This document shows positions 1 through 64,000 of a stretch of DNA of 64,000 nucleotides, piece after piece. Under the pieces are notes generated by a model that was given only the letters and a program-made list of their open reading frames with translations, had not been told where the DNA came from and searched no databases. The stretch comes from Ideonella oryzae (GTDB lineage Bacteria > Pseudomonadota > Gammaproteobacteria > Burkholderiales > Burkholderiaceae_C), in the NCBI RefSeq assembly GCF_024055665.1, contig NZ_JAMXMC010000004.1, positions 124,001-188,000 of the forward strand. The letters are read 5' to 3'. Each line of letters begins with the position of its first letter. Positions within the stretch are counted from its first letter, which is position 1. Made by a program: the position numbers and the translations under genes.

Positions 1-311
1 TGGTGATCAGCGGGGCCGCGGAATGGGTCGACCGCGGAACGGAGCAAACCGTGCACGCCTTGCGCCTGCAACTGCGGCAGGCTTTCTCAGGCCGCCTGCC
101 GGCCTGGGAGGACGGAAAGGTCTCGGTGCTGACCGTAAGGACAGAGAAGCGAGCCACCTTCGCCTGCACGCCCGGCTTGCGCCGTCCGTCGGGCCAGCCG
201 CTGCCCGGCTTGGCCGTCGCGGGCGACTATGTGGCCGGCCCCTTCCCGGCCACGCTGGAAGGCGCGGTGCGCAGCGGACGCCTGGCCATCGAAGGGCTGC
301 TGCAAGCTTGA
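1..311 (+). CDS. hpnE: Hydroxysqualene dehydroxylase HpnE, C-terminal part (partial)
   Basis: The gene enters from outside the window; only about 102 C-terminal residues are visible. The segment AGDYVAGPFPATLEGAVRSG near the end is the C-terminal FAD-binding signature of phytoene-desaturase/squalene-associated amine oxidoreductases, and the stretch beginning ISGAAEWVDRG fits HpnE. HpnE removes the hydroxyl group from hydroxysqualene to give squalene for hopanoid synthesis, so hpnC/hpnD would be expected to the left. A generic phytoene-desaturase-like flavoprotein is the main alternative. The reading frame uses codons starting at position 3. Confidence 0.75.
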   Translation, partial: VISGAAEWVDRGTEQTVHALRLQLRQAFSGRLPAWEDGKVSVLTVRTEKRATFACTPGLRRPSGQPLPGLAVAGDYVAGPFPATLEGAVRSGRLAIEGLLQA

Positions 312-401
312 CGGGGCACGATTCTTTTTGCTGCAGCGCAACAGTGGCGCCGATTGATCATTTCGCCATATAAAATTCGTACCTCTCTTGGTCGGATTGC
401 C

Positions 402-1190
402 ATGCAAAAGAAAGACCCGCAGACCCCGAGCATCCAGGTTCTCTCCCGTGCGTTCGCCTTGCTCGACGTGCTGGCGTCACAACAGGACCCCGTGCCGCTG
501 AAGGACCTCAGCGAACGCACCGGCTTGCACCCGTCCACCGCCCACCGCATCCTCAATGACCTGGCCGCTGGGCGGCTGGTGGATCGCCCCGAAGCGGGCA
601 CCTACCGCCTGGGCATGCGCCTGCTGGAACTGGGCAACCTGGTCAAGGCCCGGCTGGATGTGCGCGAAGCCGCCATCGGCCCGATGCGCGAACTCAACCG
701 CTTCACCAACCAACCCGTGAACCTGTCGGTGCGCCAGGGCGACGAAATCGTCTACATCGAGCGCACCTACAGCGAGCGCTCGGGCATGCAGGTGGTGCGG
801 GCCGTGGGTGGCCGGGCACCGCTGCACCTCACCTCCGTGGGCAAGCTCTTCCTGGCCTACGAGGAACCTCAGCGGGTGCGCAGCTACGCCACCCGTACCG
901 GCCTGAGCGGCCACACCCGCAACAGCCTGACCTCCCTGCCCGCCCTGGAGCGGGAGTTGAGTCAGGTGCGCCGCCTGGCCGTGGCGCGGGACGACGAAGA
1001 ACTGGAACTCGGCGTGCGCTGCATGGCTGCCGGCATCTTTGACGACCAGGGCAAGCTGGTGGCCGGCTTGTCCATCTCCGCCCCCAGCGACCGCCTGGAG
1101 GAGTCCTGGATGGACCGGGTCAAGGCCACGGCGGCGCAAATCTCCTCGGCCCTGGGTTACCGAGGCCCGGCCACCCCAGCCACCGCCTGA
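402..1190 (+). CDS. IclR-family transcriptional regulator
   Basis: 262 aa. A winged helix-turn-helix fills about residues 10-65 (helix-turn-helix near 33-54, LSERTGLHPSTAHRILNDL). An IclR effector domain follows from about residue 80, with typical strings such as GKLFLAY and GIFDDQGKLVAGLSISAPSDR. The ATG at 402 is chosen because the product then starts just before the DNA-binding domain; an in-frame TTG at 354 would add 16 residues of poor character. An AT-rich TATAAA (369-374) lies 27 bases upstream and may be the -10 box, but no clear -35 is seen. The effector is unknown. The gene ends in a strong shared terminator and stands alone, so the target cannot be inferred. Confidence 0.85.
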   Translation: MQKKDPQTPSIQVLSRAFALLDVLASQQDPVPLKDLSERTGLHPSTAHRILNDLAAGRLVDRPEAGTYRLGMRLLELGNLVKARLDVREAAIGPMRELNRFTNQPVNLSVRQGDEIVYIERTYSERSGMQVVRAVGGRAPLHLTSVGKLFLAYEEPQRVRSYATRTGLSGHTRNSLTSLPALERELSQVRRLAVARDDEELELGVRCMAAGIFDDQGKLVAGLSISAPSDRLEESWMDRVKATAAQISSALGYRGPATPATA

Positions 1191-1200
1191 GGCAGCTACC

Positions 1201-1249
1201 GTCCCCTGAAACAAAAAGGCAGCCCGATGGGCTGCCTTTTTTTGGGGAC
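1201..1249. terminator. Bidirectional Rho-independent terminator (iclR-type gene / pbpG)
   Basis: The arms GGCAGCCC and GGGCTGCC around a GAT loop are flanked by an A-run (1213-1217) and a T-run (1237-1243), so it works on both strands. An outer GTCCCC/GGGGAC pair (1201-1206, 1244-1249) extends it. It sits between two convergent genes. Confidence 0.9.
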
Positions 1250-1262
1250 CAGAGCGTGCTGC

Positions 1263-2435
1263 TCAGCTCGTCGGCTTGAGCTTGCTGTCCAGCGTGCCGA
1301 TCGGCGTGGGCGAGGTCGTGGCAGAAGTGGTCGGGTGATTGCTCAACAGCCACTTGCGGATGCGCTCGGCATCGGCGATGCGGGAATACTTGCCGGCAGA
1401 ATCCAGCAACACCATGATCAGCTTGCGTCCAGCCAGCTTGGTCTGCATGACCAAGCATTGACCCGCTTCGGTGATGTAGCCAGTCTTCTGCACGCCGATG
1501 TCCCAATCCGGGCTCCTCACCAGCCGGTTGGTGGTGTGGTACTGCAGTTGGCGGGACCCCACCTCGACCTGGTACTCCGGCGAAGTGGACAGCTCACGGA
1601 TCAGTGACACCTGGGAAGCGGCCTTCACCAGCACGGCCAGGTCTTGTGCGCTGGACTGGTTCTGGCTGGACAGGCCGGTGGGCTCCACATAACGGGTGTC
1701 ATGCATGCCCAGCTGCCGCGCCTTGGCATTCATCGCCGCCACAAAAGACGAAATGCCACCGGGGTAGGCATGCCCCAAGGCGCTGGCCGCGCGATTTTCC
1801 GAGGACATCAGTGCCAGGTGCAGCATCTCGCCGCGGGTCAGCTTGGTGCCCACGCGCAGACGCGAGGAGCTCATCTTCTCGGTGTCGACGTCATCCTGCG
1901 AGATGGTGATCGTCTCGTCCATCGGCAGATGCGCCTCGGTCACCACCATGGCCGTCATCAGCTTGGTGATGGAGGCGATGGGCAGCACAGCCTGGGAGTT
2001 CTTGTTCAGCAGGACCTCGTTGGTGTCCTGGTCCAGCACATAGGCCACGCTGCTGCGCAGCGCCAGCGGATCCTCGGTGTGGTGAAGACCGTACATCTCG
2101 CCAAAGGACCGGACTCCAGGACTGAAGGAGGCGGGCTCCACCGGCTTGCGCACGCTGGCCACAGCCTTGGTGGCCCGGGTCGCTTTCTGGGAAGAGGCCG
2201 AGGCGGTGCGCGTGCGAGGTTTGCTGCTGGCCGCCGCCGACTTGGACTTGGCGGAGGATGCCGCCGCAGAAGCCTTCTTGCCCTTGGCGGTCGAGGCTTT
2301 GCTGGTCGATGCGGCCTTGGCCGAGGTGCTCGCCTTGCGGCTCGAAGCATCCTTGGCATCACCGGCCCAAACCTGGGTTGCAGTCACCGAAGCCAGCAAA
2401 CAGCAGGCCGCCAACCAAGCCGTGCGAAATTTCAT
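1263..2435 (-). CDS. pbpG: D-alanyl-D-alanine endopeptidase, PBP7 type (peptidase S11)
   Basis: 390 aa. A signal peptide (about residues 1-25) is followed by an unusual Ala/Ser/Lys/Thr-rich linker (about 28-95), then a peptidase S11 domain. The three active-site motifs are present: SITK (residues 155-158, nucleophile Ser and Lys), an SEN triad within SSENRAAS, and KTG within QKTGYITEAG. It should cleave or trim D-Ala-containing cross-links of periplasmic peptidoglycan. The ATG at 2435 is preferred over 2441 because GAGGA directly abuts the 2441 ATG but lies 6 bases from the 2435 ATG. A promoter-like element with an overlapping inverted repeat lies upstream (2517-2553). The linker could bind peptidoglycan or teichoic-like polymers, but that is inference. 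PbpG rather than DacA is chosen from overall resemblance; dacA-like is possible. Confidence 0.85.
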   Translation of the reverse strand: MKFRTAWLAACCLLASVTATQVWAGDAKDASSRKASTSAKAASTSKASTAKGKKASAAASSAKSKSAAASSKPRTRTASASSQKATRATKAVASVRKPVEPASFSPGVRSFGEMYGLHHTEDPLALRSSVAYVLDQDTNEVLLNKNSQAVLPIASITKLMTAMVVTEAHLPMDETITISQDDVDTEKMSSSRLRVGTKLTRGEMLHLALMSSENRAASALGHAYPGGISSFVAAMNAKARQLGMHDTRYVEPTGLSSQNQSSAQDLAVLVKAASQVSLIRELSTSPEYQVEVGSRQLQYHTTNRLVRSPDWDIGVQKTGYITEAGQCLVMQTKLAGRKLIMVLLDSAGKYSRIADAERIRKWLLSNHPTTSATTSPTPIGTLDSKLKPTS

Positions 2436-2516
2436 CTTCATTCCTCGCGTCGCCTCTCGCGATCCAACGTCCTCAACGGTGCGCAACCCGCACAAGCATG
2501 ACCAAAGTCATCTTCA

Positions 2517-2553
2517 CGGGAGAATTATCCTCCCGAAGAAGCCGGCGGCGCAA
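2517..2553 (-). promoter_or_regulatory. Candidate pbpG promoter with overlapping inverted repeat
   Basis: On the minus strand, TTGCGC (2553-2548) and GATAAT (2529-2524) are separated by 18 bases. A perfect inverted repeat CGGGAG-N7-CTCCCG (2517-2535) straddles the -10 box and the predicted start, the position of a repressor operator. Its outer CTTC/GAAG flanks extend the symmetry. Confidence 0.4.
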
Positions 2554-2555
2554 TG

Positions 2556-2587
2556 AAAAAGACATGCAAGACACGTACTTGCACGTC
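2556..2587 (-). terminator. Rho-independent terminator of leuA
   Basis: On the minus strand a 10-bp stem (GACGTGCAAG paired with CTTGCATGTC, one G-T wobble) around a 7-base loop is followed by TTTTT. It lies 23 bases past the leuA stop and separates leuA from pbpG. Confidence 0.8.
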
Positions 2588-2609
2588 CTTTTTCAAGTGC
2601 GAACGCCGA

Positions 2610-4151
2610 TCAGCCCTGTGCGGGAACACGCTCGACGCCGGCGCGCAGCTTGCTCAACGCGGACAGGTACGCCTTGGCTGACGCCACGACGATATCCGGG
2701 TCGGAGCCGACGCCGTTGACGATGCGACCGCCCAACTGCAGACGGAATGTCACCTCGCCCTGCGATTCTGTGCTGCCCGAGGTGATGGCATTGACGGAAT
2801 AGAGCACCATCTCCGCACCACTTTGGACCTTGGATTCGATGGCCTTGAGGGTGGCGTCCACCGGGCCGTTGCCATCGCTCTCGACCACCACCTCTTCGCC
2901 CCCGACCATAAGCACGACACGTGCCTGAGGACGCTCGCCGGTTTCGGAGTGCTGGGACAGCGAAACGAAACGGTAGTGGTCCGACTCGGCGGCCCGGGCG
3001 CTGTCGCCCACGAGGGCGATGATGTCCTCGTCGAAGATCTCGCTCTTGCGATCAGCCAGGTCCTTGAAGCGGGCGAACGCGGCGTTCAGATCGGCTTCCG
3101 AGGCGACGTCCACCCCCAGCTCCTGCAAGCGCTGCTTGAAGGCGTTGCGGCCCGAGAGCTTGCCCAGCACCAGCTTGTTGGCCGCCCAGCCCACGTCCTC
3201 GGCACGCATGATCTCGTAGGTGTCGCGCGCCTTGAGCACGCCGTCCTGGTGGATACCGGACGCGTGGGCAAACGCATTGGCCCCGACCACGGCCTTGTTG
3301 GGCTGAACCACGAAACCGGTGGTCTGGCTGACCAGGCGGGAGGCCGGCACGATCTGCGTCGTGTCGATGTCCACCTCGAGGCCAAAGTAGTCGCGGCGGG
3401 TCTTGACCGCCATGACCACCTCCTCCAGCGAGCAATTGCCCGCGCGCTCACCCAGGCCGTTGATGGTGCACTCGACCTGACGGGCGCCACCGATCTTCAC
3501 ACCGGCCAGCGAATTGGCGACCGCCATGCCCAGGTCGTTGTGGCAGTGCACCGACCAGATGGCCTTGTCGGAATTGGGCACCTTCTCGCGCAGCTGTCGG
3601 ATGAAGTTGCCGTACAGCTCGGGGATGGCGTAGCCCACGGTGTCGGGGATGTTGATGGTGGTGGCGCCTTCGGCAATCACCACCTCCACCACACGGGCCA
3701 GAAAATCCAGGTCCGAGCGATAGCCGTCCTCGGCCGAAAACTCGATGTCGCCACACAGGTTGCGGGCGAAGCGCACCGACAGCCGGGCCTGCTCCAGCAC
3801 CTCTTCGGGCGACATCCGCAGCTTCTTTTCCATGTGCAGCGGGCTGGTGGCGATGAAGGTGTGGATGCGGCTGCGAGCAGCACCGGCCAGCGCCTCGGCG
3901 GCCCGGCTGATGTCGCGGTCGTTGGCGCGGGCCAGCGAGCAGACGGTGGACTCCTTGATCTGGCCGGCGATCGCGCGCACGGCCTCGAAGTCGCCATTGG
4001 AAGCGGCCGCGAAGCCCGCCTCGATCACATCCACGCGCAGGCGCTCCAGGTGGCGGGCGATGCGCACCTTCTCCTCGCGCGTCATCGAAGCCCCGGGAGA
4101 CTGCTCACCGTCGCGCAAGGTGGTGTCGAAAATGATGAGCTTGTCGGTCAT
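2610..4151 (-). CDS. leuA: 2-isopropylmalate synthase
   Basis: 513 aa, the usual length for the bacterial long form. It condenses 2-ketoisovalerate and acetyl-CoA, the first committed step of leucine synthesis. The catalytic TIM barrel (about 1-280) shows [14 protein letters not shown] (8-21, divalent-metal Asp9) and HCHNDLG with metal ligands His202/His204. The C-terminal 120 residues match the LeuA regulatory domain that binds leucine. AGGAGATT sits upstream of the ATG. Between the leader peptide (4336-4404) and leuA lies an attenuator terminator, so expression is probably controlled by leucyl-tRNA charging as well as by allostery. It follows pssA on the same strand but probably has its own promoter. 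Confidence 0.96.
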
Positions 4152-4257
4152 GCGGGAATCTCCTGGAACGCGGCGGCGGCCTGGACGGCTGCGCGGGGGA
4201 AGCGACGGTCAAAGGTCATGGACATCTCCGGTGAGGATGCACGCAGCCGGAGGACAA

Positions 4258-4293
4258 AGAAAAACGGCCCGCTGCGATGCGCTGGCGGGCCGT
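4258..4293 (-). terminator. leuA attenuator terminator
   Basis: On the minus strand ACGGCCCGC (4293-4285) pairs with GCGGGCCGT (4272-4264) and is followed by a T-run (4263-4258), more than 100 bases before the leuA start. Its 5' arm repeats a segment inside the leader peptide (GGCCCGC at 4387-4381). Both can pair with GCGGGC (4348-4343), which gives the mutually exclusive 1:2, 2:3 and 3:4 stems of a transcription attenuator. Confidence 0.8.
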
Positions 4294-4335
4294 GATCCGA
4301 AAAACAGTTCGGTGAACTTCGATGGACGTGTTCGA

Positions 4336-4404
4336 TCAGCGTGCCCGCAGACTGGCTAGGGGCAGCGATAGCAGCAGAGCGCGGGCCATCACGATCGAGT
4401 TCAT
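4336..4404 (-). CDS. leuL: leuA leader peptide (attenuator)
   Basis: 22 codons: MNSIVMARALLLSLPLASLRAR. Six of 22 residues are Leu, five of them within seven residues (10-16), and two use CTA, a rare codon in so GC-rich a genome. A ribosome stalled there for lack of leucyl-tRNA would cover segment 1 (4387-4381), freeing segment 2 (4348-4343) to pair with segment 3 (4291-4285) and prevent the terminator at 4258-4293. No Shine-Dalgarno precedes the ATG. Instead TATACT lies six bases upstream, so the transcript probably starts at or next to the A of the start codon. The role follows the known leu attenuators of enteric bacteria; the sequence pattern is seen directly. Confidence 0.8.
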   Translation of the reverse strand: MNSIVMARALLLSLPLASLRAR

Positions 4405-4410
4405 GGTTTG

Positions 4411-4416
4411 AGTATA
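4411..4416 (-). promoter_or_regulatory. -10 box of the leuL-leuA transcript
   Basis: TATACT on the minus strand, six bases upstream of the leader-peptide ATG and overlapping the very end of the pssA region. No good -35 is found 16-18 bases upstream, so the promoter may need an activator or be weak. Confidence 0.45.
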
Positions 4417-4421
4417 GCGCC

Positions 4422-5267
4422 TCAGTGCAGGCCGCGCTCGTCGGGTTCGTCCTTGGAGGTGGAGATCACGCTCACCGGCTTGCCCTTCAGGCGCTTGTAG
4501 CCGTAGACCACATAGCCCGAGACCCCATACACACAGAACAGGCCGAACAGCACGATGGGCGGGTGGATGGTGATCACCGCGAAACCCAGCGCGATCAGCA
4601 CGATCACAATGAAGGGCACGCTGCGCTTGAGGCTGATGTCCTTGAAGCTGTAGAAGGGCACGTTGGTGACCATGGTCAGCCCGGCGTAGAGCGCGAAAGC
4701 GAAGGCCGTCCAGGTCAGGGCCGGCGAGCCCACCACGTCCTTGACGCCGTGGTCGTCGACCACCCAGATGAAACCGACCAGCATGGCCGCCGCGGCCGGG
4801 CTGGGCATGCCCTGGAAGAAGCGCTTGTCGACAATGCCGATGTTGGTGTTGAAACGGGCCAGACGCAGGGCCGCGCAAGCGCAGTAGACGAAGGCCGCGA
4901 TCCAGCCCGCCTTGCCCAGCCCCTTCAAGGCCCACTCGTAGACGATCAGCGCCGGGGCTGCGCCGAAGCAGACCATGTCGGACAGGCTGTCCATCTGCTC
5001 GCCAAAGGCGCTCTGAGTGTTGGTCATGCGCGCCACGCGGCCATCCAGGCTGTCGAGCACCGCGGCGCAGAAGATGCCCACGGCGGCCATGTCGAAGCGG
5101 GCGTTCATGGCCATCACGACGGCATAGAAGCCGCCGAAGAGCGCGCCCAGGGTGAAGAGATTCGGGAGGATGTAGATGCCACGACGCCGACGGCGCGGCG
5201 GCATGTCGTCCAGGTCCTGGTCATCATCGTCCAGGGCGTCCGGAACGTTCGGGGTCAAGTCGGTCAT
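4422..5267 (-). CDS. pssA: CDP-diacylglycerol-serine O-phosphatidyltransferase
   Basis: 281 aa integral membrane enzyme. The CDP-alcohol phosphatidyltransferase signature DG-x2-AR-x8-G-x3-D-x3-D is complete at residues 75-97 (DGRVARMTNTQSAFGEQMDS and following). It makes phosphatidylserine, the precursor of phosphatidylethanolamine. An acidic, then Arg-rich N-terminus (residues about 14-29) precedes the first membrane segment, and about seven further hydrophobic segments follow. The ATG at 5267 is chosen because the product then begins with a short cytosolic tail; it lacks a Shine-Dalgarno (CTCCTT precedes it). It lies between ilvC and leuA, as in other Burkholderiales, though the psd gene often found here is absent. 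Confidence 0.92.
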   Translation of the reverse strand: MTDLTPNVPDALDDDDQDLDDMPPRRRRRGIYILPNLFTLGALFGGFYAVVMAMNARFDMAAVGIFCAAVLDSLDGRVARMTNTQSAFGEQMDSLSDMVCFGAAPALIVYEWALKGLGKAGWIAAFVYCACAALRLARFNTNIGIVDKRFFQGMPSPAAAAMLVGFIWVVDDHGVKDVVGSPALTWTAFAFALYAGLTMVTNVPFYSFKDISLKRSVPFIVIVLIALGFAVITIHPPIVLFGLFCVYGVSGYVVYGYKRLKGKPVSVISTSKDEPDERGLH

Positions 5268-5317
5268 AAGGAGAAAGGATAACTCAGCACCCGGCCCCGG
5301 CACGGCCAGAAACGACA

Positions 5318-5341
5318 CGGGCCGCCCGAAGGCGGCCCGCT
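5318..5341 (-). terminator. Stable UUCG-loop hairpin after ilvC
   Basis: On the minus strand CGGGCCGCC-TTCG-GGCGGCCCG (5339-5318) forms a 9-bp stem with a UUCG tetraloop 39 bases past the ilvC stop. Only a broken T-run follows, so it may be a weak terminator or an mRNA-stabilising end between ilvC and pssA. Confidence 0.5.
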
Positions 5342-5377
5342 TTTCCGGGGGCGGTGACCCAGGGTCACCGTCAGCGA

Positions 5378-6418
<1,041 letters not shown>

Positions 6419-6453
6419 TCAGGTCAGATAGCGGGATGGAGCGATCGCGGGGA

Positions 6454-6945
6454 TCAGACGCGCAGGATGCGCTCGCCGCGACCGATCCCGCTGGAGCCGG
6501 TGCGCACGGTTTCGAGGATGGCGGTGCGGTCGATCGCCTCGATGAAGGCGTCGAGCTTGCCGGCATCCCCGGTCAGTTCAATGGTGTAGCTCTTCTCGGT
6601 CACGTCGATGATGCGGCCACGGAAGATGTCGGCCATGCGCTTCATCTCCTCGCGTTCCTTGCCCACGGCACGGACCTTGATCAGCATGAGCTCGCGCTCG
6701 GTGTAGTGGCCTTCGGTCAGGTCCACGACCTTGACCACGTCCACCAGGCGGTTCAGGTGCTTGGTGATCTGCTCGATCACCTCGTCGGAACCGGTGGTGA
6801 CCACCGTCATGCGCGACAGCGACGGGTCTTCCGTCGGCGCCACGGTGAGGCTCTCGATGTTGTAGCCGCGGGCAGAAAACAGCGCCACCACGCGGGACAG
6901 GGCACCGGGCTCGTTCTCGAGCAACACGGCGATGATGTGTTTCAT
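6454..6945 (-). CDS. ilvH: Acetolactate synthase small (regulatory) subunit
   Basis: 163 aa, the same length as E. coli IlvH. An N-terminal ACT domain (about 4-75, starting HIIAVLLENEPGALSRV) binds valine for feedback control, and a C-terminal ACT-like domain follows. The start at 6945 is chosen over the ATG at 6951 because AGGAG lies seven bases before it and the family begins MKHII. It pairs with the large subunit encoded upstream. The 162-base gap to ilvB is longer than usual, and I see no structure of note in it. Confidence 0.95.
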   Translation of the reverse strand: MKHIIAVLLENEPGALSRVVALFSARGYNIESLTVAPTEDPSLSRMTVVTTGSDEVIEQITKHLNRLVDVVKVVDLTEGHYTERELMLIKVRAVGKEREEMKRMADIFRGRIIDVTEKSYTIELTGDAGKLDAFIEAIDRTAILETVRTGSSGIGRGERILRV

Positions 6946-7107
6946 GTGCATTCTCCTGGCGCGCTCTTCAGGACGGTGGCGGTAACCATCGCCCCTTGGC
7001 CACGCCTCTTGGCACGGTTGGGGAAGTTCAGCCTTGGCTGGAAGAGCAATGGCTTCCGGCGCGACCCGTGGCACGGTAATGCCACCGACCCGCCAGGACC
7101 ATCGACC

Positions 7108-8913
7108 TCACAGATCCTCGGCGCCGAGCAGCATCTCCGACAGACCCTTGCCCGCCCTGACCATGGGCCAGACGTTCTCGGTCGGGTCGGTGCGCACGTC
7201 CAGGAAGACGGTGCGGTCCTTCAGACGCATCATTTCCTTGAGGGCCGGCTCGATCTCCGAAGGCTTCTCGATCTTGATGCCCACGTGGCCATAGGCCTCG
7301 GCCAGCTTCACGAAATCCGGCAGTGCATCCATGTAGCTGCTGGAGTAGCGACCTTCGTAATCCAGCTCCTGCCACTGCCGCACCATGCCCAGGTAGCGGT
7401 TGTTGAGCGCAATGATCTTCACCGGCGTCTTGTACTGCTGGCAGGTCGAAAGCTCCTGGATGCACATCTGGATGGAGCCTTCGCCGGTGATGCAGAACAC
7501 ATCCGACTGCGGCTTGGCCAGCTTGATGCCCATCGCATACGGCAGGCCCACCCCCATCGTGCCTAGGCCGCCGGAGTTGATCCAGCGGCGCGGCTCGTCG
7601 AAGCGGTAGTACTGGGCCGCCCACATCTGGTGCTGGCCCACGTCCGAGGTGATGTAGGTGTCGGTGCCCCGGGTCATCTCCCACAGGGCCTCGACGACCT
7701 GCTGCGGCTTGATGACGTCCGGGCTGGTCCGGTAGGCCAGGCACTCGCGACGGCGCCACTCGTTGATCTGGCTCCACCACTGGGAGATCACCGCGGTGTC
7801 GGGCTTTTGCTGGGCTTCCTTGATCTGGGCGATCAACTCCTGCAGCACGTCCTTCACGTCGCCGACGATGGGGATATCCACCTTCACCCGCTTGGAGATC
7901 GACGAGGGGTCGATGTCGATGTGGATGATCTTGCGCTCCACCGAAGCGAAGTGCTTGGGGTTGCCGATCACCCGGTCGTCGAAGCGCGCGCCCACCGCCA
8001 GCAGCACATCGCAGTTCTGCATGGTCATGTTGGCTTCGTAGGTGCCATGCATGCCAGGCATGCCCAGGAACTTCGGATCGGAAGCGGGCGTGGCGCCCAG
8101 GCCCATCAACGTGTTGGTGACGGGGAAGCCCAGCATGTCGCAGAGCTGGCGCAGTTCGGCCGAAGCCTCGCCCAGGATCACGCCGCCACCCGAATAGATG
8201 TACGGACGCTTGGCGTTCAGCAGCAACTGGACTGCCTTGCGGATCTGCCCTCCATGCCCCTTCTTGACGGGGTTGTAGGAACGCATTTCCACATGGTCGG
8301 GATAGTGGAAGGTCGTGGTCTTGAGCGACACATCCTTGGGAATGTCCACCACCACCGGGCCGGGGCGGCCGGTACGTGCGATGTGGAAGGCCTTCTTCAG
8401 CGTCACTGCCAGATCACGCACATCCTTCACCAGAAAGTTGTGCTTGACCACCGGGCGGGTGATGCCGACCGTGTCGCATTCCTGGAAGGCATCCAGGCCG
8501 ATGGCCGCCGTGGGCACCTGGCCGGTGATGATCACCAGCGGGATGGAGTCCATGTAGGCGGTGGCGATGCCGGTCACGGCATTGGTCACGCCAGGGCCGG
8601 AAGTCACCAGAGCCACACCAACATCGCCCGTGGCGCGGGCATAGCCATCGGCGGCGTGGACGGCAGCCTGCTCATGACGGACCAGCACGTGCTGGATGCT
8701 GTCCTGCTGGTACAGCGCATCGTAGATGTACAGGACCGAGCCACCGGGGTAACCCCAGATGTGCCTGACACCCTCGGCCTGCAGGCAGCGCACGAGGATC
8801 TGGGAGCCGTTGAGCTCCTTGGGGGAGGAAGAAGACGTGGAGGAAGCGTTCGGAGAGGTGGCGCGCCCTTCAGAAGGGGCAGCCCGCTTGACGTCCGCGG
8901 CAGACATGTTCAT
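7108..8913 (-). CDS. ilvB: Acetolactate synthase catalytic (large) subunit
   Basis: 601 aa ThDP- and FAD-dependent enzyme forming acetolactate or acetohydroxybutyrate from pyruvate. Glu81 in VRHEQAAVHAADGYA is the ThDP-activating residue. The central FAD-binding domain runs about 220-370. The ThDP-binding segment starts with GEGSIQM (477) and ends ALNN about 26 residues later; Glu replaces the usual Asp of GDG, a change I believe is common in betaproteobacterial enzymes. A Ser/Ala-rich N-terminal extension (2-33) precedes the first domain. A GAGG site precedes the ATG. The 257-base divergent spacer to the sigma-factor gene has -10-like CATAAT elements in both directions but no clear leader peptide or attenuator. 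Confidence 0.96.
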   Translation of the reverse strand: MNMSAADVKRAAPSEGRATSPNASSTSSSSPKELNGSQILVRCLQAEGVRHIWGYPGGSVLYIYDALYQQDSIQHVLVRHEQAAVHAADGYARATGDVGVALVTSGPGVTNAVTGIATAYMDSIPLVIITGQVPTAAIGLDAFQECDTVGITRPVVKHNFLVKDVRDLAVTLKKAFHIARTGRPGPVVVDIPKDVSLKTTTFHYPDHVEMRSYNPVKKGHGGQIRKAVQLLLNAKRPYIYSGGGVILGEASAELRQLCDMLGFPVTNTLMGLGATPASDPKFLGMPGMHGTYEANMTMQNCDVLLAVGARFDDRVIGNPKHFASVERKIIHIDIDPSSISKRVKVDIPIVGDVKDVLQELIAQIKEAQQKPDTAVISQWWSQINEWRRRECLAYRTSPDVIKPQQVVEALWEMTRGTDTYITSDVGQHQMWAAQYYRFDEPRRWINSGGLGTMGVGLPYAMGIKLAKPQSDVFCITGEGSIQMCIQELSTCQQYKTPVKIIALNNRYLGMVRQWQELDYEGRYSSSYMDALPDFVKLAEAYGHVGIKIEKPSEIEPALKEMMRLKDRTVFLDVRTDPTENVWPMVRAGKGLSEMLLGAEDL

Positions 8914-9170
8914 TTTCGAACCTCTGTGAATTTCTCTGACGAAAAACCTTCGGTGCCCCTCCCCGCGCCCTCATGAGGCGGGATCGGAACCTGCGCGATC
9001 AACAACTGCCGACACCCGCTGTCGGGGCGGCCTGAGGACCCATTCGCAATAGTGCGAGGTCGCATTATGGCATCAACCCGAATCGGTTCTGGAGCGCAGC
9101 ACGCCGCCAATGACATAATCCGCGGTTCTCAGTCCGGTCTACCTGCCTTCAGGCCGGAGAGGTCCCCATC

Positions 9171-9743
9171 TTGGCCACCGACAAAGAACTCTCCGACTTC
9201 CTGGTCAGCGTCGAGAAACGCGCCTTCAAACGCACCGTATACACCGTGCGTGATGAAGATGCCGCCTTGGACATCGTCCAGGACGCCATGATCCGTCTGG
9301 CCGAGAAGTACGTCAGTCGCCCGGCTGCCGAGTTCCCGATGCTGTTCCAGCGCATCCTGTCCAATGCCACGATGGACTGGTTTCGGCGGCGCAAGGTCCG
9401 CCAGGCCGTGGAGCAGAACCTGTCGGACTTCGAGGGCGCCGACTCGGGAGACGGCGCGGACTTCGACCTGCTGGAGATGCTGGAAACCGTCGAGGGAAGC
9501 CTGGGTGCCGAGAGCGCGGCCGACACGGTGGGGCGGGAACAGATCCTGCTGGTCATTGAGCGGGAGGTGGCCCAGTTGCCCACCCGTCAACGGGAAGCCT
9601 TTCTCCTGCGTTATTGGGAAGAACTTGATGTGGCCGAAACGGCCAGTGTGATGGGGTGCTCGGAAGGCAGTGTGAAAACCCACTGCTCTCGGGCCGTGCA
9701 TGCACTGGCCAAATCGCTCAAAGCCAAAGGTATTGCGCCGTGA
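9171..9743 (+). CDS. Sigma-70-family (ECF-like) RNA polymerase sigma factor
   Basis: 190 aa. Region 2 is at about residues 18-75 (DEDAALDIVQDAMIRLAEKY, then FQRILSNATMDWFRRRK) and region 4 at about 130-185 (QLPTRQREAFLLRYWEELDV, helix-turn-helix around MGCSEGSVKTHCSRAVHAL). The TTG at 9171 is supported by GGAGAGG eight bases upstream and by the absence of a better start. The next gene overlaps its stop codon by GTGA and encodes a single-pass membrane protein, the classic place for an anti-sigma factor. The same gene order (sigma, DUF3619, DUF3106, RDD) is found in many Burkholderiales. The regulon is unknown. Confidence 0.9.
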   Translation: MATDKELSDFLVSVEKRAFKRTVYTVRDEDAALDIVQDAMIRLAEKYVSRPAAEFPMLFQRILSNATMDWFRRRKVRQAVEQNLSDFEGADSGDGADFDLLEMLETVEGSLGAESAADTVGREQILLVIEREVAQLPTRQREAFLLRYWEELDVAETASVMGCSEGSVKTHCSRAVHALAKSLKAKGIAP

Positions 9744-10213
9744 ACACCCGCTCCATTGCCCCGCAGCGGCTTCCCCAGGATGCCGCCAATCTGGAAACCC
9801 GGTTTGGCCTGCGCGTGAGTGCGGCCCTGTCCGAGCGCAGTGCAGCGCCCGGTCACGATGTCTCCGAACGCTTGCGGGTCGCCCGTGAGCAGGCACTCGC
9901 ACGTGCCCGGGAGGCGCGGGCCGCCCTGCCCGCCCGTGAAGCCAGGCAAGCCGGCAGCGTGATCATGCAAGGTTCCGGAACGCTGGCTCTGGGTGGCTCG
10001 CCGGAGGGTTCCCGCTGGTGGGCCCCCCTGGCCTCCCTGGCCCCGCTGCTGCTGCTGATCCTGGGCCTGATTCTCATCGACGAATGGCACGATCGCCTGC
10101 AGACGGCCACGGTCGCCGAGGTCGACTCGGCCCTGTTGTCCGACGATCTGCCCCCGGACGCCTACACCGACCCTGGCTTCAGCGAATTCCTGAAGGCCCC
10201 GGAGCAGCACTGA
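9740..10213 (+). CDS. DUF3619 single-pass membrane protein, candidate anti-sigma factor
   Basis: 157 aa from a GTG that overlaps the sigma-factor stop (GTGA). The N-terminal half is cytosolic, helical and charged (ALAREARAALPAREARQ). One membrane helix (about 93-111, LASLAPLLLLILGLILI) follows. The short exported C-terminus contains DDLPPDAYTDPGFSEFL, the conserved end of DUF3619. Topology, size and coupling resemble anti-sigma factors, but I see no zinc-binding HxxxCxxC motif, so the role is inferred from context only. Confidence 0.8.
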   Translation: MNTRSIAPQRLPQDAANLETRFGLRVSAALSERSAAPGHDVSERLRVAREQALARAREARAALPAREARQAGSVIMQGSGTLALGGSPEGSRWWAPLASLAPLLLLILGLILIDEWHDRLQTATVAEVDSALLSDDLPPDAYTDPGFSEFLKAPEQH

Positions 10214-10223
10214 CCCTCTGCCG

Positions 10224-10982
10224 ATGAAGCCTGCCCCCTTTCCCGCACGGTTGCACCGCCACGCCCTGGGTCTGGCGTTGTGTCTGATCGCCAGTGTCTG
10301 CGCCTGGGCCCAACCCGCTCCGGCCGCCTCGGGCACGCGCTGGCAGGAACTGTCGGCCGCACAGCAGCATGCCCTGGCCCCGCTGTCCAAGGACTGGGAT
10401 CAACTCCCTGAAGAGCGTCAGCGCAAATGGCAGGACGTGGCCCGTCGCTTCGACCAGATGACCCCCGCCCAGCGCCAGCGTGTTCAGCAGCGCATGAGCG
10501 AATGGGCCCGGATGAGCCCGCAGGAGCGGGATCGGGCTCGACTGAACTACCAGAAGGCGCAGGAGCTTTCCGCCACCGAGCGACAGTCCCGCTGGGAGGC
10601 CTACCAGGCACTCAGCCCCGAGCAGCGCAACGCACTCGCCGCCAAGGCCAAGCCCGCGTCCGCCACGGGCGACGCCAACGCCTTGCGCAAACTGCGCCGG
10701 GCCCCCGTGGATGCCCAGGCGCCAAAGTCAAACATCGTGAACCCCAGCAAGGGGCCGGGCACCGCGCCCCGCCCCGTCTCGCCTGTCCTGGTTCAAGGGC
10801 GACCCGGGGCAAGCACATCGCTGGTGAACGAGCGCATGAAGCCGCCGGCTCACCAACCTGCCGGACAGCCCAAGATCACGGCCTCGCCGACCCAGGTTGA
10901 TCGACACACCCTGCTGCCTCGCCAGCCGGGCCCCGCCCCGGCCAAGCAGGGAGCTCAGCCTCCCTCCGGCGCCAAGCCTTGA
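10224..10982 (+). CDS. DUF3106 periplasmic protein
   Basis: 252 aa with a signal peptide (about 1-30, cleavage near AWA-QP). Residues 38-145 contain three or four degenerate helical repeats of the form W..L..AQ..AL..L...W, the hallmark of DUF3106 (SAAQQHALAPLSKDWDQLPE, TPAQRQRVQQRMSEWARMSP, SATERQSRWEAYQALSPEQR). They resemble the LTXXQ/CpxP-like helical proteins that sense envelope stress. The C-terminal 100 residues are Pro/Ala-rich and probably disordered. It lies ten bases after DUF3619, so it probably belongs to the sigma-factor operon and may act as its periplasmic sensor; that is inference. Confidence 0.8.
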   Translation: MKPAPFPARLHRHALGLALCLIASVCAWAQPAPAASGTRWQELSAAQQHALAPLSKDWDQLPEERQRKWQDVARRFDQMTPAQRQRVQQRMSEWARMSPQERDRARLNYQKAQELSATERQSRWEAYQALSPEQRNALAAKAKPASATGDANALRKLRRAPVDAQAPKSNIVNPSKGPGTAPRPVSPVLVQGRPGASTSLVNERMKPPAHQPAGQPKITASPTQVDRHTLLPRQPGPAPAKQGAQPPSGAKP

Positions 10983-10984
10983 AG

Positions 10985-11518
10985 ATGCCGACTCAGCGCA
11001 CCGTCCCCGCCTCCGAATCCAGTGCCGGCCCCTTGACCACTCCGTCGATCCTGCGCCGTCTGGCAGCCTTCGTTTATGAAGGTGTGCTGCTGTTCGGTGT
11101 GCTGTTCGTGTCCGGGTGGCTCTACTCGACCCTGACACAGCTCAAGGATCCCGGGCAGCAGGGCACCCTGGGTCTGCAACTCTTCCTGCTGCTGGTCCTG
11201 GCGGTGTACTTCGTCTGGTTCTGGAGCCGTGGTGGCCAGACGGTGGCGATGAAGGCCTGGCACATCCGACTGATGGATCGCGAAGGGCGCCCCGTCACCC
11301 AGGCCCGTGCGCTGGCACGCTTCGCCCTGGCCTGGCTCTGGTTCCTGCCCGCCTTGCTGACCGCCAAGCTGGCTGGCCTGCACGGGGGAGCCCTGTTCGG
11401 CCTGATGTTCGTCGGCGTGCTGGCCTATGCCGCACTGGCACGGTTGCACCCGGACCGACAGTTCTGGCATGACGCCGCCTGCGGCACCCGTCTGGTGGAC
11501 TGGCGTCCAGCCCGATGA
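10985..11518 (+). CDS. RDD-family membrane protein
   Basis: 177 aa with an RDD domain: RRLAAFVYEGVLLFGVLF (RDD-like first helix), a second hydrophobic segment (LFLLLVLAVYFVWFW), then GQTVAMKAWHIRLMDREGRP and two further membrane helices. It ends with HDAACGTRLVD, typical of the family. Function is unknown; some RDD proteins affect ion transport or membrane stress. An in-frame TTG at 10979 would overlap the DUF3106 stop and is an alternative start. Its stop overlaps dgkA by ATGA. Confidence 0.85.
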   Translation: MPTQRTVPASESSAGPLTTPSILRRLAAFVYEGVLLFGVLFVSGWLYSTLTQLKDPGQQGTLGLQLFLLLVLAVYFVWFWSRGGQTVAMKAWHIRLMDREGRPVTQARALARFALAWLWFLPALLTAKLAGLHGGALFGLMFVGVLAYAALARLHPDRQFWHDAACGTRLVDWRPAR

Positions 11519-11904
11519 GCTCCCCCTTCGAGCGTCGCACCGGCCTGTCCCGGATCATCCACGCCTTCGGCTACTCGCTGGCCGGCTTGGCGTCCGCCCT
11601 TCGCAGCGAAAGCGCCTTTCGCCAGGAAAGCGCGCTGGCCGTGGTCCTGCTGCCCGCCGCTTTCTGGCTGGGCAGCAACTGGGTCGAGATCGGCCTGCTG
11701 GCCGGTTCGATCATCCTGGTGCTGGTGGTGGAACTGCTGAACACTGCAGTGGAGTCCGCCATCGACCGGATCGGACCGGAGCGGCATGAGCTCTCCGGGC
11801 GGGCCAAGGATCTGGGCAGCGCCGCCGTGCTGTTGAGTCTGCTGCTCGCCGGCGGCCTGTGGGCGGCTGCGTTGTGGCAACGTTTTGGAGGCAGCGGCGC
11901 ATGA
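11515..11904 (+). CDS. dgkA: Diacylglycerol kinase (membrane, DgkA type)
   Basis: 129 aa with three membrane helices. The DgkA signature [20 protein letters not shown] (about 76-95) includes the catalytic Glu and the Asn-Thr-Ala-Glu metal/ATP site. It phosphorylates diacylglycerol so that it can re-enter phospholipid synthesis. Its ATG overlaps the RDD stop and its stop overlaps the next gene's ATG, so the three are translated as a coupled unit. Confidence 0.93.
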
Positions 11905-12497
11905 GCCAACGGCCCTTTTCGGTGTGTGTCTACTGCGGCTCCCGTCCTGGCAGCCAAGCCATCTACGCGGACAGCGCCAAGCGCCTGGGCGCAGAGCTGG
12001 GGCGCCGGGGCTGGCGCCTGGTCTACGGTGGCGGGCATGTGGGGCTGATGGGCATCGTGGCGGATGCCGCCCTGGCGGCCGGTGCACCGGTCCTGGGGGT
12101 GATCCCGCAGCGCCTGCAAGCCCGCGAGGTGGGACACCGGGGCCTGACCGAGCTGGTGGTGGTGGACAACATGCACCAGCGCAAGCAGCGCATGGCCGAG
12201 GAGGCCGACGCCTTCATCGCCCTGCCCGGCGGCCTGGGCACCTTCGAAGAACTGTTCGAGGTCTGGACCTGGCACCACCTGGGCTACCACAGCAAGCCGA
12301 TCGGCCTGCTGAACGTCGCTGGCTTCTACCAGCCGCTGCTGGATTTCATGGCCGCAGCCCACAGCCAGGGCTTTGTTGATGCCAGCCAGCAGCAGGCGCT
12401 GACGGTGGATGACACTCCCGCCCGCCTGCTGGACCGCATCGCAGCCCGCGCCGGCCTGCCGGGACAGCACGGCACCGAGGACTACGCCGCCATCTGA
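11901..12497 (+). CDS. LOG-family phosphoribohydrolase-like protein (TIGR00730)
   Basis: 198 aa Rossmann-fold protein with the family's [16 protein letters not shown] loop and the [16 protein letters not shown] motif (about residues 106-121), which binds the nucleotide and carries the catalytic Glu. Bacterial homologues hydrolyse AMP or cytokinin nucleotides to ribose 5-phosphate and a free base. The ATG at 11901 overlaps the dgkA stop. It is the last gene of the operon and converges with glnB; no terminator is evident between them. Confidence 0.88.
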
Positions 12498-12510
12498 GGC
12501 GGCGACAAGC

Positions 12511-12894
<384 letters not shown>

Positions 12895-14595
12895 TTAAGC
12901 ACGGAACTTCGAGGTGATCGGGTAGCGCCAATCCCGCCCGAATGCCCTGTGGGTGATTCGGATGCCCACAGGGGCCTGGCGACGCTTGTACTCGTTGATC
13001 TTGATGAGCCGGGTCACCTTCTCGACATCCTCGCGCGCGAAGCCGGCCGCGACGATCTCCTCGATGCCCTGGTCTTCCTCCATGTAGCGCGCCAGGATGG
13101 CGTCCAGCACCTCATAGGGCGGCAGGCTGTCCTGGTCGGTCTGGTCCGGACGCAGTTCGGCCGAGGGCGGACGGGTGATGATGCGCTCGGGGATCACCGG
13201 CCCGATGCTGCCATCGGCACGCCGGGTCGGCTGCTGGTTCTTCCACTCGGTCAGGCGATAGACCAGGGTCTTGGCCACATCCTTGATGACCGCGAAGCCG
13301 CCCGCCATGTCGCCATAGAGCGTGCAGTAGCCGGTGGCCATCTCGCTCTTGTTGCCGGTGGTCAGCACGATGGACCCGGTCTTGTTCGACAGAGCCATCA
13401 GCAGGGTGCCGCGGATACGGGCCTGGATGTTCTCCTCGGTCGTGTCCTCGGGCAGGCCGGCAAACTGGGTAGCCAGCGCCTGCTTGAAACCCTCGAACAC
13501 CGGGGAGATGGCGATCTCGTCGTAGCGCACGCCCAGGCGCTCGGCCATGTCACGGGCGTCCAGCCAGGAGATATCGGCCGTGTAGGGCGAGGGCATCATC
13601 ACCGCCCGCACCTTGTCGGCCCCCAGGGCGTCCACCGCAATGGCCAGCACCAGGGCGGAATCGATGCCGCCGGACAGGCCGATGATGGCGCCGGGAAAGC
13701 CGTTCTTGCCGATGTAGTCGCGCACGCCCATCACCAGCGCCTGCCAGGCTTGGCCCTCCAGCGGTGGCAGCGGAGCCAGCGGGCCGCTCACCCGGCCGTC
13801 GGCTCCAACCGACACGAGCAGCGTGGCCGGCTCGAAGCTGGGCGCGCGAGCGCCCACCAGGCCCTGGGCATCCAGCGCGAAGGAGGCGCCATCGAACACC
13901 ACCTCATCCTGCCCACCCACCATGTGGGCATAGAGCAGCGGCAGGCCCAGCGCGCGCGCGCGTCGGGCCATGAGCGACTCGCGCTCGCCATGCTTGTCCA
14001 GGTGGAAGGGCGAGGCATTGATCGCGCACAGCACCTGCGCACCGGCGGCCTTGGCGGCCTCGGCCGGCTCGTCAAACCAGGCGTCCTCGCAGATCAGCAG
14101 ACCGCAGCGCAGCCCGCCCACATCGAACACCACCGGCCCGCAACCGGCATCCCGCCCAGAGGCAAAGTAGCGCCGTTCGTCGAAGACCTGGTAGTTGGGC
14201 AGCTCGCGCTTGCAATAGGTGGCCAGCACCTGCCCCCCTGCCAGCACCGAGGCCGCATTGAAGCGCCGCGGCAGGGAATAGGACTTCGACCTAAGATCGT
14301 CCTGCGCATCCCAGTCCTGCGGGTGGCCGACGACGACGTGCAGGCCCGCGCAGTCGGACAGCTCGGCGGCCAACTCGCGCAGTGTGCGGGCGCAGGCCGC
14401 CATGAAGGCCGGGCGCAGCAGCAGATCCTCGGGCGGGTAGCCCGTCAGCGCCAGCTCGGGCGCCAGCACCAGCTGGGCGCCCTGCGCATGGGCCTCGCGG
14501 GCAGCCTGGGCGATCAGGCGGGCATTGCCGGCCAGATCGCCGACGGTGGCGTTGATCTGGGCCAGGGCGACGGAAAGGGTGACCGGAGAGGACAT
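12895..14595 (-). CDS. nadE: Glutamine-dependent NAD+ synthetase
   Basis: 566 aa in two domains. The N-terminal nitrilase-type glutaminase (1-270) has the Glu47-Lys129-Cys169 triad (PELALTGYPPEDL, YCKRELPNY, GLLICEDAWF). The C-terminal synthetase has the SGGIDS P-loop at 308-313 and TTGNKSEMATGYCTLYGDMAGG. It amidates deamido-NAD using ammonia from glutamine. No other in-frame start is close. The start codon shares the CATG palindrome with the divergent gene at 14594, so each promoter must lie inside the other gene or the starts are used alternatively. Confidence 0.95.
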   Translation of the reverse strand: MSSPVTLSVALAQINATVGDLAGNARLIAQAAREAHAQGAQLVLAPELALTGYPPEDLLLRPAFMAACARTLRELAAELSDCAGLHVVVGHPQDWDAQDDLRSKSYSLPRRFNAASVLAGGQVLATYCKRELPNYQVFDERRYFASGRDAGCGPVVFDVGGLRCGLLICEDAWFDEPAEAAKAAGAQVLCAINASPFHLDKHGERESLMARRARALGLPLLYAHMVGGQDEVVFDGASFALDAQGLVGARAPSFEPATLLVSVGADGRVSGPLAPLPPLEGQAWQALVMGVRDYIGKNGFPGAIIGLSGGIDSALVLAIAVDALGADKVRAVMMPSPYTADISWLDARDMAERLGVRYDEIAISPVFEGFKQALATQFAGLPEDTTEENIQARIRGTLLMALSNKTGSIVLTTGNKSEMATGYCTLYGDMAGGFAVIKDVAKTLVYRLTEWKNQQPTRRADGSIGPVIPERIITRPPSAELRPDQTDQDSLPPYEVLDAILARYMEEDQGIEEIVAAGFAREDVEKVTRLIKINEYKRRQAPVGIRITHRAFGRDWRYPITSKFRA

Positions 14596-15778
14596 GGCAT
14601 ACGAGGAAAGAGACGCGTCGGATTATCACATCGGGGTCCATGCCCGTCCCGATGAACTGGACGCCGCAGCGTGGGACGCGCTGCTGGCACAGCAGGCCCA
14701 GCCCACCCCCTTCATGCGCCATGCCTATCTGCAGGCCCTGGTGGCGTCCGGCAGTGCCACGGCCGATACCGGCTGGGCCCCGGTCTTCTTCAGCCTGCGC
14801 CGGGCGGGCCGCCTGGTGGGTGCCACAGCGGCCTGGCTGAAGAGCCACTCCTACGGCGAATACGTGTTCGACTGGGCCTGGGCGGATGCCTATGCCCGCC
14901 ATGGCCTGGACTACTACCCCAAGCTGCTCGACGCCGTGCCCTTCACGCCGGTGCCGGGCAGCCGCCTGCTGGCCGAAGACGACGCCGCACGCCGCCTGCT
15001 GCTGCGCACCCTGCGGCAGTGGGCCGTGCAGACCGAACTGTCTTCGGCCCATCTGCTCTTCCTGGATGAGGACGAGCAGGCCCTTGCGCAGGAGGAAGGC
15101 TACATGCTGCGCCAGGGCGTGCAGTTCCACTGGCACACCCGGCCTGACACACCCTATGCCGATTTCGCCGAGTTCCTGGCCACCTTGCAACGCGAGAAAC
15201 GCAAGAAGATCCAGCAGGAACGTCGCAAGGTGGAAGCCAGCGGCGTGCAGTTCCGGGTGCGGGAGGGCACGCAGATCAGCGAAGCCGACTGGGACTTCTT
15301 CCACCACTGCTATCGCCTGACTTACCAGGCCCACCGGTCCACGCCCTACCTGAGCCGGGACTTCTTCACCCGCATGGCCCACGAGCTGCCGGCCCACTGG
15401 CTGATGTTCATTGCCGAGCGCGGAGGCGTGCCCGTGGCAGTGTCCCTGCTGGCCATCGACCGCGCCCGCGGCGTCGCCTGGGGGCGCTACTGGGGCGCCA
15501 CCGAAGCGATCGACTGCCTGCACTTCGAGGCCTGCTACTACCAGCCCCTGGCCTGGTGCATCGCCCAGGGCTTCCAGCGCTTCGAGGGCGGTGCCCAGGG
15601 CGAGCACAAGATGGCCCGGGGCCTCTTGCCGGTGCGTACTGCCTCGGCCCACTGGCTGGCTCACCCCGAGTTCTCTCGCGCGGTGGAGGACTTTTTGGCC
15701 CGGGAGGGCGCCGGCATGGACGGCTACCTGGACGAGCTGCGAGAGCGCAACCCGTTCAAGGGGGCGTCGCCAGCCTGA
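14594..15778 (+). CDS. GNAT-fold acyltransferase-like protein (COG3146, DUF482)
   Basis: 394 aa. It has the features of the COG3146 'peptidogalycan biosynthesis' family: [20 protein letters not shown] near the start, [19 protein letters not shown], the basic segment [18 protein letters not shown], and the C-terminal [20 protein letters not shown]. These proteins carry a FemAB/GNAT-like fold; no substrate has been proven. The ATG at 14594 has GGAG six bases upstream and overlaps the nadE start. A hairpin with a short T-run follows. Confidence 0.82.
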
Positions 15779-15787
15779 GGTCGCCAT

Positions 15788-15821
15788 GAAAAAAGCCGCC
15801 TGGGACGCCCCGGGCGGCTTT
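15788..15821 (-). terminator. Rho-independent terminator of ppa
   Basis: On the minus strand AAGCCGCC pairs with GGCGGCTT around a 12-base loop and runs into TTTTTT then CATGG. The plus-strand reading also ends in TTT, so it may serve the COG3146 gene too. Confidence 0.8.
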
Positions 15822-15842
15822 CATCGCGGGAAAGCGAGGCGA

Positions 15843-16376
15843 TCAGCCCTTGTCGCTGTAGCGCTTGAGGCCGTCGGTGATTTCCGCCTTGGCCGCCGCG
15901 GCGTCCAGCCAGCCTTCCACCTTCACCCACTTGCCCTTCTCCAGGTCCTTGTAGTGCTCGAAGAAGTGCTGGATCTGCTTGAGCACCAGCTCGTTCAGGT
16001 CTTCCAGCTTGGTGATGTGGGCGTGGCTGGGCAGCAGCTTCTCGGTGGGCAGTGCCAGCAGCTTGGCGTCACCACCGGCCTCGTCGGTCATGTTCAGCAT
16101 GCCGATGGCGCGGCAGGTGACCACCGAGCCTGCCACCAGCGGGAAGGGGGTGATGACCAGCACGTCCACCGGGTCGCCGTCGGCGGCCAGGGTCTGGGGG
16201 ACGAAGCCGTAGTTGCACGGGTAGTGCATGGCCGTGCCCATGAAGCGGTCCACGAACAATGCGCCGGAGGCCTTGTCCACCTCGTACTTGACGGGATCGG
16301 CGTTGGCCGGGATCTCGATGATGACGTTGAATTGCTCGGGGACCTTGGCGCCCGGGGTCACATTGTTCAGGCTCAT
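15843..16376 (-). CDS. ppa: Inorganic pyrophosphatase (family I)
   Basis: 177 aa, typical for the soluble hexameric bacterial enzyme. The family signature D-G-D-P-V-D-V-L is present ([16 protein letters not shown]), together with [15 protein letters not shown] and [11 protein letters not shown], which supply the metal- and phosphate-binding residues. It hydrolyses pyrophosphate from biosynthetic reactions. It is monocistronic, diverges from aat, and ends in a strong terminator. Confidence 0.96.
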
Positions 16377-16478
16377 GCTTGTCTCGGTGGTGTGAGGAAG
16401 GGAACGGGATTAGGGCGTCATTCTACGGATGCCGGCCAACGCCAGGCTGACCATGTCAAGGCACGATATGCTGCGCCC

Positions 16479-17246
16479 ATGCAGCTGCCCTGGCTTGGCG
16501 AGCACACCCCCTTCCCCCCCACGCTGGCGGCGCTGGGGCCGGACAGCGACGCCCCGGGCCTGCTGGCGGCGGGGGGTGGGCTGAGCGTGCCCCGCCTGCG
16601 TGAGGCCTACCGCCACGGCATCTTTCCCTGGTATGGCGAGGGCCAGCCCGTGCTGTGGTGGAGCCCGGACCCCCGCATGGTGCTGCCGGTGGCCGAATTC
16701 CGCCTCAGCCGCTCACTGCGCAAGACGATCCAGAAGTTCCTGGCCCACCCCGGCTGCGAAATCCGTTTCGACCATGACTTCCGGGCGGTGATCACCGCCT
16801 GCGCCCAGACCCCGCGGGAAGGCCAGCCCGGCACCTGGATCGTGCCGGAGATGATGGAGGCCTACGTCCGGATGCACCAGGCTGGCCATGCCCACAGCGT
16901 GGAGACCTGGATCGACGGCCGTCTGGCCGGAGGGTTGTACGGCATCGGCCTGGGCCGGATGTTCTTCGGCGAATCGATGTTCGCCTGGCAGACCGACGCC
17001 TCGAAGATCGCCCTGGCCGCGCTGGTGGCCTTCTGCCGAGCCGAGCAGGTTGCCATGATCGACTGCCAGCAGCACACCCGACACCTGGCCAGCCTGGGCG
17101 CCCGGCTGCTGCCCCGCCCCCAGTTCGAAGGCCATCTGGCCGCCACCGTGGATGCACCGCCGCCCTGGCGCTGGTCCTATGATCGGGCCCATTGGGAACG
17201 GCTGGGGATCGCCGTGCCCGCCTTGCAGGCCTCCCTCGCGCCGTGA
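16479..17246 (+). CDS. aat: Leucyl/phenylalanyl-tRNA-protein transferase
   Basis: 255 aa. Typical Aat blocks are present: [45 protein letters not shown], and [18 protein letters not shown]. It adds Leu or Phe to N-terminal Lys or Arg of proteins, marking them for ClpS/ClpAP. There is no Shine-Dalgarno; a possible -10 (TATGCT, 16467-16472) lies six bases before the ATG, so the mRNA may be leaderless. The stop overlaps bpt by GTGA. Confidence 0.95.
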
Positions 17247-18001
17247 CCCACCCGAAAGAGCTCCCTTTCTCGTCGCTGCAGTTCTACGCCACGGCGCCCT
17301 ATCCGTGCAGCTACCTGCCGGACCAGACGGCTCGCTCCCAGGTGGCCACGCCCAGCCACATGATCCACGCCGAGACCTATTCGGCCCTGGTGGCCAGCGG
17401 CTTCCGGCGCAGCGGCCTGTTCACCTACCGACCCTATTGCGACCAGTGCCGAGCCTGCGTGCCGCTGCGCATCCCGGTCGACCGCTTCGAACCCGACCGC
17501 AGCCAGCGCCGGGCCCGCGCCGCCCACCAGCAGCTGCGCAGCCGGGTGACCCGGCTGGGCTTTTCGGAAGAACACTACGCGCTGTACCTGCGTTACCAGG
17601 CCGCCCGCCATGCCGGTGGCGGCATGGACCAGGACAGCGTGGACCAGTACACCCAGTTCCTGCTGCAAAGCCGCGTCAATTCCCGCCTGGTGGAATTCCG
17701 GGAGCCGGCTGAGCATGGCCCGGGCCTCCTGCGCATGGTGTCGATCGTCGATATCCTGGCCGATGGCCTGTCGGCGGTCTATACCTTCTACGACCCGGAC
17801 GCACCGGGCAGCTACGGCACCTATGGCGTGCTCTGGCAGATCGAGCAGACCCGTCAGCTCAAGTTGCCCTACCTCTACCTGGGCTACTGGATTGCCCAGA
17901 GCCCGAAGATGGCCTACAAGACCCGCTTTCGCCCCTACCAGGTGCTGGTGGGCGACCGCTGGGTGGATGCAGACACCCCCGGCCGATCCGCCGTGGCCTG
18001 A
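17243..18001 (+). CDS. bpt: Aspartate/glutamate leucyltransferase (ATE-like)
   Basis: 252 aa from a GTG overlapping the aat stop. The N-terminal ATE domain has the Cys cluster [15 protein letters not shown]. The C-terminal acyltransferase domain holds [20 protein letters not shown] and [16 protein letters not shown], followed by [17 protein letters not shown]. It transfers Leu to N-terminal Asp or Glu and so complements aat in the bacterial N-degron pathway; the tight coupling fits that joint role. A hairpin without a U-run follows. Confidence 0.94.
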
Positions 18002-18015
18002 GTTTCATCGCGCCA

Positions 18016-18040
18016 GAGTGCCGTTCGTCGCACGGCACTC
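18016..18040 (+). terminator. Hairpin after bpt
   Basis: GAGTGCCGT and ACGGCACTC form a perfect 9-bp stem with a 7-base loop 15 bases past the bpt stop. There is no T-run, so termination efficiency is uncertain; it may stabilise the mRNA end. Confidence 0.45.
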
Positions 18041-18097
18041 CTCTGCCCGGGACCGCTCCGGCTAGCCTGTCAGCTTCACCTCTTCCGGAAGCACACA

Positions 18098-18847
18098 ATG
18101 CCCACTTTGTCGCGCCGCCATCTGCTCGCCCTGCCCCTGCTTGCCACCAGCCTGGCCCTGTCGACGGGGGCCCACGCCTGGTCCTGGAGTCCGGGCAGTG
18201 CGGTCGAAGGTTCCGGCAAGATCGTTGAGGACACCCGCAGCGTGCCGGCCTTCCAGAAGCTGCGACTGGACGGCAGCTTCGATGTACGGGTCCAGATCGG
18301 CGCGCCCGCCAAGGTGGTGGTGCGGGCCGACGACAACCTGCAGGCGCTCATCGTCACCCGCGTGGAGGGCGACACCCTGGTCGTGGGCACCGAGCGTGAA
18401 CAAAACGTGCACAGCCGCAGCAAGGTGCTGGTGACGGTGGTCGCCCCCAGCCTGTCGGCAGCCTCTCTGCGCGGCAGCGGCGACCTGAGCATCGAGGGAG
18501 CCACTGGCGGTCCCTTCGAGCTGTCGCTCAGCGGCTCGGGGGACGTGCGCATGGGCAGCACGAACCTGAGTCGGCTGTCGGTCACACTGGCCGGCTCGGG
18601 TGACGTGAAGCTGCAGGGCCGCGCCGAGACAGCCAGCCTTTCCATCGCGGGGTCTGGCGACATCCATGCCGCGGACCTGCAGACCCGCAACGCCAAGGTC
18701 AGCATTGCCGGCAGCGGCGATGCCGAGGTGCAGGCCAGCGACCTGCTGGACGTGAACATTGCGGGCTCTGGCGACGTGCGCTACGCCGGCTCGCCACGCG
18801 TGCAGCGCCAGCTGGCCGGCTCGGGCGAGGTCCGCCCGCTGCATTGA
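18098..18847 (+). CDS. Exported GIN-domain (DUF2807) protein
   Basis: 249 aa. The signal peptide (about 1-27) begins MPTLSRRHLLALP, a twin-arginine-like SRRHLL, and ends near AHA-WS. The mature part is a repeated beta structure: the tetrapeptide GSGD/GSGE recurs at least seven times at roughly 18-20 residue spacing from about residue 126 to the end, as expected for the right-handed beta-helix of DUF2807 'head GIN' proteins. The preceding part (FQKLRLDGSFDVRVQIG) matches the family start. Function is unknown; an adhesin-like or extracellular role is only a guess. Confidence 0.8.
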   Translation: MPTLSRRHLLALPLLATSLALSTGAHAWSWSPGSAVEGSGKIVEDTRSVPAFQKLRLDGSFDVRVQIGAPAKVVVRADDNLQALIVTRVEGDTLVVGTEREQNVHSRSKVLVTVVAPSLSAASLRGSGDLSIEGATGGPFELSLSGSGDVRMGSTNLSRLSVTLAGSGDVKLQGRAETASLSIAGSGDIHAADLQTRNAKVSIAGSGDAEVQASDLLDVNIAGSGDVRYAGSPRVQRQLAGSGEVRPLH

Positions 18848-18936
18848 CATTGATCCAGCTGCAACATCCAGAAACCGGCGTGGGTCCACAATCCAGACTT
18901 TTGACTGGCAGGGCCCGAGCGGCCCCGAGCAAGGCC

Positions 18937-19290
18937 ATGAACCGCCACCGTCTCTTCCCGCTCCGCGGGCTGCTGCTGCCGCTGACCCTGTCTGCACTGA
19001 GTGCCTGCACCGCCCCTTCACCCCACGTCCGGGTGGTGTTTCAGGTGGACGATGCCGGGCACTGCCAAATGAATGGTCAGGCCCTGGCCTGTGACCATGC
19101 CGGCACAGAGGCCTCCAGCCATTGGCAGGTGGCCCAGATCCACGCCGTGCTGCTGCCTTCGGCCCACGCGCCCCAGCCGGCCGTGCAGGCCCTGGATGAC
19201 AGCCTTCGCCAGGCCCATGTGGCCCATGTGCAGTTCGGGGATCCCAGCACCTTCAAGTACGACCCGAACGAGAACGGCTTCCACATCTGA
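18937..19290 (+). CDS. Putative lipoprotein, unknown function
   Basis: 117 aa. The N-terminus [15 protein letters not shown] is a lipoprotein signal with the lipobox LSAC, so Cys is probably the lipidated first mature residue. The rest (about 90 aa) has alternating beta/alpha character ([11 protein letters not shown], then [20 protein letters not shown]), loosely like the periplasmic part of ExbD-type proteins, but I cannot assign a family. The ATG at 18937 is chosen because the signal peptide starts there; a longer frame from 18844 would bury it. It lies between the DUF2807 gene and the phosphorylase, with 35 bases to the latter. Confidence 0.65.
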
Positions 19291-19325
19291 CTTTGGTGGC
19301 CCCCCCGGGCGGCCACCGCGCGTGC

Positions 19326-20846
19326 ATGAGCAAACCCCAAGACCTCCGTGTGCGCCGTGTCGGCATCGACACCTGGCGCGAGAACGTGGCCTACCTGCAC
19401 CGCAACTGCGCCGTCGTGCGCGCGGCAGGGTTCCAGGCCCTGTCCAAGGTGCTGGTCAAGGCCAACGGCGCGGCCATCAATGCCGTGCTCAACGTGGTGG
19501 ACGACGACTGCATCGTCCAGCCCGACGAACTGGGCCTGTCCGAGGAAGCCTTCGCGCGGCTGAATGTCGAGGCCGGTCACCCGGCCCACGTGCTGCCGGC
19601 CGAGCCCCCGCCCTCCCTGCCCGCCCTGCGGCGCAAGATCGCGGGCGAGCGGTTGGACCGCAAGGACCTGCACGCCATCATCCGGGACGTGGCCCAGGCC
19701 CGCTACTCCAAGATCGAGCTGGCAGCCTTCGTGGTGGCCACCAACGGCTACGACCTGGAGCGTGATGAGGTGCTCTACCTCACCGAGGCCATGATCGACG
19801 TCGGACGTCGCCTGGACTGGCAGCACGCGGTGCGCGGCGGCCCGGTGGTGGACAAGCACTGCATCGGCGGCATCCCGGGCAACCGCACCTCGATGCTGGT
19901 GGTGCCCATCGTCACCGCCCACGGCATGCTGTGCCCCAAGACCAGCTCGCGCGCCATCACCTCGCCGGCCGGCACGGCCGACACCATGGAGGTGCTGGCC
20001 GAGGTGGAACTGCCCTTCGAGCGCCTGCGCCACATCGTGCGCGACACCAATGGCTGCCTGGCCTGGGGCGGCACGGCCGGGCTGTCCCCGGCGGACGACA
20101 TCCTGATCTCGGTGGAGCGGCCGCTGGCCATCGACTCCCCCGGCCAGATGGTGGCCTCCATCCTCAGCAAGAAGATCGCCGCCGGTTCCACCCACCTGGT
20201 GCTGGACATCCCGGTGGGGCCCACCGCCAAGGTGCGCTCCATCGACGCTGCCCAGCGCCTGCGCAAGCTCTTCGAGTACGTGGCCGGCGCGCTCAACCTG
20301 CACCTGGACGTGATGATCACCGACGGCAGCCAGCCCATCGGCCGTGGCATCGGCCCGGTGCTGGAGGCCCGCGACGTGATGCAGGTGCTGCGCAACGACC
20401 CCGAGGCCCCCATGGACCTGCGGGAGAAGTCGCTGCGACTGGCCGGCCGCGTGATCGAGTTCGACCCCGATGTGCGTGGCGGCGATGGCTGGCGCATTGC
20501 CCGCGACATCCTCGAATCGGGTCGCGCCCTGGCCCAGATGGAGGCACTGATCGACGCCCAAGGCCGCCGCGCCACCCCACTGCCGCTGGGCGAACTGACC
20601 CACGAGGTGTGCGCCCAGCAGGCCGGTGTGGTCCGGGCCATCGACAACCTGCAACTGGCCCAGGTGGCCCGCCTGGCCGGCGCCCCCCAGGTACCCGGCG
20701 CCGGAGTGGATCTGCTGTGCAAGGTGGGCGATGCGGTGCAGGCCGGCGCGCCGCTGTACCGCATCCACGCCCAGTACCCGGCGGACCTGGCCTTTGCGCG
20801 CGACCGCTCCGGACGCGACAGCGGCTACACCGTGGGGGTGGCATGA
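19326..20846 (+). CDS. AMP/thymidine phosphorylase family protein (long form)
   Basis: 506 aa, longer than E. coli DeoA (440). The phosphate-binding loop reads [14 protein letters not shown] and is followed by [20 protein letters not shown]. Both motifs look more like archaeal AMP phosphorylase than classical thymidine phosphorylase. An extra N-terminal domain of about 85 residues precedes the glycosyltransferase-family helical domain ([22 protein letters not shown]). It should phosphorolyse a nucleoside or nucleotide to free base plus ribose (1,5-bis)phosphate. Its stop overlaps the start of a PRPP synthetase homologue by ATGA, which suggests coupled handling of the sugar product. Substrate choice cannot be settled from sequence alone. 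Confidence 0.82.
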
Positions 20847-21751
20847 GTCCGCGCTGGCCCGCCGCCACCGCCGTCCTGGCCTTCGAGGACGAACAGGCGC
20901 CCGCCCAGGCCTTGGCCACGGCCCTGCGGCTGCCCTTGCGCCTCATCCAGCGTCACCGTTTTCCTGACGGTGAACTCAAACTGACCTTGCCCACGCCCCT
21001 GCAAGGCGCGGTGCTGCTGTACCGCAGCCTGCACCAGCCCAACGAGAAGCTGGTGGAGCTGCTGATCAGCGGCCCAGCCGCACGGGCGCTGGGCGCCGAG
21101 CGCGTGCTGCTGGTCTGCCCTTACCTGGCCTACATGCGCCAGGACATCGCCTTTCACCCCGGCGAGGCGGTGAGCCAGCGCCACATCGCCGGCCTGCTGG
21201 CCAGCCGCTTCGATGGCCTGGTCACCGTGGACCCGCATCTGCACCGCATCGCCTCGCTGGACGAGGTGATGCCCGAGTGCCGTGCGGTCTCACTGTCAGC
21301 CGCCGGACTGCTGGGCCAATGGGTCAGCCAGCATGTGGCGCAGCCCTTGCTGCTGGGCCCGGACGGCGAGGCCGAGCAATGGGTGCGGGAAGCCGCCTCG
21401 GCGTCCGGCTGCGAGGGCGCCTGGTGCCTGAAGGAGCGCCACGGCGACCGGGACGTGACGGTGCGCCTGCCCGATGGCATCGACTTCCGCGGACGCGCTG
21501 TGGTGCTGATCGACGACATGGCCAGCACCGGTCGCACCCTGGTGGCCGCGGCTCGGCTGGCCCTGGCCGCCGGCGCCGCGTCGGTCGATGTGGCCGTGAC
21601 CCATGGCCTGTTCGTCGGCGAGGCCCAGGCCGAGCTGGCTGCCGCGGGCGTGCGTCATGTCTGGAGCAGCGACTGCGTGCCCCACGCCAGCAATGCCATT
21701 CCGGTGGCGCCGCTGCTGGCACTGGGCGTGGAGAAAGTACTGGCCGGCTGA
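20843..21751 (+). CDS. Ribose-phosphate pyrophosphokinase homologue
   Basis: 302 aa of the Prs family. It has [13 protein letters not shown] near the N-terminus, [20 protein letters not shown] (the ATP-binding flexible-loop region), VDPHLHR in place of the usual DLH, and the PRPP loop [14 protein letters not shown] near residue 221. It probably makes PRPP from a ribose phosphate and ATP. The general housekeeping Prs is longer (about 315 aa) and better conserved, so this is probably a specialised paralogue linked to the phosphorylase that overlaps it by four bases. Confidence 0.82.
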
Positions 21752-21774
21752 GCCCGCCCACGAGCGACGGCCCC

Positions 21775-21812
21775 AGAAACAACAACACCCCGGAGCCTGA
21801 GGCTGCGGGGTG
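21775..21812 (-). terminator. Terminator after the tRNA-Val pair
   Basis: On the minus strand CACCCCG, then AGCC-TCA-GGCT, then CGGGGTG build an 11-bp stem with one mismatch, followed by a T-rich TGTTGTTGTTT. It lies 20 bases past the second tRNA. Confidence 0.7.
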
Positions 21813-21831
21813 CGTTGAAAGACTGGAGACT

Positions 21832-21906
21832 TGGTGGGCGGTGCAGGGTTCGAACCTGCGACCCCTGCCGTGTGAAGGCAGTGCTCTACCGCTGAGCTAA
21901 CCGCCC
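21832..21906 (-). tRNA. tRNA-Val (anticodon CAC)
   Basis: 75 bases including encoded CCA. It has a seven-base-pair acceptor GGGCGGT/ACCGCCC, D-arm AGCTCAGCGGTAGAGC, anticodon arm CTGCC-TTCACAC-GGCAG (anticodon CAC, reads GUG), and T-arm with GGTTCGAACC. It differs from its neighbour by one D-loop base. Confidence 0.95.
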
Positions 21907-21933
21907 GGTCTGCGGGTCTGGCTGAAGCGAATC

Positions 21934-22008
21934 TGGTGGGCGGTGCAGGGTTCGAACCTGCGACCCCTGCCGTGTGAAGGCAGTGCTCTACCACTGAGCT
22001 AACCGCCC
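21934..22008 (-). tRNA. tRNA-Val (anticodon CAC), second copy
   Basis: 75 bases including encoded CCA; identical to the copy at 21832-21906 except for T in place of C in the D-loop (AGCTCAGTGGTAGAGC). It lies 91 bases after dnaQ on the same strand, so both tRNAs may be processed from a transcript that begins at lgt-dnaQ. Confidence 0.95.
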
Positions 22009-22099
22009 GGCTGCTACCTCAGAACTGGCCGACTTGGCCGAGCCCTTCAGATCGCGAACAACTGCTTCAGCAAGAAGTCGTTCCCGGGAAAGTCTGCCA

Positions 22100-22807
22100 T
22101 TATGCCATGGCCTTTTCCCACAGGGCAAGCACTTCGCCGGTCTTGTCGATGGACTTCATCAGCTCGGCATGGGCGGCCAACTCGGCATCGGCCACCGCCA
22201 CCAAGGGCAAAACGAAGCTGGACAGATCCTGCGAACCCAGCTCCAGCGTGGGGCCATCGCCCCCCTCGCTGGCGTCGATCACCAGGCTGCCTTGCCCGCG
22301 GGTCATGCGGATGTAGACCTCGGCCAGCAGCTCCGCATCCAGCAAGGCGCCGTGCAGGGTCCGGCTGGAGTTGTCCACCTCCAGGCGCTTGCACAGTGCA
22401 TCGAGCGAGTTGCTCTTGCCGGGGAACATGTCCCGCGCCATCAGCAACGAGTCGGTGACCGAGGCCACATGGGCGTGGAACAGCGGCTTGCCGATGCGCT
22501 TGAGCTCGGCATCCAGGAAGCCCACGTCGAAGGCCGCGTTGTGGATGATGATCTCCGCCCCGACCCAGTAGGCGATCAGATCGTCTGCCACGGCCGAGAA
22601 CAGCGGCTTGTCGGCCAGGAACTCGTCGGTCAGGCCGTGCACCCGCACGGCCTCCTCGTTGTTCTTCCGCTCCGGGTTCAGGTAGAAGTGGCGGTTGTTG
22701 CCGGTCAGCCGCCGGTTGACCATTTCCACACAGCCGATTTCGACGACGCGGTCTCCGCTGTCGGGCGACAGGCCGGTGGTTTCCGTGTCCAGGAAGATCT
22801 GTCTCAT
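22100..22807 (-). CDS. dnaQ: DNA polymerase III epsilon subunit (3'-5' proofreading exonuclease)
   Basis: 235 aa. The three DEDDh exonuclease motifs are complete: Exo[10 protein letters not shown] (residues 5-13), Exo[16 protein letters not shown], and Exo[17 protein letters not shown]. It proofreads as part of the Pol III core. The C-terminal tail (about 50 residues) should bind the alpha subunit. The ATG at 22807 overlaps the lgt stop, so lgt and dnaQ are translationally coupled; the two tRNA-Val genes follow. Confidence 0.95.
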
Positions 22808-23640
22808 GCGCCGGCTCCCATGGCGCCGATGGGGCGGGCCCGGCGGGTGGCCCAGGCCCAGACCAGCGCACCGCCGACGATCATCGGTACGCACAGCCAT
22901 TGGCCCATGCTCATGTTCAGCGCCAGCAGCCCCAGGAAGGCATCGGGCTCGCGGAAGTATTCGGCGACAAAGCGGAAGAAGCCGTACCCCATCAGGAAAG
23001 CGCCTGACAGCTGGCCAGCCCAGCGCGGCTTGCTGCCATACCACCACAACAGGCCGAACAGCAGCAGGCCCTCCATGCCGAACTCATAGAGCTGGGACGG
23101 ATGGCGCGGCAAGGGCGAGCCCGACTGCGGAAAGACCATGCCCCAGGGCAGCGAGGGGTCGGCAAAGCGCCCCCACAGCTCGCCGTTGATGAAGTTGCCA
23201 ATGCGCCCGCTGGCCAGGCCGGTCGGCACGCAGGGTGCAATCAGGTCCATCACGTCCCAGAACGAGCGCTTGCGCAGCCAGGCGAACAGGGCCATCGCCG
23301 CCGTCACGCCCAGCAGGCCGCCGTGGAAGGACATGCCCCCCTTCCAGACCGAGAAGATCTCCAGCGGGTTGGCCAGGTAGAAGCCGGGCTTGTAGAACAG
23401 CACATAGCCCAGGCGCCCGCCCAGCACCACGCCCAGCACGCCGAAGAACAGCAGGTCCTCCACATCGCGGGCGGTCCAGCCCGCCTGGGAGAACCAGGGT
23501 TTGCGCACCCGCAGCCGGGCCAACCAAAGGAACAGGCCGAAGGCGACCAGGTAAGTGATGCCGTACCAGTGGATCTGGACAGGGATGCCAAACCGCGTCA
23601 GGTCGAGCGCGATCGGGTTGAACTGCGGGTGAATCAGCAT
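22804..23640 (-). CDS. lgt: Phosphatidylglycerol-prolipoprotein diacylglyceryl transferase
   Basis: 278 aa inner-membrane enzyme with about seven membrane helices. The family signature [14 protein letters not shown] (about 145-158) is intact, with the H-x-G-G segment MSFHGGLLG before it and RHPSQLYE after it. It attaches diacylglycerol to the lipobox Cys of prolipoproteins, the first step of lipoprotein maturation. It diverges from ilvD and precedes dnaQ. Confidence 0.96.
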
Positions 23641-23762
23641 GGGGCGGCATCATAAGCGTCCCGGCTGCGCGAAAATACGACGGCTGGAGCAGCCCCTGCC
23701 CGCAGCCCGACCGCTTTTTGCCTTCCGAGCGCCCCAACAAACGCCTTCGAGCGTCACCGCAC

Positions 23763-25622
23763 ATGCCCGCCTACCGTTCCAAGACCTCCACCGCTGGCCG
23801 CAACATGGCCGGTGCCCGCGCCCTCTGGCGCGCCACCGGCATGCAGGACGGCGACTTCAGCAAGCCCATCATCGCCATCGCCAACTCCTTCACCCAGTTC
23901 GTGCCCGGCCATGTGCACCTGAAGGATCTGGGCCAGCTGGTGGCCCGCGAGATCGAAGCCGCCGGCGGTGTGGCCAAGGAGTTCAACACCATCGCGGTCG
24001 ACGATGGCATCGCGATGGGTCACGACGGCATGCTGTATTCGCTGCCCAGCCGCGACATCATTGCCGACTCGGTCGAGTACATGGTCAACGCCCACTGCGC
24101 CGACGCGCTGGTGTGCATCTCCAACTGCGACAAGATCACCCCGGGGATGCTGATGGCCGCCATGCGCCTGAACATCCCGGTGGTTTTCGTCTCTGGCGGG
24201 CCGATGGAAGCCGGCAAGGCGCGTCTGGCCGATCCGGCCACCCACACGGTCCAGATCAAGAAGCTCGACCTGATCGACGCCATGGTGATGGCCGCCGACA
24301 GCAAGGTGAGCGACGCCGACGTGGCCGAGGTTGAACGCTCGGCCTGCCCCACCTGCGGCAGTTGCTCGGGCATGTTCACCGCCAACTCGATGAACTGCCT
24401 GACTGAGGCCCTGGGCCTGTCCCTGCCAGGCAACGGCACGGTGGTGGCCACCCACGCTGACCGCGAGCAGCTCTTCAAGCGCGCCGGTCGGTTGGCCGTC
24501 GAGCTGTGCCGCCGCTACTATGAGCAGGACGACGCCTCGGTGCTGCCGCGTGCCATCGGCAAGAAGGCTTTCGAGAACGCGATGACCCTGGACATCGCGA
24601 TGGGCGGCTCGACCAACACCATCCTGCACATCCTGGCCACGGCGCAGGAAGCCGGCATCGCCTTCGACATGACGGACATTGACCGCCTCTCGCGCGACGT
24701 GCCGCAGCTGTGCAAGGTGGCGCCCAACACCAACAAGTACCACATCGAGGACGTGCACCGCGCGGGCGGCATCATGGCCATCCTGGGTGAGCTGGCCCGT
24801 GCCGGCAAGCTGCACACCGACGCACCCACTGTCCACGCCAAGACCATGGGCGACGCGCTGGCGCAGTGGGACATCGCCGTCACGCAAGACGAGGCTGTCC
24901 GTACCTTCTACAAGGCCGGCCCGGCCGGCATCCCCTCCCAGGTGGCATTCAGCCAGGCCACCCGCTGGCCCAGCCTGGACCTGGACCGCGCCGAGGGCTG
25001 CATCCGCTCCTTCGAGCATGCCTTCTCCAAGGAAGGCGGCTTGGCGGTGCTGCGCGGCAACATCGCCCTGGACGGCTGCGTGGTGAAGACCGCCGGCGTG
25101 GACGACAGCCTGCTGGTCTTCGAAGGCCCGGCCCATGTGGTCGAAAGCCAGGACGAAGCGGTCGAACACATCCTGAACGACCAGGTGAAGGCCGGCGATG
25201 TGGTCATCGTGCGCTACGAGGGCCCCAAGGGCGGCCCGGGCATGCAGGAAATGCTCTACCCGACCAGCTACATCAAGTCCAAGGGACTGGGCAAGGCCTG
25301 CGCCCTGCTGACCGATGGCCGCTTCTCGGGTGGCACCTCGGGCCTGTCGATCGGCCACTGCTCACCGGAAGCCGCCGCCGGCGGCACCATCGGCCTGGTC
25401 AAGAACGGCGACCGCATCCGCATCGACATCCCGGCGCGCTCGATCAATGTGCTGGTGAGTGATGAGGAACTGGCCCGGCGCCGCGCCGAGCAAGACGCCA
25501 AGGGCTGGAAGCCGGCCCAGCCGCGCCCGCGCAAGGTGTCGGCCGCTCTGAAGGCCTACGCCCTGCTGGCCACCTCGGCTGACAAGGGCGCGGTGCGCGA
25601 CCTGTCCAAGCTGGAGGACTGA
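23763..25622 (+). CDS. ilvD: Dihydroxy-acid dehydratase
   Basis: 619 aa, close to E. coli IlvD. Iron-sulfur ligands Cys122 ([12 protein letters not shown]) and Cys195 ([19 protein letters not shown]) fall at the E. coli positions, and the Mg site DDGIAMGH is at 80-87. It makes 2-ketoisovalerate and 2-keto-3-methylvalerate, the step after IlvC in the pathway encoded at 5.4-8.9 kb. The ATG at 23763 matches the family start MP.YRS; an upstream in-frame start at 23718 would add 15 atypical residues. Confidence 0.97.
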
Positions 25623-25635
25623 CGGCACCTGAAGC

Positions 25636-25663
25636 AGCGGACCACCCGGGAGGGTGGCCCGCT
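25636..25663. terminator. Hairpin between convergent ilvD and the Trp-rich gene
   Basis: AGCGG and CCACCC pair with GGGTGG and CCGCT around GGGA, with one A/C mismatch. There is no T-run on either side, so this is a possible weak bidirectional terminator. Confidence 0.45.
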
Positions 25664-25667
25664 CAGT

Positions 25668-25916
25668 TCACTTGCGCCGCGGGTTCTTCGGGCCCAGACC
25701 CATCGCGTCGATGTTCCGACGCCGCCGCTCCTCCTTGCGCGCTGCGTCCTTCTCCATCGCGCGGCGGCGGGTCAGGCCTGTCGCATCGGCGTAACCCCAC
25801 CAGGCCAGTGCCAGGCCAAAGGGCAGCAGCACCCAGACCCAGCCCCAGCCGGCCACCGGCCCCCACTCGGCGAGCTTCATCACCAGCAGCAGCACGCCCA
25901 GCACCACAAAAGCCAT
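25668..25916 (-). CDS. Small Trp-rich membrane protein (TIGR04438)
   Basis: 82 aa. Two adjoining membrane segments are rich in Trp and Gly (residues 1-15 and about 17-43, with WGPVAGWGWVWVLLPFGLAL), followed by a strongly basic tail (RRRAMEKDAARKEERRRRN) ending in GLGPKNPRRK. This is the pattern of the betaproteobacterial TIGR04438 family, which has no known function. The start at 25916 has AAGGAG seven bases upstream. Confidence 0.8.
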   Translation of the reverse strand: MAFVVLGVLLLVMKLAEWGPVAGWGWVWVLLPFGLALAWWGYADATGLTRRRAMEKDAARKEERRRRNIDAMGLGPKNPRRK

Positions 25917-26040
25917 CGTGTTCTCCTTGCCCGCGGCCGGGTCGGCCTGATCAGTCCACCACGCGGACTTCCCTAGAATGGTTTGTCCCACTGTAAATCA
26001 CCCACCCCGGGTTCACCATGGGGCCAGGGAAGGAGACTTG

Positions 26041-26349
26041 ATGAAACTGCTGCTGCCCGCCCTGCTGTGGCTTTCTGCATCCACCGTGCTGGCCGCACCG
26101 AATGCGCAGGCCCTGGCCACCAGCAAGAACTGCCTGGCCTGCCACGCGGTGGAGCGCAAGCTGGTGGGCCCGTCTTACCAGGACGTGGCGGCACGCTATG
26201 CCGGCCAGAAGGATGCCCTGAGCCGCCTGGCCGAGAAGATCCAGAAGGGCGGCTCGGGCAGTTGGGGCCCCGTGCCCATGCCGGCCAACCCGGTCACGCC
26301 GGAAGAGGCCAAGACCCTGGCCACCTGGGTGCTGTCGCAGAAGAAGTGA
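26041..26349 (+). CDS. Class I c-type cytochrome (c551/c552-like)
   Basis: 102 aa. A Sec signal peptide (about 1-20, cleavage at VLA-AP) precedes an 80-residue monoheme domain. The heme site is CLACH (about 32-36). The Met axial ligand is in VPMPANPVTPEEAKTLATWVL, typical of the c551/c552 group. It is a periplasmic electron carrier. AAGGAG precedes the ATG. A TAGAAT hexamer (25974-25979) could be its -10 box. It ends in a strong terminator shared with acs. Confidence 0.92.
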   Translation: MKLLLPALLWLSASTVLAAPNAQALATSKNCLACHAVERKLVGPSYQDVAARYAGQKDALSRLAEKIQKGGSGSWGPVPMPANPVTPEEAKTLATWVLSQKK

Positions 26350-26374
26350 CGCCTTCGCACCGATCGGCCCCATG

Positions 26375-26402
26375 AAAAAAGCCCCGCACCGCGGGGCTTT
26401 TT
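26375..26402. terminator. Bidirectional terminator (cytochrome c / acs)
   Basis: GCCCCGC-ACC-GCGGGGC is flanked by six A and five T bases. On the minus strand the T-run is followed by CATGG, as at four other terminators in the window. Confidence 0.92.
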
Positions 26403-26417
26403 GCTGAGCGTCTGGAC

Positions 26418-28385
26418 TCAGTTGTTCTGCGACAGCTGGTCCAGGATGGCCGGGTTCTCCAGCGTGGAGGTGTCCTGGGTGATGGCCTCGCCCTTGGCAA
26501 TGGAACGCAGCAGGCGGCGCATGATCTTGCCCGAGCGGGTCTTGGGCAGGTTGTCGCCGAAGCGGATGTCCTTGGGCTTGGCGATCGGGCCGATCTCCTT
26601 GCCCACATGATCGCGCAGCTGCTTGGCAATCGCCTTGGCTTCGTCACCGGTGGGGCGCGGACGCTTGAGCACCACGAAGGCGCAGATGGCCTCACCGGTC
26701 GTGTCGTCCGGACGACCCACCACCGCGGCCTCGGCCACCAGCTCGGTGCAGCTCACCAGCGCCGATTCGATCTCCATCGTGCCCATGCGGTGGCCCGAGA
26801 CGTTCAGCACGTCGTCGATGCGACCGGTGATGGTGAAGTAGCCGGTCTTGGGGTCGCGGATGGCACCATCGCCCGCCAGGTAGTACTTGCCCTGGAAGTC
26901 GGCCGGGTAGTAGCTCTTCTTGAAGCGCTCCGGGTCGCCCCAGATGTTGCGGATCATCGAGGGCCAGGGGCGCTTGACCACCAGGATGCCACCCTGGCCC
27001 CAGGGCACGTCCTTGCCGGTCTCGTCCACCACCGCGGCCTGGATGCCCGGGAAGGGCAGCGTGCAGGAACCCGGCACCAGCGGAGTGGCCCCCGGCAGCG
27101 GGGTGATCATGTGGCCACCGGTCTCGGTCTGCCAGAAGGTGTCCACGATGGGGCAGCGGCCGCCACCCACATGCAGGTGGTACCACTCCCAGGCCGCCGG
27201 GTTGATCGGCTCGCCCACCGAGCCCAGGATGCGCAGGCTCGACAGGTCGTAGCTCTTGGGGTGCACGGCGTCGTTGGCCTCGGCCGCCTTGATCAGGCTG
27301 CGGATGGCGGTGGGCGCGGTGTAGAAGATCGTGACCTTGTGGTCCTGGATCATCTTCCAGAAGCGGCCGGCGTCCGGGTAGGTGGGCACGCCTTCGAAGA
27401 CGATCTCGGTGCCGCCCAGGGCCAGCGGGCCGTAGGTAATGTAGCTGTGGCCGGTGACCCAGCCGATGTCGGCCGTGCACCAGAAGACATCGTCCTCGCG
27501 CAGGTCGAAGGTCCAGGAGGTGGTGAGCGCCGCATGCAGCAGGTAGCCGCCGGTGCTGTGCTGCACGCCCTTGGGCTTGCCGGTGGAGCCGCTGGTGTAG
27601 AGCAGGAACAGCGGGTGCTCGGCCTCGACCCACTCGGGCTCGCAGCTGTCGGGCAGCCCGGCCACGGCATCGGCCATCCAGAGGTCGCGGCCTTCCTTCA
27701 TGGTCACCGCACCGCCGGTGCGCTTGACCACCAGCACCTTCTCGATGGCACCGCAGCCGTCCAGCGCCAGCGCCTCGTCGACGATGGCCTTCAGCGGCAG
27801 GTGCTTGCCGCCACGCACCTGCTCGTCGGCGGTGATGACCAGCTTGGCACCGGTGTCCTCAATGCGGTCACGCAGCGACTGGGCCGAGAAGCCACCGAAC
27901 ACCACCGAGTGGATGGCGCCGATGCGGGCGCAGGCCTGCATGGCCGCCACGCCGTCGATCGACATGGCGATGTAGATGACGACGCGGTCGCCCTTCTTGA
28001 CGCCCTGGGCGCGCAGCGCATTGGCGATGCGGCAGGTGCGGGCCAGCAGTTCGCTGTAGCTGACCTTGGTGACCTCGCCACCGTCGGCTTCGAAGATCAG
28101 CGCGGTCTTGTCACCCAGGCCGCGCTCGATGTTGCGGTCCAGGCAGTTGTAGGAGGCGTTGAGCGTGCCGTCGGAGAACCACTTGAAGAAGGGTGCCTCG
28201 CTCTCGTCGAGCACCTTCGTGAACGGCGTCTTCCAGCTGATCAGCTCACGTGCGCGCTGGGCCCAGAAACCCTCGTAGTCGGTTTCCGCTTCCTTGCAGA
28301 GCGCCTCGTAGGCGGCCATGCCCGACACACGGGCCTGGGCGGCCACAGCGGGATCGGGGGCATAGATCTTCAGCTCGTCGCTCAT
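26418..28385 (-). CDS. acs: Acetyl-CoA synthetase (AMP-forming)
   Basis: 655 aa. Adenylate-forming motifs are [18 protein letters not shown] (P-loop), [36 protein letters not shown], and the C-terminal [10 protein letters not shown], whose Lys620 is the regulatory acetylation site in this family. It activates acetate to acetyl-CoA. The ATG at 28385 has GGAGAC upstream. It is monocistronic and diverges from the UPF0114 gene across 210 bases. Confidence 0.96.
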
Positions 28386-28595
28386 CGTGATGTCTCCTGT
28401 GTTCTCGATTTGAGTGCTTGCATGCACTTTCCGGCGCAACTGTGGCCCTTCGGTCTGACGATGGGCTTACTCTGAATCCTGCTGCAATGCAGCAAATTGG
28501 CGGCAGATGACGTCGTCACGGCAGTCTTGCGGGACAACCCTAGAATCCCGGCATTCACGACCTTCCGGCCTGTCACCGCGGCCATCCACGACCCG

Positions 28596-29207
28596 ATGAA
28601 CACCCCGAAAACCTCCGGACGGCCCATGCGTCCCCTGCCCGCCCTGATCTTCGCCAGCCGCTGGCTGCAGCTGCCGCTGTATCTGGGCCTGATCCTGGCC
28701 CAGGCGGTCTATGTCTTCCACTTCTGGGTGGAACTCGTCCACCTGATCGAAGCGGCCTTTGGCAACACCCAGGCGCTGGACACGCTGGTCAAGAGCGTGG
28801 GTTATCTTCCTCCCACCGACGGGCAGGTCAAGCTCAACGAAACCCTGATCATGCTCGTGGTGCTGGGCCTGATCGACGTGGTGATGATCAGCAATCTGCT
28901 GATCATGGTCATCGTCGGCGGCTACGAGACCTTCGTCTCACGCATGAACCTGGAGGGCCACCCGGACCAGCCGGAATGGCTGGACCACGTGAATGCCTCG
29001 GTGCTGAAGGTGAAGCTGGCCACGGCCATCATCGGCATCAGCTCGATCCACCTGCTGAAGTCCTTCATCAGCGCGGCCAATATCGATGAAAAGACCCTGC
29101 TCTGGCAGACGCTGATCCACCTGACCTTCCTGCTGTCGGCCCTGGCCATCGCCGCCACCGACCGACTGCTGGGGCATGGCCACAAGCCGGCGGGCGAGGA
29201 ACACTGA
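28596..29207 (+). CDS. UPF0114 (YqhA, TIGR00645) membrane protein
   Basis: 203 aa with four membrane helices. The family blocks are [19 protein letters not shown], then [33 protein letters not shown], and [10 protein letters not shown]. Function is unknown. The ATG at 28596 is a weak choice because there is no Shine-Dalgarno; an ATG at 28626 would also give a full-length family member. TAGAAT at about 28541 is a plausible -10. It converges with nhaA with only three bases between the stops. Confidence 0.82.
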
Positions 29208-29210
29208 ACG

Positions 29211-30374
29211 TCAGCGGGGGCGACGCATCAGCAGCAGCGCCCCCAGCGCGCCCGACAGCACCGAGCCGCAGAGCACCCCCAGCTTGACGGGTGTGTCATG
29301 GTCCCCCGGCAGACCGGCAAAGGCCAGGCCGCCGATGAACAGGCTCATCGTGAAGCCGATGCCACACAGCACGCTCACGCCGAAGACCTGTCCCCAGTGG
29401 GCCCCTGCGGGCGCACTGGCCCAGCCCAGCCGCACCATGGCCCACACGCAGCCGAAGACGCCCAGGGTCTTGCCCACCAGCAGTCCGGCCGTGATGCCCA
29501 GCGACACCGGCTGCAGCAGGTCCGACCAGCTCAGGCCGGCGAGCGACACACCTGCGTTGGCGAAGGCGAACATCGGCAGCACGAGAAAGGCCACCCAGGG
29601 GTACAGGCCGTGCTCCAGCGCCTCGGCCGGTGAATGGCCGTCCTCGCCGTCGCTGGGAATGAACAGCGCGGTGGCCACCCCAGCCAACGTGGCGTGCACG
29701 CCGGACTTGAGCACGCAGACCCACATCATCAGACCGATCACGATGTAGAGGTCAGCTCGGCGCACCCCCGCCCGGTTGAGCAGCGCCAGCAAGACCAAGC
29801 AGGCCACCGCGGCCCCCAGCATGGGCAGAGACAGCTGGGCGGTGTAGAACACCGCGATGACCGCGATCGCCCCCAGGTCGTCGATGATGGCCACCGCCGT
29901 GAGGAAGATCTTCAGCGAGGCAGGCACTCGCGGGCCCAGCAACATCACGATGCCGATGGCAAAGGCGATGTCGGTGGCCGCGGGAATCGCCCAGCCGCGC
30001 AACGCCACCGGGTCGCCCCAGTTGATGGCGGCATAGATCAGGGCCGGCAGGGCCATGCCGCCCAGGGCGGCCACCGCCGGCAGCGCGGCCTGGGCCGGGC
30101 GCGACAGCTCGCCGTGCACGAACTCGCGCTTGATCTCCAGCCCGACCAGGAAGAAGAACACCGCCATCCACAGGTCATTGACCCAGACCTGCAGCGGCTT
30201 GGCCAGCACCAGCCAGTCGCCGCCGATCCGCACCTCGCCCGGGATCTGGTCGAAGGCCGTGTACAGATGGGCCCAGGGCGAATTGCTGAAGATCAGGGCC
30301 GCCACGGTGGCCAGGGCCAGGACGATGCCTCCGGCCGTCGGGGCCGCGAAGAAGCGCTTGATTCCGTCGAACAC
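29211..30374 (-). CDS. nhaA: Na+/H+ antiporter NhaA
   Basis: 387 aa, essentially the length of E. coli NhaA. It has about twelve membrane helices, with ion-binding Asp165/Asp166 (AIIDDLGAI) and the discontinuous-helix Asp135 (ATDIAFAIG). It exports Na+ in exchange for protons. The GTG at 30374 is chosen: GAGGAG lies ten bases upstream (30385-30390), the product then starts FDGIKRFF as expected, and longer frames add unrelated residues. It diverges from fumA across 133 bases. Confidence 0.93.
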   Translation of the reverse strand: MFDGIKRFFAAPTAGGIVLALATVAALIFSNSPWAHLYTAFDQIPGEVRIGGDWLVLAKPLQVWVNDLWMAVFFFLVGLEIKREFVHGELSRPAQAALPAVAALGGMALPALIYAAINWGDPVALRGWAIPAATDIAFAIGIVMLLGPRVPASLKIFLTAVAIIDDLGAIAVIAVFYTAQLSLPMLGAAVACLVLLALLNRAGVRRADLYIVIGLMMWVCVLKSGVHATLAGVATALFIPSDGEDGHSPAEALEHGLYPWVAFLVLPMFAFANAGVSLAGLSWSDLLQPVSLGITAGLLVGKTLGVFGCVWAMVRLGWASAPAGAHWGQVFGVSVLCGIGFTMSLFIGGLAFAGLPGDHDTPVKLGVLCGSVLSGALGALLLMRRPR

Positions 30375-30507
30375 GCTGGGTTGACTCCTCGTCGTTACAC
30401 TGCCGGGTTGCGACCCTGGCCCATCTTGCTTCTGCTCCGGGCATTGGACCATGGCCAGCCCGCCGCCCTGGCGGCCATCATCGCAAGGACTCGACCGAGC
30501 CATCCAC

Positions 30508-32034
30508 ATGACCACCACCATCCGCTACCAAGATCTGGTCGACAGCGTCGCCGGCGCGCTGCAGTACATCAGCTACTACCACCCGGCCGACTACATCGCC
30601 CACCTGGCGCGCGCCTACGAGCGCGAGGAATCGCCGGCCGCCAAGGACGCGATCGCCCAGATCCTGACCAACTCGCGCATGTGCGCTGAAGGCCGTCGCC
30701 CGATCTGCCAGGACACCGGCATCGTCAACGTGTTCCTGAAGATCGGCATGGACGTGAAGTGGGAAGGCTTCCCCGGCTCGATCCAGGACGCCGTCGACGA
30801 AGGCGTGCGCCGCGGCTACCTGAACCCGGACAACAAGCTGCGCGCCTCGGTGCTGGCCGATCCGATCTTCGAGCGCAAGAACACCAAGGACAACACCCCG
30901 GCGGTGGTCTTCATGGAGGTGGTGCCCGGCGACAAGCTGGACGTGACCGTGGCGGCCAAGGGCGGCGGCTCCGAGAACAAGTCCAAGGTCTACATGCTCA
31001 ACCCGAGCGACAACATCGTCGACTGGGTGCTCAAGACCGTGCCGACCATGGGTGCGGGCTGGTGCCCGCCGGGCATGCTGGGCATCGGCGTGGGCGGCAC
31101 GGCGGAGAAGGCCGCCCTGCTGGCCAAGGAATCGCTGATGGACGACATCGACATGTACGAGCTGCTGCAGCGCGGCCCGCAGAACAAGCTCGAAGAGCTG
31201 CGCATCGAGCTGTACGAGAAGGTCAACGCGCTGGGCATCGGCGCGCAGGGCCTGGGTGGCCTGACCACCGTGCTGGACGTCAAGATCAAGACCTACCCGA
31301 CGCACGCGGCCTCCAAGCCCATCGCCATGATCCCGAACTGCGCGGCCACCCGCCACGCCCACTTCGTGATGGACGGCTCGGGCCCCGTCTACCTGGATCC
31401 GCCCAGCCTGGACCTGTGGCCCAACGTGCACTGGGCGCCGGACTACAACAAGTCCAAGCGCGTGGACCTGAACACGCTGACCAAGGACGAAGTGGCGAGC
31501 TGGAAGCCCGGCCAGACCCTGCTGCTCAACGGCAAGATGCTGACCGGCCGCGATGCCGCACACAAGCGCATCCAGGACATGCTGGCCAAGGGCGAGACGC
31601 TGCCGGTGGACTTCACCAACCGAGTCATCTACTACGTCGGCCCGGTCGATCCGGTGCGTGACGAGGTGGTCGGCCCGGCCGGCCCCACCACCGCCACCCG
31701 CATGGACAAGTTCACCGACATGATGCTGGAGAAGACCGGCCTCATCAGCATGGTGGGCAAGGCCGAGCGCGGCCCCGCCGCCATCGAGGCCATCAAGAAG
31801 CACAAGTCGGCCTACCTGATGGCCGTGGGCGGCAGCGCCTACCTGGTGTCCAAGGCCATCAAGGCCGCCAAGGTGGTGGGCTTCGCTGACCTGGGCATGG
31901 AAGCCATCTACGAGTTCGATGTGGTCGACATGCCGGTGACGGTGGCGGTGGACGCCGGCGGCACCAGCGCCCACATCGAAGGCCCGAAGACCTGGCAAGC
32001 CAAGATCGGCAAGATCCCGGTCAGCGTGGCCTGA
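30508..32034 (+). CDS. fumA: Fumarate hydratase, class I ([4Fe-4S])
   Basis: 508 aa. The N-terminal cluster-binding domain has Cys67 in ICQDTGIVNVFL, IPNCAATRHAHF and further Cys in GAGWCPPGMLGIG. The C-terminal beta domain ends with EFDVVDMPVTVAVDAGGTS. It interconverts fumarate and malate in the TCA cycle. The ATG at 30508 lacks a strong Shine-Dalgarno. A terminator follows 23 bases after the stop. Confidence 0.94.
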   Translation: MTTTIRYQDLVDSVAGALQYISYYHPADYIAHLARAYEREESPAAKDAIAQILTNSRMCAEGRRPICQDTGIVNVFLKIGMDVKWEGFPGSIQDAVDEGVRRGYLNPDNKLRASVLADPIFERKNTKDNTPAVVFMEVVPGDKLDVTVAAKGGGSENKSKVYMLNPSDNIVDWVLKTVPTMGAGWCPPGMLGIGVGGTAEKAALLAKESLMDDIDMYELLQRGPQNKLEELRIELYEKVNALGIGAQGLGGLTTVLDVKIKTYPTHAASKPIAMIPNCAATRHAHFVMDGSGPVYLDPPSLDLWPNVHWAPDYNKSKRVDLNTLTKDEVASWKPGQTLLLNGKMLTGRDAAHKRIQDMLAKGETLPVDFTNRVIYYVGPVDPVRDEVVGPAGPTTATRMDKFTDMMLEKTGLISMVGKAERGPAAIEAIKKHKSAYLMAVGGSAYLVSKAIKAAKVVGFADLGMEAIYEFDVVDMPVTVAVDAGGTSAHIEGPKTWQAKIGKIPVSVA

Positions 32035-32057
32035 TCGCCCCCCGGCCTCAAACAGCA

Positions 32058-32081
32058 AACCCCGCCTCGGCGGGGTTTTTT
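32058..32081 (+). terminator. Rho-independent terminator of fumA
   Basis: AACCCCGCC-TC-GGCGGGGTT runs directly into the T-run, followed by CATGG. Confidence 0.92.
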
Positions 32082-32100
32082 CATGGCTGCAACGCCGGCT

Positions 32101-33393
32101 TCAGGCCGCAGGCGGCGGCTCGGCCGACGGCAGCATCTGCACCACCCGCTGCGGGAAGGGAATCTCCACCCCCAGGCGGTTGAGCAGGCGCCAGATCGCC
32201 AGGTTCACCTCGGAGCGCACGCCACCCTGGCCATTCTCCGGGTCGATGATCCAGAAGGTGATGGTCAGCTCCAGGCCATCGGACGCGAAGTTGGAGAGTT
32301 GCACCCCGGGCGAGGGATCAGGCAGCACCCGCCGGACCGCCGACACCGCCTCGACGATCTGCGGGAACAGGGCATCCAGGTCGGTGCCATAGCCCACCTG
32401 CACCACGGTGGAGACCAGCACCTTGGGATCGGCCAGCGAGGAGTTCTCCACCCGTTGGGTGATCAGCAGCTCGTTGGGCACGATGGCCTCGCGCCCGTTG
32501 AGCGCGCGGATCACGGTGTAGCGGGTGGTGATGCGGGCAATCGTGCCCTCGAAGTTGTCCACCCGCACCGTGTCGCCGATGCGCACCGAGCGCTCGGCCA
32601 GGATCACGAAGCCCGAGACGTAGTTGGAGGCCAGTTTCTGCAGGCCGAAGCCCAGGCCCACCCCCACCGCGCCGCCCAACACCGACAGGGCCGACAGGTC
32701 GATGCCCGCCGAGGACATCGCCAGCAGCAGGCCGATGAAGATCAGCAGCGTGCGGATCAGGTTGGCGCCGGCCATGCGCAGCGAGAGCTGGTCGCCGGTG
32801 GCCCCCTTGAGCAGTTGCGTCTCCAGCGCCGCCGAGATCCACAGCGTGATGACCATCACCACGCCCACGCTGAGCGCGCCCTCCAGCAGCGAGCGCACCG
32901 ACACCACCGAGGTGCCCAGCTTCCAGCGGATGTCGTCCAGTTCGTTCAGGATCTCCGGCAGCACGCCGGTGATCCAGCCCACCACCGCCAGCCAGGCCAG
33001 CCAGGAGATGGTGCGCTCGACCACCCGCATCAGGTGGGACCCCGGGAAGGCCACGGTCAGCACCCGCACCGACAGCCGGATGCTGGCAAAGGAGATCAGC
33101 ACCGGCAGGACGATCTTGAACATCGCCAGCGGCACGCCCCAGCCCAGCAGGGCCCGCCGGGCCAGGTAGGCCAGCCCCAGGGCCAGCAGGGGAAACAGCA
33201 CCCCGTCGACGATGCGGCGGCCGTACCAGATGGAGCGCTCGGGCACCGTGGGGCCGCGCACCACCCGCACCAGCAGCCAGGCCAGGGCCAGGCAGGTCAG
33301 CACCACGGCGCCCTCGATCAAGGCGCTGGGATGCGTCAGGGCACCGAGGAATTCGTCGAGGGTGAGGACGGGAATGACGGGGGCGGAACTCAT
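32101..33393 (-). CDS. MscS-family mechanosensitive channel
   Basis: 430 aa, larger than E. coli MscS (286). About five N-terminal membrane helices precede the pore-lining helix, GGAVGVGLGFGLQKLASNYV, which has the Gly/Ala pattern of MscS TM3. The beta domain follows (SVRIGDTVRVDNFEGTIARI) and then the cytosolic vestibule. It probably releases solutes on hypo-osmotic shock. It lies 39 bases downstream of the HDAC-like gene on the same strand. Confidence 0.92.
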   Translation of the reverse strand: MSSAPVIPVLTLDEFLGALTHPSALIEGAVVLTCLALAWLLVRVVRGPTVPERSIWYGRRIVDGVLFPLLALGLAYLARRALLGWGVPLAMFKIVLPVLISFASIRLSVRVLTVAFPGSHLMRVVERTISWLAWLAVVGWITGVLPEILNELDDIRWKLGTSVVSVRSLLEGALSVGVVMVITLWISAALETQLLKGATGDQLSLRMAGANLIRTLLIFIGLLLAMSSAGIDLSALSVLGGAVGVGLGFGLQKLASNYVSGFVILAERSVRIGDTVRVDNFEGTIARITTRYTVIRALNGREAIVPNELLITQRVENSSLADPKVLVSTVVQVGYGTDLDALFPQIVEAVSAVRRVLPDPSPGVQLSNFASDGLELTITFWIIDPENGQGGVRSEVNLAIWRLLNRLGVEIPFPQRVVQMLPSAEPPPAA

Positions 33394-33432
33394 GCCCGCG
33401 ATTGTCGCCTCAGCCCATGACAGCGGCCGGCC

Positions 33433-34368
33433 TCAGACGTCGGCCAGCGCGCGCAGATGGGCCACCACGCTGCGGGCCAGCGAGCTCAGCGCGTAGCCAC
33501 CCTCCAGGCAGGAAACCACCCGCCCCTTGGCATGGCGCCGGGCCAGCTCCACCACCCGGCGGGTGATCCATTCGAAGTCGGCCTCGACCAAGCCCATGCG
33601 GCCCATGTCGTCCTCGCGGTGGGCATCGAAGCCGGCCGAGATGAAAAGCATCTCGGGCTTGAAATCCTCCAGCCGCGGGATCCAGTTCGCCTCGATCATC
33701 TCCCGCACCTCGCCGCCGCGGGTGTAGGGCGGCACCGGCAGGTTGACCATGTTCGAGCCCAGCGGCACGCCGCCGGTGAACGGGAATATCTGGTCCTGGA
33801 AGAAACTGACCATCAGGATGCGCTCGTCCCCGGCCACGATGTCCTCGGTGCCGTTGCCGTGGTGCACGTCGAAGTCGACGATGGCCACCCGCTTGAGCCC
33901 GCGCACATCCAGCGCGTGGCGGGCCGCCACCGCGATGTTGTTGAAGAAGCAGAAGCCCATCGACTGCGAGCGCGTGGCGTGGTGGCCGGGCGGGCGGATG
34001 GCGCAGAAGGCGTTCTCGGCGCGGCCATCGATCACCGCGTCGGTGGCGGCCACCGCGGCACCGGCCGAACGCAGGGCCGCCTGCCAGGTGTGCGGGCCCA
34101 CATAGGTGTCCGGGTCCAGCGCCCGGTGCTCCCCCGTCTCGATGGCCTGGCGGATGAACTCCTCCAGCTCGGTGATGTAGCCCTCGGTGTGGGCCAGCAG
34201 CAGGTCGCTGTGCGCGGCCAGCGGCACGTCGAAGCGCGTGAGTGCCACATCCACGCCGGAGGACAGCAACTGGTCCTCGATGGCATCCAGCCGCTGGGGG
34301 CATTCGGGGTGGCCGGCGCCCATGTCGTGCAGGCGGCAATCGGGGTGGGAGAAGTAGGCAGTGGTCAT
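33433..34368 (-). CDS. Histone deacetylase-like amidohydrolase
   Basis: 311 aa arginase/deacetylase fold. Zinc and catalytic motifs are present: IRPPGHHATRSQSMGFCFFNN, VDFDVHHGNGTEDI, ISAGFDAHREDDMG and CLEGGY. Bacterial members deacetylate acetylpolyamines or other small acetylamides; the substrate here is unknown. The ATG at 34368 (MTTAYFSHPDC) fits the family start. It diverges from the MoxR operon across 83 bases. Confidence 0.9.
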   Translation of the reverse strand: MTTAYFSHPDCRLHDMGAGHPECPQRLDAIEDQLLSSGVDVALTRFDVPLAAHSDLLLAHTEGYITELEEFIRQAIETGEHRALDPDTYVGPHTWQAALRSAGAAVAATDAVIDGRAENAFCAIRPPGHHATRSQSMGFCFFNNIAVAARHALDVRGLKRVAIVDFDVHHGNGTEDIVAGDERILMVSFFQDQIFPFTGGVPLGSNMVNLPVPPYTRGGEVREMIEANWIPRLEDFKPEMLFISAGFDAHREDDMGRMGLVEADFEWITRRVVELARRHAKGRVVSCLEGGYALSSLARSVVAHLRALADV

Positions 34369-34451
34369 CGGAACAGGGCCAGCGCAGGGTCGGGACAAGT
34401 CATTCCCAGCATGCCAGTGAAACCGGGCTGGGTAAGCTATCGTCTGCCCTC

Positions 34452-35381
<930 letters not shown>

Positions 35382-35388
35382 CCTCGGC

Positions 35389-36369
35389 ATGGCAGACACC
35401 GCGATGTGGCCCCTGGCCCCGCTGCAGCGGCGCTGGCGCCAGTGGTGGCAAGCCCGCCTGCGGCCCAGCCCCCACTGCACGCTGCGCCAGCGCAACCTCT
35501 ACATCGTACCCACCCGGGCGGGCCTGGTGTTCGGGCTGACCCTGCTGCTGCTGCTGGTGGCCTCCATCAACTTCCAGCTCAACCTGGGCTACGCCCTCAC
35601 CTTCCTGCTGACCGGCAGCGCCATCGTGTCGATGCACATGGCCCATGCCACGCTGCGCGGCCTGCAGTTGCACCTGGGACCGCTGACGCCGGTGTTCGCC
35701 GACCGGCCGGTGGACCTGACCGTGCGGGTGGACAACCCCGGCCGCACCCGCCATGGCATCGCCCTGAGCCTGCAGCCAGAAGAAACCCCGGCGCAGGCGC
35801 CCGTTTGGTTCGACGCCGCGGCCCAGGCGCAGACCGCCGTCACCCTGCGCTGGGTGGCACCGGGCCGCGGGCACTGGCCCCTGCCCCTGCTGCGCATCGA
35901 GACCCGTTTTCCCTTCGGGCTCTTCCGCGCCTGGGGCCTGTGGCGCCCGGATGCCCAGGCCTGGGTCTACCCGGCGCCGGAGCGCCCTGCACCGCCCCTG
36001 CCCCACGGTGGGGCGCAAGCCAGACCGGGCGGCCCCCCCACCCTCGGCCCGGCCGACGAGCACGACGGCATCCGCCCCTGGCGCCGGGGCGACCCGCTGA
36101 ACCGGGTGGTCTGGAAGAAGGTGGCCCGCAGCGGCGAGCTGGTCAGCCGCGAGGCCGCCGGCACCGCACGGCCGCCCACGCTGTGGCTGGACTGGCAGCA
36201 GGCCGGCCCGGGCGACGCGGAGCGTCGTCTGTCCCGCCTGTGCGCCTGGGTGCTGGCGGCCCAGGCCCGCCAGCAGCCTTATGGACTGCGTCTGCCGGGA
36301 CGGGAATGGGCCTGGAGCGAGGCCCCCACCCACCGCGACAGCGTGCTGCAGGCGCTGGCCCGATGGTGA
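35389..36369 (+). CDS. DUF58 protein
   Basis: 326 aa. Two membrane segments near residues 40-85 (LVFGLTLLLLLVASINFQL, then ALTFLLTGSAIVSMHMAHA) are followed by a beta-rich region. The family signature YQPGDP is replaced by WRRGDPLNRVVWKKVARSGEL, typical of DUF58. It lies seven bases after moxR, and its stop overlaps the transglutaminase start, so it belongs to the MoxR module. Its role is unknown; in such modules it is thought to help assemble a membrane complex. Confidence 0.88.
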   Translation: MADTAMWPLAPLQRRWRQWWQARLRPSPHCTLRQRNLYIVPTRAGLVFGLTLLLLLVASINFQLNLGYALTFLLTGSAIVSMHMAHATLRGLQLHLGPLTPVFADRPVDLTVRVDNPGRTRHGIALSLQPEETPAQAPVWFDAAAQAQTAVTLRWVAPGRGHWPLPLLRIETRFPFGLFRAWGLWRPDAQAWVYPAPERPAPPLPHGGAQARPGGPPTLGPADEHDGIRPWRRGDPLNRVVWKKVARSGELVSREAAGTARPPTLWLDWQQAGPGDAERRLSRLCAWVLAAQARQQPYGLRLPGREWAWSEAPTHRDSVLQALARW

Positions 36370-38399
36370 ACGGCCTGCGCGCCCGCTGGGACGGGCTGCC
36401 GCGCGACACGCGCGACACCTTCTTTGTGCTCGGCCTGATCGCCTGGACGGTGGCGCCGCACCTGGCGCGCCTGCCCGTGGGCGTGGGCCTGCTGTGCGCA
36501 GGCGTGCTGGCCTGGCGCGCGGTGCTGGCCTGGCGGGACGCGGCCCTGCCCGGCCGCTGGCCGCTGCTGGCGGTGCTGCTGCTGGCCGCGGGCCTGACCT
36601 GGTGGGACCAGCACACCCTGCTCGGCCGCGAGGCCGGCATCACGCTGCTGGTGGTGCTGATGGCCCTGAAAACCCTGGAGTTGCGGGCCCGGCGCGACGC
36701 GCTGGTGGTCTTCTTCCTGGGCTTCTTCCTGGTGCTCACGCAGTTCCTGTATTCGCAGTCCCTTCTGTCGGCGGCGGCCATGCTGCTGTCGGTCTGGGGC
36801 TGGCTCACCGCCCTCACACTGGCCCACATGCCCGCCGGGCGGCCCCCCCTGCGCGAGGCCGCCGGCACGGCGCTGCGGGCTGCGCTGCTGGGCCTGCCGG
36901 TGATGCTCGCGCTCTTCCTGCTCTTTCCCCGCATTCCGCCGCTGTGGAGCATGCCTGGCGATGGCGCCCGCACCGGCCTGTCGGACCACCTGCGCCTGGG
37001 CGACGTGGCCGAGTTGGCCCAGGACAACAGCGTGGCGCTGCGGCTGCGCTTCGAGGGCCCCGCCCCACCGCTGTCCCAGCTCTATCTGCGCGGGCCGGTG
37101 CTCTCCCGCTACGACGGTCAGAGCTGGCAGGCCGATCCCTGGCCCCGGCGTGCCCCCGCCCCACAACCCGCGGCCGCTCCCTCGGCCCCCGCAGGGGGCC
37201 TGGGCTACGAGATGACGCTGGAGCCTCTGCGCATCGCCTGGCTGCCGCTGCTGGACTACGCCACCACGCCGCCGCGGGCCGAGCCGCCGTTGGACGGCCT
37301 GCGCGCGCCGGACGACGACAGCCTGCAATGGCGGCTGCGCAGCCCCCTGGGCGAGCGGACCCGTCTGCTGGCCACGGCGGCCCCGCGACGACCGGATGGG
37401 GGCATCCTGCCCCGTTGGGACCGCCTGCAGCTGACCAGCCTGCCGCCGGGCCGGCATCCCCGCACCCGGGCCTGGGCACGCGCCCTGGCCACGCAGCCTG
37501 GTCTGCTGCACGCCGATGCCCAGACGCTGGCCCAGGCCGTGCTGCGGCACCTGCGCGAGGACGGCTACGCCTACACCCTGAGCCCCGGCCCCTACGAGGG
37601 CGATGCCATCGACGAGTTCTGGATGGACCGCAAGCTGGGCTTCTGCGAACACTACGCCAGCGCCTTCGTGGTGGTGATGCGCAGCCTGGGCGTGCCGGCG
37701 CGCATCGTCACCGGCTACCAGGGCACCGATCCGACCCCCGTGGACGGCCACTGGGTGGTGCGCCAAAGCAATGCCCACGCCTGGGCCGAGTACTGGCAGG
37801 AAGGCCAGGGCTGGCTGCGGGCCGACCCCACCGCCGCGGTGGCGCCCGACCGCATCCTGCGCAGCACGGCCTTGCGCCCGCCGCCCGGTCTGGTCATGGA
37901 CACACTGGACAGCATGAGCCCGGGCCTGCGCCTGCAGCTGCGACGCTGGCTGGAGACCTGGGACAACCGCTGGAACCAATGGGTGCTGGGCTACGGCCGA
38001 CAGCAGCAGTTCCAGCTGCTGCGCGACTGGGGCTGGCCGGAGGTGGATGCGGCGGCGCTGGCCCGCCTGCTGGTGCTGTGCTTGTCCGGCCTGGGCCTGG
38101 CGGGGGCCGCCTGGGCCTGGTGGGATGGCCGCCGACAGGCCCCCTGGCCCCGGCTGCAGCGGCGCCTGGCGCGCCGGCTGGCCCGCTGGGGCGTGACCCT
38201 GGCTCCGGCCGACAGCCCCGCCGCACTGGCCCGGCGTCTGGCCGAGCGCCACGGAGAGAACGTCGCGCCCATGGTGGCGGCGCTGCAGGCCCTGCAGCGC
38301 CAGCGCTACGCCCCGGGCCCCGCCCCGGCCACTCTCTCCACCTGGTGGCGGACTTTCCAGGCCGCGGAGCGGCGCTGCGCTCCCCCGCGGCGCCCATAA
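36363..38399 (+). CDS. Transglutaminase-like membrane protein (DUF3488/TgpA type)
   Basis: 678 aa. The N-terminal DUF3488 part has about six membrane helices. A transglutaminase domain follows with Cys in FCEHYASAF (about residue 427), His in NAHAWAEYW (about 472) and Asp in RADPTA (about 486), so the triad is complete. A last membrane helix (LLVLCLSGLGLAGAAWAWW) and a basic tail (DUF4129-like) end the protein. The active domain faces the periplasm. It overlaps DUF58 by seven bases. TgpA of Pseudomonas is essential; a cell-envelope peptide substrate is probable but unproven. Confidence 0.9.
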   Translation: MVNGLRARWDGLPRDTRDTFFVLGLIAWTVAPHLARLPVGVGLLCAGVLAWRAVLAWRDAALPGRWPLLAVLLLAAGLTWWDQHTLLGREAGITLLVVLMALKTLELRARRDALVVFFLGFFLVLTQFLYSQSLLSAAAMLLSVWGWLTALTLAHMPAGRPPLREAAGTALRAALLGLPVMLALFLLFPRIPPLWSMPGDGARTGLSDHLRLGDVAELAQDNSVALRLRFEGPAPPLSQLYLRGPVLSRYDGQSWQADPWPRRAPAPQPAAAPSAPAGGLGYEMTLEPLRIAWLPLLDYATTPPRAEPPLDGLRAPDDDSLQWRLRSPLGERTRLLATAAPRRPDGGILPRWDRLQLTSLPPGRHPRTRAWARALATQPGLLHADAQTLAQAVLRHLREDGYAYTLSPGPYEGDAIDEFWMDRKLGFCEHYASAFVVVMRSLGVPARIVTGYQGTDPTPVDGHWVVRQSNAHAWAEYWQEGQGWLRADPTAAVAPDRILRSTALRPPPGLVMDTLDSMSPGLRLQLRRWLETWDNRWNQWVLGYGRQQQFQLLRDWGWPEVDAAALARLLVLCLSGLGLAGAAWAWWDGRRQAPWPRLQRRLARRLARWGVTLAPADSPAALARRLAERHGENVAPMVAALQALQRQRYAPGPAPATLSTWWRTFQAAERRCAPPRRP

Positions 38400-38407
38400 T
38401 CTCCGGC

Positions 38408-39556
38408 ATGACCCTGTCGCTTCCCGTTCCGCTGCGGCGCGCCTGCCGCGTTCTGCCCCTGCTCGCTCTGGCCGGCCTGGCCTCCACCGCCCAGGCCGCG
38501 GCGCCCTCGGCCAAGCGCGCTCCAGTCAAAGCCGCGGCCGTCATCAGCGACGACAGCCCCGATGTGGTCATCTATGGCCAGCGGGAGGACGTGGTGCAGT
38601 TCGGCCGCGCGCTGGCTGCCGCCAACCAGTTGGACCCCGAATGGGTGGTGGCCCAGCTGGCCCAGGCCCGCTTCCAGCCCCGCGTGACCCAGCTGGTCAT
38701 GCCCCCGCCCGCGGGCACGCCCAAGAACTGGGCCGCCTACCGGGCTCGCTTCGTCGAGCCGCAACGCATCGGCGCCGGGCTGCGCTGGTGGCAGGACAAC
38801 GCCGACGCCCTGGCCCGCGCCGAGGCCCGCTACGGCGTGCCGCCGGAGATCGTGGCGGCCATCGTCGGCGTCGAGACCTTCTATGGCCGACTGACGGGCA
38901 GTTTCAAGGTCATCGACGCGCTGGCCACGCTGTCCTTCGACTTCCCCACCGGCCGCAGCGACCGCTCGGCCTTCTACCGGGACGAACTGGGGGCCTTCCT
39001 GCGCTGGTGTGCTGTCGAGAAGCGGGACCCGCAGAGCGTGCTGGGCTCCTTCGCCGGCGCCATCGGCCTGCCGCAGTTCATGCCCAGCAGCATCCTGAAG
39101 TACGCGATGGATTTCGACGGCGACGGCCGCATCGACCTGAACACGCACGGCGACGACGTGGTGGGCAGCGTCGCGCACTACCTGGCCGAATTCGGCTGGC
39201 AGCGCGGCCTGGTGCCCACGGTGGCCGTCACGCCCCCCGCGGACGTGCGCGAGAAGGCGCTGATGTTGGTCAACGACATCAACCCCAGCCTCAGCGCCAG
39301 CCAGATGCGCGAGCACGGCGCCACCCTGGACGCCAGCGCCACCGACGCCCTGGGACCGCTGGCCCTGGTGGAGTTGCAAAACGGTGGCAACGCACCCAGC
39401 TACGTGGCGGGCACCCGCAACTTCTACGTCATCACGCGCTACAACTGGTCGGCCTACTACGCCATGGCGGTGGTGGATCTGGCGCGCGCCCTGCGCAGCG
39501 GGCGCACCGACAGCCTGGCCACGCCTGCGGCCCCGGCCGCCTCGGCCGCGCCCTGA
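38408..39556 (+). CDS. mltB: Membrane-bound lytic murein transglycosylase B
   Basis: 382 aa. The signal peptide runs about 1-30 (cleavage AQA-AA); there is no lipobox. Glu156 in GVETFYGR is the catalytic acid of family GH103. LSFDFPTGRSDRSAFYRDEL, FAGAIGLPQFMPSSIL and DFDGDGRIDL (a Ca-binding EF-hand-like loop) follow. It cleaves peptidoglycan with anhydromuropeptide formation. A CATAAT (38395-38400) ends seven bases before the ATG and overlaps the upstream stop, so the gene may have its own leaderless promoter. The C-terminus is Ala/Pro-rich. Confidence 0.93.
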   Translation: MTLSLPVPLRRACRVLPLLALAGLASTAQAAAPSAKRAPVKAAAVISDDSPDVVIYGQREDVVQFGRALAAANQLDPEWVVAQLAQARFQPRVTQLVMPPPAGTPKNWAAYRARFVEPQRIGAGLRWWQDNADALARAEARYGVPPEIVAAIVGVETFYGRLTGSFKVIDALATLSFDFPTGRSDRSAFYRDELGAFLRWCAVEKRDPQSVLGSFAGAIGLPQFMPSSILKYAMDFDGDGRIDLNTHGDDVVGSVAHYLAEFGWQRGLVPTVAVTPPADVREKALMLVNDINPSLSASQMREHGATLDASATDALGPLALVELQNGGNAPSYVAGTRNFYVITRYNWSAYYAMAVVDLARALRSGRTDSLATPAAPAASAAP

Positions 39557-39613
39557 GGTGCGCGTGGTCGTGCCTACAATGGCCGCCTCACCGCTCGTTT
39601 CACGCACTGGCCC

Positions 39614-39832
39614 ATGACCCGTCTGTCGGATCTTGCCGAGCGCATCGACCGCCTCGTGCTGCGGCACGAGGAGCTTGCTCGCACCAACGCCCTGCTGACC
39701 CAGCAGGTGCAGGCCTTGCAAGCCGAACGCGACAGCCTCAAGTCCCGCCTGGCCGCAGCCCGCACCCGGGTCGAGGCCCTGCTCGACCGTCTGCCCACCG
39801 ATCCCACCTCGTCCGGAGGTGACGTCGCATGA
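39614..39832 (+). CDS. zapB: ZapB-like cell-division coiled coil
   Basis: 72 aa, almost wholly one coiled coil (heptads from LAERIDRLVLRHEEL to AARTRVEALLDRL). It overlaps zapA by four bases. Small coiled-coil genes ahead of zapA encode ZapB/TIGR02449-type proteins that bind ZapA at the Z-ring. A TACAAT (39575-39580) upstream is a possible -10 box. Confidence 0.75.
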   Translation: MTRLSDLAERIDRLVLRHEELARTNALLTQQVQALQAERDSLKSRLAAARTRVEALLDRLPTDPTSSGGDVA

Positions 39833-40167
39833 AGCAGATGGAAGTCACCATCCTGGGCCAGAGCTACCTGCTGGCCTGCCCCGAAGGCGGCGAGGATCTG
39901 CTGCGCCAGGCCGTGAGCCGGGTGGACCAGGAGATGAGCGCGATCCGCGATGCGGGCAAGGTCAAGGCGCGCGAGCGCATGGCCGTGCTGGCCGCGCTGA
40001 ACCTGGCCTACCTGCTGGCCGAGCAGCGCCAGGCGCCGGCTACTGCGGTGCATGCGCCCACGCCGCCACAGCCCAACCTCGAGGCCAATCTCGAGGAAGA
40101 AGCCCTGCTGGACCGCCTGATCTCCCGACTCGACGCCACCCTGGGCGACGACGGGCAGCTGCTCTAG
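39829..40167 (+). CDS. zapA: Cell division protein ZapA
   Basis: 112 aa. The N-terminal ZapA domain has MEVTILGQSYLLACPEGGED and a helix AVSRVDQEMSAIRDAGKVK, then ERMAVLAALNLAYLL. The tail is helical and acidic. It bundles FtsZ protofilaments. The ATG overlaps the zapB stop. The 6S RNA gene follows, as in many proteobacteria. Confidence 0.9.
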   Translation: MKQMEVTILGQSYLLACPEGGEDLLRQAVSRVDQEMSAIRDAGKVKARERMAVLAALNLAYLLAEQRQAPATAVHAPTPPQPNLEANLEEEALLDRLISRLDATLGDDGQLL

Positions 40168-40221
40168 CACAAACCCGTTTCAAAGATCGTCCGGATTCCG
40201 CACTGCGCCCGTGGCAATTGC

Positions 40222-40252
40222 TTCACAGCCCAGGCGGTGCTGGTCCTAGAAT
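40222..40252 (+). promoter_or_regulatory. Candidate 6S RNA promoter
   Basis: TTCACA (40222-40227) and TAGAAT (40247-40252) are separated by 19 bases. The predicted start falls at the first base pair of the 6S closing stem (40259). Confidence 0.45.
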
Positions 40253-40258
40253 GGGTTC

Positions 40259-40436
40259 GTCCGTTGCATCCGCGTGGGTTTTATATTTCCTTGAACCGAT
40301 GCTCTCGCGAGCCCGGGCTTGGAACATTGCAGAGCGGGCGTGATCGTCTCGCGTCAGATGAACCCGAAGCCCTGCTGACCTCGCCCACCTGAATCCCCTG
40401 GGTTCAGGAATGCGGCCCACGGTTTGCGACGGACAC
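40259..40436 (+). ncRNA. ssrS: 6S RNA
   Basis: About 178 nt, the usual 6S length, directly after zapA. The ends pair: GTCCGTTGCA (40259-40268) with TGCGACGGAC (40425-40434), one G-U. A second short stem CGTGGG/CCCACG follows inside, then a large internal bubble. On the 3' side of the bubble a small hairpin CCTGAA/TTCAGG (40388-40408) forms, as in known 6S RNAs. It mimics an open promoter, binding and sequestering the housekeeping RNA polymerase holoenzyme in stationary phase. A T-rich stretch follows. Confidence 0.85.
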
Positions 40437-40455
40437 CCTCTTCCCGCATCCCCCC

Positions 40456-40929
40456 ATGCCCCAGTACTGGCTGATGAAGATCGAGCCGGCCGAGTGCTCG
40501 ATCGACGAGCTCGCGCGGCGGCCCGCCCAGACCGTGCCCTGGACCGGGGTGCGCAACTACCAGGCACGCAACTTCATGCGCGACGCCATGCAGGTGGGCG
40601 ACGGGGTGCTGTATTACCACTCCTCCTGCCCCGAACCCGGCGTGGCCGGTCTGGCCGAAGTGGCCAGCACCGCCTACCCGGATGCCACCCAGTTCGACCT
40701 GGGCAGCCCCTGGTTCGACCCGAAGTCCTCGCCCGAGCAGCCGCGCTGGCTGAACGTGGACGTGCGGCTGCAGCGCAGGACACGGCTGCTGCCGCTGGCC
40801 CGCATGCGCAGCGAACCGGCCCTGCAGAGCATGGTGCTGCTGCGTCCCGGCAGCCGGCTGTCGATCACCCCGGTGACCCCGCAGGAATGGCAGGCCGTGC
40901 TGGCGCTGCTGGATGCCCCCGCGGCATGA
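40456..40929 (+). CDS. EVE-domain protein
   Basis: 157 aa. It has YWLMKIEPAECSIDELAR at the start, TGVRNYQARNFMRD, GDGVLYYHSS and the WLNVDVRLQRR segment, all of the EVE (PUA-like) fold that can bind modified bases in RNA or DNA. It occupies the place after 6S RNA where fau is often found in other proteobacteria. The stop overlaps the next gene by ATGA. Confidence 0.9.
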   Translation: MPQYWLMKIEPAECSIDELARRPAQTVPWTGVRNYQARNFMRDAMQVGDGVLYYHSSCPEPGVAGLAEVASTAYPDATQFDLGSPWFDPKSSPEQPRWLNVDVRLQRRTRLLPLARMRSEPALQSMVLLRPGSRLSITPVTPQEWQAVLALLDAPAA

Positions 40930-41735
40930 GCCCCAGCCTCGTTGTCGAGCTGTTGTGCCTGGGCACCTTCGGCGGCTTCATGGCCGGCCTGCTGGGCATC
41001 GGCGGCGGCATGGTGCTGGTGCCCTTCATGACCATCATCATGAGCCAGCGCGGCGTGCCGGCGGACATGGCGGTGAAGATGGCCATCGCCACCTCGATGG
41101 CCACCATCCTGTTCACTTCCCTGTCCAGCATGCGAGCGCACCACAAGCGCGGCGCGGTGCGCTGGCCCATCGTGGCCAGCATCGCTCCGGGCATCCTGAT
41201 CGGTGGCCTGCTGGCGGGTGCGGGCGCCTTTTCGCTGCTCAAGGGACAGGCCCTGGCCCTGTTCTTCGCCGTCTTCGTCGGCTTCTCGGCCACGCAGATG
41301 CTGCGCCACCGACAGCCCCGCCCGGGCCGTGAACTGCCCGGCCCGGTGGGCCAGACGGCGGCCGGCACCGGCATCGGCTTTGTCTCGGGCCTGGTGGGTG
41401 CCGGTGGCGGCTTCCTCAGCGTGCCCTTCATGACCTGGTGCAACGTGCCCATGCACCAGGCGGTGGCCACCAGTGCGGCGCTGGGCTTTCCCATCGCCCT
41501 GTCCAACACGCTGGGTTATCTGGTGGGTGGCTGGTCGCTGCCGGCGGCCCTGCCCGGCGCCGTGGGCTACCTTTATCTGCCTGCACTGGGGGTCATCGTG
41601 CTGGCCAGCATGAGCATGGCGCCACTGGGTGCCCGGGCCGCCCACGCCATGGACGTGGCCCAGCTCCGGCGGGTGTTCGCCCTGGTGCTTTACGGGCTGG
41701 CGGGCTACATGCTGTGGAAGTCCTTCCACACTTGA
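40926..41735 (+). CDS. TauE/SafE-family sulfite/anion exporter
   Basis: 269 aa with about eight membrane helices in two inverted halves, each starting with a Gly-rich loop (GGFMAGLLGIGGGMVLVPFM and SGLVGAGGGFLSVPFM). Family members export sulfite, sulfoacetate or related anions; the substrate here is unknown. It is coupled to the EVE gene by a four-base overlap. Confidence 0.88.
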   Translation: MSPSLVVELLCLGTFGGFMAGLLGIGGGMVLVPFMTIIMSQRGVPADMAVKMAIATSMATILFTSLSSMRAHHKRGAVRWPIVASIAPGILIGGLLAGAGAFSLLKGQALALFFAVFVGFSATQMLRHRQPRPGRELPGPVGQTAAGTGIGFVSGLVGAGGGFLSVPFMTWCNVPMHQAVATSAALGFPIALSNTLGYLVGGWSLPAALPGAVGYLYLPALGVIVLASMSMAPLGARAAHAMDVAQLRRVFALVLYGLAGYMLWKSFHT

Positions 41736-41748
41736 CGGCCGCGCGTTT

Positions 41749-41777
41749 TTGCATTTATGTCGCCGGCAAGGTAGAAT
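41749..41777 (+). promoter_or_regulatory. rpsU promoter
   Basis: TTGCAT (41749-41754), a 17-base spacer and TAGAAT (41772-41777) form a near-consensus housekeeping promoter. The leader would be about 123 nt, long enough for regulatory structure; a small TTTGG-N7-CCAAA hairpin is visible in it. Confidence 0.65.
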
Positions 41778-41906
41778 CTTCCGCTTTGCTAGCAACCAAC
41801 CGCGTGTCGATCCGGTGGACGGGATTTCCGGAACCGGCTTTGGCATAACACCAAAGCAACGTCCATAACGGACACCGAGCGCAACTCACCGAAGGATTCT
41901 TCGCTC

Positions 41907-42119
41907 ATGACCACCATCCGAGTCAAGGAAAACGAGCCGTTCGACGTGGCACTGCGCCGCTTCAAGCGCACCATCGAAAAGCTGGGTCTGCTGACCGAAC
42001 TGCGCGCCCGCGAGTTCTACGAGAAGCCCACTGCCGAGCGCAAGCGCAAGAAGGCTGCCGCCGTGAAGCGCCACTACAAGCGCGTGCGCAGCATGCAGCT
42101 GCCCAAGAAGCTCTACTGA
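41907..42119 (+). CDS. rpsU: 30S ribosomal protein bS21
   Basis: 70 aa, the standard size. It starts [20 protein letters not shown] and has the basic tail [20 protein letters not shown]. It binds near the 3' end of 16S rRNA and helps start translation. It is monocistronic, with its own promoter and terminator, not linked to yqeY-dnaG-rpoD here. AAGGA lies upstream of the ATG. Confidence 0.97.
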
Positions 42120-42166
42120 GCTTCGTGCCGCCCTGCGGCACTGATCGAACGACCGTCCTCGGACGT

Positions 42167-42210
42167 CGCACAAAAAGCCCGCGCGGGACGCCGCAGCGGG
42201 CTTTTTTGCG
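42167..42210. terminator. Bidirectional terminator (rpsU / lysR)
   Basis: AAAAAGCCCGC (42172-42182) and GCGGGCTTTTTT (42196-42207) form the stem around a 13-base loop, with CGCA/TGCG flanks. It serves both convergent genes. Confidence 0.9.
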
Positions 42211-42236
42211 TCTGGCCCCGCCTCTGCCGCGTTCCC

Positions 42237-43154
42237 TCAACCCAGCCGCGCCAGCTGCTCCCGCAGCTCCTCCACGGCCGCGCCCAGGGCCTGCTCGAAC
42301 TCGGCACGCAGGGGATGCGCAGGCCGCCACTGCGGCACCACCTTGCCCAAATGGAACGGGATGCTGACCGAGAAGGGACGCACTTGCAGGGTCTGCGCTG
42401 CCGCCATCTCCAGGGCCGTGAGCGGGTTGACGATGGCCACCCCCAGGCCCTGGCGCACCAGGGCGCAGACCGACAGCGCACTGGGCGTTTCCAGCTGCAG
42501 CTGCCGCGCCACGCCCGCCTGGGCAAACACCGCATCCACCTGCTGCCGGTAAGAGTCGCTGGGCGCCAGGCTGATGAAGGACTGGCCCGCCAGGTCGGTC
42601 GGCGTGATGACCCGCCGCTCGGCCAGCGCATGGCCGGCCGGCAGCACGCAGACCTCGTCGGCCACCAGCAAGGTGCTGAGCTGGCAGCCTGGCGGCGGTT
42701 CACGCTGCTCGGTCAGGCCCAGGTCGTGCCGCTGCTCGGTCAGCGTGCTCTCCAACTGGGGTGATTCCAGCGGCACCAGGGCCACGGCCGCCGTGGGCCG
42801 GCGCTGCCGGTAGAGCGCCACCGCCCGGGGCAGCAAGGCATGGGCCAGGGCGGGCAGACAGGCCACCTGCAGGCGCACCGCGCCCGCATCCCTCAGGTTG
42901 AAGGCGGTGGCGGCGATCCGCTCCAACCCCTCGTAGGAGCGCTCCACCTCCTCCAGCAGGGCCTGGGCCTGGGCCGTCGGCCGCAGCCGGCCCTTGACCC
43001 GCTCGAACAGCACCAGGCCCAGCACCTGTTCCAGCCGGGCCAGCTCGCGGCTGACCGTCGGCTGGGAGGTGTGCAGTAACTCGGCCGCCCGGGTGACATG
43101 GCCGGTGCGCATCACGGCCCGGAAGACCTCCACCAGTCGGTGCGTCAATTCCAT
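42237..43154 (-). CDS. lysR: LysR-type activator of lysA
   Basis: 305 aa. The N-terminal winged helix (about 1-62) has VFRAVMRTGHVTRAAELLHTSQPTVSRELARLE, followed by a periplasmic-binding-fold effector domain. It is divergent from lysA across 69 bases, the arrangement of E. coli LysR, which activates lysA in response to diaminopimelate and is repressed by lysine. An inverted repeat sits in the shared spacer five bases from its start codon, so it probably also autoregulates. Confidence 0.9.
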   Translation of the reverse strand: MELTHRLVEVFRAVMRTGHVTRAAELLHTSQPTVSRELARLEQVLGLVLFERVKGRLRPTAQAQALLEEVERSYEGLERIAATAFNLRDAGAVRLQVACLPALAHALLPRAVALYRQRRPTAAVALVPLESPQLESTLTEQRHDLGLTEQREPPPGCQLSTLLVADEVCVLPAGHALAERRVITPTDLAGQSFISLAPSDSYRQQVDAVFAQAGVARQLQLETPSALSVCALVRQGLGVAIVNPLTALEMAAAQTLQVRPFSVSIPFHLGKVVPQWRPAHPLRAEFEQALGAAVEELREQLARLG

Positions 43155-43158
43155 ATCA

Positions 43159-43198
43159 ATACTGAATCGATGGATGAAAAGAAACTATTTTTCAGTAT
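43159..43198. promoter_or_regulatory. Candidate LysR operator between lysR and lysA
   Basis: ATACTGAA (43159-43166) and TTCAGTAT (43191-43198) are a perfect inverted repeat 24 bases apart in an unusually AT-rich spacer. Its position over the divergent promoters suits LysR recognition and activation sites. Confidence 0.5.
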
Positions 43199-43223
43199 GG
43201 CAGAAGCGCCGCATCATCGCGGC

Positions 43224-44462
43224 ATGAATCCGTTCGCCCCCGACCTGCTCCGCACCCTGGCCCACGCCCATGGCACACCGCTGTGGGTCTATGACGCCGC
43301 CACCATCCGCCAGCGCATCGCCGAGCTGCGGGCCTTCGACACCATCCGCTATGCCCAGAAGGCCAACTCCAACACCCACCTGCTGCGTCTGATGCGCGAG
43401 GAAGGCGTGGTGGTCGATGCGGTGTCCCGTGGCGAGATCGAACGGGCCCTGGCCGCCGGCTTCAGCCCGGCGCCCAACGCCCAGGGTGCCGCTGGCATCG
43501 TCTTCACCGCCGACCTCTTCGACCAGCCCACGCTGGACACCGTGGTGAGGCACGGCGTCACCGTCAACGCCGGCTCGATCGACATGCTGGACCAGCTGGG
43601 CGCCGTCTCCCCCGGCCACCGCGTCTGGCTGCGCATCAACCCGGGCTTCGGCCACGGCCACAGCAACAAGACCAACACCGGCGGCGAGCACAGCAAGCAC
43701 GGCATCTGGCACGCCGAGCTGCCGCAGGCCCTGGCCGCGGTGGCCCGCCACCGCCTGCACTTGGTGGGCCTGCACATGCACATCGGCTCGGGTGTGGATT
43801 ACGGCCACCTGCAGCAGGTCTGCGCCGCCATGGTGGACCTGGTCAAGCGCGCCGGTGTGGCCGTCGAAGCCATCTCTGCCGGCGGCGGCCTGTCCATTCC
43901 CTACCGCGAGGGCGAGTCGCGCCTGGACACCGGGCACTACTTCCAGCTCTGGGATGCGGCCCGCCGCGAAATCGCCAGCCACCTGGGCCGCGATGTGCAC
44001 CTGGAGCTGGAGCCCGGCCGCTACCTGGTGGCCGAGTCCGGCGTGCTGCTGACCGAGGTGCGGGCCACCAAGCACATGGGGCGCCAACGCTTCACGCTGG
44101 TCGACGCCGGCTTCTCGGACCTGATGCGGCCTGCCATGTACGGCGCCTACCATGGCATGAGCCTGCTGCCGGCCGACGATACGCCCCGAGCGGAGGTCGA
44201 CACCGTGGTGGCCGGCCCGCTGTGCGAATCGGGCGACGTCTTCACCCAGGCCGATGGCGGCGTGGTGCTGACCCGCCGCCTGCCCGAGGCCCGGGTGGGT
44301 GACCTGCTGGTGCTGCACGATGCGGGCGCCTACGGGGCCTCGATGTCCAGCAACTACAACACCCGCGGCCTGGCGGCCGAGGTGCTGGTCGACGGCGACG
44401 CCCACCGCCTGATCCGCCGCCGCCAGACGGTGGAGGAACTGATCGCCCTGGAAAACGTCTGA
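43224..44462 (+). CDS. lysA: Diaminopimelate decarboxylase
   Basis: 412 aa, PLP fold III. The PLP Lys46 is in RYAQKANSN, the Gly-rich phosphate loop is SAGGGLSIPY, ELEPGRYLV follows, and the catalytic Cys is in GPLCESGDVF. It makes L-lysine from meso-DAP, the last step of the pathway. MNPFAPDLL at 43224 fits the family start, though no Shine-Dalgarno is seen; in-frame ATGs at 43170 and 43197 lie within the operator repeat and are less probable. Confidence 0.95.
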   Translation: MNPFAPDLLRTLAHAHGTPLWVYDAATIRQRIAELRAFDTIRYAQKANSNTHLLRLMREEGVVVDAVSRGEIERALAAGFSPAPNAQGAAGIVFTADLFDQPTLDTVVRHGVTVNAGSIDMLDQLGAVSPGHRVWLRINPGFGHGHSNKTNTGGEHSKHGIWHAELPQALAAVARHRLHLVGLHMHIGSGVDYGHLQQVCAAMVDLVKRAGVAVEAISAGGGLSIPYREGESRLDTGHYFQLWDAARREIASHLGRDVHLELEPGRYLVAESGVLLTEVRATKHMGRQRFTLVDAGFSDLMRPAMYGAYHGMSLLPADDTPRAEVDTVVAGPLCESGDVFTQADGGVVLTRRLPEARVGDLLVLHDAGAYGASMSSNYNTRGLAAEVLVDGDAHRLIRRRQTVEELIALENV

Positions 44463-44509
44463 GCGCGCTTCGGGACGACAATGCAGGCTTTGCTGCCAAG
44501 ACATCGACC

Positions 44510-44959
44510 ATGAGCACGCTGAAAGAACGCATCACCGAGGATATGAAGGCCGCCATGCGGGCCAAGGAAGCCGAGCGACTGGGCACCATCCGCCTGCTGC
44601 TGGCCGCCTGCAAGCAGAAGGAGGTCGACGAGCGCATTGAGCTCGACGACGCCGCCGTCATCGCCGTGGTGGACAAGCTGATCAAGCAGCGCAAGGACTC
44701 GGTGGCCGCCTACAGCCAGGCCGGCCGCAGCGACCTGGCCGACAAGGAAAGCGCCGAGATCACCGTGCTGCAGGTCTACCTGCCCCAGCGCCTGAGTGAG
44801 GCCGAGATCGCCGCAGCCGTGGCCACCATCGTGGCCGAGGTGGGCGCCACCGGCCCGGGCGACATGGGCAAGGTGATGGGCACGGTCAAGAGCCGCCTGG
44901 CCGGCAAGGCCGACATGGGTCTGGTGTCCGCCGCGGTCAAGAAAGCCCTTCAACCCTGA
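44510..44959 (+). CDS. GatB/YqeY-domain protein
   Basis: 149 aa helical protein matching YqeY along its whole length: LKERITEDMKAAMRAKEAERL, then RIELDDAAVIAVVDKLIKQRKDS, and GDMGKVMGTVKSRLAGKADMG. The domain is shared with the tRNA-binding tail of GatB amidotransferase, but the free protein has no settled function. It starts 47 bases after lysA. In many betaproteobacteria yqeY sits by rpsU; here lysR-lysA separates them. Confidence 0.9.
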   Translation: MSTLKERITEDMKAAMRAKEAERLGTIRLLLAACKQKEVDERIELDDAAVIAVVDKLIKQRKDSVAAYSQAGRSDLADKESAEITVLQVYLPQRLSEAEIAAAVATIVAEVGATGPGDMGKVMGTVKSRLAGKADMGLVSAAVKKALQP

Positions 44960-44979
44960 TGCCCCACGAGGTCCCCCCG

Positions 44980-45327
44980 ATGCAGACCACCCTGCCCCTC
45001 CAGGCCATCGCGCCAGACGTCTATGTCGCCCCGCAGATGCCCCCCGAGGCCATGGCCGAGCTGGCCCGCCTGGGCTTCAAGGCGGTGATCAACAACCGCC
45101 CGGACTTCGAGGGTGGACCGGATCAGCCCACCAGCGCCGCCGTGCAGGCCGCGGCCCTGGCCGCTGGCCTGCAGTACCGGCATCTGCCGGTGCAGGGGGC
45201 CTACCAGAGCCCGGAGGAGATCGCTGCCTTCGGTGTGCTGCTGGCCGAACTGCCCCGCCCGCTGCTGGCCTTCTGCCGCTCGGGCGCACGTTCAACCAAG
45301 CTCTACACGGCGGCCCGCACCGTCTGA
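44980..45327 (+). CDS. DUF442 / TIGR01244 phosphatase-like protein
   Basis: 115 aa. It is the stand-alone form of the N-terminal domain of beta-lactamase-hydrolase-like (BLH) proteins: APDVYVAPQMPPEAMAELAR, INNRPDFEGGPDQP, and the active-site loop FCRSGARST with Cys and Arg four apart. It has a dual-specificity-phosphatase-like fold; sulfur transferase or phosphatase activity has been suggested. GAGG seven bases before the ATG at 44980 favours it over an in-frame ATG at 44959. Confidence 0.85.
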   Translation: MQTTLPLQAIAPDVYVAPQMPPEAMAELARLGFKAVINNRPDFEGGPDQPTSAAVQAAALAAGLQYRHLPVQGAYQSPEEIAAFGVLLAELPRPLLAFCRSGARSTKLYTAARTV

Positions 45328-45430
45328 GTGCACCGACCGACGGCGCAGGCGTCCGCCGTCCTAGGACTTTCCCGCAGTTGCGCTGAGCCATTGCTGCAAA
45401 GCGCCATGACTTCCGTACAGTGCGGCGATT

Positions 45431-45448
45431 CACCGGCCCAGGCCGGTG
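45431..45448 (+). repeat. GC-rich perfect inverted repeat in the dctQ leader
   Basis: CACCGGCC-CA-GGCCGGTG is an eight-base-pair stem with a two-base centre, 21 bases before the dctQ start. It could form a very stable 5' mRNA hairpin, or act as a protein-binding palindrome. Confidence 0.5.
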
Positions 45449-45469
45449 TTGCTTTACTCAGGAGACGCT

Positions 45470-46069
45470 GTGTCCGCATTGTTAGCCCTTTCACGATGGA
45501 TCGACCGACTCAACGAGTGGGTTGGTCGCAGCGCCGCCTGGCTGGTCCTGGCCGCGGTGCTCATCAGTGCCCTCAACGCCATTGCCCGCAAGGCCTTCGA
45601 CGTCGGCTCCAATGCCTTCCTGGAGATCCAGTGGTATCTGTTCGCCGGTGTCTTCCTGCTGGCCTCGGGCTACACCCTGCTGCGCCAGGAGCACGTGAAG
45701 ATCGATGTGGTGCTCAGCCGCTTTTCCAAGCGCACCCAGATCGTCATTGAAGCCGTCTGCCTCGTTGTCTTCCTGCTGCCCTTCTGCGGGGTGGTCATCG
45801 ACCTGGTCCTGCCCCTGGTCACACGGGCCTATGAGACGGGCGAGACCTCCAGCAATGCCGGGGGCCTGATCCGCTGGCCGGTCTACGCCCTGGTGCCCGT
45901 GGGCTTCAGCCTGCTGGGCCTGCAGGGCATCTCCGAGCTCATCAAGCGCATCGCCTTCCTGATGGGCCTGATCGAGGACCCGACCGAGAAAAAGCAGGAG
46001 AAGACCGCCGAGGAGGAACTGGCCGAAGCCATCCTGCGCGCCCAGAAGAACCAGGGGGCCGCGCAATGA
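45470..46069 (+). CDS. TRAP transporter small permease (DctQ)
   Basis: 199 aa with four membrane helices. It has the DctQ pattern ALNAIARKAFDVGSNAFLEIQWYLF, then QEHVKIDVVLSRFSKRTQ. The acidic C-terminal tail (EEELAEAILRAQ) is cytosolic. GTG at 45470 is the start because AGGAG lies six bases upstream. It overlaps dctM by four bases. The matching binding protein gene is found convergent at 47.9-49.0 kb. Confidence 0.92.
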   Translation: MSALLALSRWIDRLNEWVGRSAAWLVLAAVLISALNAIARKAFDVGSNAFLEIQWYLFAGVFLLASGYTLLRQEHVKIDVVLSRFSKRTQIVIEAVCLVVFLLPFCGVVIDLVLPLVTRAYETGETSSNAGGLIRWPVYALVPVGFSLLGLQGISELIKRIAFLMGLIEDPTEKKQEKTAEEELAEAILRAQKNQGAAQ

Positions 46070-47769
46070 CCGAGTTCCTGCACGCCAACATGGCCCCGGT
46101 GATGTTCGGGGGCCTGATCGTCTTCCTGCTGATCGGCTTCCCCGTCGCCTTCTCGCTGGCCGCGGCCGGCCTGATGTTCAGCTTCATCGGCATCGAGTTC
46201 GGCATTCTGCCGTCCTCGCTGATGCAGGCCCTGCCGCTGCGCATCTTCGGCATCATGCAGAACGAGACGCTGCTGGCGATCCCGTTCTTCACCTTCATGG
46301 GCCTGATCCTGGAGCGATCCGGGATGGCCGAGGACCTGCTCGACACCATCGGCCAGCTCTTCGGCCCGATCCGCGGCGGCCTGGCCTTCGCGGTGATTCT
46401 GGTCGGCGCCATGCTGGCCGCCACCACCGGGGTGGTGGCGGCCTCGGTGATCTCGATGGGCCTGATCTCCCTGCCCATCATGCTGCGCTACGGCTATGAC
46501 CGCCGCATCGCCTCGGGTGTCATCGCGGCCTCCGGCACGCTGGCCCAGATCATCCCGCCCTCCCTGGTGCTGATCATCATGGCCGACCAGTTGGGCCGCA
46601 GCGTGGGTGAGCTCTACAAGGGCGCCTTCATCCCGGGCTTCACGCTGACCGCGCTGTACACCGGCTTCATCGTCCTGGTCGCCATCTTCCGCAAGCACTG
46701 GGTGCCGGCGCTGCCCCCCGAAGCCCGCACCATCCGTGAAGACAATGGGTCGTCCGGCCTGCCCTCGCTGGGCCTGTTGGCCCTGGTGTCGGTCGGTGCG
46801 GCCGTCGCCTTCGCCAAGAGCCGCCCGGCCGAGACGCCCACCGACGAACTGATCGTGGTGTCGATGTGCGTGGGCGTGGGTATGGCCTTCGTGCTGTCCG
46901 TGCTCAACAAGGTCTTCAAGCTGGGCCTGCTCTCGCGCATGGCCGAACGGGTCACCTTTGTGCTGATCCCCCCACTGGGTCTGATCTTCCTCGTGCTGGG
47001 CACCATCTTCCTGGGCGTGGCCACGCCCACCGAGGGTGGCGCCATGGGCGCCGTTGGCGCGCTGGTCATGGCCCTGCTGCGCAAGCGCATCGACATGAAA
47101 CTGCTGCGCCAAGCCATGGACTCGACCATGAAGCTGTCCTGCTTCGTGCTGTTCATCCTGATGGGCTCGACGGTCTTCAGCCTGACCTTCCAGGGCGTGG
47201 ACGGGCCGAAGTGGGTCGAGCACCTGCTGACCAGCCTGCCCGGCGGCCAGGTGGGCTTCCTGATCGTCGTGAACATCCTGGTGTTCGTGCTGGCCTTCTT
47301 CCTGGACTTCTTCGAACTGTCCTTCATCATCGTGCCGCTGCTCGGCCCCGTGGCGGACAAGTTGGGCATCGACCTGGTCTGGTTCGGCGTGCTGCTGGCG
47401 GTCAACATGCAGACCTCCTTCATGCACCCGCCGTTCGGCTTCGCGCTGTTCTTCCTGCGCAGCGTGGCCCCCAACAAGGAGTACAAGGACCGCGTGACCG
47501 GCAAGCCGATCGCCCCGGTGACCACCGGCCAGATCTACTGGGGATCGGTGCCTTTCGTGATCATCCAGATCATCATGGTGGGATTGATCATCGCCTTCCC
47601 CAACCTGGTTTCAGGCGGGCTGGGACCGAAGGAAAAGATCGACCTCGACAAGGTGCAGATCCAGATCCAGCCGGAAAACGACTACGGCAATGACAGCAAC
47701 CAGGACGTCAACGCCCTGTTCGGTCTGCCACCGGCGGCCAGCGGTGCCGCCTCGGACGCTGCACCCTGA
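46066..47769 (+). CDS. TRAP transporter large permease (DctM)
   Basis: 567 aa with twelve or more membrane helices, longer than the usual 430 because of an insertion around residues 225-300 that includes extra hydrophobic segments. Family blocks are NETLLAIPFFTFMGLILERSG, ASGTLAQIIPPSLVLIIMADQ and AVNMQTSFMHPPFGFALFFLR. It imports an organic acid driven by a Na+ gradient. The long version occurs in TRAP systems that use taurine, keto acids or similar ligands, but the substrate is not evident here. The C-terminus is acidic and Ala-rich. Confidence 0.92.
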   Translation: MTEFLHANMAPVMFGGLIVFLLIGFPVAFSLAAAGLMFSFIGIEFGILPSSLMQALPLRIFGIMQNETLLAIPFFTFMGLILERSGMAEDLLDTIGQLFGPIRGGLAFAVILVGAMLAATTGVVAASVISMGLISLPIMLRYGYDRRIASGVIAASGTLAQIIPPSLVLIIMADQLGRSVGELYKGAFIPGFTLTALYTGFIVLVAIFRKHWVPALPPEARTIREDNGSSGLPSLGLLALVSVGAAVAFAKSRPAETPTDELIVVSMCVGVGMAFVLSVLNKVFKLGLLSRMAERVTFVLIPPLGLIFLVLGTIFLGVATPTEGGAMGAVGALVMALLRKRIDMKLLRQAMDSTMKLSCFVLFILMGSTVFSLTFQGVDGPKWVEHLLTSLPGGQVGFLIVVNILVFVLAFFLDFFELSFIIVPLLGPVADKLGIDLVWFGVLLAVNMQTSFMHPPFGFALFFLRSVAPNKEYKDRVTGKPIAPVTTGQIYWGSVPFVIIQIIMVGLIIAFPNLVSGGLGPKEKIDLDKVQIQIQPENDYGNDSNQDVNALFGLPPAASGAASDAAP

Positions 47770-47789
47770 CCTTCTTGTGTCTCCATCGC

Positions 47790-47814
47790 AAAGGCCTCCT
47801 CGGAGGCCTTTTTT
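47790..47814 (+). terminator. Rho-independent terminator of dctM
   Basis: AAGGCCTCC-TC-GGAGGCCTT followed by T-run, then CATGG. Confidence 0.9.
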
Positions 47815-47866
47815 CATGGCGGGCTGCACAAGGATACCGATGACCCCACCGCACAACGACAGCCAT

Positions 47867-47893
47867 GAAAAAGGGCGCCCCGCGGGGCGCCCT
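47867..47893 (-). terminator. Rho-independent terminator of dctP
   Basis: On the minus strand AGGGCGCCCC-GC-GGGGCGCCCT leads into TTTTT then CATGG. It lies 23 bases past the dctP stop. Confidence 0.9.
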
Positions 47894-47916
47894 CTGCACG
47901 GCGTGAGCCGGTTCGC

Positions 47917-48999
47917 TCAGAGCTTCTGGGCTTGCATGAAGTCGTCGAAGCTGGCTTCGGCGAAGCGGAACCACAGGTTCTGGTCGCGACGGAACACGGC
48001 CATGTCCTCGTACACCTTCTTCCAGCGCGGGTTCTTGGCGTTCAGCTCGCTGTAGAGCTCCATCGATTCCTTGAAGGCCAGTTCCATCACGTCCTTCGGG
48101 AAGCGGGCCAGTTTGGTGCCGGAGCCCACCAACTGCTTGAGCGCGCCCGGGTTGCGGGCATCGTACTTGGCCTGCATGTCCACGTGGGCGGCGGCCGAGG
48201 CGGCATCGACGATCGCCTTGTACTCGGCCGACAGTGCGCCGTAGGCCTTCTGGTTGACGAACAGGTCGATCTGGGGACCGCCTTCCCACCAGCCGGGGTA
48301 GTAGTAGTGCGGGGCCACCTTGTTGAAACCCAGCTTCAGGTCGTCGTAGGGGCCGATCCACTCGGCCGCATCGATGGTGCCCTTCTCCAGCGCCTGGTAG
48401 ATCTCGCCACCCGGGATGTTCTGCGGCACGCCGCCCATGCGCTCGATGACCTTGCCGGCGAAGCCGCCCACGCGGAACTTCAGGCCCTTGATGTCGGCCA
48501 CCGACTTGATCTCCTTGCGGTACCAGCCGGCCATCTGGGCGCCCGTGTTGCCGCAGGGGAAGCTGATCATGTTGTAGCCGGCGTAGAACTCACGCATCAG
48601 CTTCAGACCATTGCCTTCGAACATCCAGGCGGTCATCTGGCGGGAGTTCAGGCCGAAGGGCACGGCCGCGCCCAGGGCGAAGGTCTCATCCTTGCCGAAG
48701 AAGTAGTAGGGCACGGTGTGGCAGGCCTCGACGGTGCCGTTCTGCACGCCGTCCACCACGCCAAAGGCAGGCATCAACTCACCGGCAGCATGCACAGTGA
48801 CCTGGAACTTGCCGCCGGACATCTCGCCGACCTTCTTGGCGAAGACTTCGGCCGCGCCGAAGATGGTGTCCAGCGACTTCGGGAAGCTGGAGGCAATGCG
48901 CCAGCGCACGGCGGCTTGGGCATGAACGATGGCCGGTGCGGCACCAGCCGCCAGCACGCCAGCCAGGCCCGCACCTCTCACAAACGAACGACGTTCCAT
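47917..48999 (-). CDS. TRAP transporter substrate-binding protein (DctP family)
   Basis: 360 aa. A Tat-type signal (ERRSFVRGAGLAGVLAAGAA, cleavage near VHAQ) precedes the DctP fold. Conserved parts include RWRIASSFPKSLDTIFGAAE, KGLKFRVGGFAGKVIERMGG (the carboxylate-binding Arg), GEIYQALEKGTIDAAEWIGP and YYYPGWWEGGPQ. These strings fit the group that binds 2-oxo acids or related monocarboxylates. ATG at 48999 has GGAGA eight bases upstream. It converges with dctQM, so the three genes are transcribed from two separate promoters. Confidence 0.92.
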   Translation of the reverse strand: MERRSFVRGAGLAGVLAAGAAPAIVHAQAAVRWRIASSFPKSLDTIFGAAEVFAKKVGEMSGGKFQVTVHAAGELMPAFGVVDGVQNGTVEACHTVPYYFFGKDETFALGAAVPFGLNSRQMTAWMFEGNGLKLMREFYAGYNMISFPCGNTGAQMAGWYRKEIKSVADIKGLKFRVGGFAGKVIERMGGVPQNIPGGEIYQALEKGTIDAAEWIGPYDDLKLGFNKVAPHYYYPGWWEGGPQIDLFVNQKAYGALSAEYKAIVDAASAAAHVDMQAKYDARNPGALKQLVGSGTKLARFPKDVMELAFKESMELYSELNAKNPRWKKVYEDMAVFRRDQNLWFRFAEASFDDFMQAQKL

Positions 49000-49015
49000 C
49001 AGCAAGTCTCCTGTT

Positions 49016-49038
49016 GAGTGTTGCATGTTGCAGCACTC
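49016..49038. promoter_or_regulatory. Imperfect palindrome in the dctP leader
   Basis: GAGTGTTGCA-TGT-TGCAGCACTC: 10-base arms with one mismatch, starting 16 bases upstream of the dctP ATG, right beside its ribosome-binding site. This looks like an operator or a translation-control hairpin. Confidence 0.4.
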
Positions 49039-49114
49039 ATTCTCAGGGACGCCTGCCCCATGCGGCAGCCGGGGTATTCCCACCCGTCCAGTGGCTCGGC
49101 AGGTCAGTCTGGCG

Positions 49115-50485
49115 TCAGCTGCCTGCGACCTTCATGCGCTCCAGCAGCATGGAGCCGACCGTCTTGGCGCCCAGGTTGTAGGCGTCGGCGCCAACGGCCA
49201 CCACCCCCCGCAGCATCTCGCGCAGGTGACCGGCGATGGTGATCTCATGCACTGGGAAGGCAATGCGGCCGTCCTCGACCCAGTAGCCCGCGGCACCGCG
49301 CGAGTAGTCACCGGTCACGTAATTGACGCCCTGGCCCATCAGTTCGGTGACGAACAGGCCGCGGTGCAGCTTGCGCAGCATCTCTTCCAAATGGTCGCCT
49401 GGTCGGGTCAGGCGGCTGACCAGGCGCAGGTTCTGCGAGCCGCCGGCATGGCCGGTGGTGTGCATGCCCAGCTTGCGGGCCGAGTAACTCGACAGGAAGT
49501 AACCCTGCACCACACCGGCCTCCACGACGCGGCGGGCCCGGGTGCGCACCCCTTCGTCGTCGAAGGGCGCACTGCCCTTGCCGCCGACGATATGGGGGTC
49601 CTCTTCAACGTTGATGTGGTCGGCCCAGACGGGCTGGCCCAGGCTGTCCTGCAGGAAGCTGGCCTTGCGGTACAGCGCGCCACCGCTGGTGCCCTGCACA
49701 TAGGCGCCCAGCAGGCCGGCGGCCACCGTGGACTCGAACAGCACCGGCACCTCGCAGGTGCCGATCTTGCGGGACTTCAGGCGCGACAGTGCGCGCTCGG
49801 CGGCGTAGCGGCCCACGGCCTCGGGCGCGGCCAGGTCCAGCGCATTGCGCATCGAGCTGTACCAGTAATCGCGCTGCATGTCGCGGCCCTTGCCGGCAAT
49901 CGGCGAAACCGACAGCGAATGGCGCGAGCTGGCATAGCCGCCGCGGAAGCCCCGGCTGTTGCCGGCCCAGAAGTGCGACTGCTGGGCCGACACCGAGCCG
50001 CCCTCGGAATTGGTGATGCGCTTGTCCACCGACAAGGCGGCCGCCTCGGCGCGCCGGGCCAGTTCGGCGGCCTCCTCGGCCGTCACGTCCCAGGGGTGGA
50101 ACAGGTCCAGGGACAGCGCGGCCTCCTCGGCCGTGGCCAGGTCGGCCTCGTCGGGCAGGCCGGCGGCCGGGTCTTCTGCCGTGAAGCGGGCGATGTCGTA
50201 GGCCGCCCGCACCGTCTGCTCCAGCGCCAGCGTGGAAAAATCGGAGGTGCTGGCGTTGCCGCGGCGCTGGCCCAGGTAGACCGAGACGCCCACCGACTTG
50301 TCGCGGTTGCGCTCGACGTTCTCCACCTCGCCCTTGCGCACCGAGACGCTCAGGCCGCTGCCCTCGGACACTTCGACGCCAGCGTCCGAAGCCCCCAGCG
50401 CCTTGGCCATGGACAACACGTCCTCGACGATCTGCTGGAACTGGTCACGGGAAAAGCCGAAGCCCTGGGTGGCGGAGGAGGTCAT
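49115..50485 (-). CDS. pmbA: Metalloprotease PmbA/TldE
   Basis: 456 aa, full-length PmbA. It has VEVSEGSGLSVSVRKGEVEN at the start, FDDEGVRTRARRVVEAGVVQGY, SSYSARKLGMHTTGHAG and the end NYVTGDYSRGAAGYWVEDG. With TldD it forms a heterodimeric protease used on microcin and small proteins; TldD carries the metal site, and its gene is outside the window. It is divergent from darP, the usual pmbA/yjgA arrangement. Confidence 0.94.
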   Translation of the reverse strand: MTSSATQGFGFSRDQFQQIVEDVLSMAKALGASDAGVEVSEGSGLSVSVRKGEVENVERNRDKSVGVSVYLGQRRGNASTSDFSTLALEQTVRAAYDIARFTAEDPAAGLPDEADLATAEEAALSLDLFHPWDVTAEEAAELARRAEAAALSVDKRITNSEGGSVSAQQSHFWAGNSRGFRGGYASSRHSLSVSPIAGKGRDMQRDYWYSSMRNALDLAAPEAVGRYAAERALSRLKSRKIGTCEVPVLFESTVAAGLLGAYVQGTSGGALYRKASFLQDSLGQPVWADHINVEEDPHIVGGKGSAPFDDEGVRTRARRVVEAGVVQGYFLSSYSARKLGMHTTGHAGGSQNLRLVSRLTRPGDHLEEMLRKLHRGLFVTELMGQGVNYVTGDYSRGAAGYWVEDGRIAFPVHEITIAGHLREMLRGVVAVGADAYNLGAKTVGSMLLERMKVAGS

Positions 50486-50570
50486 GGACAGATGGAATGG
50501 GGAACGATTGGGGAACAGATGCGGGACAATCATAGCGACCCACCGATCTCCGCCGATTCCACTGCCCCAC

Positions 50571-51173
50571 ATGCGCGCTGCACCGCCCCGTTCCGCCCCC
50601 GCCGACTCTGCCGATGATTTCGACACCGATGGCCGGCCCAGCAAGTCCGCGCTCAAGCGCCAGATGCACGAGCTGCAGGCCCTGGGCCTGGCCCTGGCCG
50701 AGCTGCCAGTCTCGCGCAGCAGCAAGCTGGACCTGCCCGATCAGCTGCGCGACGCGCTGCAGGAATACCACCGCACCCGCTCCCACGAAGGGCGCCGGCG
50801 CCAGGTGCAGTTCATCGGCAAGCTGATGCGCCAGATCGACCCCGAGCCGGTGCGCGAGGCCGTGGCCGCGTTCAAGCTCGGCAGCGCCGCCGAGACCCTG
50901 GCCCTGCACGGGATCGAGCGCTGGCGCGAAGAGCTGATGGCCAGCGACGATGCCGTCACCCGCTGGATGGCAGATTATCCCGAGACCGACGCCCAGCAGC
51001 TGCGCAACCTGCTGCGCTCGGCCCGCAAGGATGCCGGCAAGGCCGCCCCTGACGACGGCCTGGGCCAGCGCCACGGCCGCGCCTACCGCGATCTGTTCCA
51101 GCTGATCAAGTCAGCGCTGGCCGCCCCGGGCGCCTCCGCATCCGATGAAGACGACGAGGCCCACAATGCCTGA
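50571..51173 (+). CDS. darP: Ribosome biogenesis factor DarP (YjgA, DUF615)
   Basis: 200 aa. Typical blocks are RPSKSALKRQMHELQALGLALAEL, LRDALQEYHRTRSHEGRRRQVQFIGKLMR and NLLRSARKDAG, then RAYRDLFQLIK. It helps 50S subunit assembly. Acidic residues are added at both ends. It overlaps mog by eight bases. Confidence 0.93.
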   Translation: MRAAPPRSAPADSADDFDTDGRPSKSALKRQMHELQALGLALAELPVSRSSKLDLPDQLRDALQEYHRTRSHEGRRRQVQFIGKLMRQIDPEPVREAVAAFKLGSAAETLALHGIERWREELMASDDAVTRWMADYPETDAQQLRNLLRSARKDAGKAAPDDGLGQRHGRAYRDLFQLIKSALAAPGASASDEDDEAHNA

Positions 51174-51771
51174 GGCGGCGAGCGACGCCTTCGAGCCCGT
51201 GCGCATCGGCGTGGTGTCGGTCAGCGACCGCGCCTCCAGCGGCATCTACGAGGACAAGGGCATTCCGGCCCTGCAGGACTGGCTGGGCCGCGCGCTGCGC
51301 AACCCGATCACCTGGGAGACCCGGCTGATCCCCGACGAGCAGGACACCATCAGCGCCGCACTGCGCGAGCTGGTCGACACCGCCGGCTGCCATCTGGTGC
51401 TCACCACCGGCGGCACCGGCCCGGCACCGCGCGACGTCACCCCCGAAGCCACGCTGGCCGTGGCCGACAAGCTCATGCCCGGCTTTGGCGAGCAGATGCG
51501 CACCATCAGCCTGAACTTCGTGCCCACGGCCATCCTGTCGCGCCAGGTCGCGGTGGTCCGTGGCCAGGCCCTGATCATCAACCTGCCGGGCCAGCCCAAG
51601 TCCATCGCCGAGACCTTGCAAGGCCTGCCCCAGGCCAGCCCACCGGTGCACGGCATCTTCGCCGCCGTGCCTTACTGCATCGACCTGATCGGCGGCCCTT
51701 ACCTGGAAACCGATCCGGCCCTGTGCCAAGCCTTTCGCCCCAAGTCGGCCCAACGTCCCGCCCGAGCCTGA
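51166..51771 (+). CDS. mog: Molybdopterin adenylyltransferase
   Basis: 201 aa MogA/MoaB fold. It has IGVVSVSDRASSGIYEDKGIPAL, the substrate loop LTTGGTGPAPRDVTPEAT and LPGQPKSIAETLQGL. It adenylates molybdopterin before Mo insertion. ATG at 51166 has GAGG six bases upstream; an upstream ATG (51145) overlaps darP more. Together with fdhD nearby it shows that the cell makes molybdenum cofactor. Confidence 0.93.
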   Translation: MPEAASDAFEPVRIGVVSVSDRASSGIYEDKGIPALQDWLGRALRNPITWETRLIPDEQDTISAALRELVDTAGCHLVLTTGGTGPAPRDVTPEATLAVADKLMPGFGEQMRTISLNFVPTAILSRQVAVVRGQALIINLPGQPKSIAETLQGLPQASPPVHGIFAAVPYCIDLIGGPYLETDPALCQAFRPKSAQRPARA

Positions 51772-51779
51772 GCCCCACC

Positions 51780-53432
51780 ATGCGCCTGCTGGCCCTTCGC
51801 CGTCTGCCGGGCCTGCTGGCCCTGTGCCTGCCCGCCCTGTCCTGCCTGCCCTCGCATGCCGGCCCCGCCCCCGAGCCGATGCTGCGCTACACCGTGCAGC
51901 CGCAGGACACCCTCTGGGACCTCAGCGCGCGCTGGTTCCGCCGCCCTGCCAGCTGGCCCGAGGTCGCTCGGCTGAACCGCCTGTCCCAGCCGGACCGACT
52001 GACGCCAGGGCAGACGTTGAAGCTGCCACTGCGCCTGCTCAAGCCCGAGAACGTGCCCGCCACGCTGAGCGGGGTCGAAGGCCAGGTGCTGCTGGACGGT
52101 CAGCCCGCCCAGGCGGGTGCGGCCATCCAGCCCGGGCAACGGGTGCAGGCCGGCGCCGACAGCTCGGCCGTGGTCCAGCTGGGCGATGGTTCGCGCGCCA
52201 GCCTGCCGCCCCAAAGCGAGGTGGAACTGGTCCAACATCAGCGCTACACCCTGAAGGCCGCGCAGCCGGTGCAGGACGAGGGGCTCTACGCCGCCACACT
52301 GCGCCTGCTCCGGGGCACGCTGGAGATGCTGGCCACCCAGGTCCAGCGGGCCAAGCCGCTGGAGGTGACCACCCCCACGGCGGTGATTGGCGTGCGGGGC
52401 ACCCGCTACCGCGTGCATGCCGATGCCCAGCAGCCCCGCACCCAGACCGAGGTGCTGGAGGGGCGGGTCTGGGCTCAGACCCAGGCGCGGCCACCGGCCA
52501 GCGCCACGCTGGACGCCGGCCAGGGCGCCGTGCTGCGCAATGACGCGCCGGTGATGGTCCAGCCGCTGGCGGCCGCCCCCGATCTCTCGGGTGTGCCCAC
52601 GCGCTTCGAGCGCCCTCTGCTGCGCTTCACGCTGCCCAGCCAGGCCGGCGAGGTCCGAGTGCAGATCGCCTCGGACGAGGGCTTTCTGCGCATCGTCCGG
52701 GATCTGATGCTGCCTGTGGGCGCCGAGGCCAGGATCGCCGGCCTGGCCGATGGCCCCTGGTACCTGCGAGCCCGCCAGGTGGCACCCGATGGGCTGGAAG
52801 GCCAGGACGCCGTGCACCCCTTCGCGCTCAAGGCCCGTCCGGAGCCGCCCCCGAGCACCGCCCCGCGGCCCCAGGCCCGGCAAAGCGTGGGCACGGTGGA
52901 CTTCGCCTGGACGAGCAACACCGAAGCCGCCCGCTACCACCTCCAGGTGGCCCGCGACGCCGGCTTCCAGCAGATCGTGGCGCAGCAGGATGCGCTCGGC
53001 GACACCACCAGCAGCGTGACGCTGGATGCCCCGGGCACCTACCACTGGCGCCTGGCCAGCGAACGGGCCGACGGCGATCGCGGCCCCTGGGGCGACGCGC
53101 AGCGCTTCGAACTGCGCCCCCTGCCCGAGCCGCCGCAGGTGCACACCGGCGAAGACGGCCAGATCCAGCTCAGCTGGAGCGCCCGTCCGGACGAGAAGCA
53201 GCAGGTGGAGCTGGCGCGCGATCCGGGCTTCAGCTCGGTGGTGACCAGTGCCGAATTGGAAGGTGGCCAGTGGACGCTGCCCAGCCTGCCGGTGCCGGGC
53301 ACCTACTACTTCCGCTACCGCTATGTGGACGACCAGGGCTTCGTCTCGCCCTGGACGGCTGCGCTGGGCGTGGACGTGCCGGTGGACTGGCACATGCTGC
53401 TGCTGGGCGCGCCGCTGCTGTTCGCGCTCTGA
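51780..53432 (+). CDS. Exported LysM-FecR-domain protein with Fn3-like repeats
   Basis: 550 aa. Signal peptide about 1-27 (SHA-GP). A LysM domain follows (LRYTVQPQDTLWDLSARWF to TPGQTLKLPLRL). The FecR-like domain spans about 105-260 (VQLGDGSRASLPPQSEVEL, TPTAVIGVRGTRYRVHA). Then come two or three Fn3-type beta repeats (FAWTSNTEAARYHLQVARDA, and the one ending PGTYYFRYRYVDDQGF). The C-terminus ends with a hydrophobic 12-residue stretch. Homologues are often followed by a CHASE2-type adenylate or diguanylate cyclase gene, which is missing here. Confidence 0.85.
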   Translation: MRLLALRRLPGLLALCLPALSCLPSHAGPAPEPMLRYTVQPQDTLWDLSARWFRRPASWPEVARLNRLSQPDRLTPGQTLKLPLRLLKPENVPATLSGVEGQVLLDGQPAQAGAAIQPGQRVQAGADSSAVVQLGDGSRASLPPQSEVELVQHQRYTLKAAQPVQDEGLYAATLRLLRGTLEMLATQVQRAKPLEVTTPTAVIGVRGTRYRVHADAQQPRTQTEVLEGRVWAQTQARPPASATLDAGQGAVLRNDAPVMVQPLAAAPDLSGVPTRFERPLLRFTLPSQAGEVRVQIASDEGFLRIVRDLMLPVGAEARIAGLADGPWYLRARQVAPDGLEGQDAVHPFALKARPEPPPSTAPRPQARQSVGTVDFAWTSNTEAARYHLQVARDAGFQQIVAQQDALGDTTSSVTLDAPGTYHWRLASERADGDRGPWGDAQRFELRPLPEPPQVHTGEDGQIQLSWSARPDEKQQVELARDPGFSSVVTSAELEGGQWTLPSLPVPGTYYFRYRYVDDQGFVSPWTAALGVDVPVDWHMLLLGAPLLFAL

Positions 53433-53471
53433 CCCCGAACTGATCTCGACCGCCCGTGGGGCGGCCCGGGC

Positions 53472-54251
53472 TCACTTGACCAGGCGGTTCAGACGCTCGG
53501 CGTCGAACTGCTCGGTAGTGCGGGCCCCTTGCGGCACGCAGGTGTCGGCCGGCAGCTCGCGGGCCTGCATCGAGAGCTTCTCGATCGCCTGCCACAGCAG
53601 GGCGATCTGGTGCTCGTGCGAGGAGGCGTTGTCGATCAGGCCCTTCATGGCCTGGGCCACCGGGTCATCGCCGCTGGTCACGCCGTAGGCCGAGAACCCC
53701 ATGCGCGCTGCTGCAGCCTCCCGCTTGGCATCGGCCTCGGCCTGGATGATGCGCGCCGGGTTGCCCACAGCCGTCGCCCCGGCGGGCACCGGCTTGGTCA
53801 CCACGGCACCGGAGCCCACGCGGGCGCCCGTGCCCACCGTGAAGCCGCCGAGCACCGCGGCATTGGCGCCGACGATCACCCCGGCCTCCAACGTCGGATG
53901 GCGCTTGGCCCCCTTGACGAGCGAGGTGCCACCCAGCGTCACACCCTGGTAGATCGTGCAGTCGTCGCCGATCTCGGCCATCTCGCCAATGACGACGCCC
54001 ATGCCGTGGTCGATGAAGACACGTCGGCCGATGGTGGCGCCAGGGTGGATCTCGATGCCGGTGGCCCAGCGGGCGATGTGCGAGATGAAGCGGCCCAGCC
54101 ACTTGAAGCCACGCAGCCAGCACCAGTGGCCCAGGCGCTGCATCCACAGCGCGTGCAGGCCGGGATAACAGGTCAGCACCTCCCAGCGGCTGCGCGCGGC
54201 AGGGTCGCGCTCCAGAATGCAGGCGATGTCTTCGCGCAGGCGGGAGAACAT
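53472..54251 (-). CDS. cysE: Serine O-acetyltransferase
   Basis: 259 aa. An N-terminal helical part is followed by a left-handed beta-helix of hexapeptide repeats ([24 protein letters not shown]). The catalytic His is in [12 protein letters not shown], and the CoA-binding loop is [20 protein letters not shown]. It makes O-acetylserine for cysteine synthesis. It is in the same direction as trmJ, 78 bases upstream. The C-terminal tail is longer than in E. coli; the last residues (LNRLVK) do not end in Ile, which would normally bind cysteine synthase. Confidence 0.94.
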
Positions 54252-54329
54252 GGCGGCTCCGTGGGTGGTTGATTCGTAAAACGAGAATGAAAACTCAGTG
54301 TAGCCGGGCCTCCCGGATCCCGACCGGGC

Positions 54330-55130
54330 TCAGGGCTCTTTGCCCTGCGCCGGAGAGAGCTTCTGCATGGCCCGGGCGATGCCGCGCAGGATGTGCACTT
54401 CCTCCTGGGTCAGCTGGGCCCGGTTGGCCAGCTGGTTCAGGCGCGGCAACAGCTTCTTGGGCGCAGCCGGGTCCAGAAAGCCGATGTCCACCAGGGCAGC
54501 CTGCCAATGGGCCAGCAGGCCCTGGATGGCCGCGCCATCGGCCCACTGTACCGGGGCCGTGCGCGGCTCGACGGGGAAGCCACCCAGCGCCTGACGCCAG
54601 TCATAGGCCAGCACCTGCACGGCCTGGGCCAGGTTGAGCGAGCCGTAGGACGGATCGGTGGGAATGGACAGGCAGGCGTGGCACCGGTAGACATCCTCGT
54701 TGCCCAGGCCGAAACGCTCGCTGCCGAAGACGAAGGCCACCCGGTGGCCCTGCGGTGCCAGCTCGGCGAAGTGGGCCCGCGGCGCATGCGTGGGCGGGCC
54801 GAAGTCACGCGGTGTCATCGCCGTGGCGCAGGCCCAGGTGATGCCGTCCAGCGCCTCGGCCAGGGTGGGCACGATGCGGGCCTGCGCGAGCACATCGGTC
54901 GCGCCGCTGGCCAGAGCCAACGTGTCCTCGTGCTGCAGCACATCGGCAAAGCGCGGGGCCACCAGCACCAGGTCGGAAAAGCCCATCACCTTCATCGCGC
55001 GGGCGGTCGCCCCCACGTTGCCGGGATGGCTGGTGCGCACCAGCACGAAGCGTGTATCGTCAACCGGCGAGGCCGTGGTTTCGTGATCTTTTGCTGCTGT
55101 GCTGGGAGAGGGATCGAGGGGACGGGACAT
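54330..55130 (-). CDS. trmJ: tRNA (cytidine/uridine-2'-O-)-methyltransferase TrmJ
   Basis: 266 aa SPOUT methyltransferase. Motifs are RFVLVRTSHPGNVGATARAMK (motif 1), VAFVFGSERFGLGNEDVYRC (motif 2) and SLNLAQAVQVLAYDW (motif 3, trefoil knot). It methylates position 32 of tRNAs. The ATG at 55130 (MSRPLDPSPS) lies beside the -35 box of the divergent suhB promoter. The C-terminal helical segment (LTQEEVHILRGIARAMQK) is typical. Confidence 0.93.
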   Translation of the reverse strand: MSRPLDPSPSTAAKDHETTASPVDDTRFVLVRTSHPGNVGATARAMKVMGFSDLVLVAPRFADVLQHEDTLALASGATDVLAQARIVPTLAEALDGITWACATAMTPRDFGPPTHAPRAHFAELAPQGHRVAFVFGSERFGLGNEDVYRCHACLSIPTDPSYGSLNLAQAVQVLAYDWRQALGGFPVEPRTAPVQWADGAAIQGLLAHWQAALVDIGFLDPAAPKKLLPRLNQLANRAQLTQEEVHILRGIARAMQKLSPAQGKEP

Positions 55131-55157
55131 TGCCAAACGGGCGCTGAGCGCTAGAAT
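55130..55157 (+). promoter_or_regulatory. suhB promoter
   Basis: TTGCCA (55130-55135), 16-base spacer, TAGAAT (55152-55157). The leader is about 165 nt. The -35 overlaps the trmJ start codon. Confidence 0.55.
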
Positions 55158-55328
55158 CAAGGGTTTTCCGCAGCCCGTATTGTCGCTGCGATGCTCTTTG
55201 TCCATCGCCAAGATCGCTCCACGAGAGCACCCGCCACGCGCTGCACTATCCTTGCAGGTTGGCGTGCCCTCGTCCCCCACCCCGGGAACCCAGGCCGCAC
55301 GCCGACCGTCCCCTTCGCAGGTTGAACC

Positions 55329-56312
55329 ATGACCCAGCAGACCCTCCACCCCATGCTCAACATCGCCGTGAAGGCCGCCCGTGCCGCCGGAGCGATCATC
55401 AACCGGGGATCGATGGACCTGGATCTGCTGAAGATCAACACCAAGAGCCCCAACGACTTCGTCACCGAAGTCGACCAACTGGCTGAAGAAGCCATCATCG
55501 ACATCATCCTGCAGGCCTATCCCGCCCACGGGATCCTGGCCGAGGAGAGCGGCCGCGAGCGGGGCAACAAGAGCAGCGATTTCGTCTGGGTCATCGACCC
55601 GCTCGATGGCACGACCAACTTCATCCACGGCTTCCCGGTCTATTGCGTGTCCATCGCGCTGACCTTCCGCGGCAAGGTGGAGCAGGCGGTGGTCTACGAC
55701 CCCAACCGCAACGACCTCTTCGTGGCCTCGCGCGGCCGCGGCGCCTACCTCAATGACAAGCGCCTGCGCGTCTCGCGCCGCACCCGCCTTCAGGACAGCC
55801 TGATAGGCACCGGTTTCCCCTTCCGCCGCGGCGACAACTTCCAGCGCTACATGAAGATGTTCGAGACGCTGATGCCGCTGTGCGCCGGCCTGCGCCGCCC
55901 GGGGTCCGCCGCGCTGGACCTGTGCTACGTGGCCGCCGGCTACTACGACGCCTTCTTCGAGACCGGCCTGAGTCCCTGGGACATCGCCGCGGGCTCGCTG
56001 ATCGTCACCGAGGCCGGTGGCCTGGTGGGCAACTTCACCGGCGAGCCCGACTTCATGAACCAGCGCGAGATCCTGGCCGGTGCGCCCAAGATCTACGGCC
56101 AGCTGGTGCCGCTGCTGAGCCCCTTCACCCGCGTGATCCAGGAAGAGGACGCTGCGTCCGCCGAAAACGCGGCAGCGGCCAGCACCTCGACCACCGACAC
56201 CGCCGCCGAGGAGGCGCCCAAGGTCCGCAAGCCGCTGCGCCTGCGCAAGAAGGTGGCTGAGGGCGACGATGCAGCCCCGGCCGCAGGCACCGCCGAGGAC
56301 GCTCCGTTCTGA
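55329..56312 (+). CDS. suhB: Inositol-1-monophosphatase / Nus factor SuhB
   Basis: 327 aa, about 60 longer than E. coli SuhB (267). The metal-binding motifs are ILAEESGRE (Glu72/Glu73) and [12 protein letters not shown] (87-98), with [17 protein letters not shown] later. It dephosphorylates inositol monophosphate and in E. coli takes part in rRNA antitermination. The extra C-terminal tail (from about 270) is rich in Ala, Glu, Thr and Lys with a basic [11 protein letters not shown]; this is a low-complexity, probably disordered extension. Confidence 0.93.
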
Positions 56313-56333
56313 CCCGGGCCTGATGCCGCTGCT

Positions 56334-57224
56334 TCAGCCTGCGGGCGTGTAGAGCACGGCCCGCGGCGGGCGGCACAACCCCCACAGGCGCAGGCCGGCC
56401 GCCTGCGCCGCCTGCACGCCCAGCGCCGTGGGCGCGGACACCGTGGCCAGCGCCTGCAAGCCCACACGCGCGCACTTGGCCACCAGCTCGTGGCTGGCGC
56501 GGCTGGACATCAACACCACGCCGGGCGCGCCCAGCAACCCTTGCCGGGCCAGCACGCCGATCAGCTTGTCCAGCGCGTTGTGCCGACCCACATCCTCGCG
56601 GGCCCAGCGCAGCCCACCTGCCAGGTCGGCCCAGGCCGCCACGTGCACCGCGCCGGCCTGCAGGTTGAGCGGCTGGAAGGACGGCAGCTGGGGGATCACC
56701 TGAGCCAGCAGCGCAGGATCGACGCGGTCCAGCCAGTCCGCAGCCGGCAGGCTTGGCGGCAACAGCTCCAGCGCCTGCAGACTCTCGATGCCACAGATGC
56801 CGCAACCGGTGCGCCCAGCCAGGGTGCGACGCCGCCGCTTGAGGCCCTCCAGCCGGCGCGGCGACAGTTCGATGTGCACCTCCCAGGCCGGGGGACTCCC
56901 CGGCGTCTGGCAGGCCGCGGGCCGGGCTTCGACGTCCCGCAGCTCATCGGCCGAAGCCACGATGCCCTCGCTGAGCGCGAAGCCCAGGGCGAAGTCCTCC
57001 AGATCCAGCGGCGAAGCCATCATCACCGCGTGCGAGATGCCGTTGAACACCATGGCCACCGGCACCTCGTCGGCCAGCCAGTCATCTGCCCGGTCCAGGG
57101 CTGCACCAGCCACGCTGCGCTGCACCGGCATGCGGACCAATCCTGGCGGCGCGACAAAGGCTTCCTCGGAGGGATCGGTGGCTGGAGCGGGCTTGACGAC
57201 GGGATGGGCGAGCGACCGGGACAT
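56334..57224 (-). CDS. fdhD: Formate dehydrogenase accessory sulfurtransferase FdhD
   Basis: 296 aa. FdhD moves sulfur from IscS to the Mo-bisPGD cofactor of formate dehydrogenase. Cys141 and Cys144 in GRTGCGICGIES are the functional Cys pair, EVPVAMVFNG and LDLEDFALGFALSEGIV precede them, and the SRASHELVAKCARVG segment follows. ATG at 57224 fits the family start, but a GTG at 57269 would overlap the upstream stop as GTGA and could be used. It is the last gene of the four-gene operon after selC. No formate dehydrogenase gene is in the window. Confidence 0.92.
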   Translation of the reverse strand: MSRSLAHPVVKPAPATDPSEEAFVAPPGLVRMPVQRSVAGAALDRADDWLADEVPVAMVFNGISHAVMMASPLDLEDFALGFALSEGIVASADELRDVEARPAACQTPGSPPAWEVHIELSPRRLEGLKRRRRTLAGRTGCGICGIESLQALELLPPSLPAADWLDRVDPALLAQVIPQLPSFQPLNLQAGAVHVAAWADLAGGLRWAREDVGRHNALDKLIGVLARQGLLGAPGVVLMSSRASHELVAKCARVGLQALATVSAPTALGVQAAQAAGLRLWGLCRPPRAVLYTPAG

Positions 57225-57265
57225 GGTGGGCAGGATTATCGGCGGCCCTTCCCGGCCCTGCTGGC

Positions 57266-58498
57266 TCACATGAAATTGCGCGTGTGCAGCGCCGACAGCC
57301 GCGCGGCCTGCTCGGGCGCGAAACCCAGCCGCACAAGCTTGGCATGGCGCCCATCGGCCATGTCACCCATGAGCTGCTGGACCTGGGCATAGCCGTGGGC
57401 CACCTGGGCAGGTGAAAGACCGCCGGCCGCGATCAAGACCAGGGCGTCAAACACTTCCTCGTTGAGCCCGGAGGTGCCGGCCAGGGCATCAAAACGCTGC
57501 TCCACCGCGGCCGCCAGGCGGTGCCGGAAATCCGGCTCCTGCTGCAGCCGGTACAGCAGGTGCGACATGCCCAGGGCCACATGCCGGGCCTCGTCCCGTG
57601 CGGCCAGGCGGGCGATCTGGCGGGTCAGCGGATCGGGCGCCTGGGCCTGCAGGAACTGCAGCAGATTGACGAAGGTGCCCTCGCCCAGCACAGACAACAG
57701 AAAGCTCGCGACCGAGAAGTCCGGCTCGTCCAGCAGGCTCTTGAGCGAGGCCTGCCCACCGGCCGTGGACAGGGCAGGTGCCAAGCCCCCATGGCGGATG
57801 CGCCGGGTGAACACCTCGATGTGGCGGGCCTCGTCGCAGACCTGCATGGCCAGCGCGGCCTGCATCTCGCGGAAGTGCGGATGCAACTGCCCCAGGAAGC
57901 GCGCAGGCACCAGCAGAGCGGCATTCTCGTTCTCGATCATGTAGGTCATGACCTGGACGATGGCCTGCTCCACCGGGGCCGGCAGTTCCACCGGTTGCGA
58001 CCAGTCGATGGCCTCGTCCGGGTTCCACTGCGCTGCCACGGCCTGGGCGTAGAGATCGGCCGCGCTGTCGCTCCAGGCCTCGTCCTTGTACACCAGCCGG
58101 AAATGATGGGCGGGTGCCCCGGCCTCCACGGTGGCACCACGCGCGGCCAGCCCCCAGTGGGGCAGGGCCTCCTGCGCCACGGCCCCGGGCTGGCGCGGGT
58201 CGATCGCCCCCGTGGGCTCGGCCCCTCGCCAGCGGCCGCTCTGCAGACCGCCGCGGGTCACCCGCGCCACGCTCTGGGCCTCGGCTGGCCGCTCGCAGCC
58301 ATGGCCCTGGCTGCGGCACCAGTCGGCCAGTTGGACGGCCCAGCCCGGCGCCCGGCCCTGGACCTCAAGCAGGCCGCCCACCGGCAGCGCGATCAGCGCC
58401 TGCTTGACCAATAGATGGGCCCCGGCGTCAAAGCCGAGGGCCTCAATATCGATACGCGGGTTCGGTGATGTGGCCTTGGTCGTCATAGAAGTGCTCAT
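57266..58498 (-). CDS. TusA-like/ferritin-like diiron fusion protein
   Basis: 410 aa, unusual fusion. Residues 15-70 look like the TusA sulfur-carrier fold (LLVKQALIALPVGGLLEVQG, then AVQLADWCRSQGHGCE), but the catalytic Cys-Pro-x-Pro is replaced by DAGAHLLV, so it cannot carry sulfur in the usual way. Residues 170-390 form a ferritin-like four-helix bundle with diiron ligands E191, E223/H226 (DEARH), E273 and E303/H306 (DEARH). Oxygen- or radical-type chemistry, or metal storage, is possible; the substrate is unknown. The start at 58498 overlaps the upstream gene by 56 bases; an alternative start at 58486 shortens that. Confidence 0.75.
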   Translation of the reverse strand: MSTSMTTKATSPNPRIDIEALGFDAGAHLLVKQALIALPVGGLLEVQGRAPGWAVQLADWCRSQGHGCERPAEAQSVARVTRGGLQSGRWRGAEPTGAIDPRQPGAVAQEALPHWGLAARGATVEAGAPAHHFRLVYKDEAWSDSAADLYAQAVAAQWNPDEAIDWSQPVELPAPVEQAIVQVMTYMIENENAALLVPARFLGQLHPHFREMQAALAMQVCDEARHIEVFTRRIRHGGLAPALSTAGGQASLKSLLDEPDFSVASFLLSVLGEGTFVNLLQFLQAQAPDPLTRQIARLAARDEARHVALGMSHLLYRLQQEPDFRHRLAAAVEQRFDALAGTSGLNEEVFDALVLIAAGGLSPAQVAHGYAQVQQLMGDMADGRHAKLVRLGFAPEQAARLSALHTRNFM

Positions 58499-59309
58499 CG
58501 CTCACCGCCCGCTCCAGCAGGGCATACCCCGTACTGCGGCCCGGCTGCCAGGCCTTGAGGCCTTCGAGTTCCAGCAGCGGCCGCACCGCGGGGTCGTTCC
58601 AGTCCATCGCCAGCAGGATCTCGCCAAAGCGGCGGGCCACCTCGGCCGGCACCCCGGGGCTGACAGTCATGTTGCAGTGATCGAACAGGCCGGTGGTGGC
58701 GACGATGCGGCTGCCCCCTGCCGGCAGCGTGCCCTCGTGCGCGAACGCGCGGTGGTTGCCGGCGATCATCCAGGCCGCGTCGATCTCGCCGTTCATCAGC
58801 GCCAGCGCCGCATCGCGCTCGCCGCCGATGTGGTCGCCATGTTTGCCGCCCAGCACGTCGAAGCGACGGGCGGTGTAGTCACGCCCGGCCACCAGATCGG
58901 CTTGATAGCGCAGATGGTCCAGCGGAATCAGCGTGGCCTGGGGCGAGTCGATCGCCCCGAAGCCGATGGTCTTGCCCCGCAGGTCGGCCAAAGCCTGTAC
59001 CGGGCTGCCGCTGCGCACCACCAGCACCGACGCCAGGTCGATGTCGCTGTCGCGCATGGCCAGGGCCTGCACTTCCTGCCCTCTGGCGCGCGCCATGCGC
59101 TCGGCCCGCACCCAGGCCAACGGGGAATTCCAGGCGAAGGCGATGTCGCCCTTGAACTGGGCCTCCACCTGGGTCTCGTAGTTCGAATAGAGCAGGTAGT
59201 CGAAGGCAAAGCCACGCTCGGCAAAGTAGGCCTTGAAGCCCTCCCAGATGGTGACCACTTTGGGCGCGTAGGCCACGGCCCCCAGCATCCACGGTTGTGC
59301 TTGCGTCAT
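58443..59309 (-). CDS. PhnD-type substrate-binding-fold protein without signal peptide
   Basis: 288 aa. The fold is that of phosphonate/phosphite-type binding proteins: MLGAVAYAPKVVTIWEGFKA, then LYSNYETQVEAQFKGDIAFAWN, and LRGKTIGFGAIDSPQATLI. The N-terminus (MTQAQPWMLG) has no hydrophobic signal or lipobox, so it appears cytosolic. No ABC permease or ATPase genes are adjacent. This could be a cytosolic ligand binder or enzyme of binding-protein fold (as in HMP-P synthase). It starts 16 bases after the flavoprotein gene and overlaps the diiron gene, so it is co-transcribed. Confidence 0.8.
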   Translation of the reverse strand: MTQAQPWMLGAVAYAPKVVTIWEGFKAYFAERGFAFDYLLYSNYETQVEAQFKGDIAFAWNSPLAWVRAERMARARGQEVQALAMRDSDIDLASVLVVRSGSPVQALADLRGKTIGFGAIDSPQATLIPLDHLRYQADLVAGRDYTARRFDVLGGKHGDHIGGERDAALALMNGEIDAAWMIAGNHRAFAHEGTLPAGGSRIVATTGLFDHCNMTVSPGVPAEVARRFGEILLAMDWNDPAVRPLLELEGLKAWQPGRSTGYALLERAVSDEHFYDDQGHITEPAYRY

Positions 59310-59325
59310 GTCGAAGATCCTCTGT

Positions 59326-60441
59326 TCAGGCCAGGGGCAGGCCACAGAGGGCCCGGCCGATGAAGTCGTACAGCACGTCCGAGGTCGGCGCCATGACCGA
59401 GGCCGCGCGGGCATCCCGGAACAGGCGTTCAATGCCCACGTCCTTGCGGAAGGCCGCACCGCCGCCGATCCGCATTGCGGTGTCGGTCACCTCCAGCGCC
59501 GCCTCGGCCGCACAGGCCTTGACCTCCAGCACGCGCAGCATCGCATCGGGCCGGCCCGCGGCCAGGGCGGCCACCGTGTCGTCGCGCAGCAGCCGCGCCT
59601 GGTCAACACGAATGCGTGCCCGGGCCAGGTAGGCACGGATGGTGGGCAGGTCGGCCAGCGAACTGTCGCTCTCGGCGAAGCGGGTGCGGGTGAGGTGGGC
59701 GGTCACGCGGGCCAGCACACCGTCCATCAGGCCGATGGAGGCCGAAGCGATCAGGCTGGCAAAGACCGGCAGCTCCTCGCCGTTCATGATGTCGGCCCCC
59801 GCGCCATCGGCACCCAGCATGGCGTCCTCGCCCACCACCACGCCCTGCGCCGTCACGGGCGCCGAGGCATTGCCGCGCAGGCCCAGCCCGTCATAGCGGA
59901 CCGGGATGCTCAGGCCATCGGCCCGGCTGCTGACCAGCCACAGCGTGCTGGCCCCCTCGGCAGCCACCGGCCTGGACGACCACACATACGAATCGGCCTC
60001 GCCCGCCGAAGTGACCATGCTCTTCTGGGCATCCAGCCGATAGCCATCGGAAACACGCTGGGCCGTGCCGACCGGAGCCCAGAAGTGGCTGCGCGAACCG
60101 ATCTCGGACCAGGCCAGCGTGGACACATGGCGGCCCGCCGCGATCTCGCGCCGTACGGCCTCGGTGCCATGCTTCTCGATGAGCACCGTGGCGGCGTAAT
60201 GCATGCACACCACCATGGCGGTGGAGGGGCAGTCCTGCGCGATGCGCTCGACCACCGCAGCCGCATCAGCCAGCCCGCCCCCCAGGCCCCCGACAGCCTT
60301 GGCACTCACCAAGCCCAACAGACCCGACGCGCCCAGCGCCTGCAGTGCAGCACGCGGGAAGCGTCCCTCTCGGTCCGTGTCCAGCGCCGCAGGGGCGATG
60401 GTGTTCTGGGCGATGGGCTCGAGAAGGGCGAGATGGCTCAT
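59326..60441 (-). CDS. Acyl-CoA dehydrogenase-like flavoprotein
   Basis: 371 aa. The N-terminal helical domain (1-110) includes GGLGGGLADAAAVVERIAQDCP and MVVCMHYAATVLIEKHG. The middle beta domain (AWSEIGSRSHFWAPVGTAQR) and the C-terminal helical domain (GIERLFRDARAASVMAPTSDVLYDFIG) follow. The FAD-binding layout is that of the ACAD superfamily, but the catalytic Glu region is not clearly conserved, and the sequence resembles the monooxygenase-like branch (DszC/SfnC-type) as much as true dehydrogenases. It is the first gene of the operon, 213 bases downstream of tRNA-Sec. Confidence 0.8.
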   Translation of the reverse strand: MSHLALLEPIAQNTIAPAALDTDREGRFPRAALQALGASGLLGLVSAKAVGGLGGGLADAAAVVERIAQDCPSTAMVVCMHYAATVLIEKHGTEAVRREIAAGRHVSTLAWSEIGSRSHFWAPVGTAQRVSDGYRLDAQKSMVTSAGEADSYVWSSRPVAAEGASTLWLVSSRADGLSIPVRYDGLGLRGNASAPVTAQGVVVGEDAMLGADGAGADIMNGEELPVFASLIASASIGLMDGVLARVTAHLTRTRFAESDSSLADLPTIRAYLARARIRVDQARLLRDDTVAALAAGRPDAMLRVLEVKACAAEAALEVTDTAMRIGGGAAFRKDVGIERLFRDARAASVMAPTSDVLYDFIGRALCGLPLA

Positions 60442-60653
60442 AGAATGCGACTCCGGCTGAGCCGCCGGCAGCCGTGCTCGGCACGCCTCAACCCACCGTG
60501 CAGGGCCATGGCCTTGCGGCGACCTCCGGGTGCAGACCTGCAACACGCCCTGCCTGACGGCGGGTGAAGAACGCCGGCAAAAAGCACCGGGTTCAGGTTC
60601 AGATGATTATTGCACCCGCATGCCGTGAAGCCACGGTGACGGCCCACGGCGGG

Positions 60654-60746
60654 CGGAAGGCAGCCGGAGTCGAACCGACCAGGGAGCGGCTGACGCCCCC
60701 TACCGGGTTTGAAGCCCGGGCGCACCACCGGATGCGTTTGCCTTCC
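60654..60746 (-). tRNA. selC: tRNA-Sec (anticodon TCA)
   Basis: About 93 nt. It has the 8-bp acceptor stem typical of tRNA-Sec (GGAAGGCA / TGCCTTCC), G as discriminator, anticodon arm CCGGG-CTTCAAA-CCCGG with TCA, a long variable arm (GGGGGC and GCTCCC region) and a T-arm with GTTCGACTC. The following bases read CCC, so the 3' CCA is not fully encoded. It lies 13 bases after the selB stop, on the same strand, so selA-selB-selC form one cluster. Confidence 0.92.
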
Positions 60747-60759
60747 AGAACCCCCCCCA

Positions 60760-62727
60760 TCAAGGGGGCGGCGCGGATTGTAGGGGGCCCTCAGAGGCCT
60801 GTTCGGGCTGGGGCCACCCGGCTTCGGCCCGCAGCACATGGCTGTCCTGCACGCGCCGGGTGTACCCCACCCGGTTGAAGAATTCCAGCACCTGGATGGC
60901 CCGCTTGCGGCCCAGGCCGGCGTGGTCCCGGAACACGCGGGCCTCGACCTGCCCGCCGGGGCCGCGTGCCGCCAGCAGGGCCAGCAGGCCCGACAGCAGC
61001 TGCACCTGCGAGGCGGCATAGAACAGGTCCTTGACGACCTGGAACAGCTGCCCCTGGCGGGCCAGCTTGCGCAGGAGTTGGCGGACCACCTCCTCGGGCG
61101 CACCGGCGCGACCAGCCAGGTCACGCACCCAGGGCGGGTCGAAACCGCCCTCCTCCACCCAGGGCAGCAGGCGCTCGGCCAGCGCCCGCTCGCCCTCGCT
61201 CAGGCGCACCTCGTGCCCGGGCAGGTGCAGCCAGGCGCCGCTGGACGCAATGGCGCCGTCCTGCCACAGCGCCGCCAGCAGGGCGCGCCACAGCGCATCG
61301 TGCTGCGGCTGGGCCTGGCCAGGCAGGGCCATGCGACGCAGCCGGGCGGCGTTCACCCCCGGTTCATCGGGCGTGCGCTCGTGAAAGCGCGCCAGCGCCG
61401 CCAGCACCTGCTCGCGCCAGCGCTGCCAGACGGCCTCGGTCAGCAGCAGCGCGTCTTCCGGCCCGCTGGGCAGCTGCACCAGCCCGGCTTCGACCAGGGC
61501 CAGCGCCTCGGGCGGGCGGCCCATCAGCAGCGCCAGGCGGCTGCGTAGCAGGCCGGTGGGCGACTGCGCCACCAGATTGGCCAGCGGCCCACCGGCCAAC
61601 GCCGCTTCCAGCGCATCCAGGTAGGCCAGGCGTTCGGTGCTGCGGCGCTTGCGCTCGGGGGCGAAGGGGTCGATCACCGCCCCGCCGCCGATGGTGCGGC
61701 TGGCCTGGGCATTGCGCAGGATGAAGCGGTCGCCAGGCAGCACGAACACCGACTGCTCCAGGACCAGCTGCACCCGGGCCGTCTGGCCGCGCGCCAGTGC
61801 GGCATCGTCCAGCAGGGCCACGTGGGCCGTCTGGTGGCTGGTGCCCACATGCACATGCACCGGGGCCCACTGGGCCAGGGCCGGTGCATCCGACAACAGC
61901 TGCAGGCGCACGTCCATGCGGGTGCTGGCCTGCAGGGCCCTCGGGTCGGCGATCCAGTCGCCGCGCCGGATCGCCTCACGCTCGATGCCGGCCAGGTTCA
62001 GCGCGCAGCGCTGGCCGGCCACGCCGCGGGCGGCCGCCTGGTTCTGGGCATGGATGGAGCGCACCCGCACTCGCTGCCCGGAGGCGGAATGGGCCACCGT
62101 GTCGCCCACCGCCACCTGACCGCCGAACACCGTGCCGGTGACCACGGTGCCCTGCCCGGCCAGCGTGAACACGCGGTCCACCGCCAGACGGAAAAGACCG
62201 TCCTGCCGGCGCTGGGCATGGTGCTCGGCCAGGGCCCACAGATGGGCGCGCAGCGCGGCCACGCCGGGGTCGCCGTCGGCCGTGGCGGCCGTCTCGAACA
62301 CGGGGGCGGTGGCCAGCGGCGTGCCGGCCAGCAGCGCGGCCAGCTCGGCCCGCACCTCGGCCACCCGGGCGGGCTCGGTGCGGTCCACCTTGGTCAGTGC
62401 CACCGTGCCTTCGCGCACGCCCAGCAGGCCCAGGATGGCCAGGTGCTCGCGGGTCTGCGGCATCACGCCGTCGTCGGCCGCCACCACCAGCAGGGCATGG
62501 TCCACGCCCACGGCGCCGGCCGCCATGGTGTGGACGAACTTCTCGTGGCCGGGCACATCGATGAAGCCCAGCACCTCACCGCTGGCCAGCGGCGCATAGG
62601 CATAGCCCAGCTCGATGGAGATGCCGCGCGCCTTCTCTTCCTTCAGGCGATCGGTGTCCACGCCGGTGAGCGCGCGCACCAGCGTGGTCTTGCCATGGTC
62701 GATGTGACCGGCGGTGCCGATGATCAT
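60760..62727 (-). CDS. selB: Selenocysteine-specific elongation factor SelB
   Basis: 655 aa. The N-terminal EF-Tu-like GTPase has [13 protein letters not shown] (G1, 4-16), DVPGHEKF (G3, 57-64) and TKVD (G4). Domains II and III follow ([15 protein letters not shown]). The C-terminal third holds winged-helix repeats that bind the SECIS hairpin in selenoprotein mRNAs ([27 protein letters not shown] near the end). It delivers Sec-tRNA-Sec to UGA. Its ATG overlaps the selA stop by four bases. Confidence 0.95.
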
Positions 62728-64000
62728 CGCGCGCGGTCCTCCGCCAGGGCCTGCTGCAGGGCGCCGAACTGGGCGGCGAAAGCGGCCTCGTCACGCTCGT
62801 CCAGGCAGCGCAGGTCCAGCCACAGGGCGTTGTCGCCGATGCGGCCGATCACCGGCCGCGCCAGGCCACGCCAGGCCGCTTCCAGACGCGAGAGGGCCCG
62901 GCCGGCCCGCCTGGCTTCGCTGGGCTCAATGCGCAGGCCCGCGCTGGGCAGGGTGTTGACCGGCAGCGCGCCACTGCCGATCTGGCTGAACATGGGCGCC
63001 AGGGACACTTGGTAGGCGCTGCCCAGGGCGGCCTGCAGCGGCGCCAGCAGGCGCTGGGCCTGGGCCTGCATGGCGGCCTGCGGGCGGGTGAACAGGCGCA
63101 GGGCCGGCAGGCGCTCGGCCAGGAATTCCGGCGCCTGGTACAGGCGCAGCACCGGCTCCAGCGCGGCGAGGGTGAGCTTGCCCACCCGCAGCGCGCGCTT
63201 GAGCGGGTTCTTCTTGATCTTGGCGATCAGGTCCTTGCGGCCGACGATCAGGCCGGCCTGCGGGCCGCCCAGCAGCTTGTCGCCACTGAAGCTCACCACG
63301 TCGGCCCCGGCGGTCACCACATCGCGCACCGTTGGCTCGTGCGGCAGGCCCCAGTCGGCCAGGTCGATCAGGGTGCCGCTGCCCAGGTCCACCGCCAGCG
63401 GCAGGCCCTGGGCATGGGCGATGCGGGCCACCTCGCTCTCGGCCACGCTGGCGGTGAAGCCGGTGACCGCGTAGTTGCTGCAATGCACCTTCATCAGCAG
63501 CCCGGTCTTGGGCGTGATGGCGCCTTCGTAGTCACGGGCGTGGGTGCGGTTGGTGGTGCCCACCTCCACCAGCCTGGCGCCGGCGCGGGCCATGATGTCG
63601 GGAATGCGGAAGGCCCCGCCGATCTCCACCAACTCGCCGCGGGAGACGATGACCTCCTTGCGCGCGGCCAGGGCGTTGAGCATCAGCAGCACCGCGGCGG
63701 CATTGTTGTTGACCACGGTGGCGGCCTCGGCGCCGGTCAGCTCGCACAGCAGGTCGTTGACCAGGTCGTCGCGGTCGCCCCGGCCACCGGTGGCCAGGTC
63801 GTACTCCAGGTTGGCCGGGCTGGTCAGGGCCTGCACCACGGCCTGCACCGACTCGTCTGGCAGCAGGGCCCGGCCCAGGTTGGTGTGCAGCACCGTGCCG
63901 GTGAGGTTGAAGACCGCCCGCAGGCGGGGTGCCCGCTGGCGCTGCAGGTCAGCCTCGACGGCGCGCGCCAGCGCCTCGGGCGCGGCCATCTCGGCTGCCA
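62724..64000 (-). CDS. selA: L-seryl-tRNA(Sec) selenium transferase SelA (5' end outside window)
   Basis: The visible part is about 424 residues, with roughly 55-60 N-terminal residues beyond the right edge. It holds [14 protein letters not shown]-type sequence (here [19 protein letters not shown]), the PLP lysine in [14 protein letters not shown], and the later [24 protein letters not shown]. It converts Ser-tRNA-Sec to Sec-tRNA-Sec using selenophosphate. An ATG at 63989 is internal to the family alignment and not the real start. SelD, the selenophosphate synthase, is not in the window. Confidence 0.95.

Follow-up and report, generated by a model that had tools for sequence, protein, structure and literature searches.

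Introduction

The genes YedE, YedF, DUF3343, and LysR_Se are predicted selenium accessory genes (PMC5322559, accessible part). According to the accessible part of the review PMC9312934, a high-affinity transport system for selenium has yet to be identified, and phosphate carriers are reported to share in selenite uptake. Selenium is both scarce and toxic, and its capture and hand-over to selenophosphate synthetase (SelD) are poorly known. In the binding protein PtxB, Tyr208 caps the ligand at a site that contacts the non-oxygen substituent, and this capping Tyr together with an STS-H motif marks PtxB-type ligand binding (PMC5700983, accessible part).

The window analyzed here is a stretch of 64,000 nucleotides of Ideonella oryzae, in which the original prediction recognized a four-gene operon, comprising a flavoprotein, a PhnD-type protein, a TusA-like/diiron fusion, and fdhD, next to selABC. 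Our analysis indicates that the functional unit is the first three genes, here named ACAD, SBP, and TusAdi and together termed the triad, with fdhD outside it. No description of the triad was found in the literature searched, whose scope excluded supplements, most subscription papers, and bioRxiv, nor was any tie of its proteins to selenium found there, including the accessible parts of PMC5322559, PMC8562490, PMC5700983, PMC13188914, and PMC9312934.

Organization of the locus

The four predicted open reading frames are confirmed; all lie 3' of selA, selB, and the tRNA-Sec gene (Table 1). The predicted spacings are likewise borne out, with a gap of 16 bases between ACAD and SBP and a 56-base overlap of SBP with TusAdi when counted from the first TusAdi ATG, or 44 bases from the next ATG. 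An overlap is present in 51 of 54 relatives having both reading frames cleanly called and start codons picked by script, and 44 bases is the commonest value (18/54). The start of fdhD, which encodes the partner protein of formate dehydrogenase, is either GTG 57269 within GTGA or ATG 57224; its product passes the TIGR00129 cut-off and misses that of NF001943 (152.9 vs 269).

Table 1. Positions of the genes, domains, and cap-site codon in window coordinates.
Feature	Position	Strand	Basis
selA	62724-63989	-	TIGR00474 573.1 bits, cut-off 267.9
selB	60760-62727	-	TIGR00475 450.4 bits, cut-off 242.25
selC, tRNA-Sec(tca)	60652-60746	-	ARAGORN
ACAD, acyl-CoA-dehydrogenase-superfamily flavoprotein, triad gene 1	59326-60441	-	Pfam Acyl-CoA_dh N, M, C domains
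SBP, PhnD-fold protein, triad gene 2	58443-59309	-	Pfam Phosphonate-bd 106.9 bits
Codon of SBP Cys212, replacing ligand-capping Tyr208 of Trichodesmium PtxB	58674-58676	-	Alignment, register with 5jvb
TusAdi, TusA-like/diiron oxygenase-like fusion, triad gene 3	57266-58498	-	Pfam AurF and TusA across relatives, model
TusA-like domain without CPxP Cys	58256-58459	-	Residues 14-81, model topology
Diiron domain core	57539-57979	-	Residues 174-320, presumed ligands
fdhD	56334-57269	-	FdhD-NarQ 209.7 bits; TIGR00129 177.4 bits, cut-off 140.9

Properties of the triad proteins

The product of the first gene had been labeled flavin monooxygenase-like, but its sequence, including the Pfam domains expected of the superfamily, places it in the acyl-CoA dehydrogenase superfamily. 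The nearest NCBIfam models to ACAD and SBP are those of Rv1679 (FadE16; 354.5 bits, cut-off 600) and Rv1680 (217.3 bits, cut-off 400), and by these cut-offs neither protein belongs to the respective family. The Glu of the YEGT motif is the catalytic Glu of acyl-CoA dehydrogenases, and in isovaleryl-CoA dehydrogenase the catalytic Glu is found at an alternative site. In ACAD the motif reads MAPT, and the Glu position, residue 351, is occupied by Ala in 21, Gly in one, and Ser in one of 23 aligned sequences. ACAD is, as far as the alignment indicates, without the usual catalytic Glu at the YEGT site.

The predicted structure of SBP (pLDDT 93.3) has a type II binding-protein fold, with PtxB as the best solved match (Foldseek, E 1.2e-22). 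No leader or signal peptide is apparent in the N-termini, which were inspected by eye. The prediction that SBP has no transport partners stands, as an ABC gene neither adjoins the triad in the window nor is a conserved neighbor elsewhere. The cap site is Cys in all 79 triad-type SBPs and Tyr in 12 of 12 TIGR04553-type and 3 of 3 PhnD/PtxB rows. The STS-H motif is missing along with the capping Tyr, S-P-Q being found in 76/76 proteobacterial rows; the position corresponding to its His varies between alignments and is uncertain. TIGR04553 proteins occur in the same island as the triad at 9 of 10 sel-linked Variovorax loci. Such a protein was rejected as a triad partner or substitute, being found in 13 of 40 triad genomes and 12 of 40 SelD genomes lacking TusAdi (both sets hand-picked from lists). 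Its candidacy as the origin of SBP was also rejected, the SBP tree, which has long branches and one short row, showing no special kinship.

The predicted identity of TusAdi as a TusA-like/diiron fusion holds, on the strength of Pfam matches across 45 relatives and the structural model. The window protein alone scores 30.2 bits against AurF (cut-off 29.6) and matches TusA weakly (E 0.063); among the relatives AurF is matched in 45/45 and TusA in 39/45 at E ≤ 1 (best 3.4e-6). Modeled residues 15-81 have the strand-helix-strand-helix-strand-strand order of the TusA fold. The CPxP motif holds the catalytic Cys of the TusA sulfurtransferase. CPxP is absent from eight of eight TusAdi rows inspected, and no Cys occurs within residues 14-40 in 43 of 45 rows. 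The model also matches VlmB, aldehyde-deformylating oxygenase (ADO), and R2lox, and has both the fold and the E, ExxH, E, ExxH ligand pattern of ferritin-like diiron oxygenases. The presumed ligands E191, E223, H226, E273, E303, and H306 are invariant in 45/45, and a VlmB homologue has DEARH and DEVRH in alignment with the core that contains them. TusAdi is predicted to be an O2-using diiron oxygenase-like enzyme. Three distant diiron homologues (L045-L047; 28-29% identity) are of AurF type with no ACAD or SBP matches in the fetched stretch, and were set aside.

Conservation and sel gene neighborhoods

The triad occurs in genera such as Variovorax, Paraburkholderia, Massilia, and Nitrosospira, and among the best 80 of 507 relatives its gene order is the same at 72 loci. 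When loci were fetched via SBP alone, ACAD and TusAdi each lay beside it in 78 of these 80 (partial matches included), indicating a grouping beyond chance. Within the same best 80, selA, selB, selD, or mnmH (matches above 45% identity) lies within ~10 kb at 27 loci, 10 of them from Variovorax, and tRNA-Sec is nearby at 20; the other 53 have no nearby sel gene. The arrangements include selA-triad-selB-selC, selA-selB-selC-triad, triad-selD (seen in Xenophilus and its relatives, with selD following immediately), and one in which the triad is reordered and converges on selD-selB-selA. On a Miltoncostaea plasmid, a 62.9% identical SBP and an ACAD lie ~6 kb from selD-selA-selB. The SelD and MnmH proteins tested from sel-linked loci (four and one, respectively) pass the NCBIfam cut-offs. 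At loci lacking sel genes, clustering of reading frames from a simple GC3-based gene caller, which may miss small genes, revealed no other prominent conserved neighbor, and no gene for export, a ligase, or a transferase emerged as a conserved companion of the triad.

Co-occurrence with SelA, SelD, and MnmH

SelA is present in 19/19 TusAdi genomes compared with 106/399 genomes of the same family (p 3e-12), and by genus in 13/13 compared with 55/141 (p 2e-6); kinship is not corrected for in these or the following comparisons. SelD is found in 47 of the 50 triad genomes that lack sel genes near the triad, against an order background of 202/280 (p 1e-4), and in 5/5 TusAdi genomes of the order sample; three of the 50 gave no SelD, one of which has an edge fragment. 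MnmH is present in 44 of the 50, and SelA in only 24, with none at E 1e-30 in the other 26, some of which are incomplete bins. On these counts the triad fits the profile of a gene that sits among sel genes and occurs only where SelD does. Conversely, TusAdi is absent from 87/106 SelA genomes and 197/202 SelD genomes, so that it is dispensable for selenium use. On the side opposing a selenium reading, the order is rich in SelD genomes generally, most of the best 80 loci are without nearby sel genes, the triad does not covary with TIGR04553, and the actinobacterial relatives L053 and L054 show no sel genes close by. A single SelD was found in the window genome with TIGR00476 at E 1e-60, a general one located beside mnmH.

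Discussion

The association of the triad with selenium, rather than with formate dehydrogenase, is well supported, and it very probably constitutes a dedicated module of SelD-dependent selenium metabolism. Whether it acts upstream of SelD is an even call. On the whole, we lean slightly toward a SelD-associated, O2-dependent selenium module that probably supplies selenium. The part of the original prediction that the evidence favors is its side guess of an unusual sulfur or selenium compound. Direction and chemistry are what we infer. The replacement of the capping Tyr by Cys, the loss of the ACAD catalytic Glu and of the TusA CPxP, and the invariance of six diiron ligands make the proteins look repurposed. 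In a rather doubtful scheme of oxidation, capture, and reduction, the flavoprotein and the diiron enzyme would oxidize a small, perhaps organic, selenium compound. SBP, as a cytosolic relative of phosphite/phosphonate-binding proteins, would capture the resulting selenium-bearing anion and hold its selenium against Cys212, thiols would then reduce the captured species to selenide for SelD, and the Cys-poor TusA-like domain might recognize a partner or carrier rather than move sulfur. A wider formulation, offered tentatively, is a new selenium pathway in which an SBP holding selenium by its Tyr-to-Cys change, a base-less flavoprotein, and an oxidase headed by a TusA-like domain (a diiron enzyme in Proteobacteria and a radical SAM enzyme in some Actinomycetota) would form or degrade a selenium compound in metabolism linked to SelD.

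Alternatively, the triad may act downstream of SelD, with selenophosphate as its substrate and a so far undescribed selenium-containing metabolite or cofactor as its product, which would add another trait to those that depend on SelD. SBP would then bind selenophosphate as a phosphite/phosphonate analogue with the selenium at Cys212, and the flavoprotein would finish the product together with the diiron enzyme, whose place a radical SAM protein takes in some Actinomycetota. In Xenophilus and its relatives the triad stands immediately ahead of selD, and it accompanies SelD in genomes with and without SelA; these facts, and the PhnD-type fold with its invariant cap-site Cys, are consistent with this proposal. 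We nevertheless regard it as unlikely, given that linkage extends beyond selD to selA, selB, selC, mnmH, and Sec formate dehydrogenase genes, that the only SelD found in the window genome is a general one, and that conserved export, ligase, or transferase genes were not seen beside the triad. A role in sulfur or general redox metabolism, with sel islands common only through joint mobility or regulation, appears less probable still. It would accommodate the 53 of the best 80 loci without nearby sel genes, the actinobacterial relatives that lie beside Dsb/CcdA-like, deiodinase-like, and glutaredoxin-type genes but no sel genes, and the presence of sulfur-acquisition enzymes in the ACAD superfamily; the SfnB model gives ACAD a score of 74 bits, well short of its cut-off. 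Set against it, the varied sel arrangements together with the SelA and SelD counts of 19/19 and 47/50 make chance linkage hard to credit.

The remaining proposal is that of the original prediction, in which the triad together with FdhD supplies or protects a molybdenum formate dehydrogenase. In the window genome the triad does lie between Sec formate dehydrogenase and sel genes on one side and fdhD on the other, and genes for formate dehydrogenase subunits lie close to the triad at L061 and L106, both of them loci devoid of sel genes. Among the best 80 of 507 relatives, however, fdhD occurs in the fetched stretch at just 12 loci, all with sel genes, and at none of the 53 without them, and it adjoins the triad solely in the window's genus (L048, L028/L056, L057). 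These neighborhoods, and the 26 of 50 triad genomes without SelA, as opposed to 47 with SelD and 44 with MnmH, rule out a formate-dehydrogenase-specific role as the general function, as does the refutation criterion set by the original prediction itself, leaving the proposal highly improbable. What survives of the original prediction is the gene identities, the spacing, the lack of transport partners, and the closeness to selABC. Should the wider formulation of a new selenium pathway be true, the triad would represent either one more selenium trait tied to SelD or the supply route that is still missing. Its presence in Variovorax, Paraburkholderia, Massilia, and Nitrosospira, among other genera, makes the question of selenium supply testable genetically.

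Comparison with known systems

YedE, YedF, DUF3343, and LysR_Se were found by the same neighborhood and co-occurrence logic as the triad, and YedF has a TusA/SirA-type domain, as does TusAdi, but none of the four is a triad protein and the accessible part of PMC5322559 does not mention the triad. SBP shares its type II fold with PtxB/PhnD, AioX, and ArrX, its best solved structural matches, and the ligand-binding Tyr and Ser of PtxB align with its Y44 and S122. SBP differs from PtxB/PhnD in having no leader or ABC partner, in PQ replacing the TS of STS, and in Cys212 replacing the capping Tyr. The TIGR04553 putative selenate transporter binding protein belongs to the same superfamily (28.7% identity), yet it has the STS, the capping Tyr, and ABC partners, and forms a separate clade. 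VlmB azoxy synthase, AurF, ADO, and R2lox share the fold and presumed diiron ligands of TusAdi at 15-23% identity, whereas only TusAdi is fused to a TusA-like domain.

The Rv1679 (FadE16)-Rv1680-Rv1681 (MoeX) group of Actinomycetota supplies the nearest NCBIfam models to ACAD and SBP, and Mycolicibacterium and Rhodococcus plasmids have the ACAD-SBP order of the triad. The third gene in Mycolicibacterium, of which we take Rv1681 to be the counterpart, starts with a stretch that matches TusA weakly (E 0.013, first 80 residues), as TusAdi does, but this gene encodes a radical SAM protein rather than a diiron protein. Profile comparison of TusAdi with the Mycolicibacterium protein gives a match that is weaker than this TusA match (E 0.061). 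No sel genes were seen beside the actinobacterial relatives L053 and L054, and M. tuberculosis is not known to have any. By comparison only, the triad may offer a first lead on uncharacterized gene groups of the actinobacterial Rv1679-Rv1680 kind.

Gene organization and conservation

At the window locus the ACAD, SBP, TusAdi and fdhD genes follow selA, selB and the tRNA-Sec gene (selC), and the originally predicted gene spacings are correct. The 56-base overlap between SBP and TusAdi is measured from the first ATG of TusAdi; the next ATG gives 44 bases, the value most often seen in relatives. Of 54 cleanly called pairs, 18 have this value and 51 overlap. Directly upstream of the window lie genes for FdhE, a cytochrome b subunit, an iron-sulfur subunit and a formate dehydrogenase large subunit having an in-frame TGA (context ARV*HGP). 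The selD and mnmH genes of this genome adjoin each other on the contig labelled C3.

Coordinates of the window genes and of features at related loci (L numbers denote fetched loci)
Locus	Feature	Position	Strand
Window	ACAD, acyl-CoA-dehydrogenase superfamily	59326-60441	minus
Window	SBP, PhnD-type protein	58443-59309	minus
Window	TusAdi, TusA-like/diiron fusion protein	57266-58498	minus
Window	fdhD	56334-57269	minus
Window	Two tRNA-Val(cac) genes in close proximity	21832-22008	
L119 (Lampropedia)	Region with a second ACAD between TusAdi and selD	8786-13162	
L121 (Lampropedia)	Region with a second ACAD between TusAdi and selD	9677-13155	
L044 (genome G580)	TusAdi matched as several fragments in different frames; adjacent ACAD and SBP complete	about 8966-10235	
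L059 (Pararobbsia alpina)	Whole SBP flanked by mere pieces of ACAD and TusAdi	9649-11112	
L053 (M. vanbaalenii plasmid)	Actinomycetota ACAD-SBP group	2330-13850	
L052	Actinomycetota ACAD-SBP group	5202-14847	

An SBP alignment scan yielded 507 relatives, and locus counts rest on the best 80. The order ACAD-SBP-TusAdi occurs in 72 of these 80 loci, counting partial matches such as L059, whose pieces are either broken genes or an artefact of match merging. SBP-ACAD-TusAdi occurs in two (Luteimonas) and ACAD-SBP-TusAdi-ACAD in two (Lampropedia); of the other four, L077 has no visible ACAD, and L085, L100 and L112 lie close to contig ends. A four-gene operon including fdhD had been proposed, and the first three genes are indeed conserved together, but fdhD adjoins them only in L048, L028/L056 and L057, all from the window's genus, and falls within the fetched stretch (up to 10 kb per side, shorter on small contigs) in 12 of the 80 loci. 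The conserved unit is thus a triad of ACAD, SBP and TusAdi. The two locus sets overlap (L056 = L028, L109 = L031, L121 = L037, and others), so that their counts are not additive. TusAdi is present in 19 of 399 same-family genomes in a sample drawn by the tool; it is divided between contigs in G320 and in pieces in G580, where the gene looks broken.

Association with selenium genes

Among the best 80 loci, selA, selB, selD or mnmH lies inside the fetched stretch in 27 and the tRNA-Sec gene in 20. By rough estimate a random site in a 5 Mb genome has a ∼1% likelihood of lying this near a sel locus. The 27 loci are not independent, 10 being from Variovorax; these ten carry selD with the TIGR04553 transporter (a putative selenate transporter) in nine, mnmH in ten and fdhD in eight. 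Variovorax, Rhizobacter, Pseudacidovorax and Hydrogenophaga share the arrangement selA-triad-selB-selC. The triad comes after selA-selB-selC in Ideonella, Hylemonella and Ramlibacter, precedes selD in Xenophilus and its kin, and in Luteimonas is reordered and convergent with selD-selB-selA. In Lampropedia the triad is followed by a second ACAD and then by selD; the ACAD upstream of SBP is complete in L119, whereas L121 has just a fragment of it. In Miltoncostaea (Actinomycetota) a plasmid carries a 62.9% identical SBP beside an ACAD, with selD-selA-selB about 6 kb away. Four SelD proteins and one MnmH taken from sel-linked loci pass the NCBIfam cut-offs.

SelA (E < 1e-30) is encoded in 19/19 same-family genomes with TusAdi and in 106/399 overall (118 at E 0.001, 12 weak matches being set aside; Fisher p 3e-12). 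By genus, with weak matches counted, the association is 13/13 versus 55/141 (p 2e-6). Fifty triad genomes, drawn from 53 named loci lacking sel genes after three small contigs were omitted, and sharing the L109 and L115 genomes with the 19, contain SelD in 47, MnmH in 44 and SelA in 24. The three genomes in which SelD was not found are a Delftia bin, an Ideonella azotifigens draft and a Burkholderiaceae bin, the last with part of a SelD at the edge of a contig. The order-wide SelD background is 202/280, an excess in triad genomes of p 1e-4 uncorrected for kinship, and all five TusAdi genomes of that sample have SelD. Because half of the 50 show no SelA, the triad is partnered with SelD and not with selenocysteine or formate dehydrogenase, which argues against the proposal that the operon in general supplies or protects the latter. 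TusAdi is absent from 87/106 SelA genomes and 197/202 SelD genomes; the triad implies selenium use, whereas the converse does not hold. Contrary to expectation, the TIGR04553 binding protein is no commoner with the triad (13/40) than in SelD genomes without it (12/40), and it was not found in the window's genome. SelD frames with one in-frame TGA occur in six genomes (G744, G779, G820, G859, G895 and G984), and some families of the order probably have a selenocysteine-containing SelD.

Predicted active sites

The nearest solved relatives of ACAD are short-chain acyl-CoA dehydrogenases, but the YEGT motif reads MAPT in ACAD, which makes it unlikely that the protein catalyses an ordinary dehydrogenase reaction. 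The TusA-like domain of TusAdi has the TusA topology in the predicted model and a Pfam TusA match in 39 of 45 members (E up to 1), and lacks the CPxP cysteine. Six presumed ligands are invariant in the diiron domain, which shares its fold with VlmB, aldehyde-deformylating oxygenase and R2lox. In a Mycolicibacterium plasmid group the third gene encodes a radical SAM protein in place of TusAdi; over its first 80 residues Pfam gives a single match, a weak one to TusA (E 0.013), a hint that the leading domain is shared and the oxidase exchangeable. Deposited annotation places deiodinase-like, carboxymuconolactone decarboxylase, DoxX, Dsb/CcdA and further radical-SAM proteins beside the ACAD-SBP groups of L053 and L052; the deiodinase-like protein narrowly passes Pfam T4_deiodinase.

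The SBP model (pLDDT 93.3) has among its solved fold relatives PtxB, PhnD, HtxB, ArrX and AioX, with phosphite, phosphonates, hypophosphite, arsenate and arsenite as ligands. PtxB binds its ligand through a Tyr, an STS-H motif and a second Tyr, which caps the non-oxygen substituent (PMC5700983). By comparison, the triad SBP preserves the first of these Tyr residues as Y44 and the first Ser of the motif as S122, but TS of STS is replaced by PQ, and the cap position is Cys212 in 79/79 sequences, whereas the cap Tyr is retained in 12/12 TIGR04553-type and 3/3 PhnD/PtxB rows. The position of the motif His varies between alignments. No leader was found on SBP, judged by eye. On the basis of structure, PMC8562490 lists Rv1680 as a putative component of a phosphonate transporter; the relatives seen here have neither leader nor transport partners, which speaks against such a role for them.

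Proposed role and comparison with known systems

The data demonstrate a conserved module with a selenium link and altered active sites. ACAD and TusAdi may oxidise a selenium compound in an O2-dependent reaction; SBP would capture a selenium-bearing anion at Cys212, and SelD would receive the captured selenium after its reduction to selenide. The main rival is the reverse route, from selenophosphate to a new product. Phosphate carriers are reported to contribute to the uptake of selenite by several organisms (PMC9312934), which is consistent with a phosphite-type pocket but proves nothing. The predicted selenium accessory genes named in PMC5322559 and PMC9312934 are YedE, YedF, DUF3343 and LysR_Se, and the literature searched, partly in excerpt, makes no mention of ACAD, SBP or TusAdi in selenium metabolism. 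The folds are already known; the system and its putative chemistry match nothing described in that literature.
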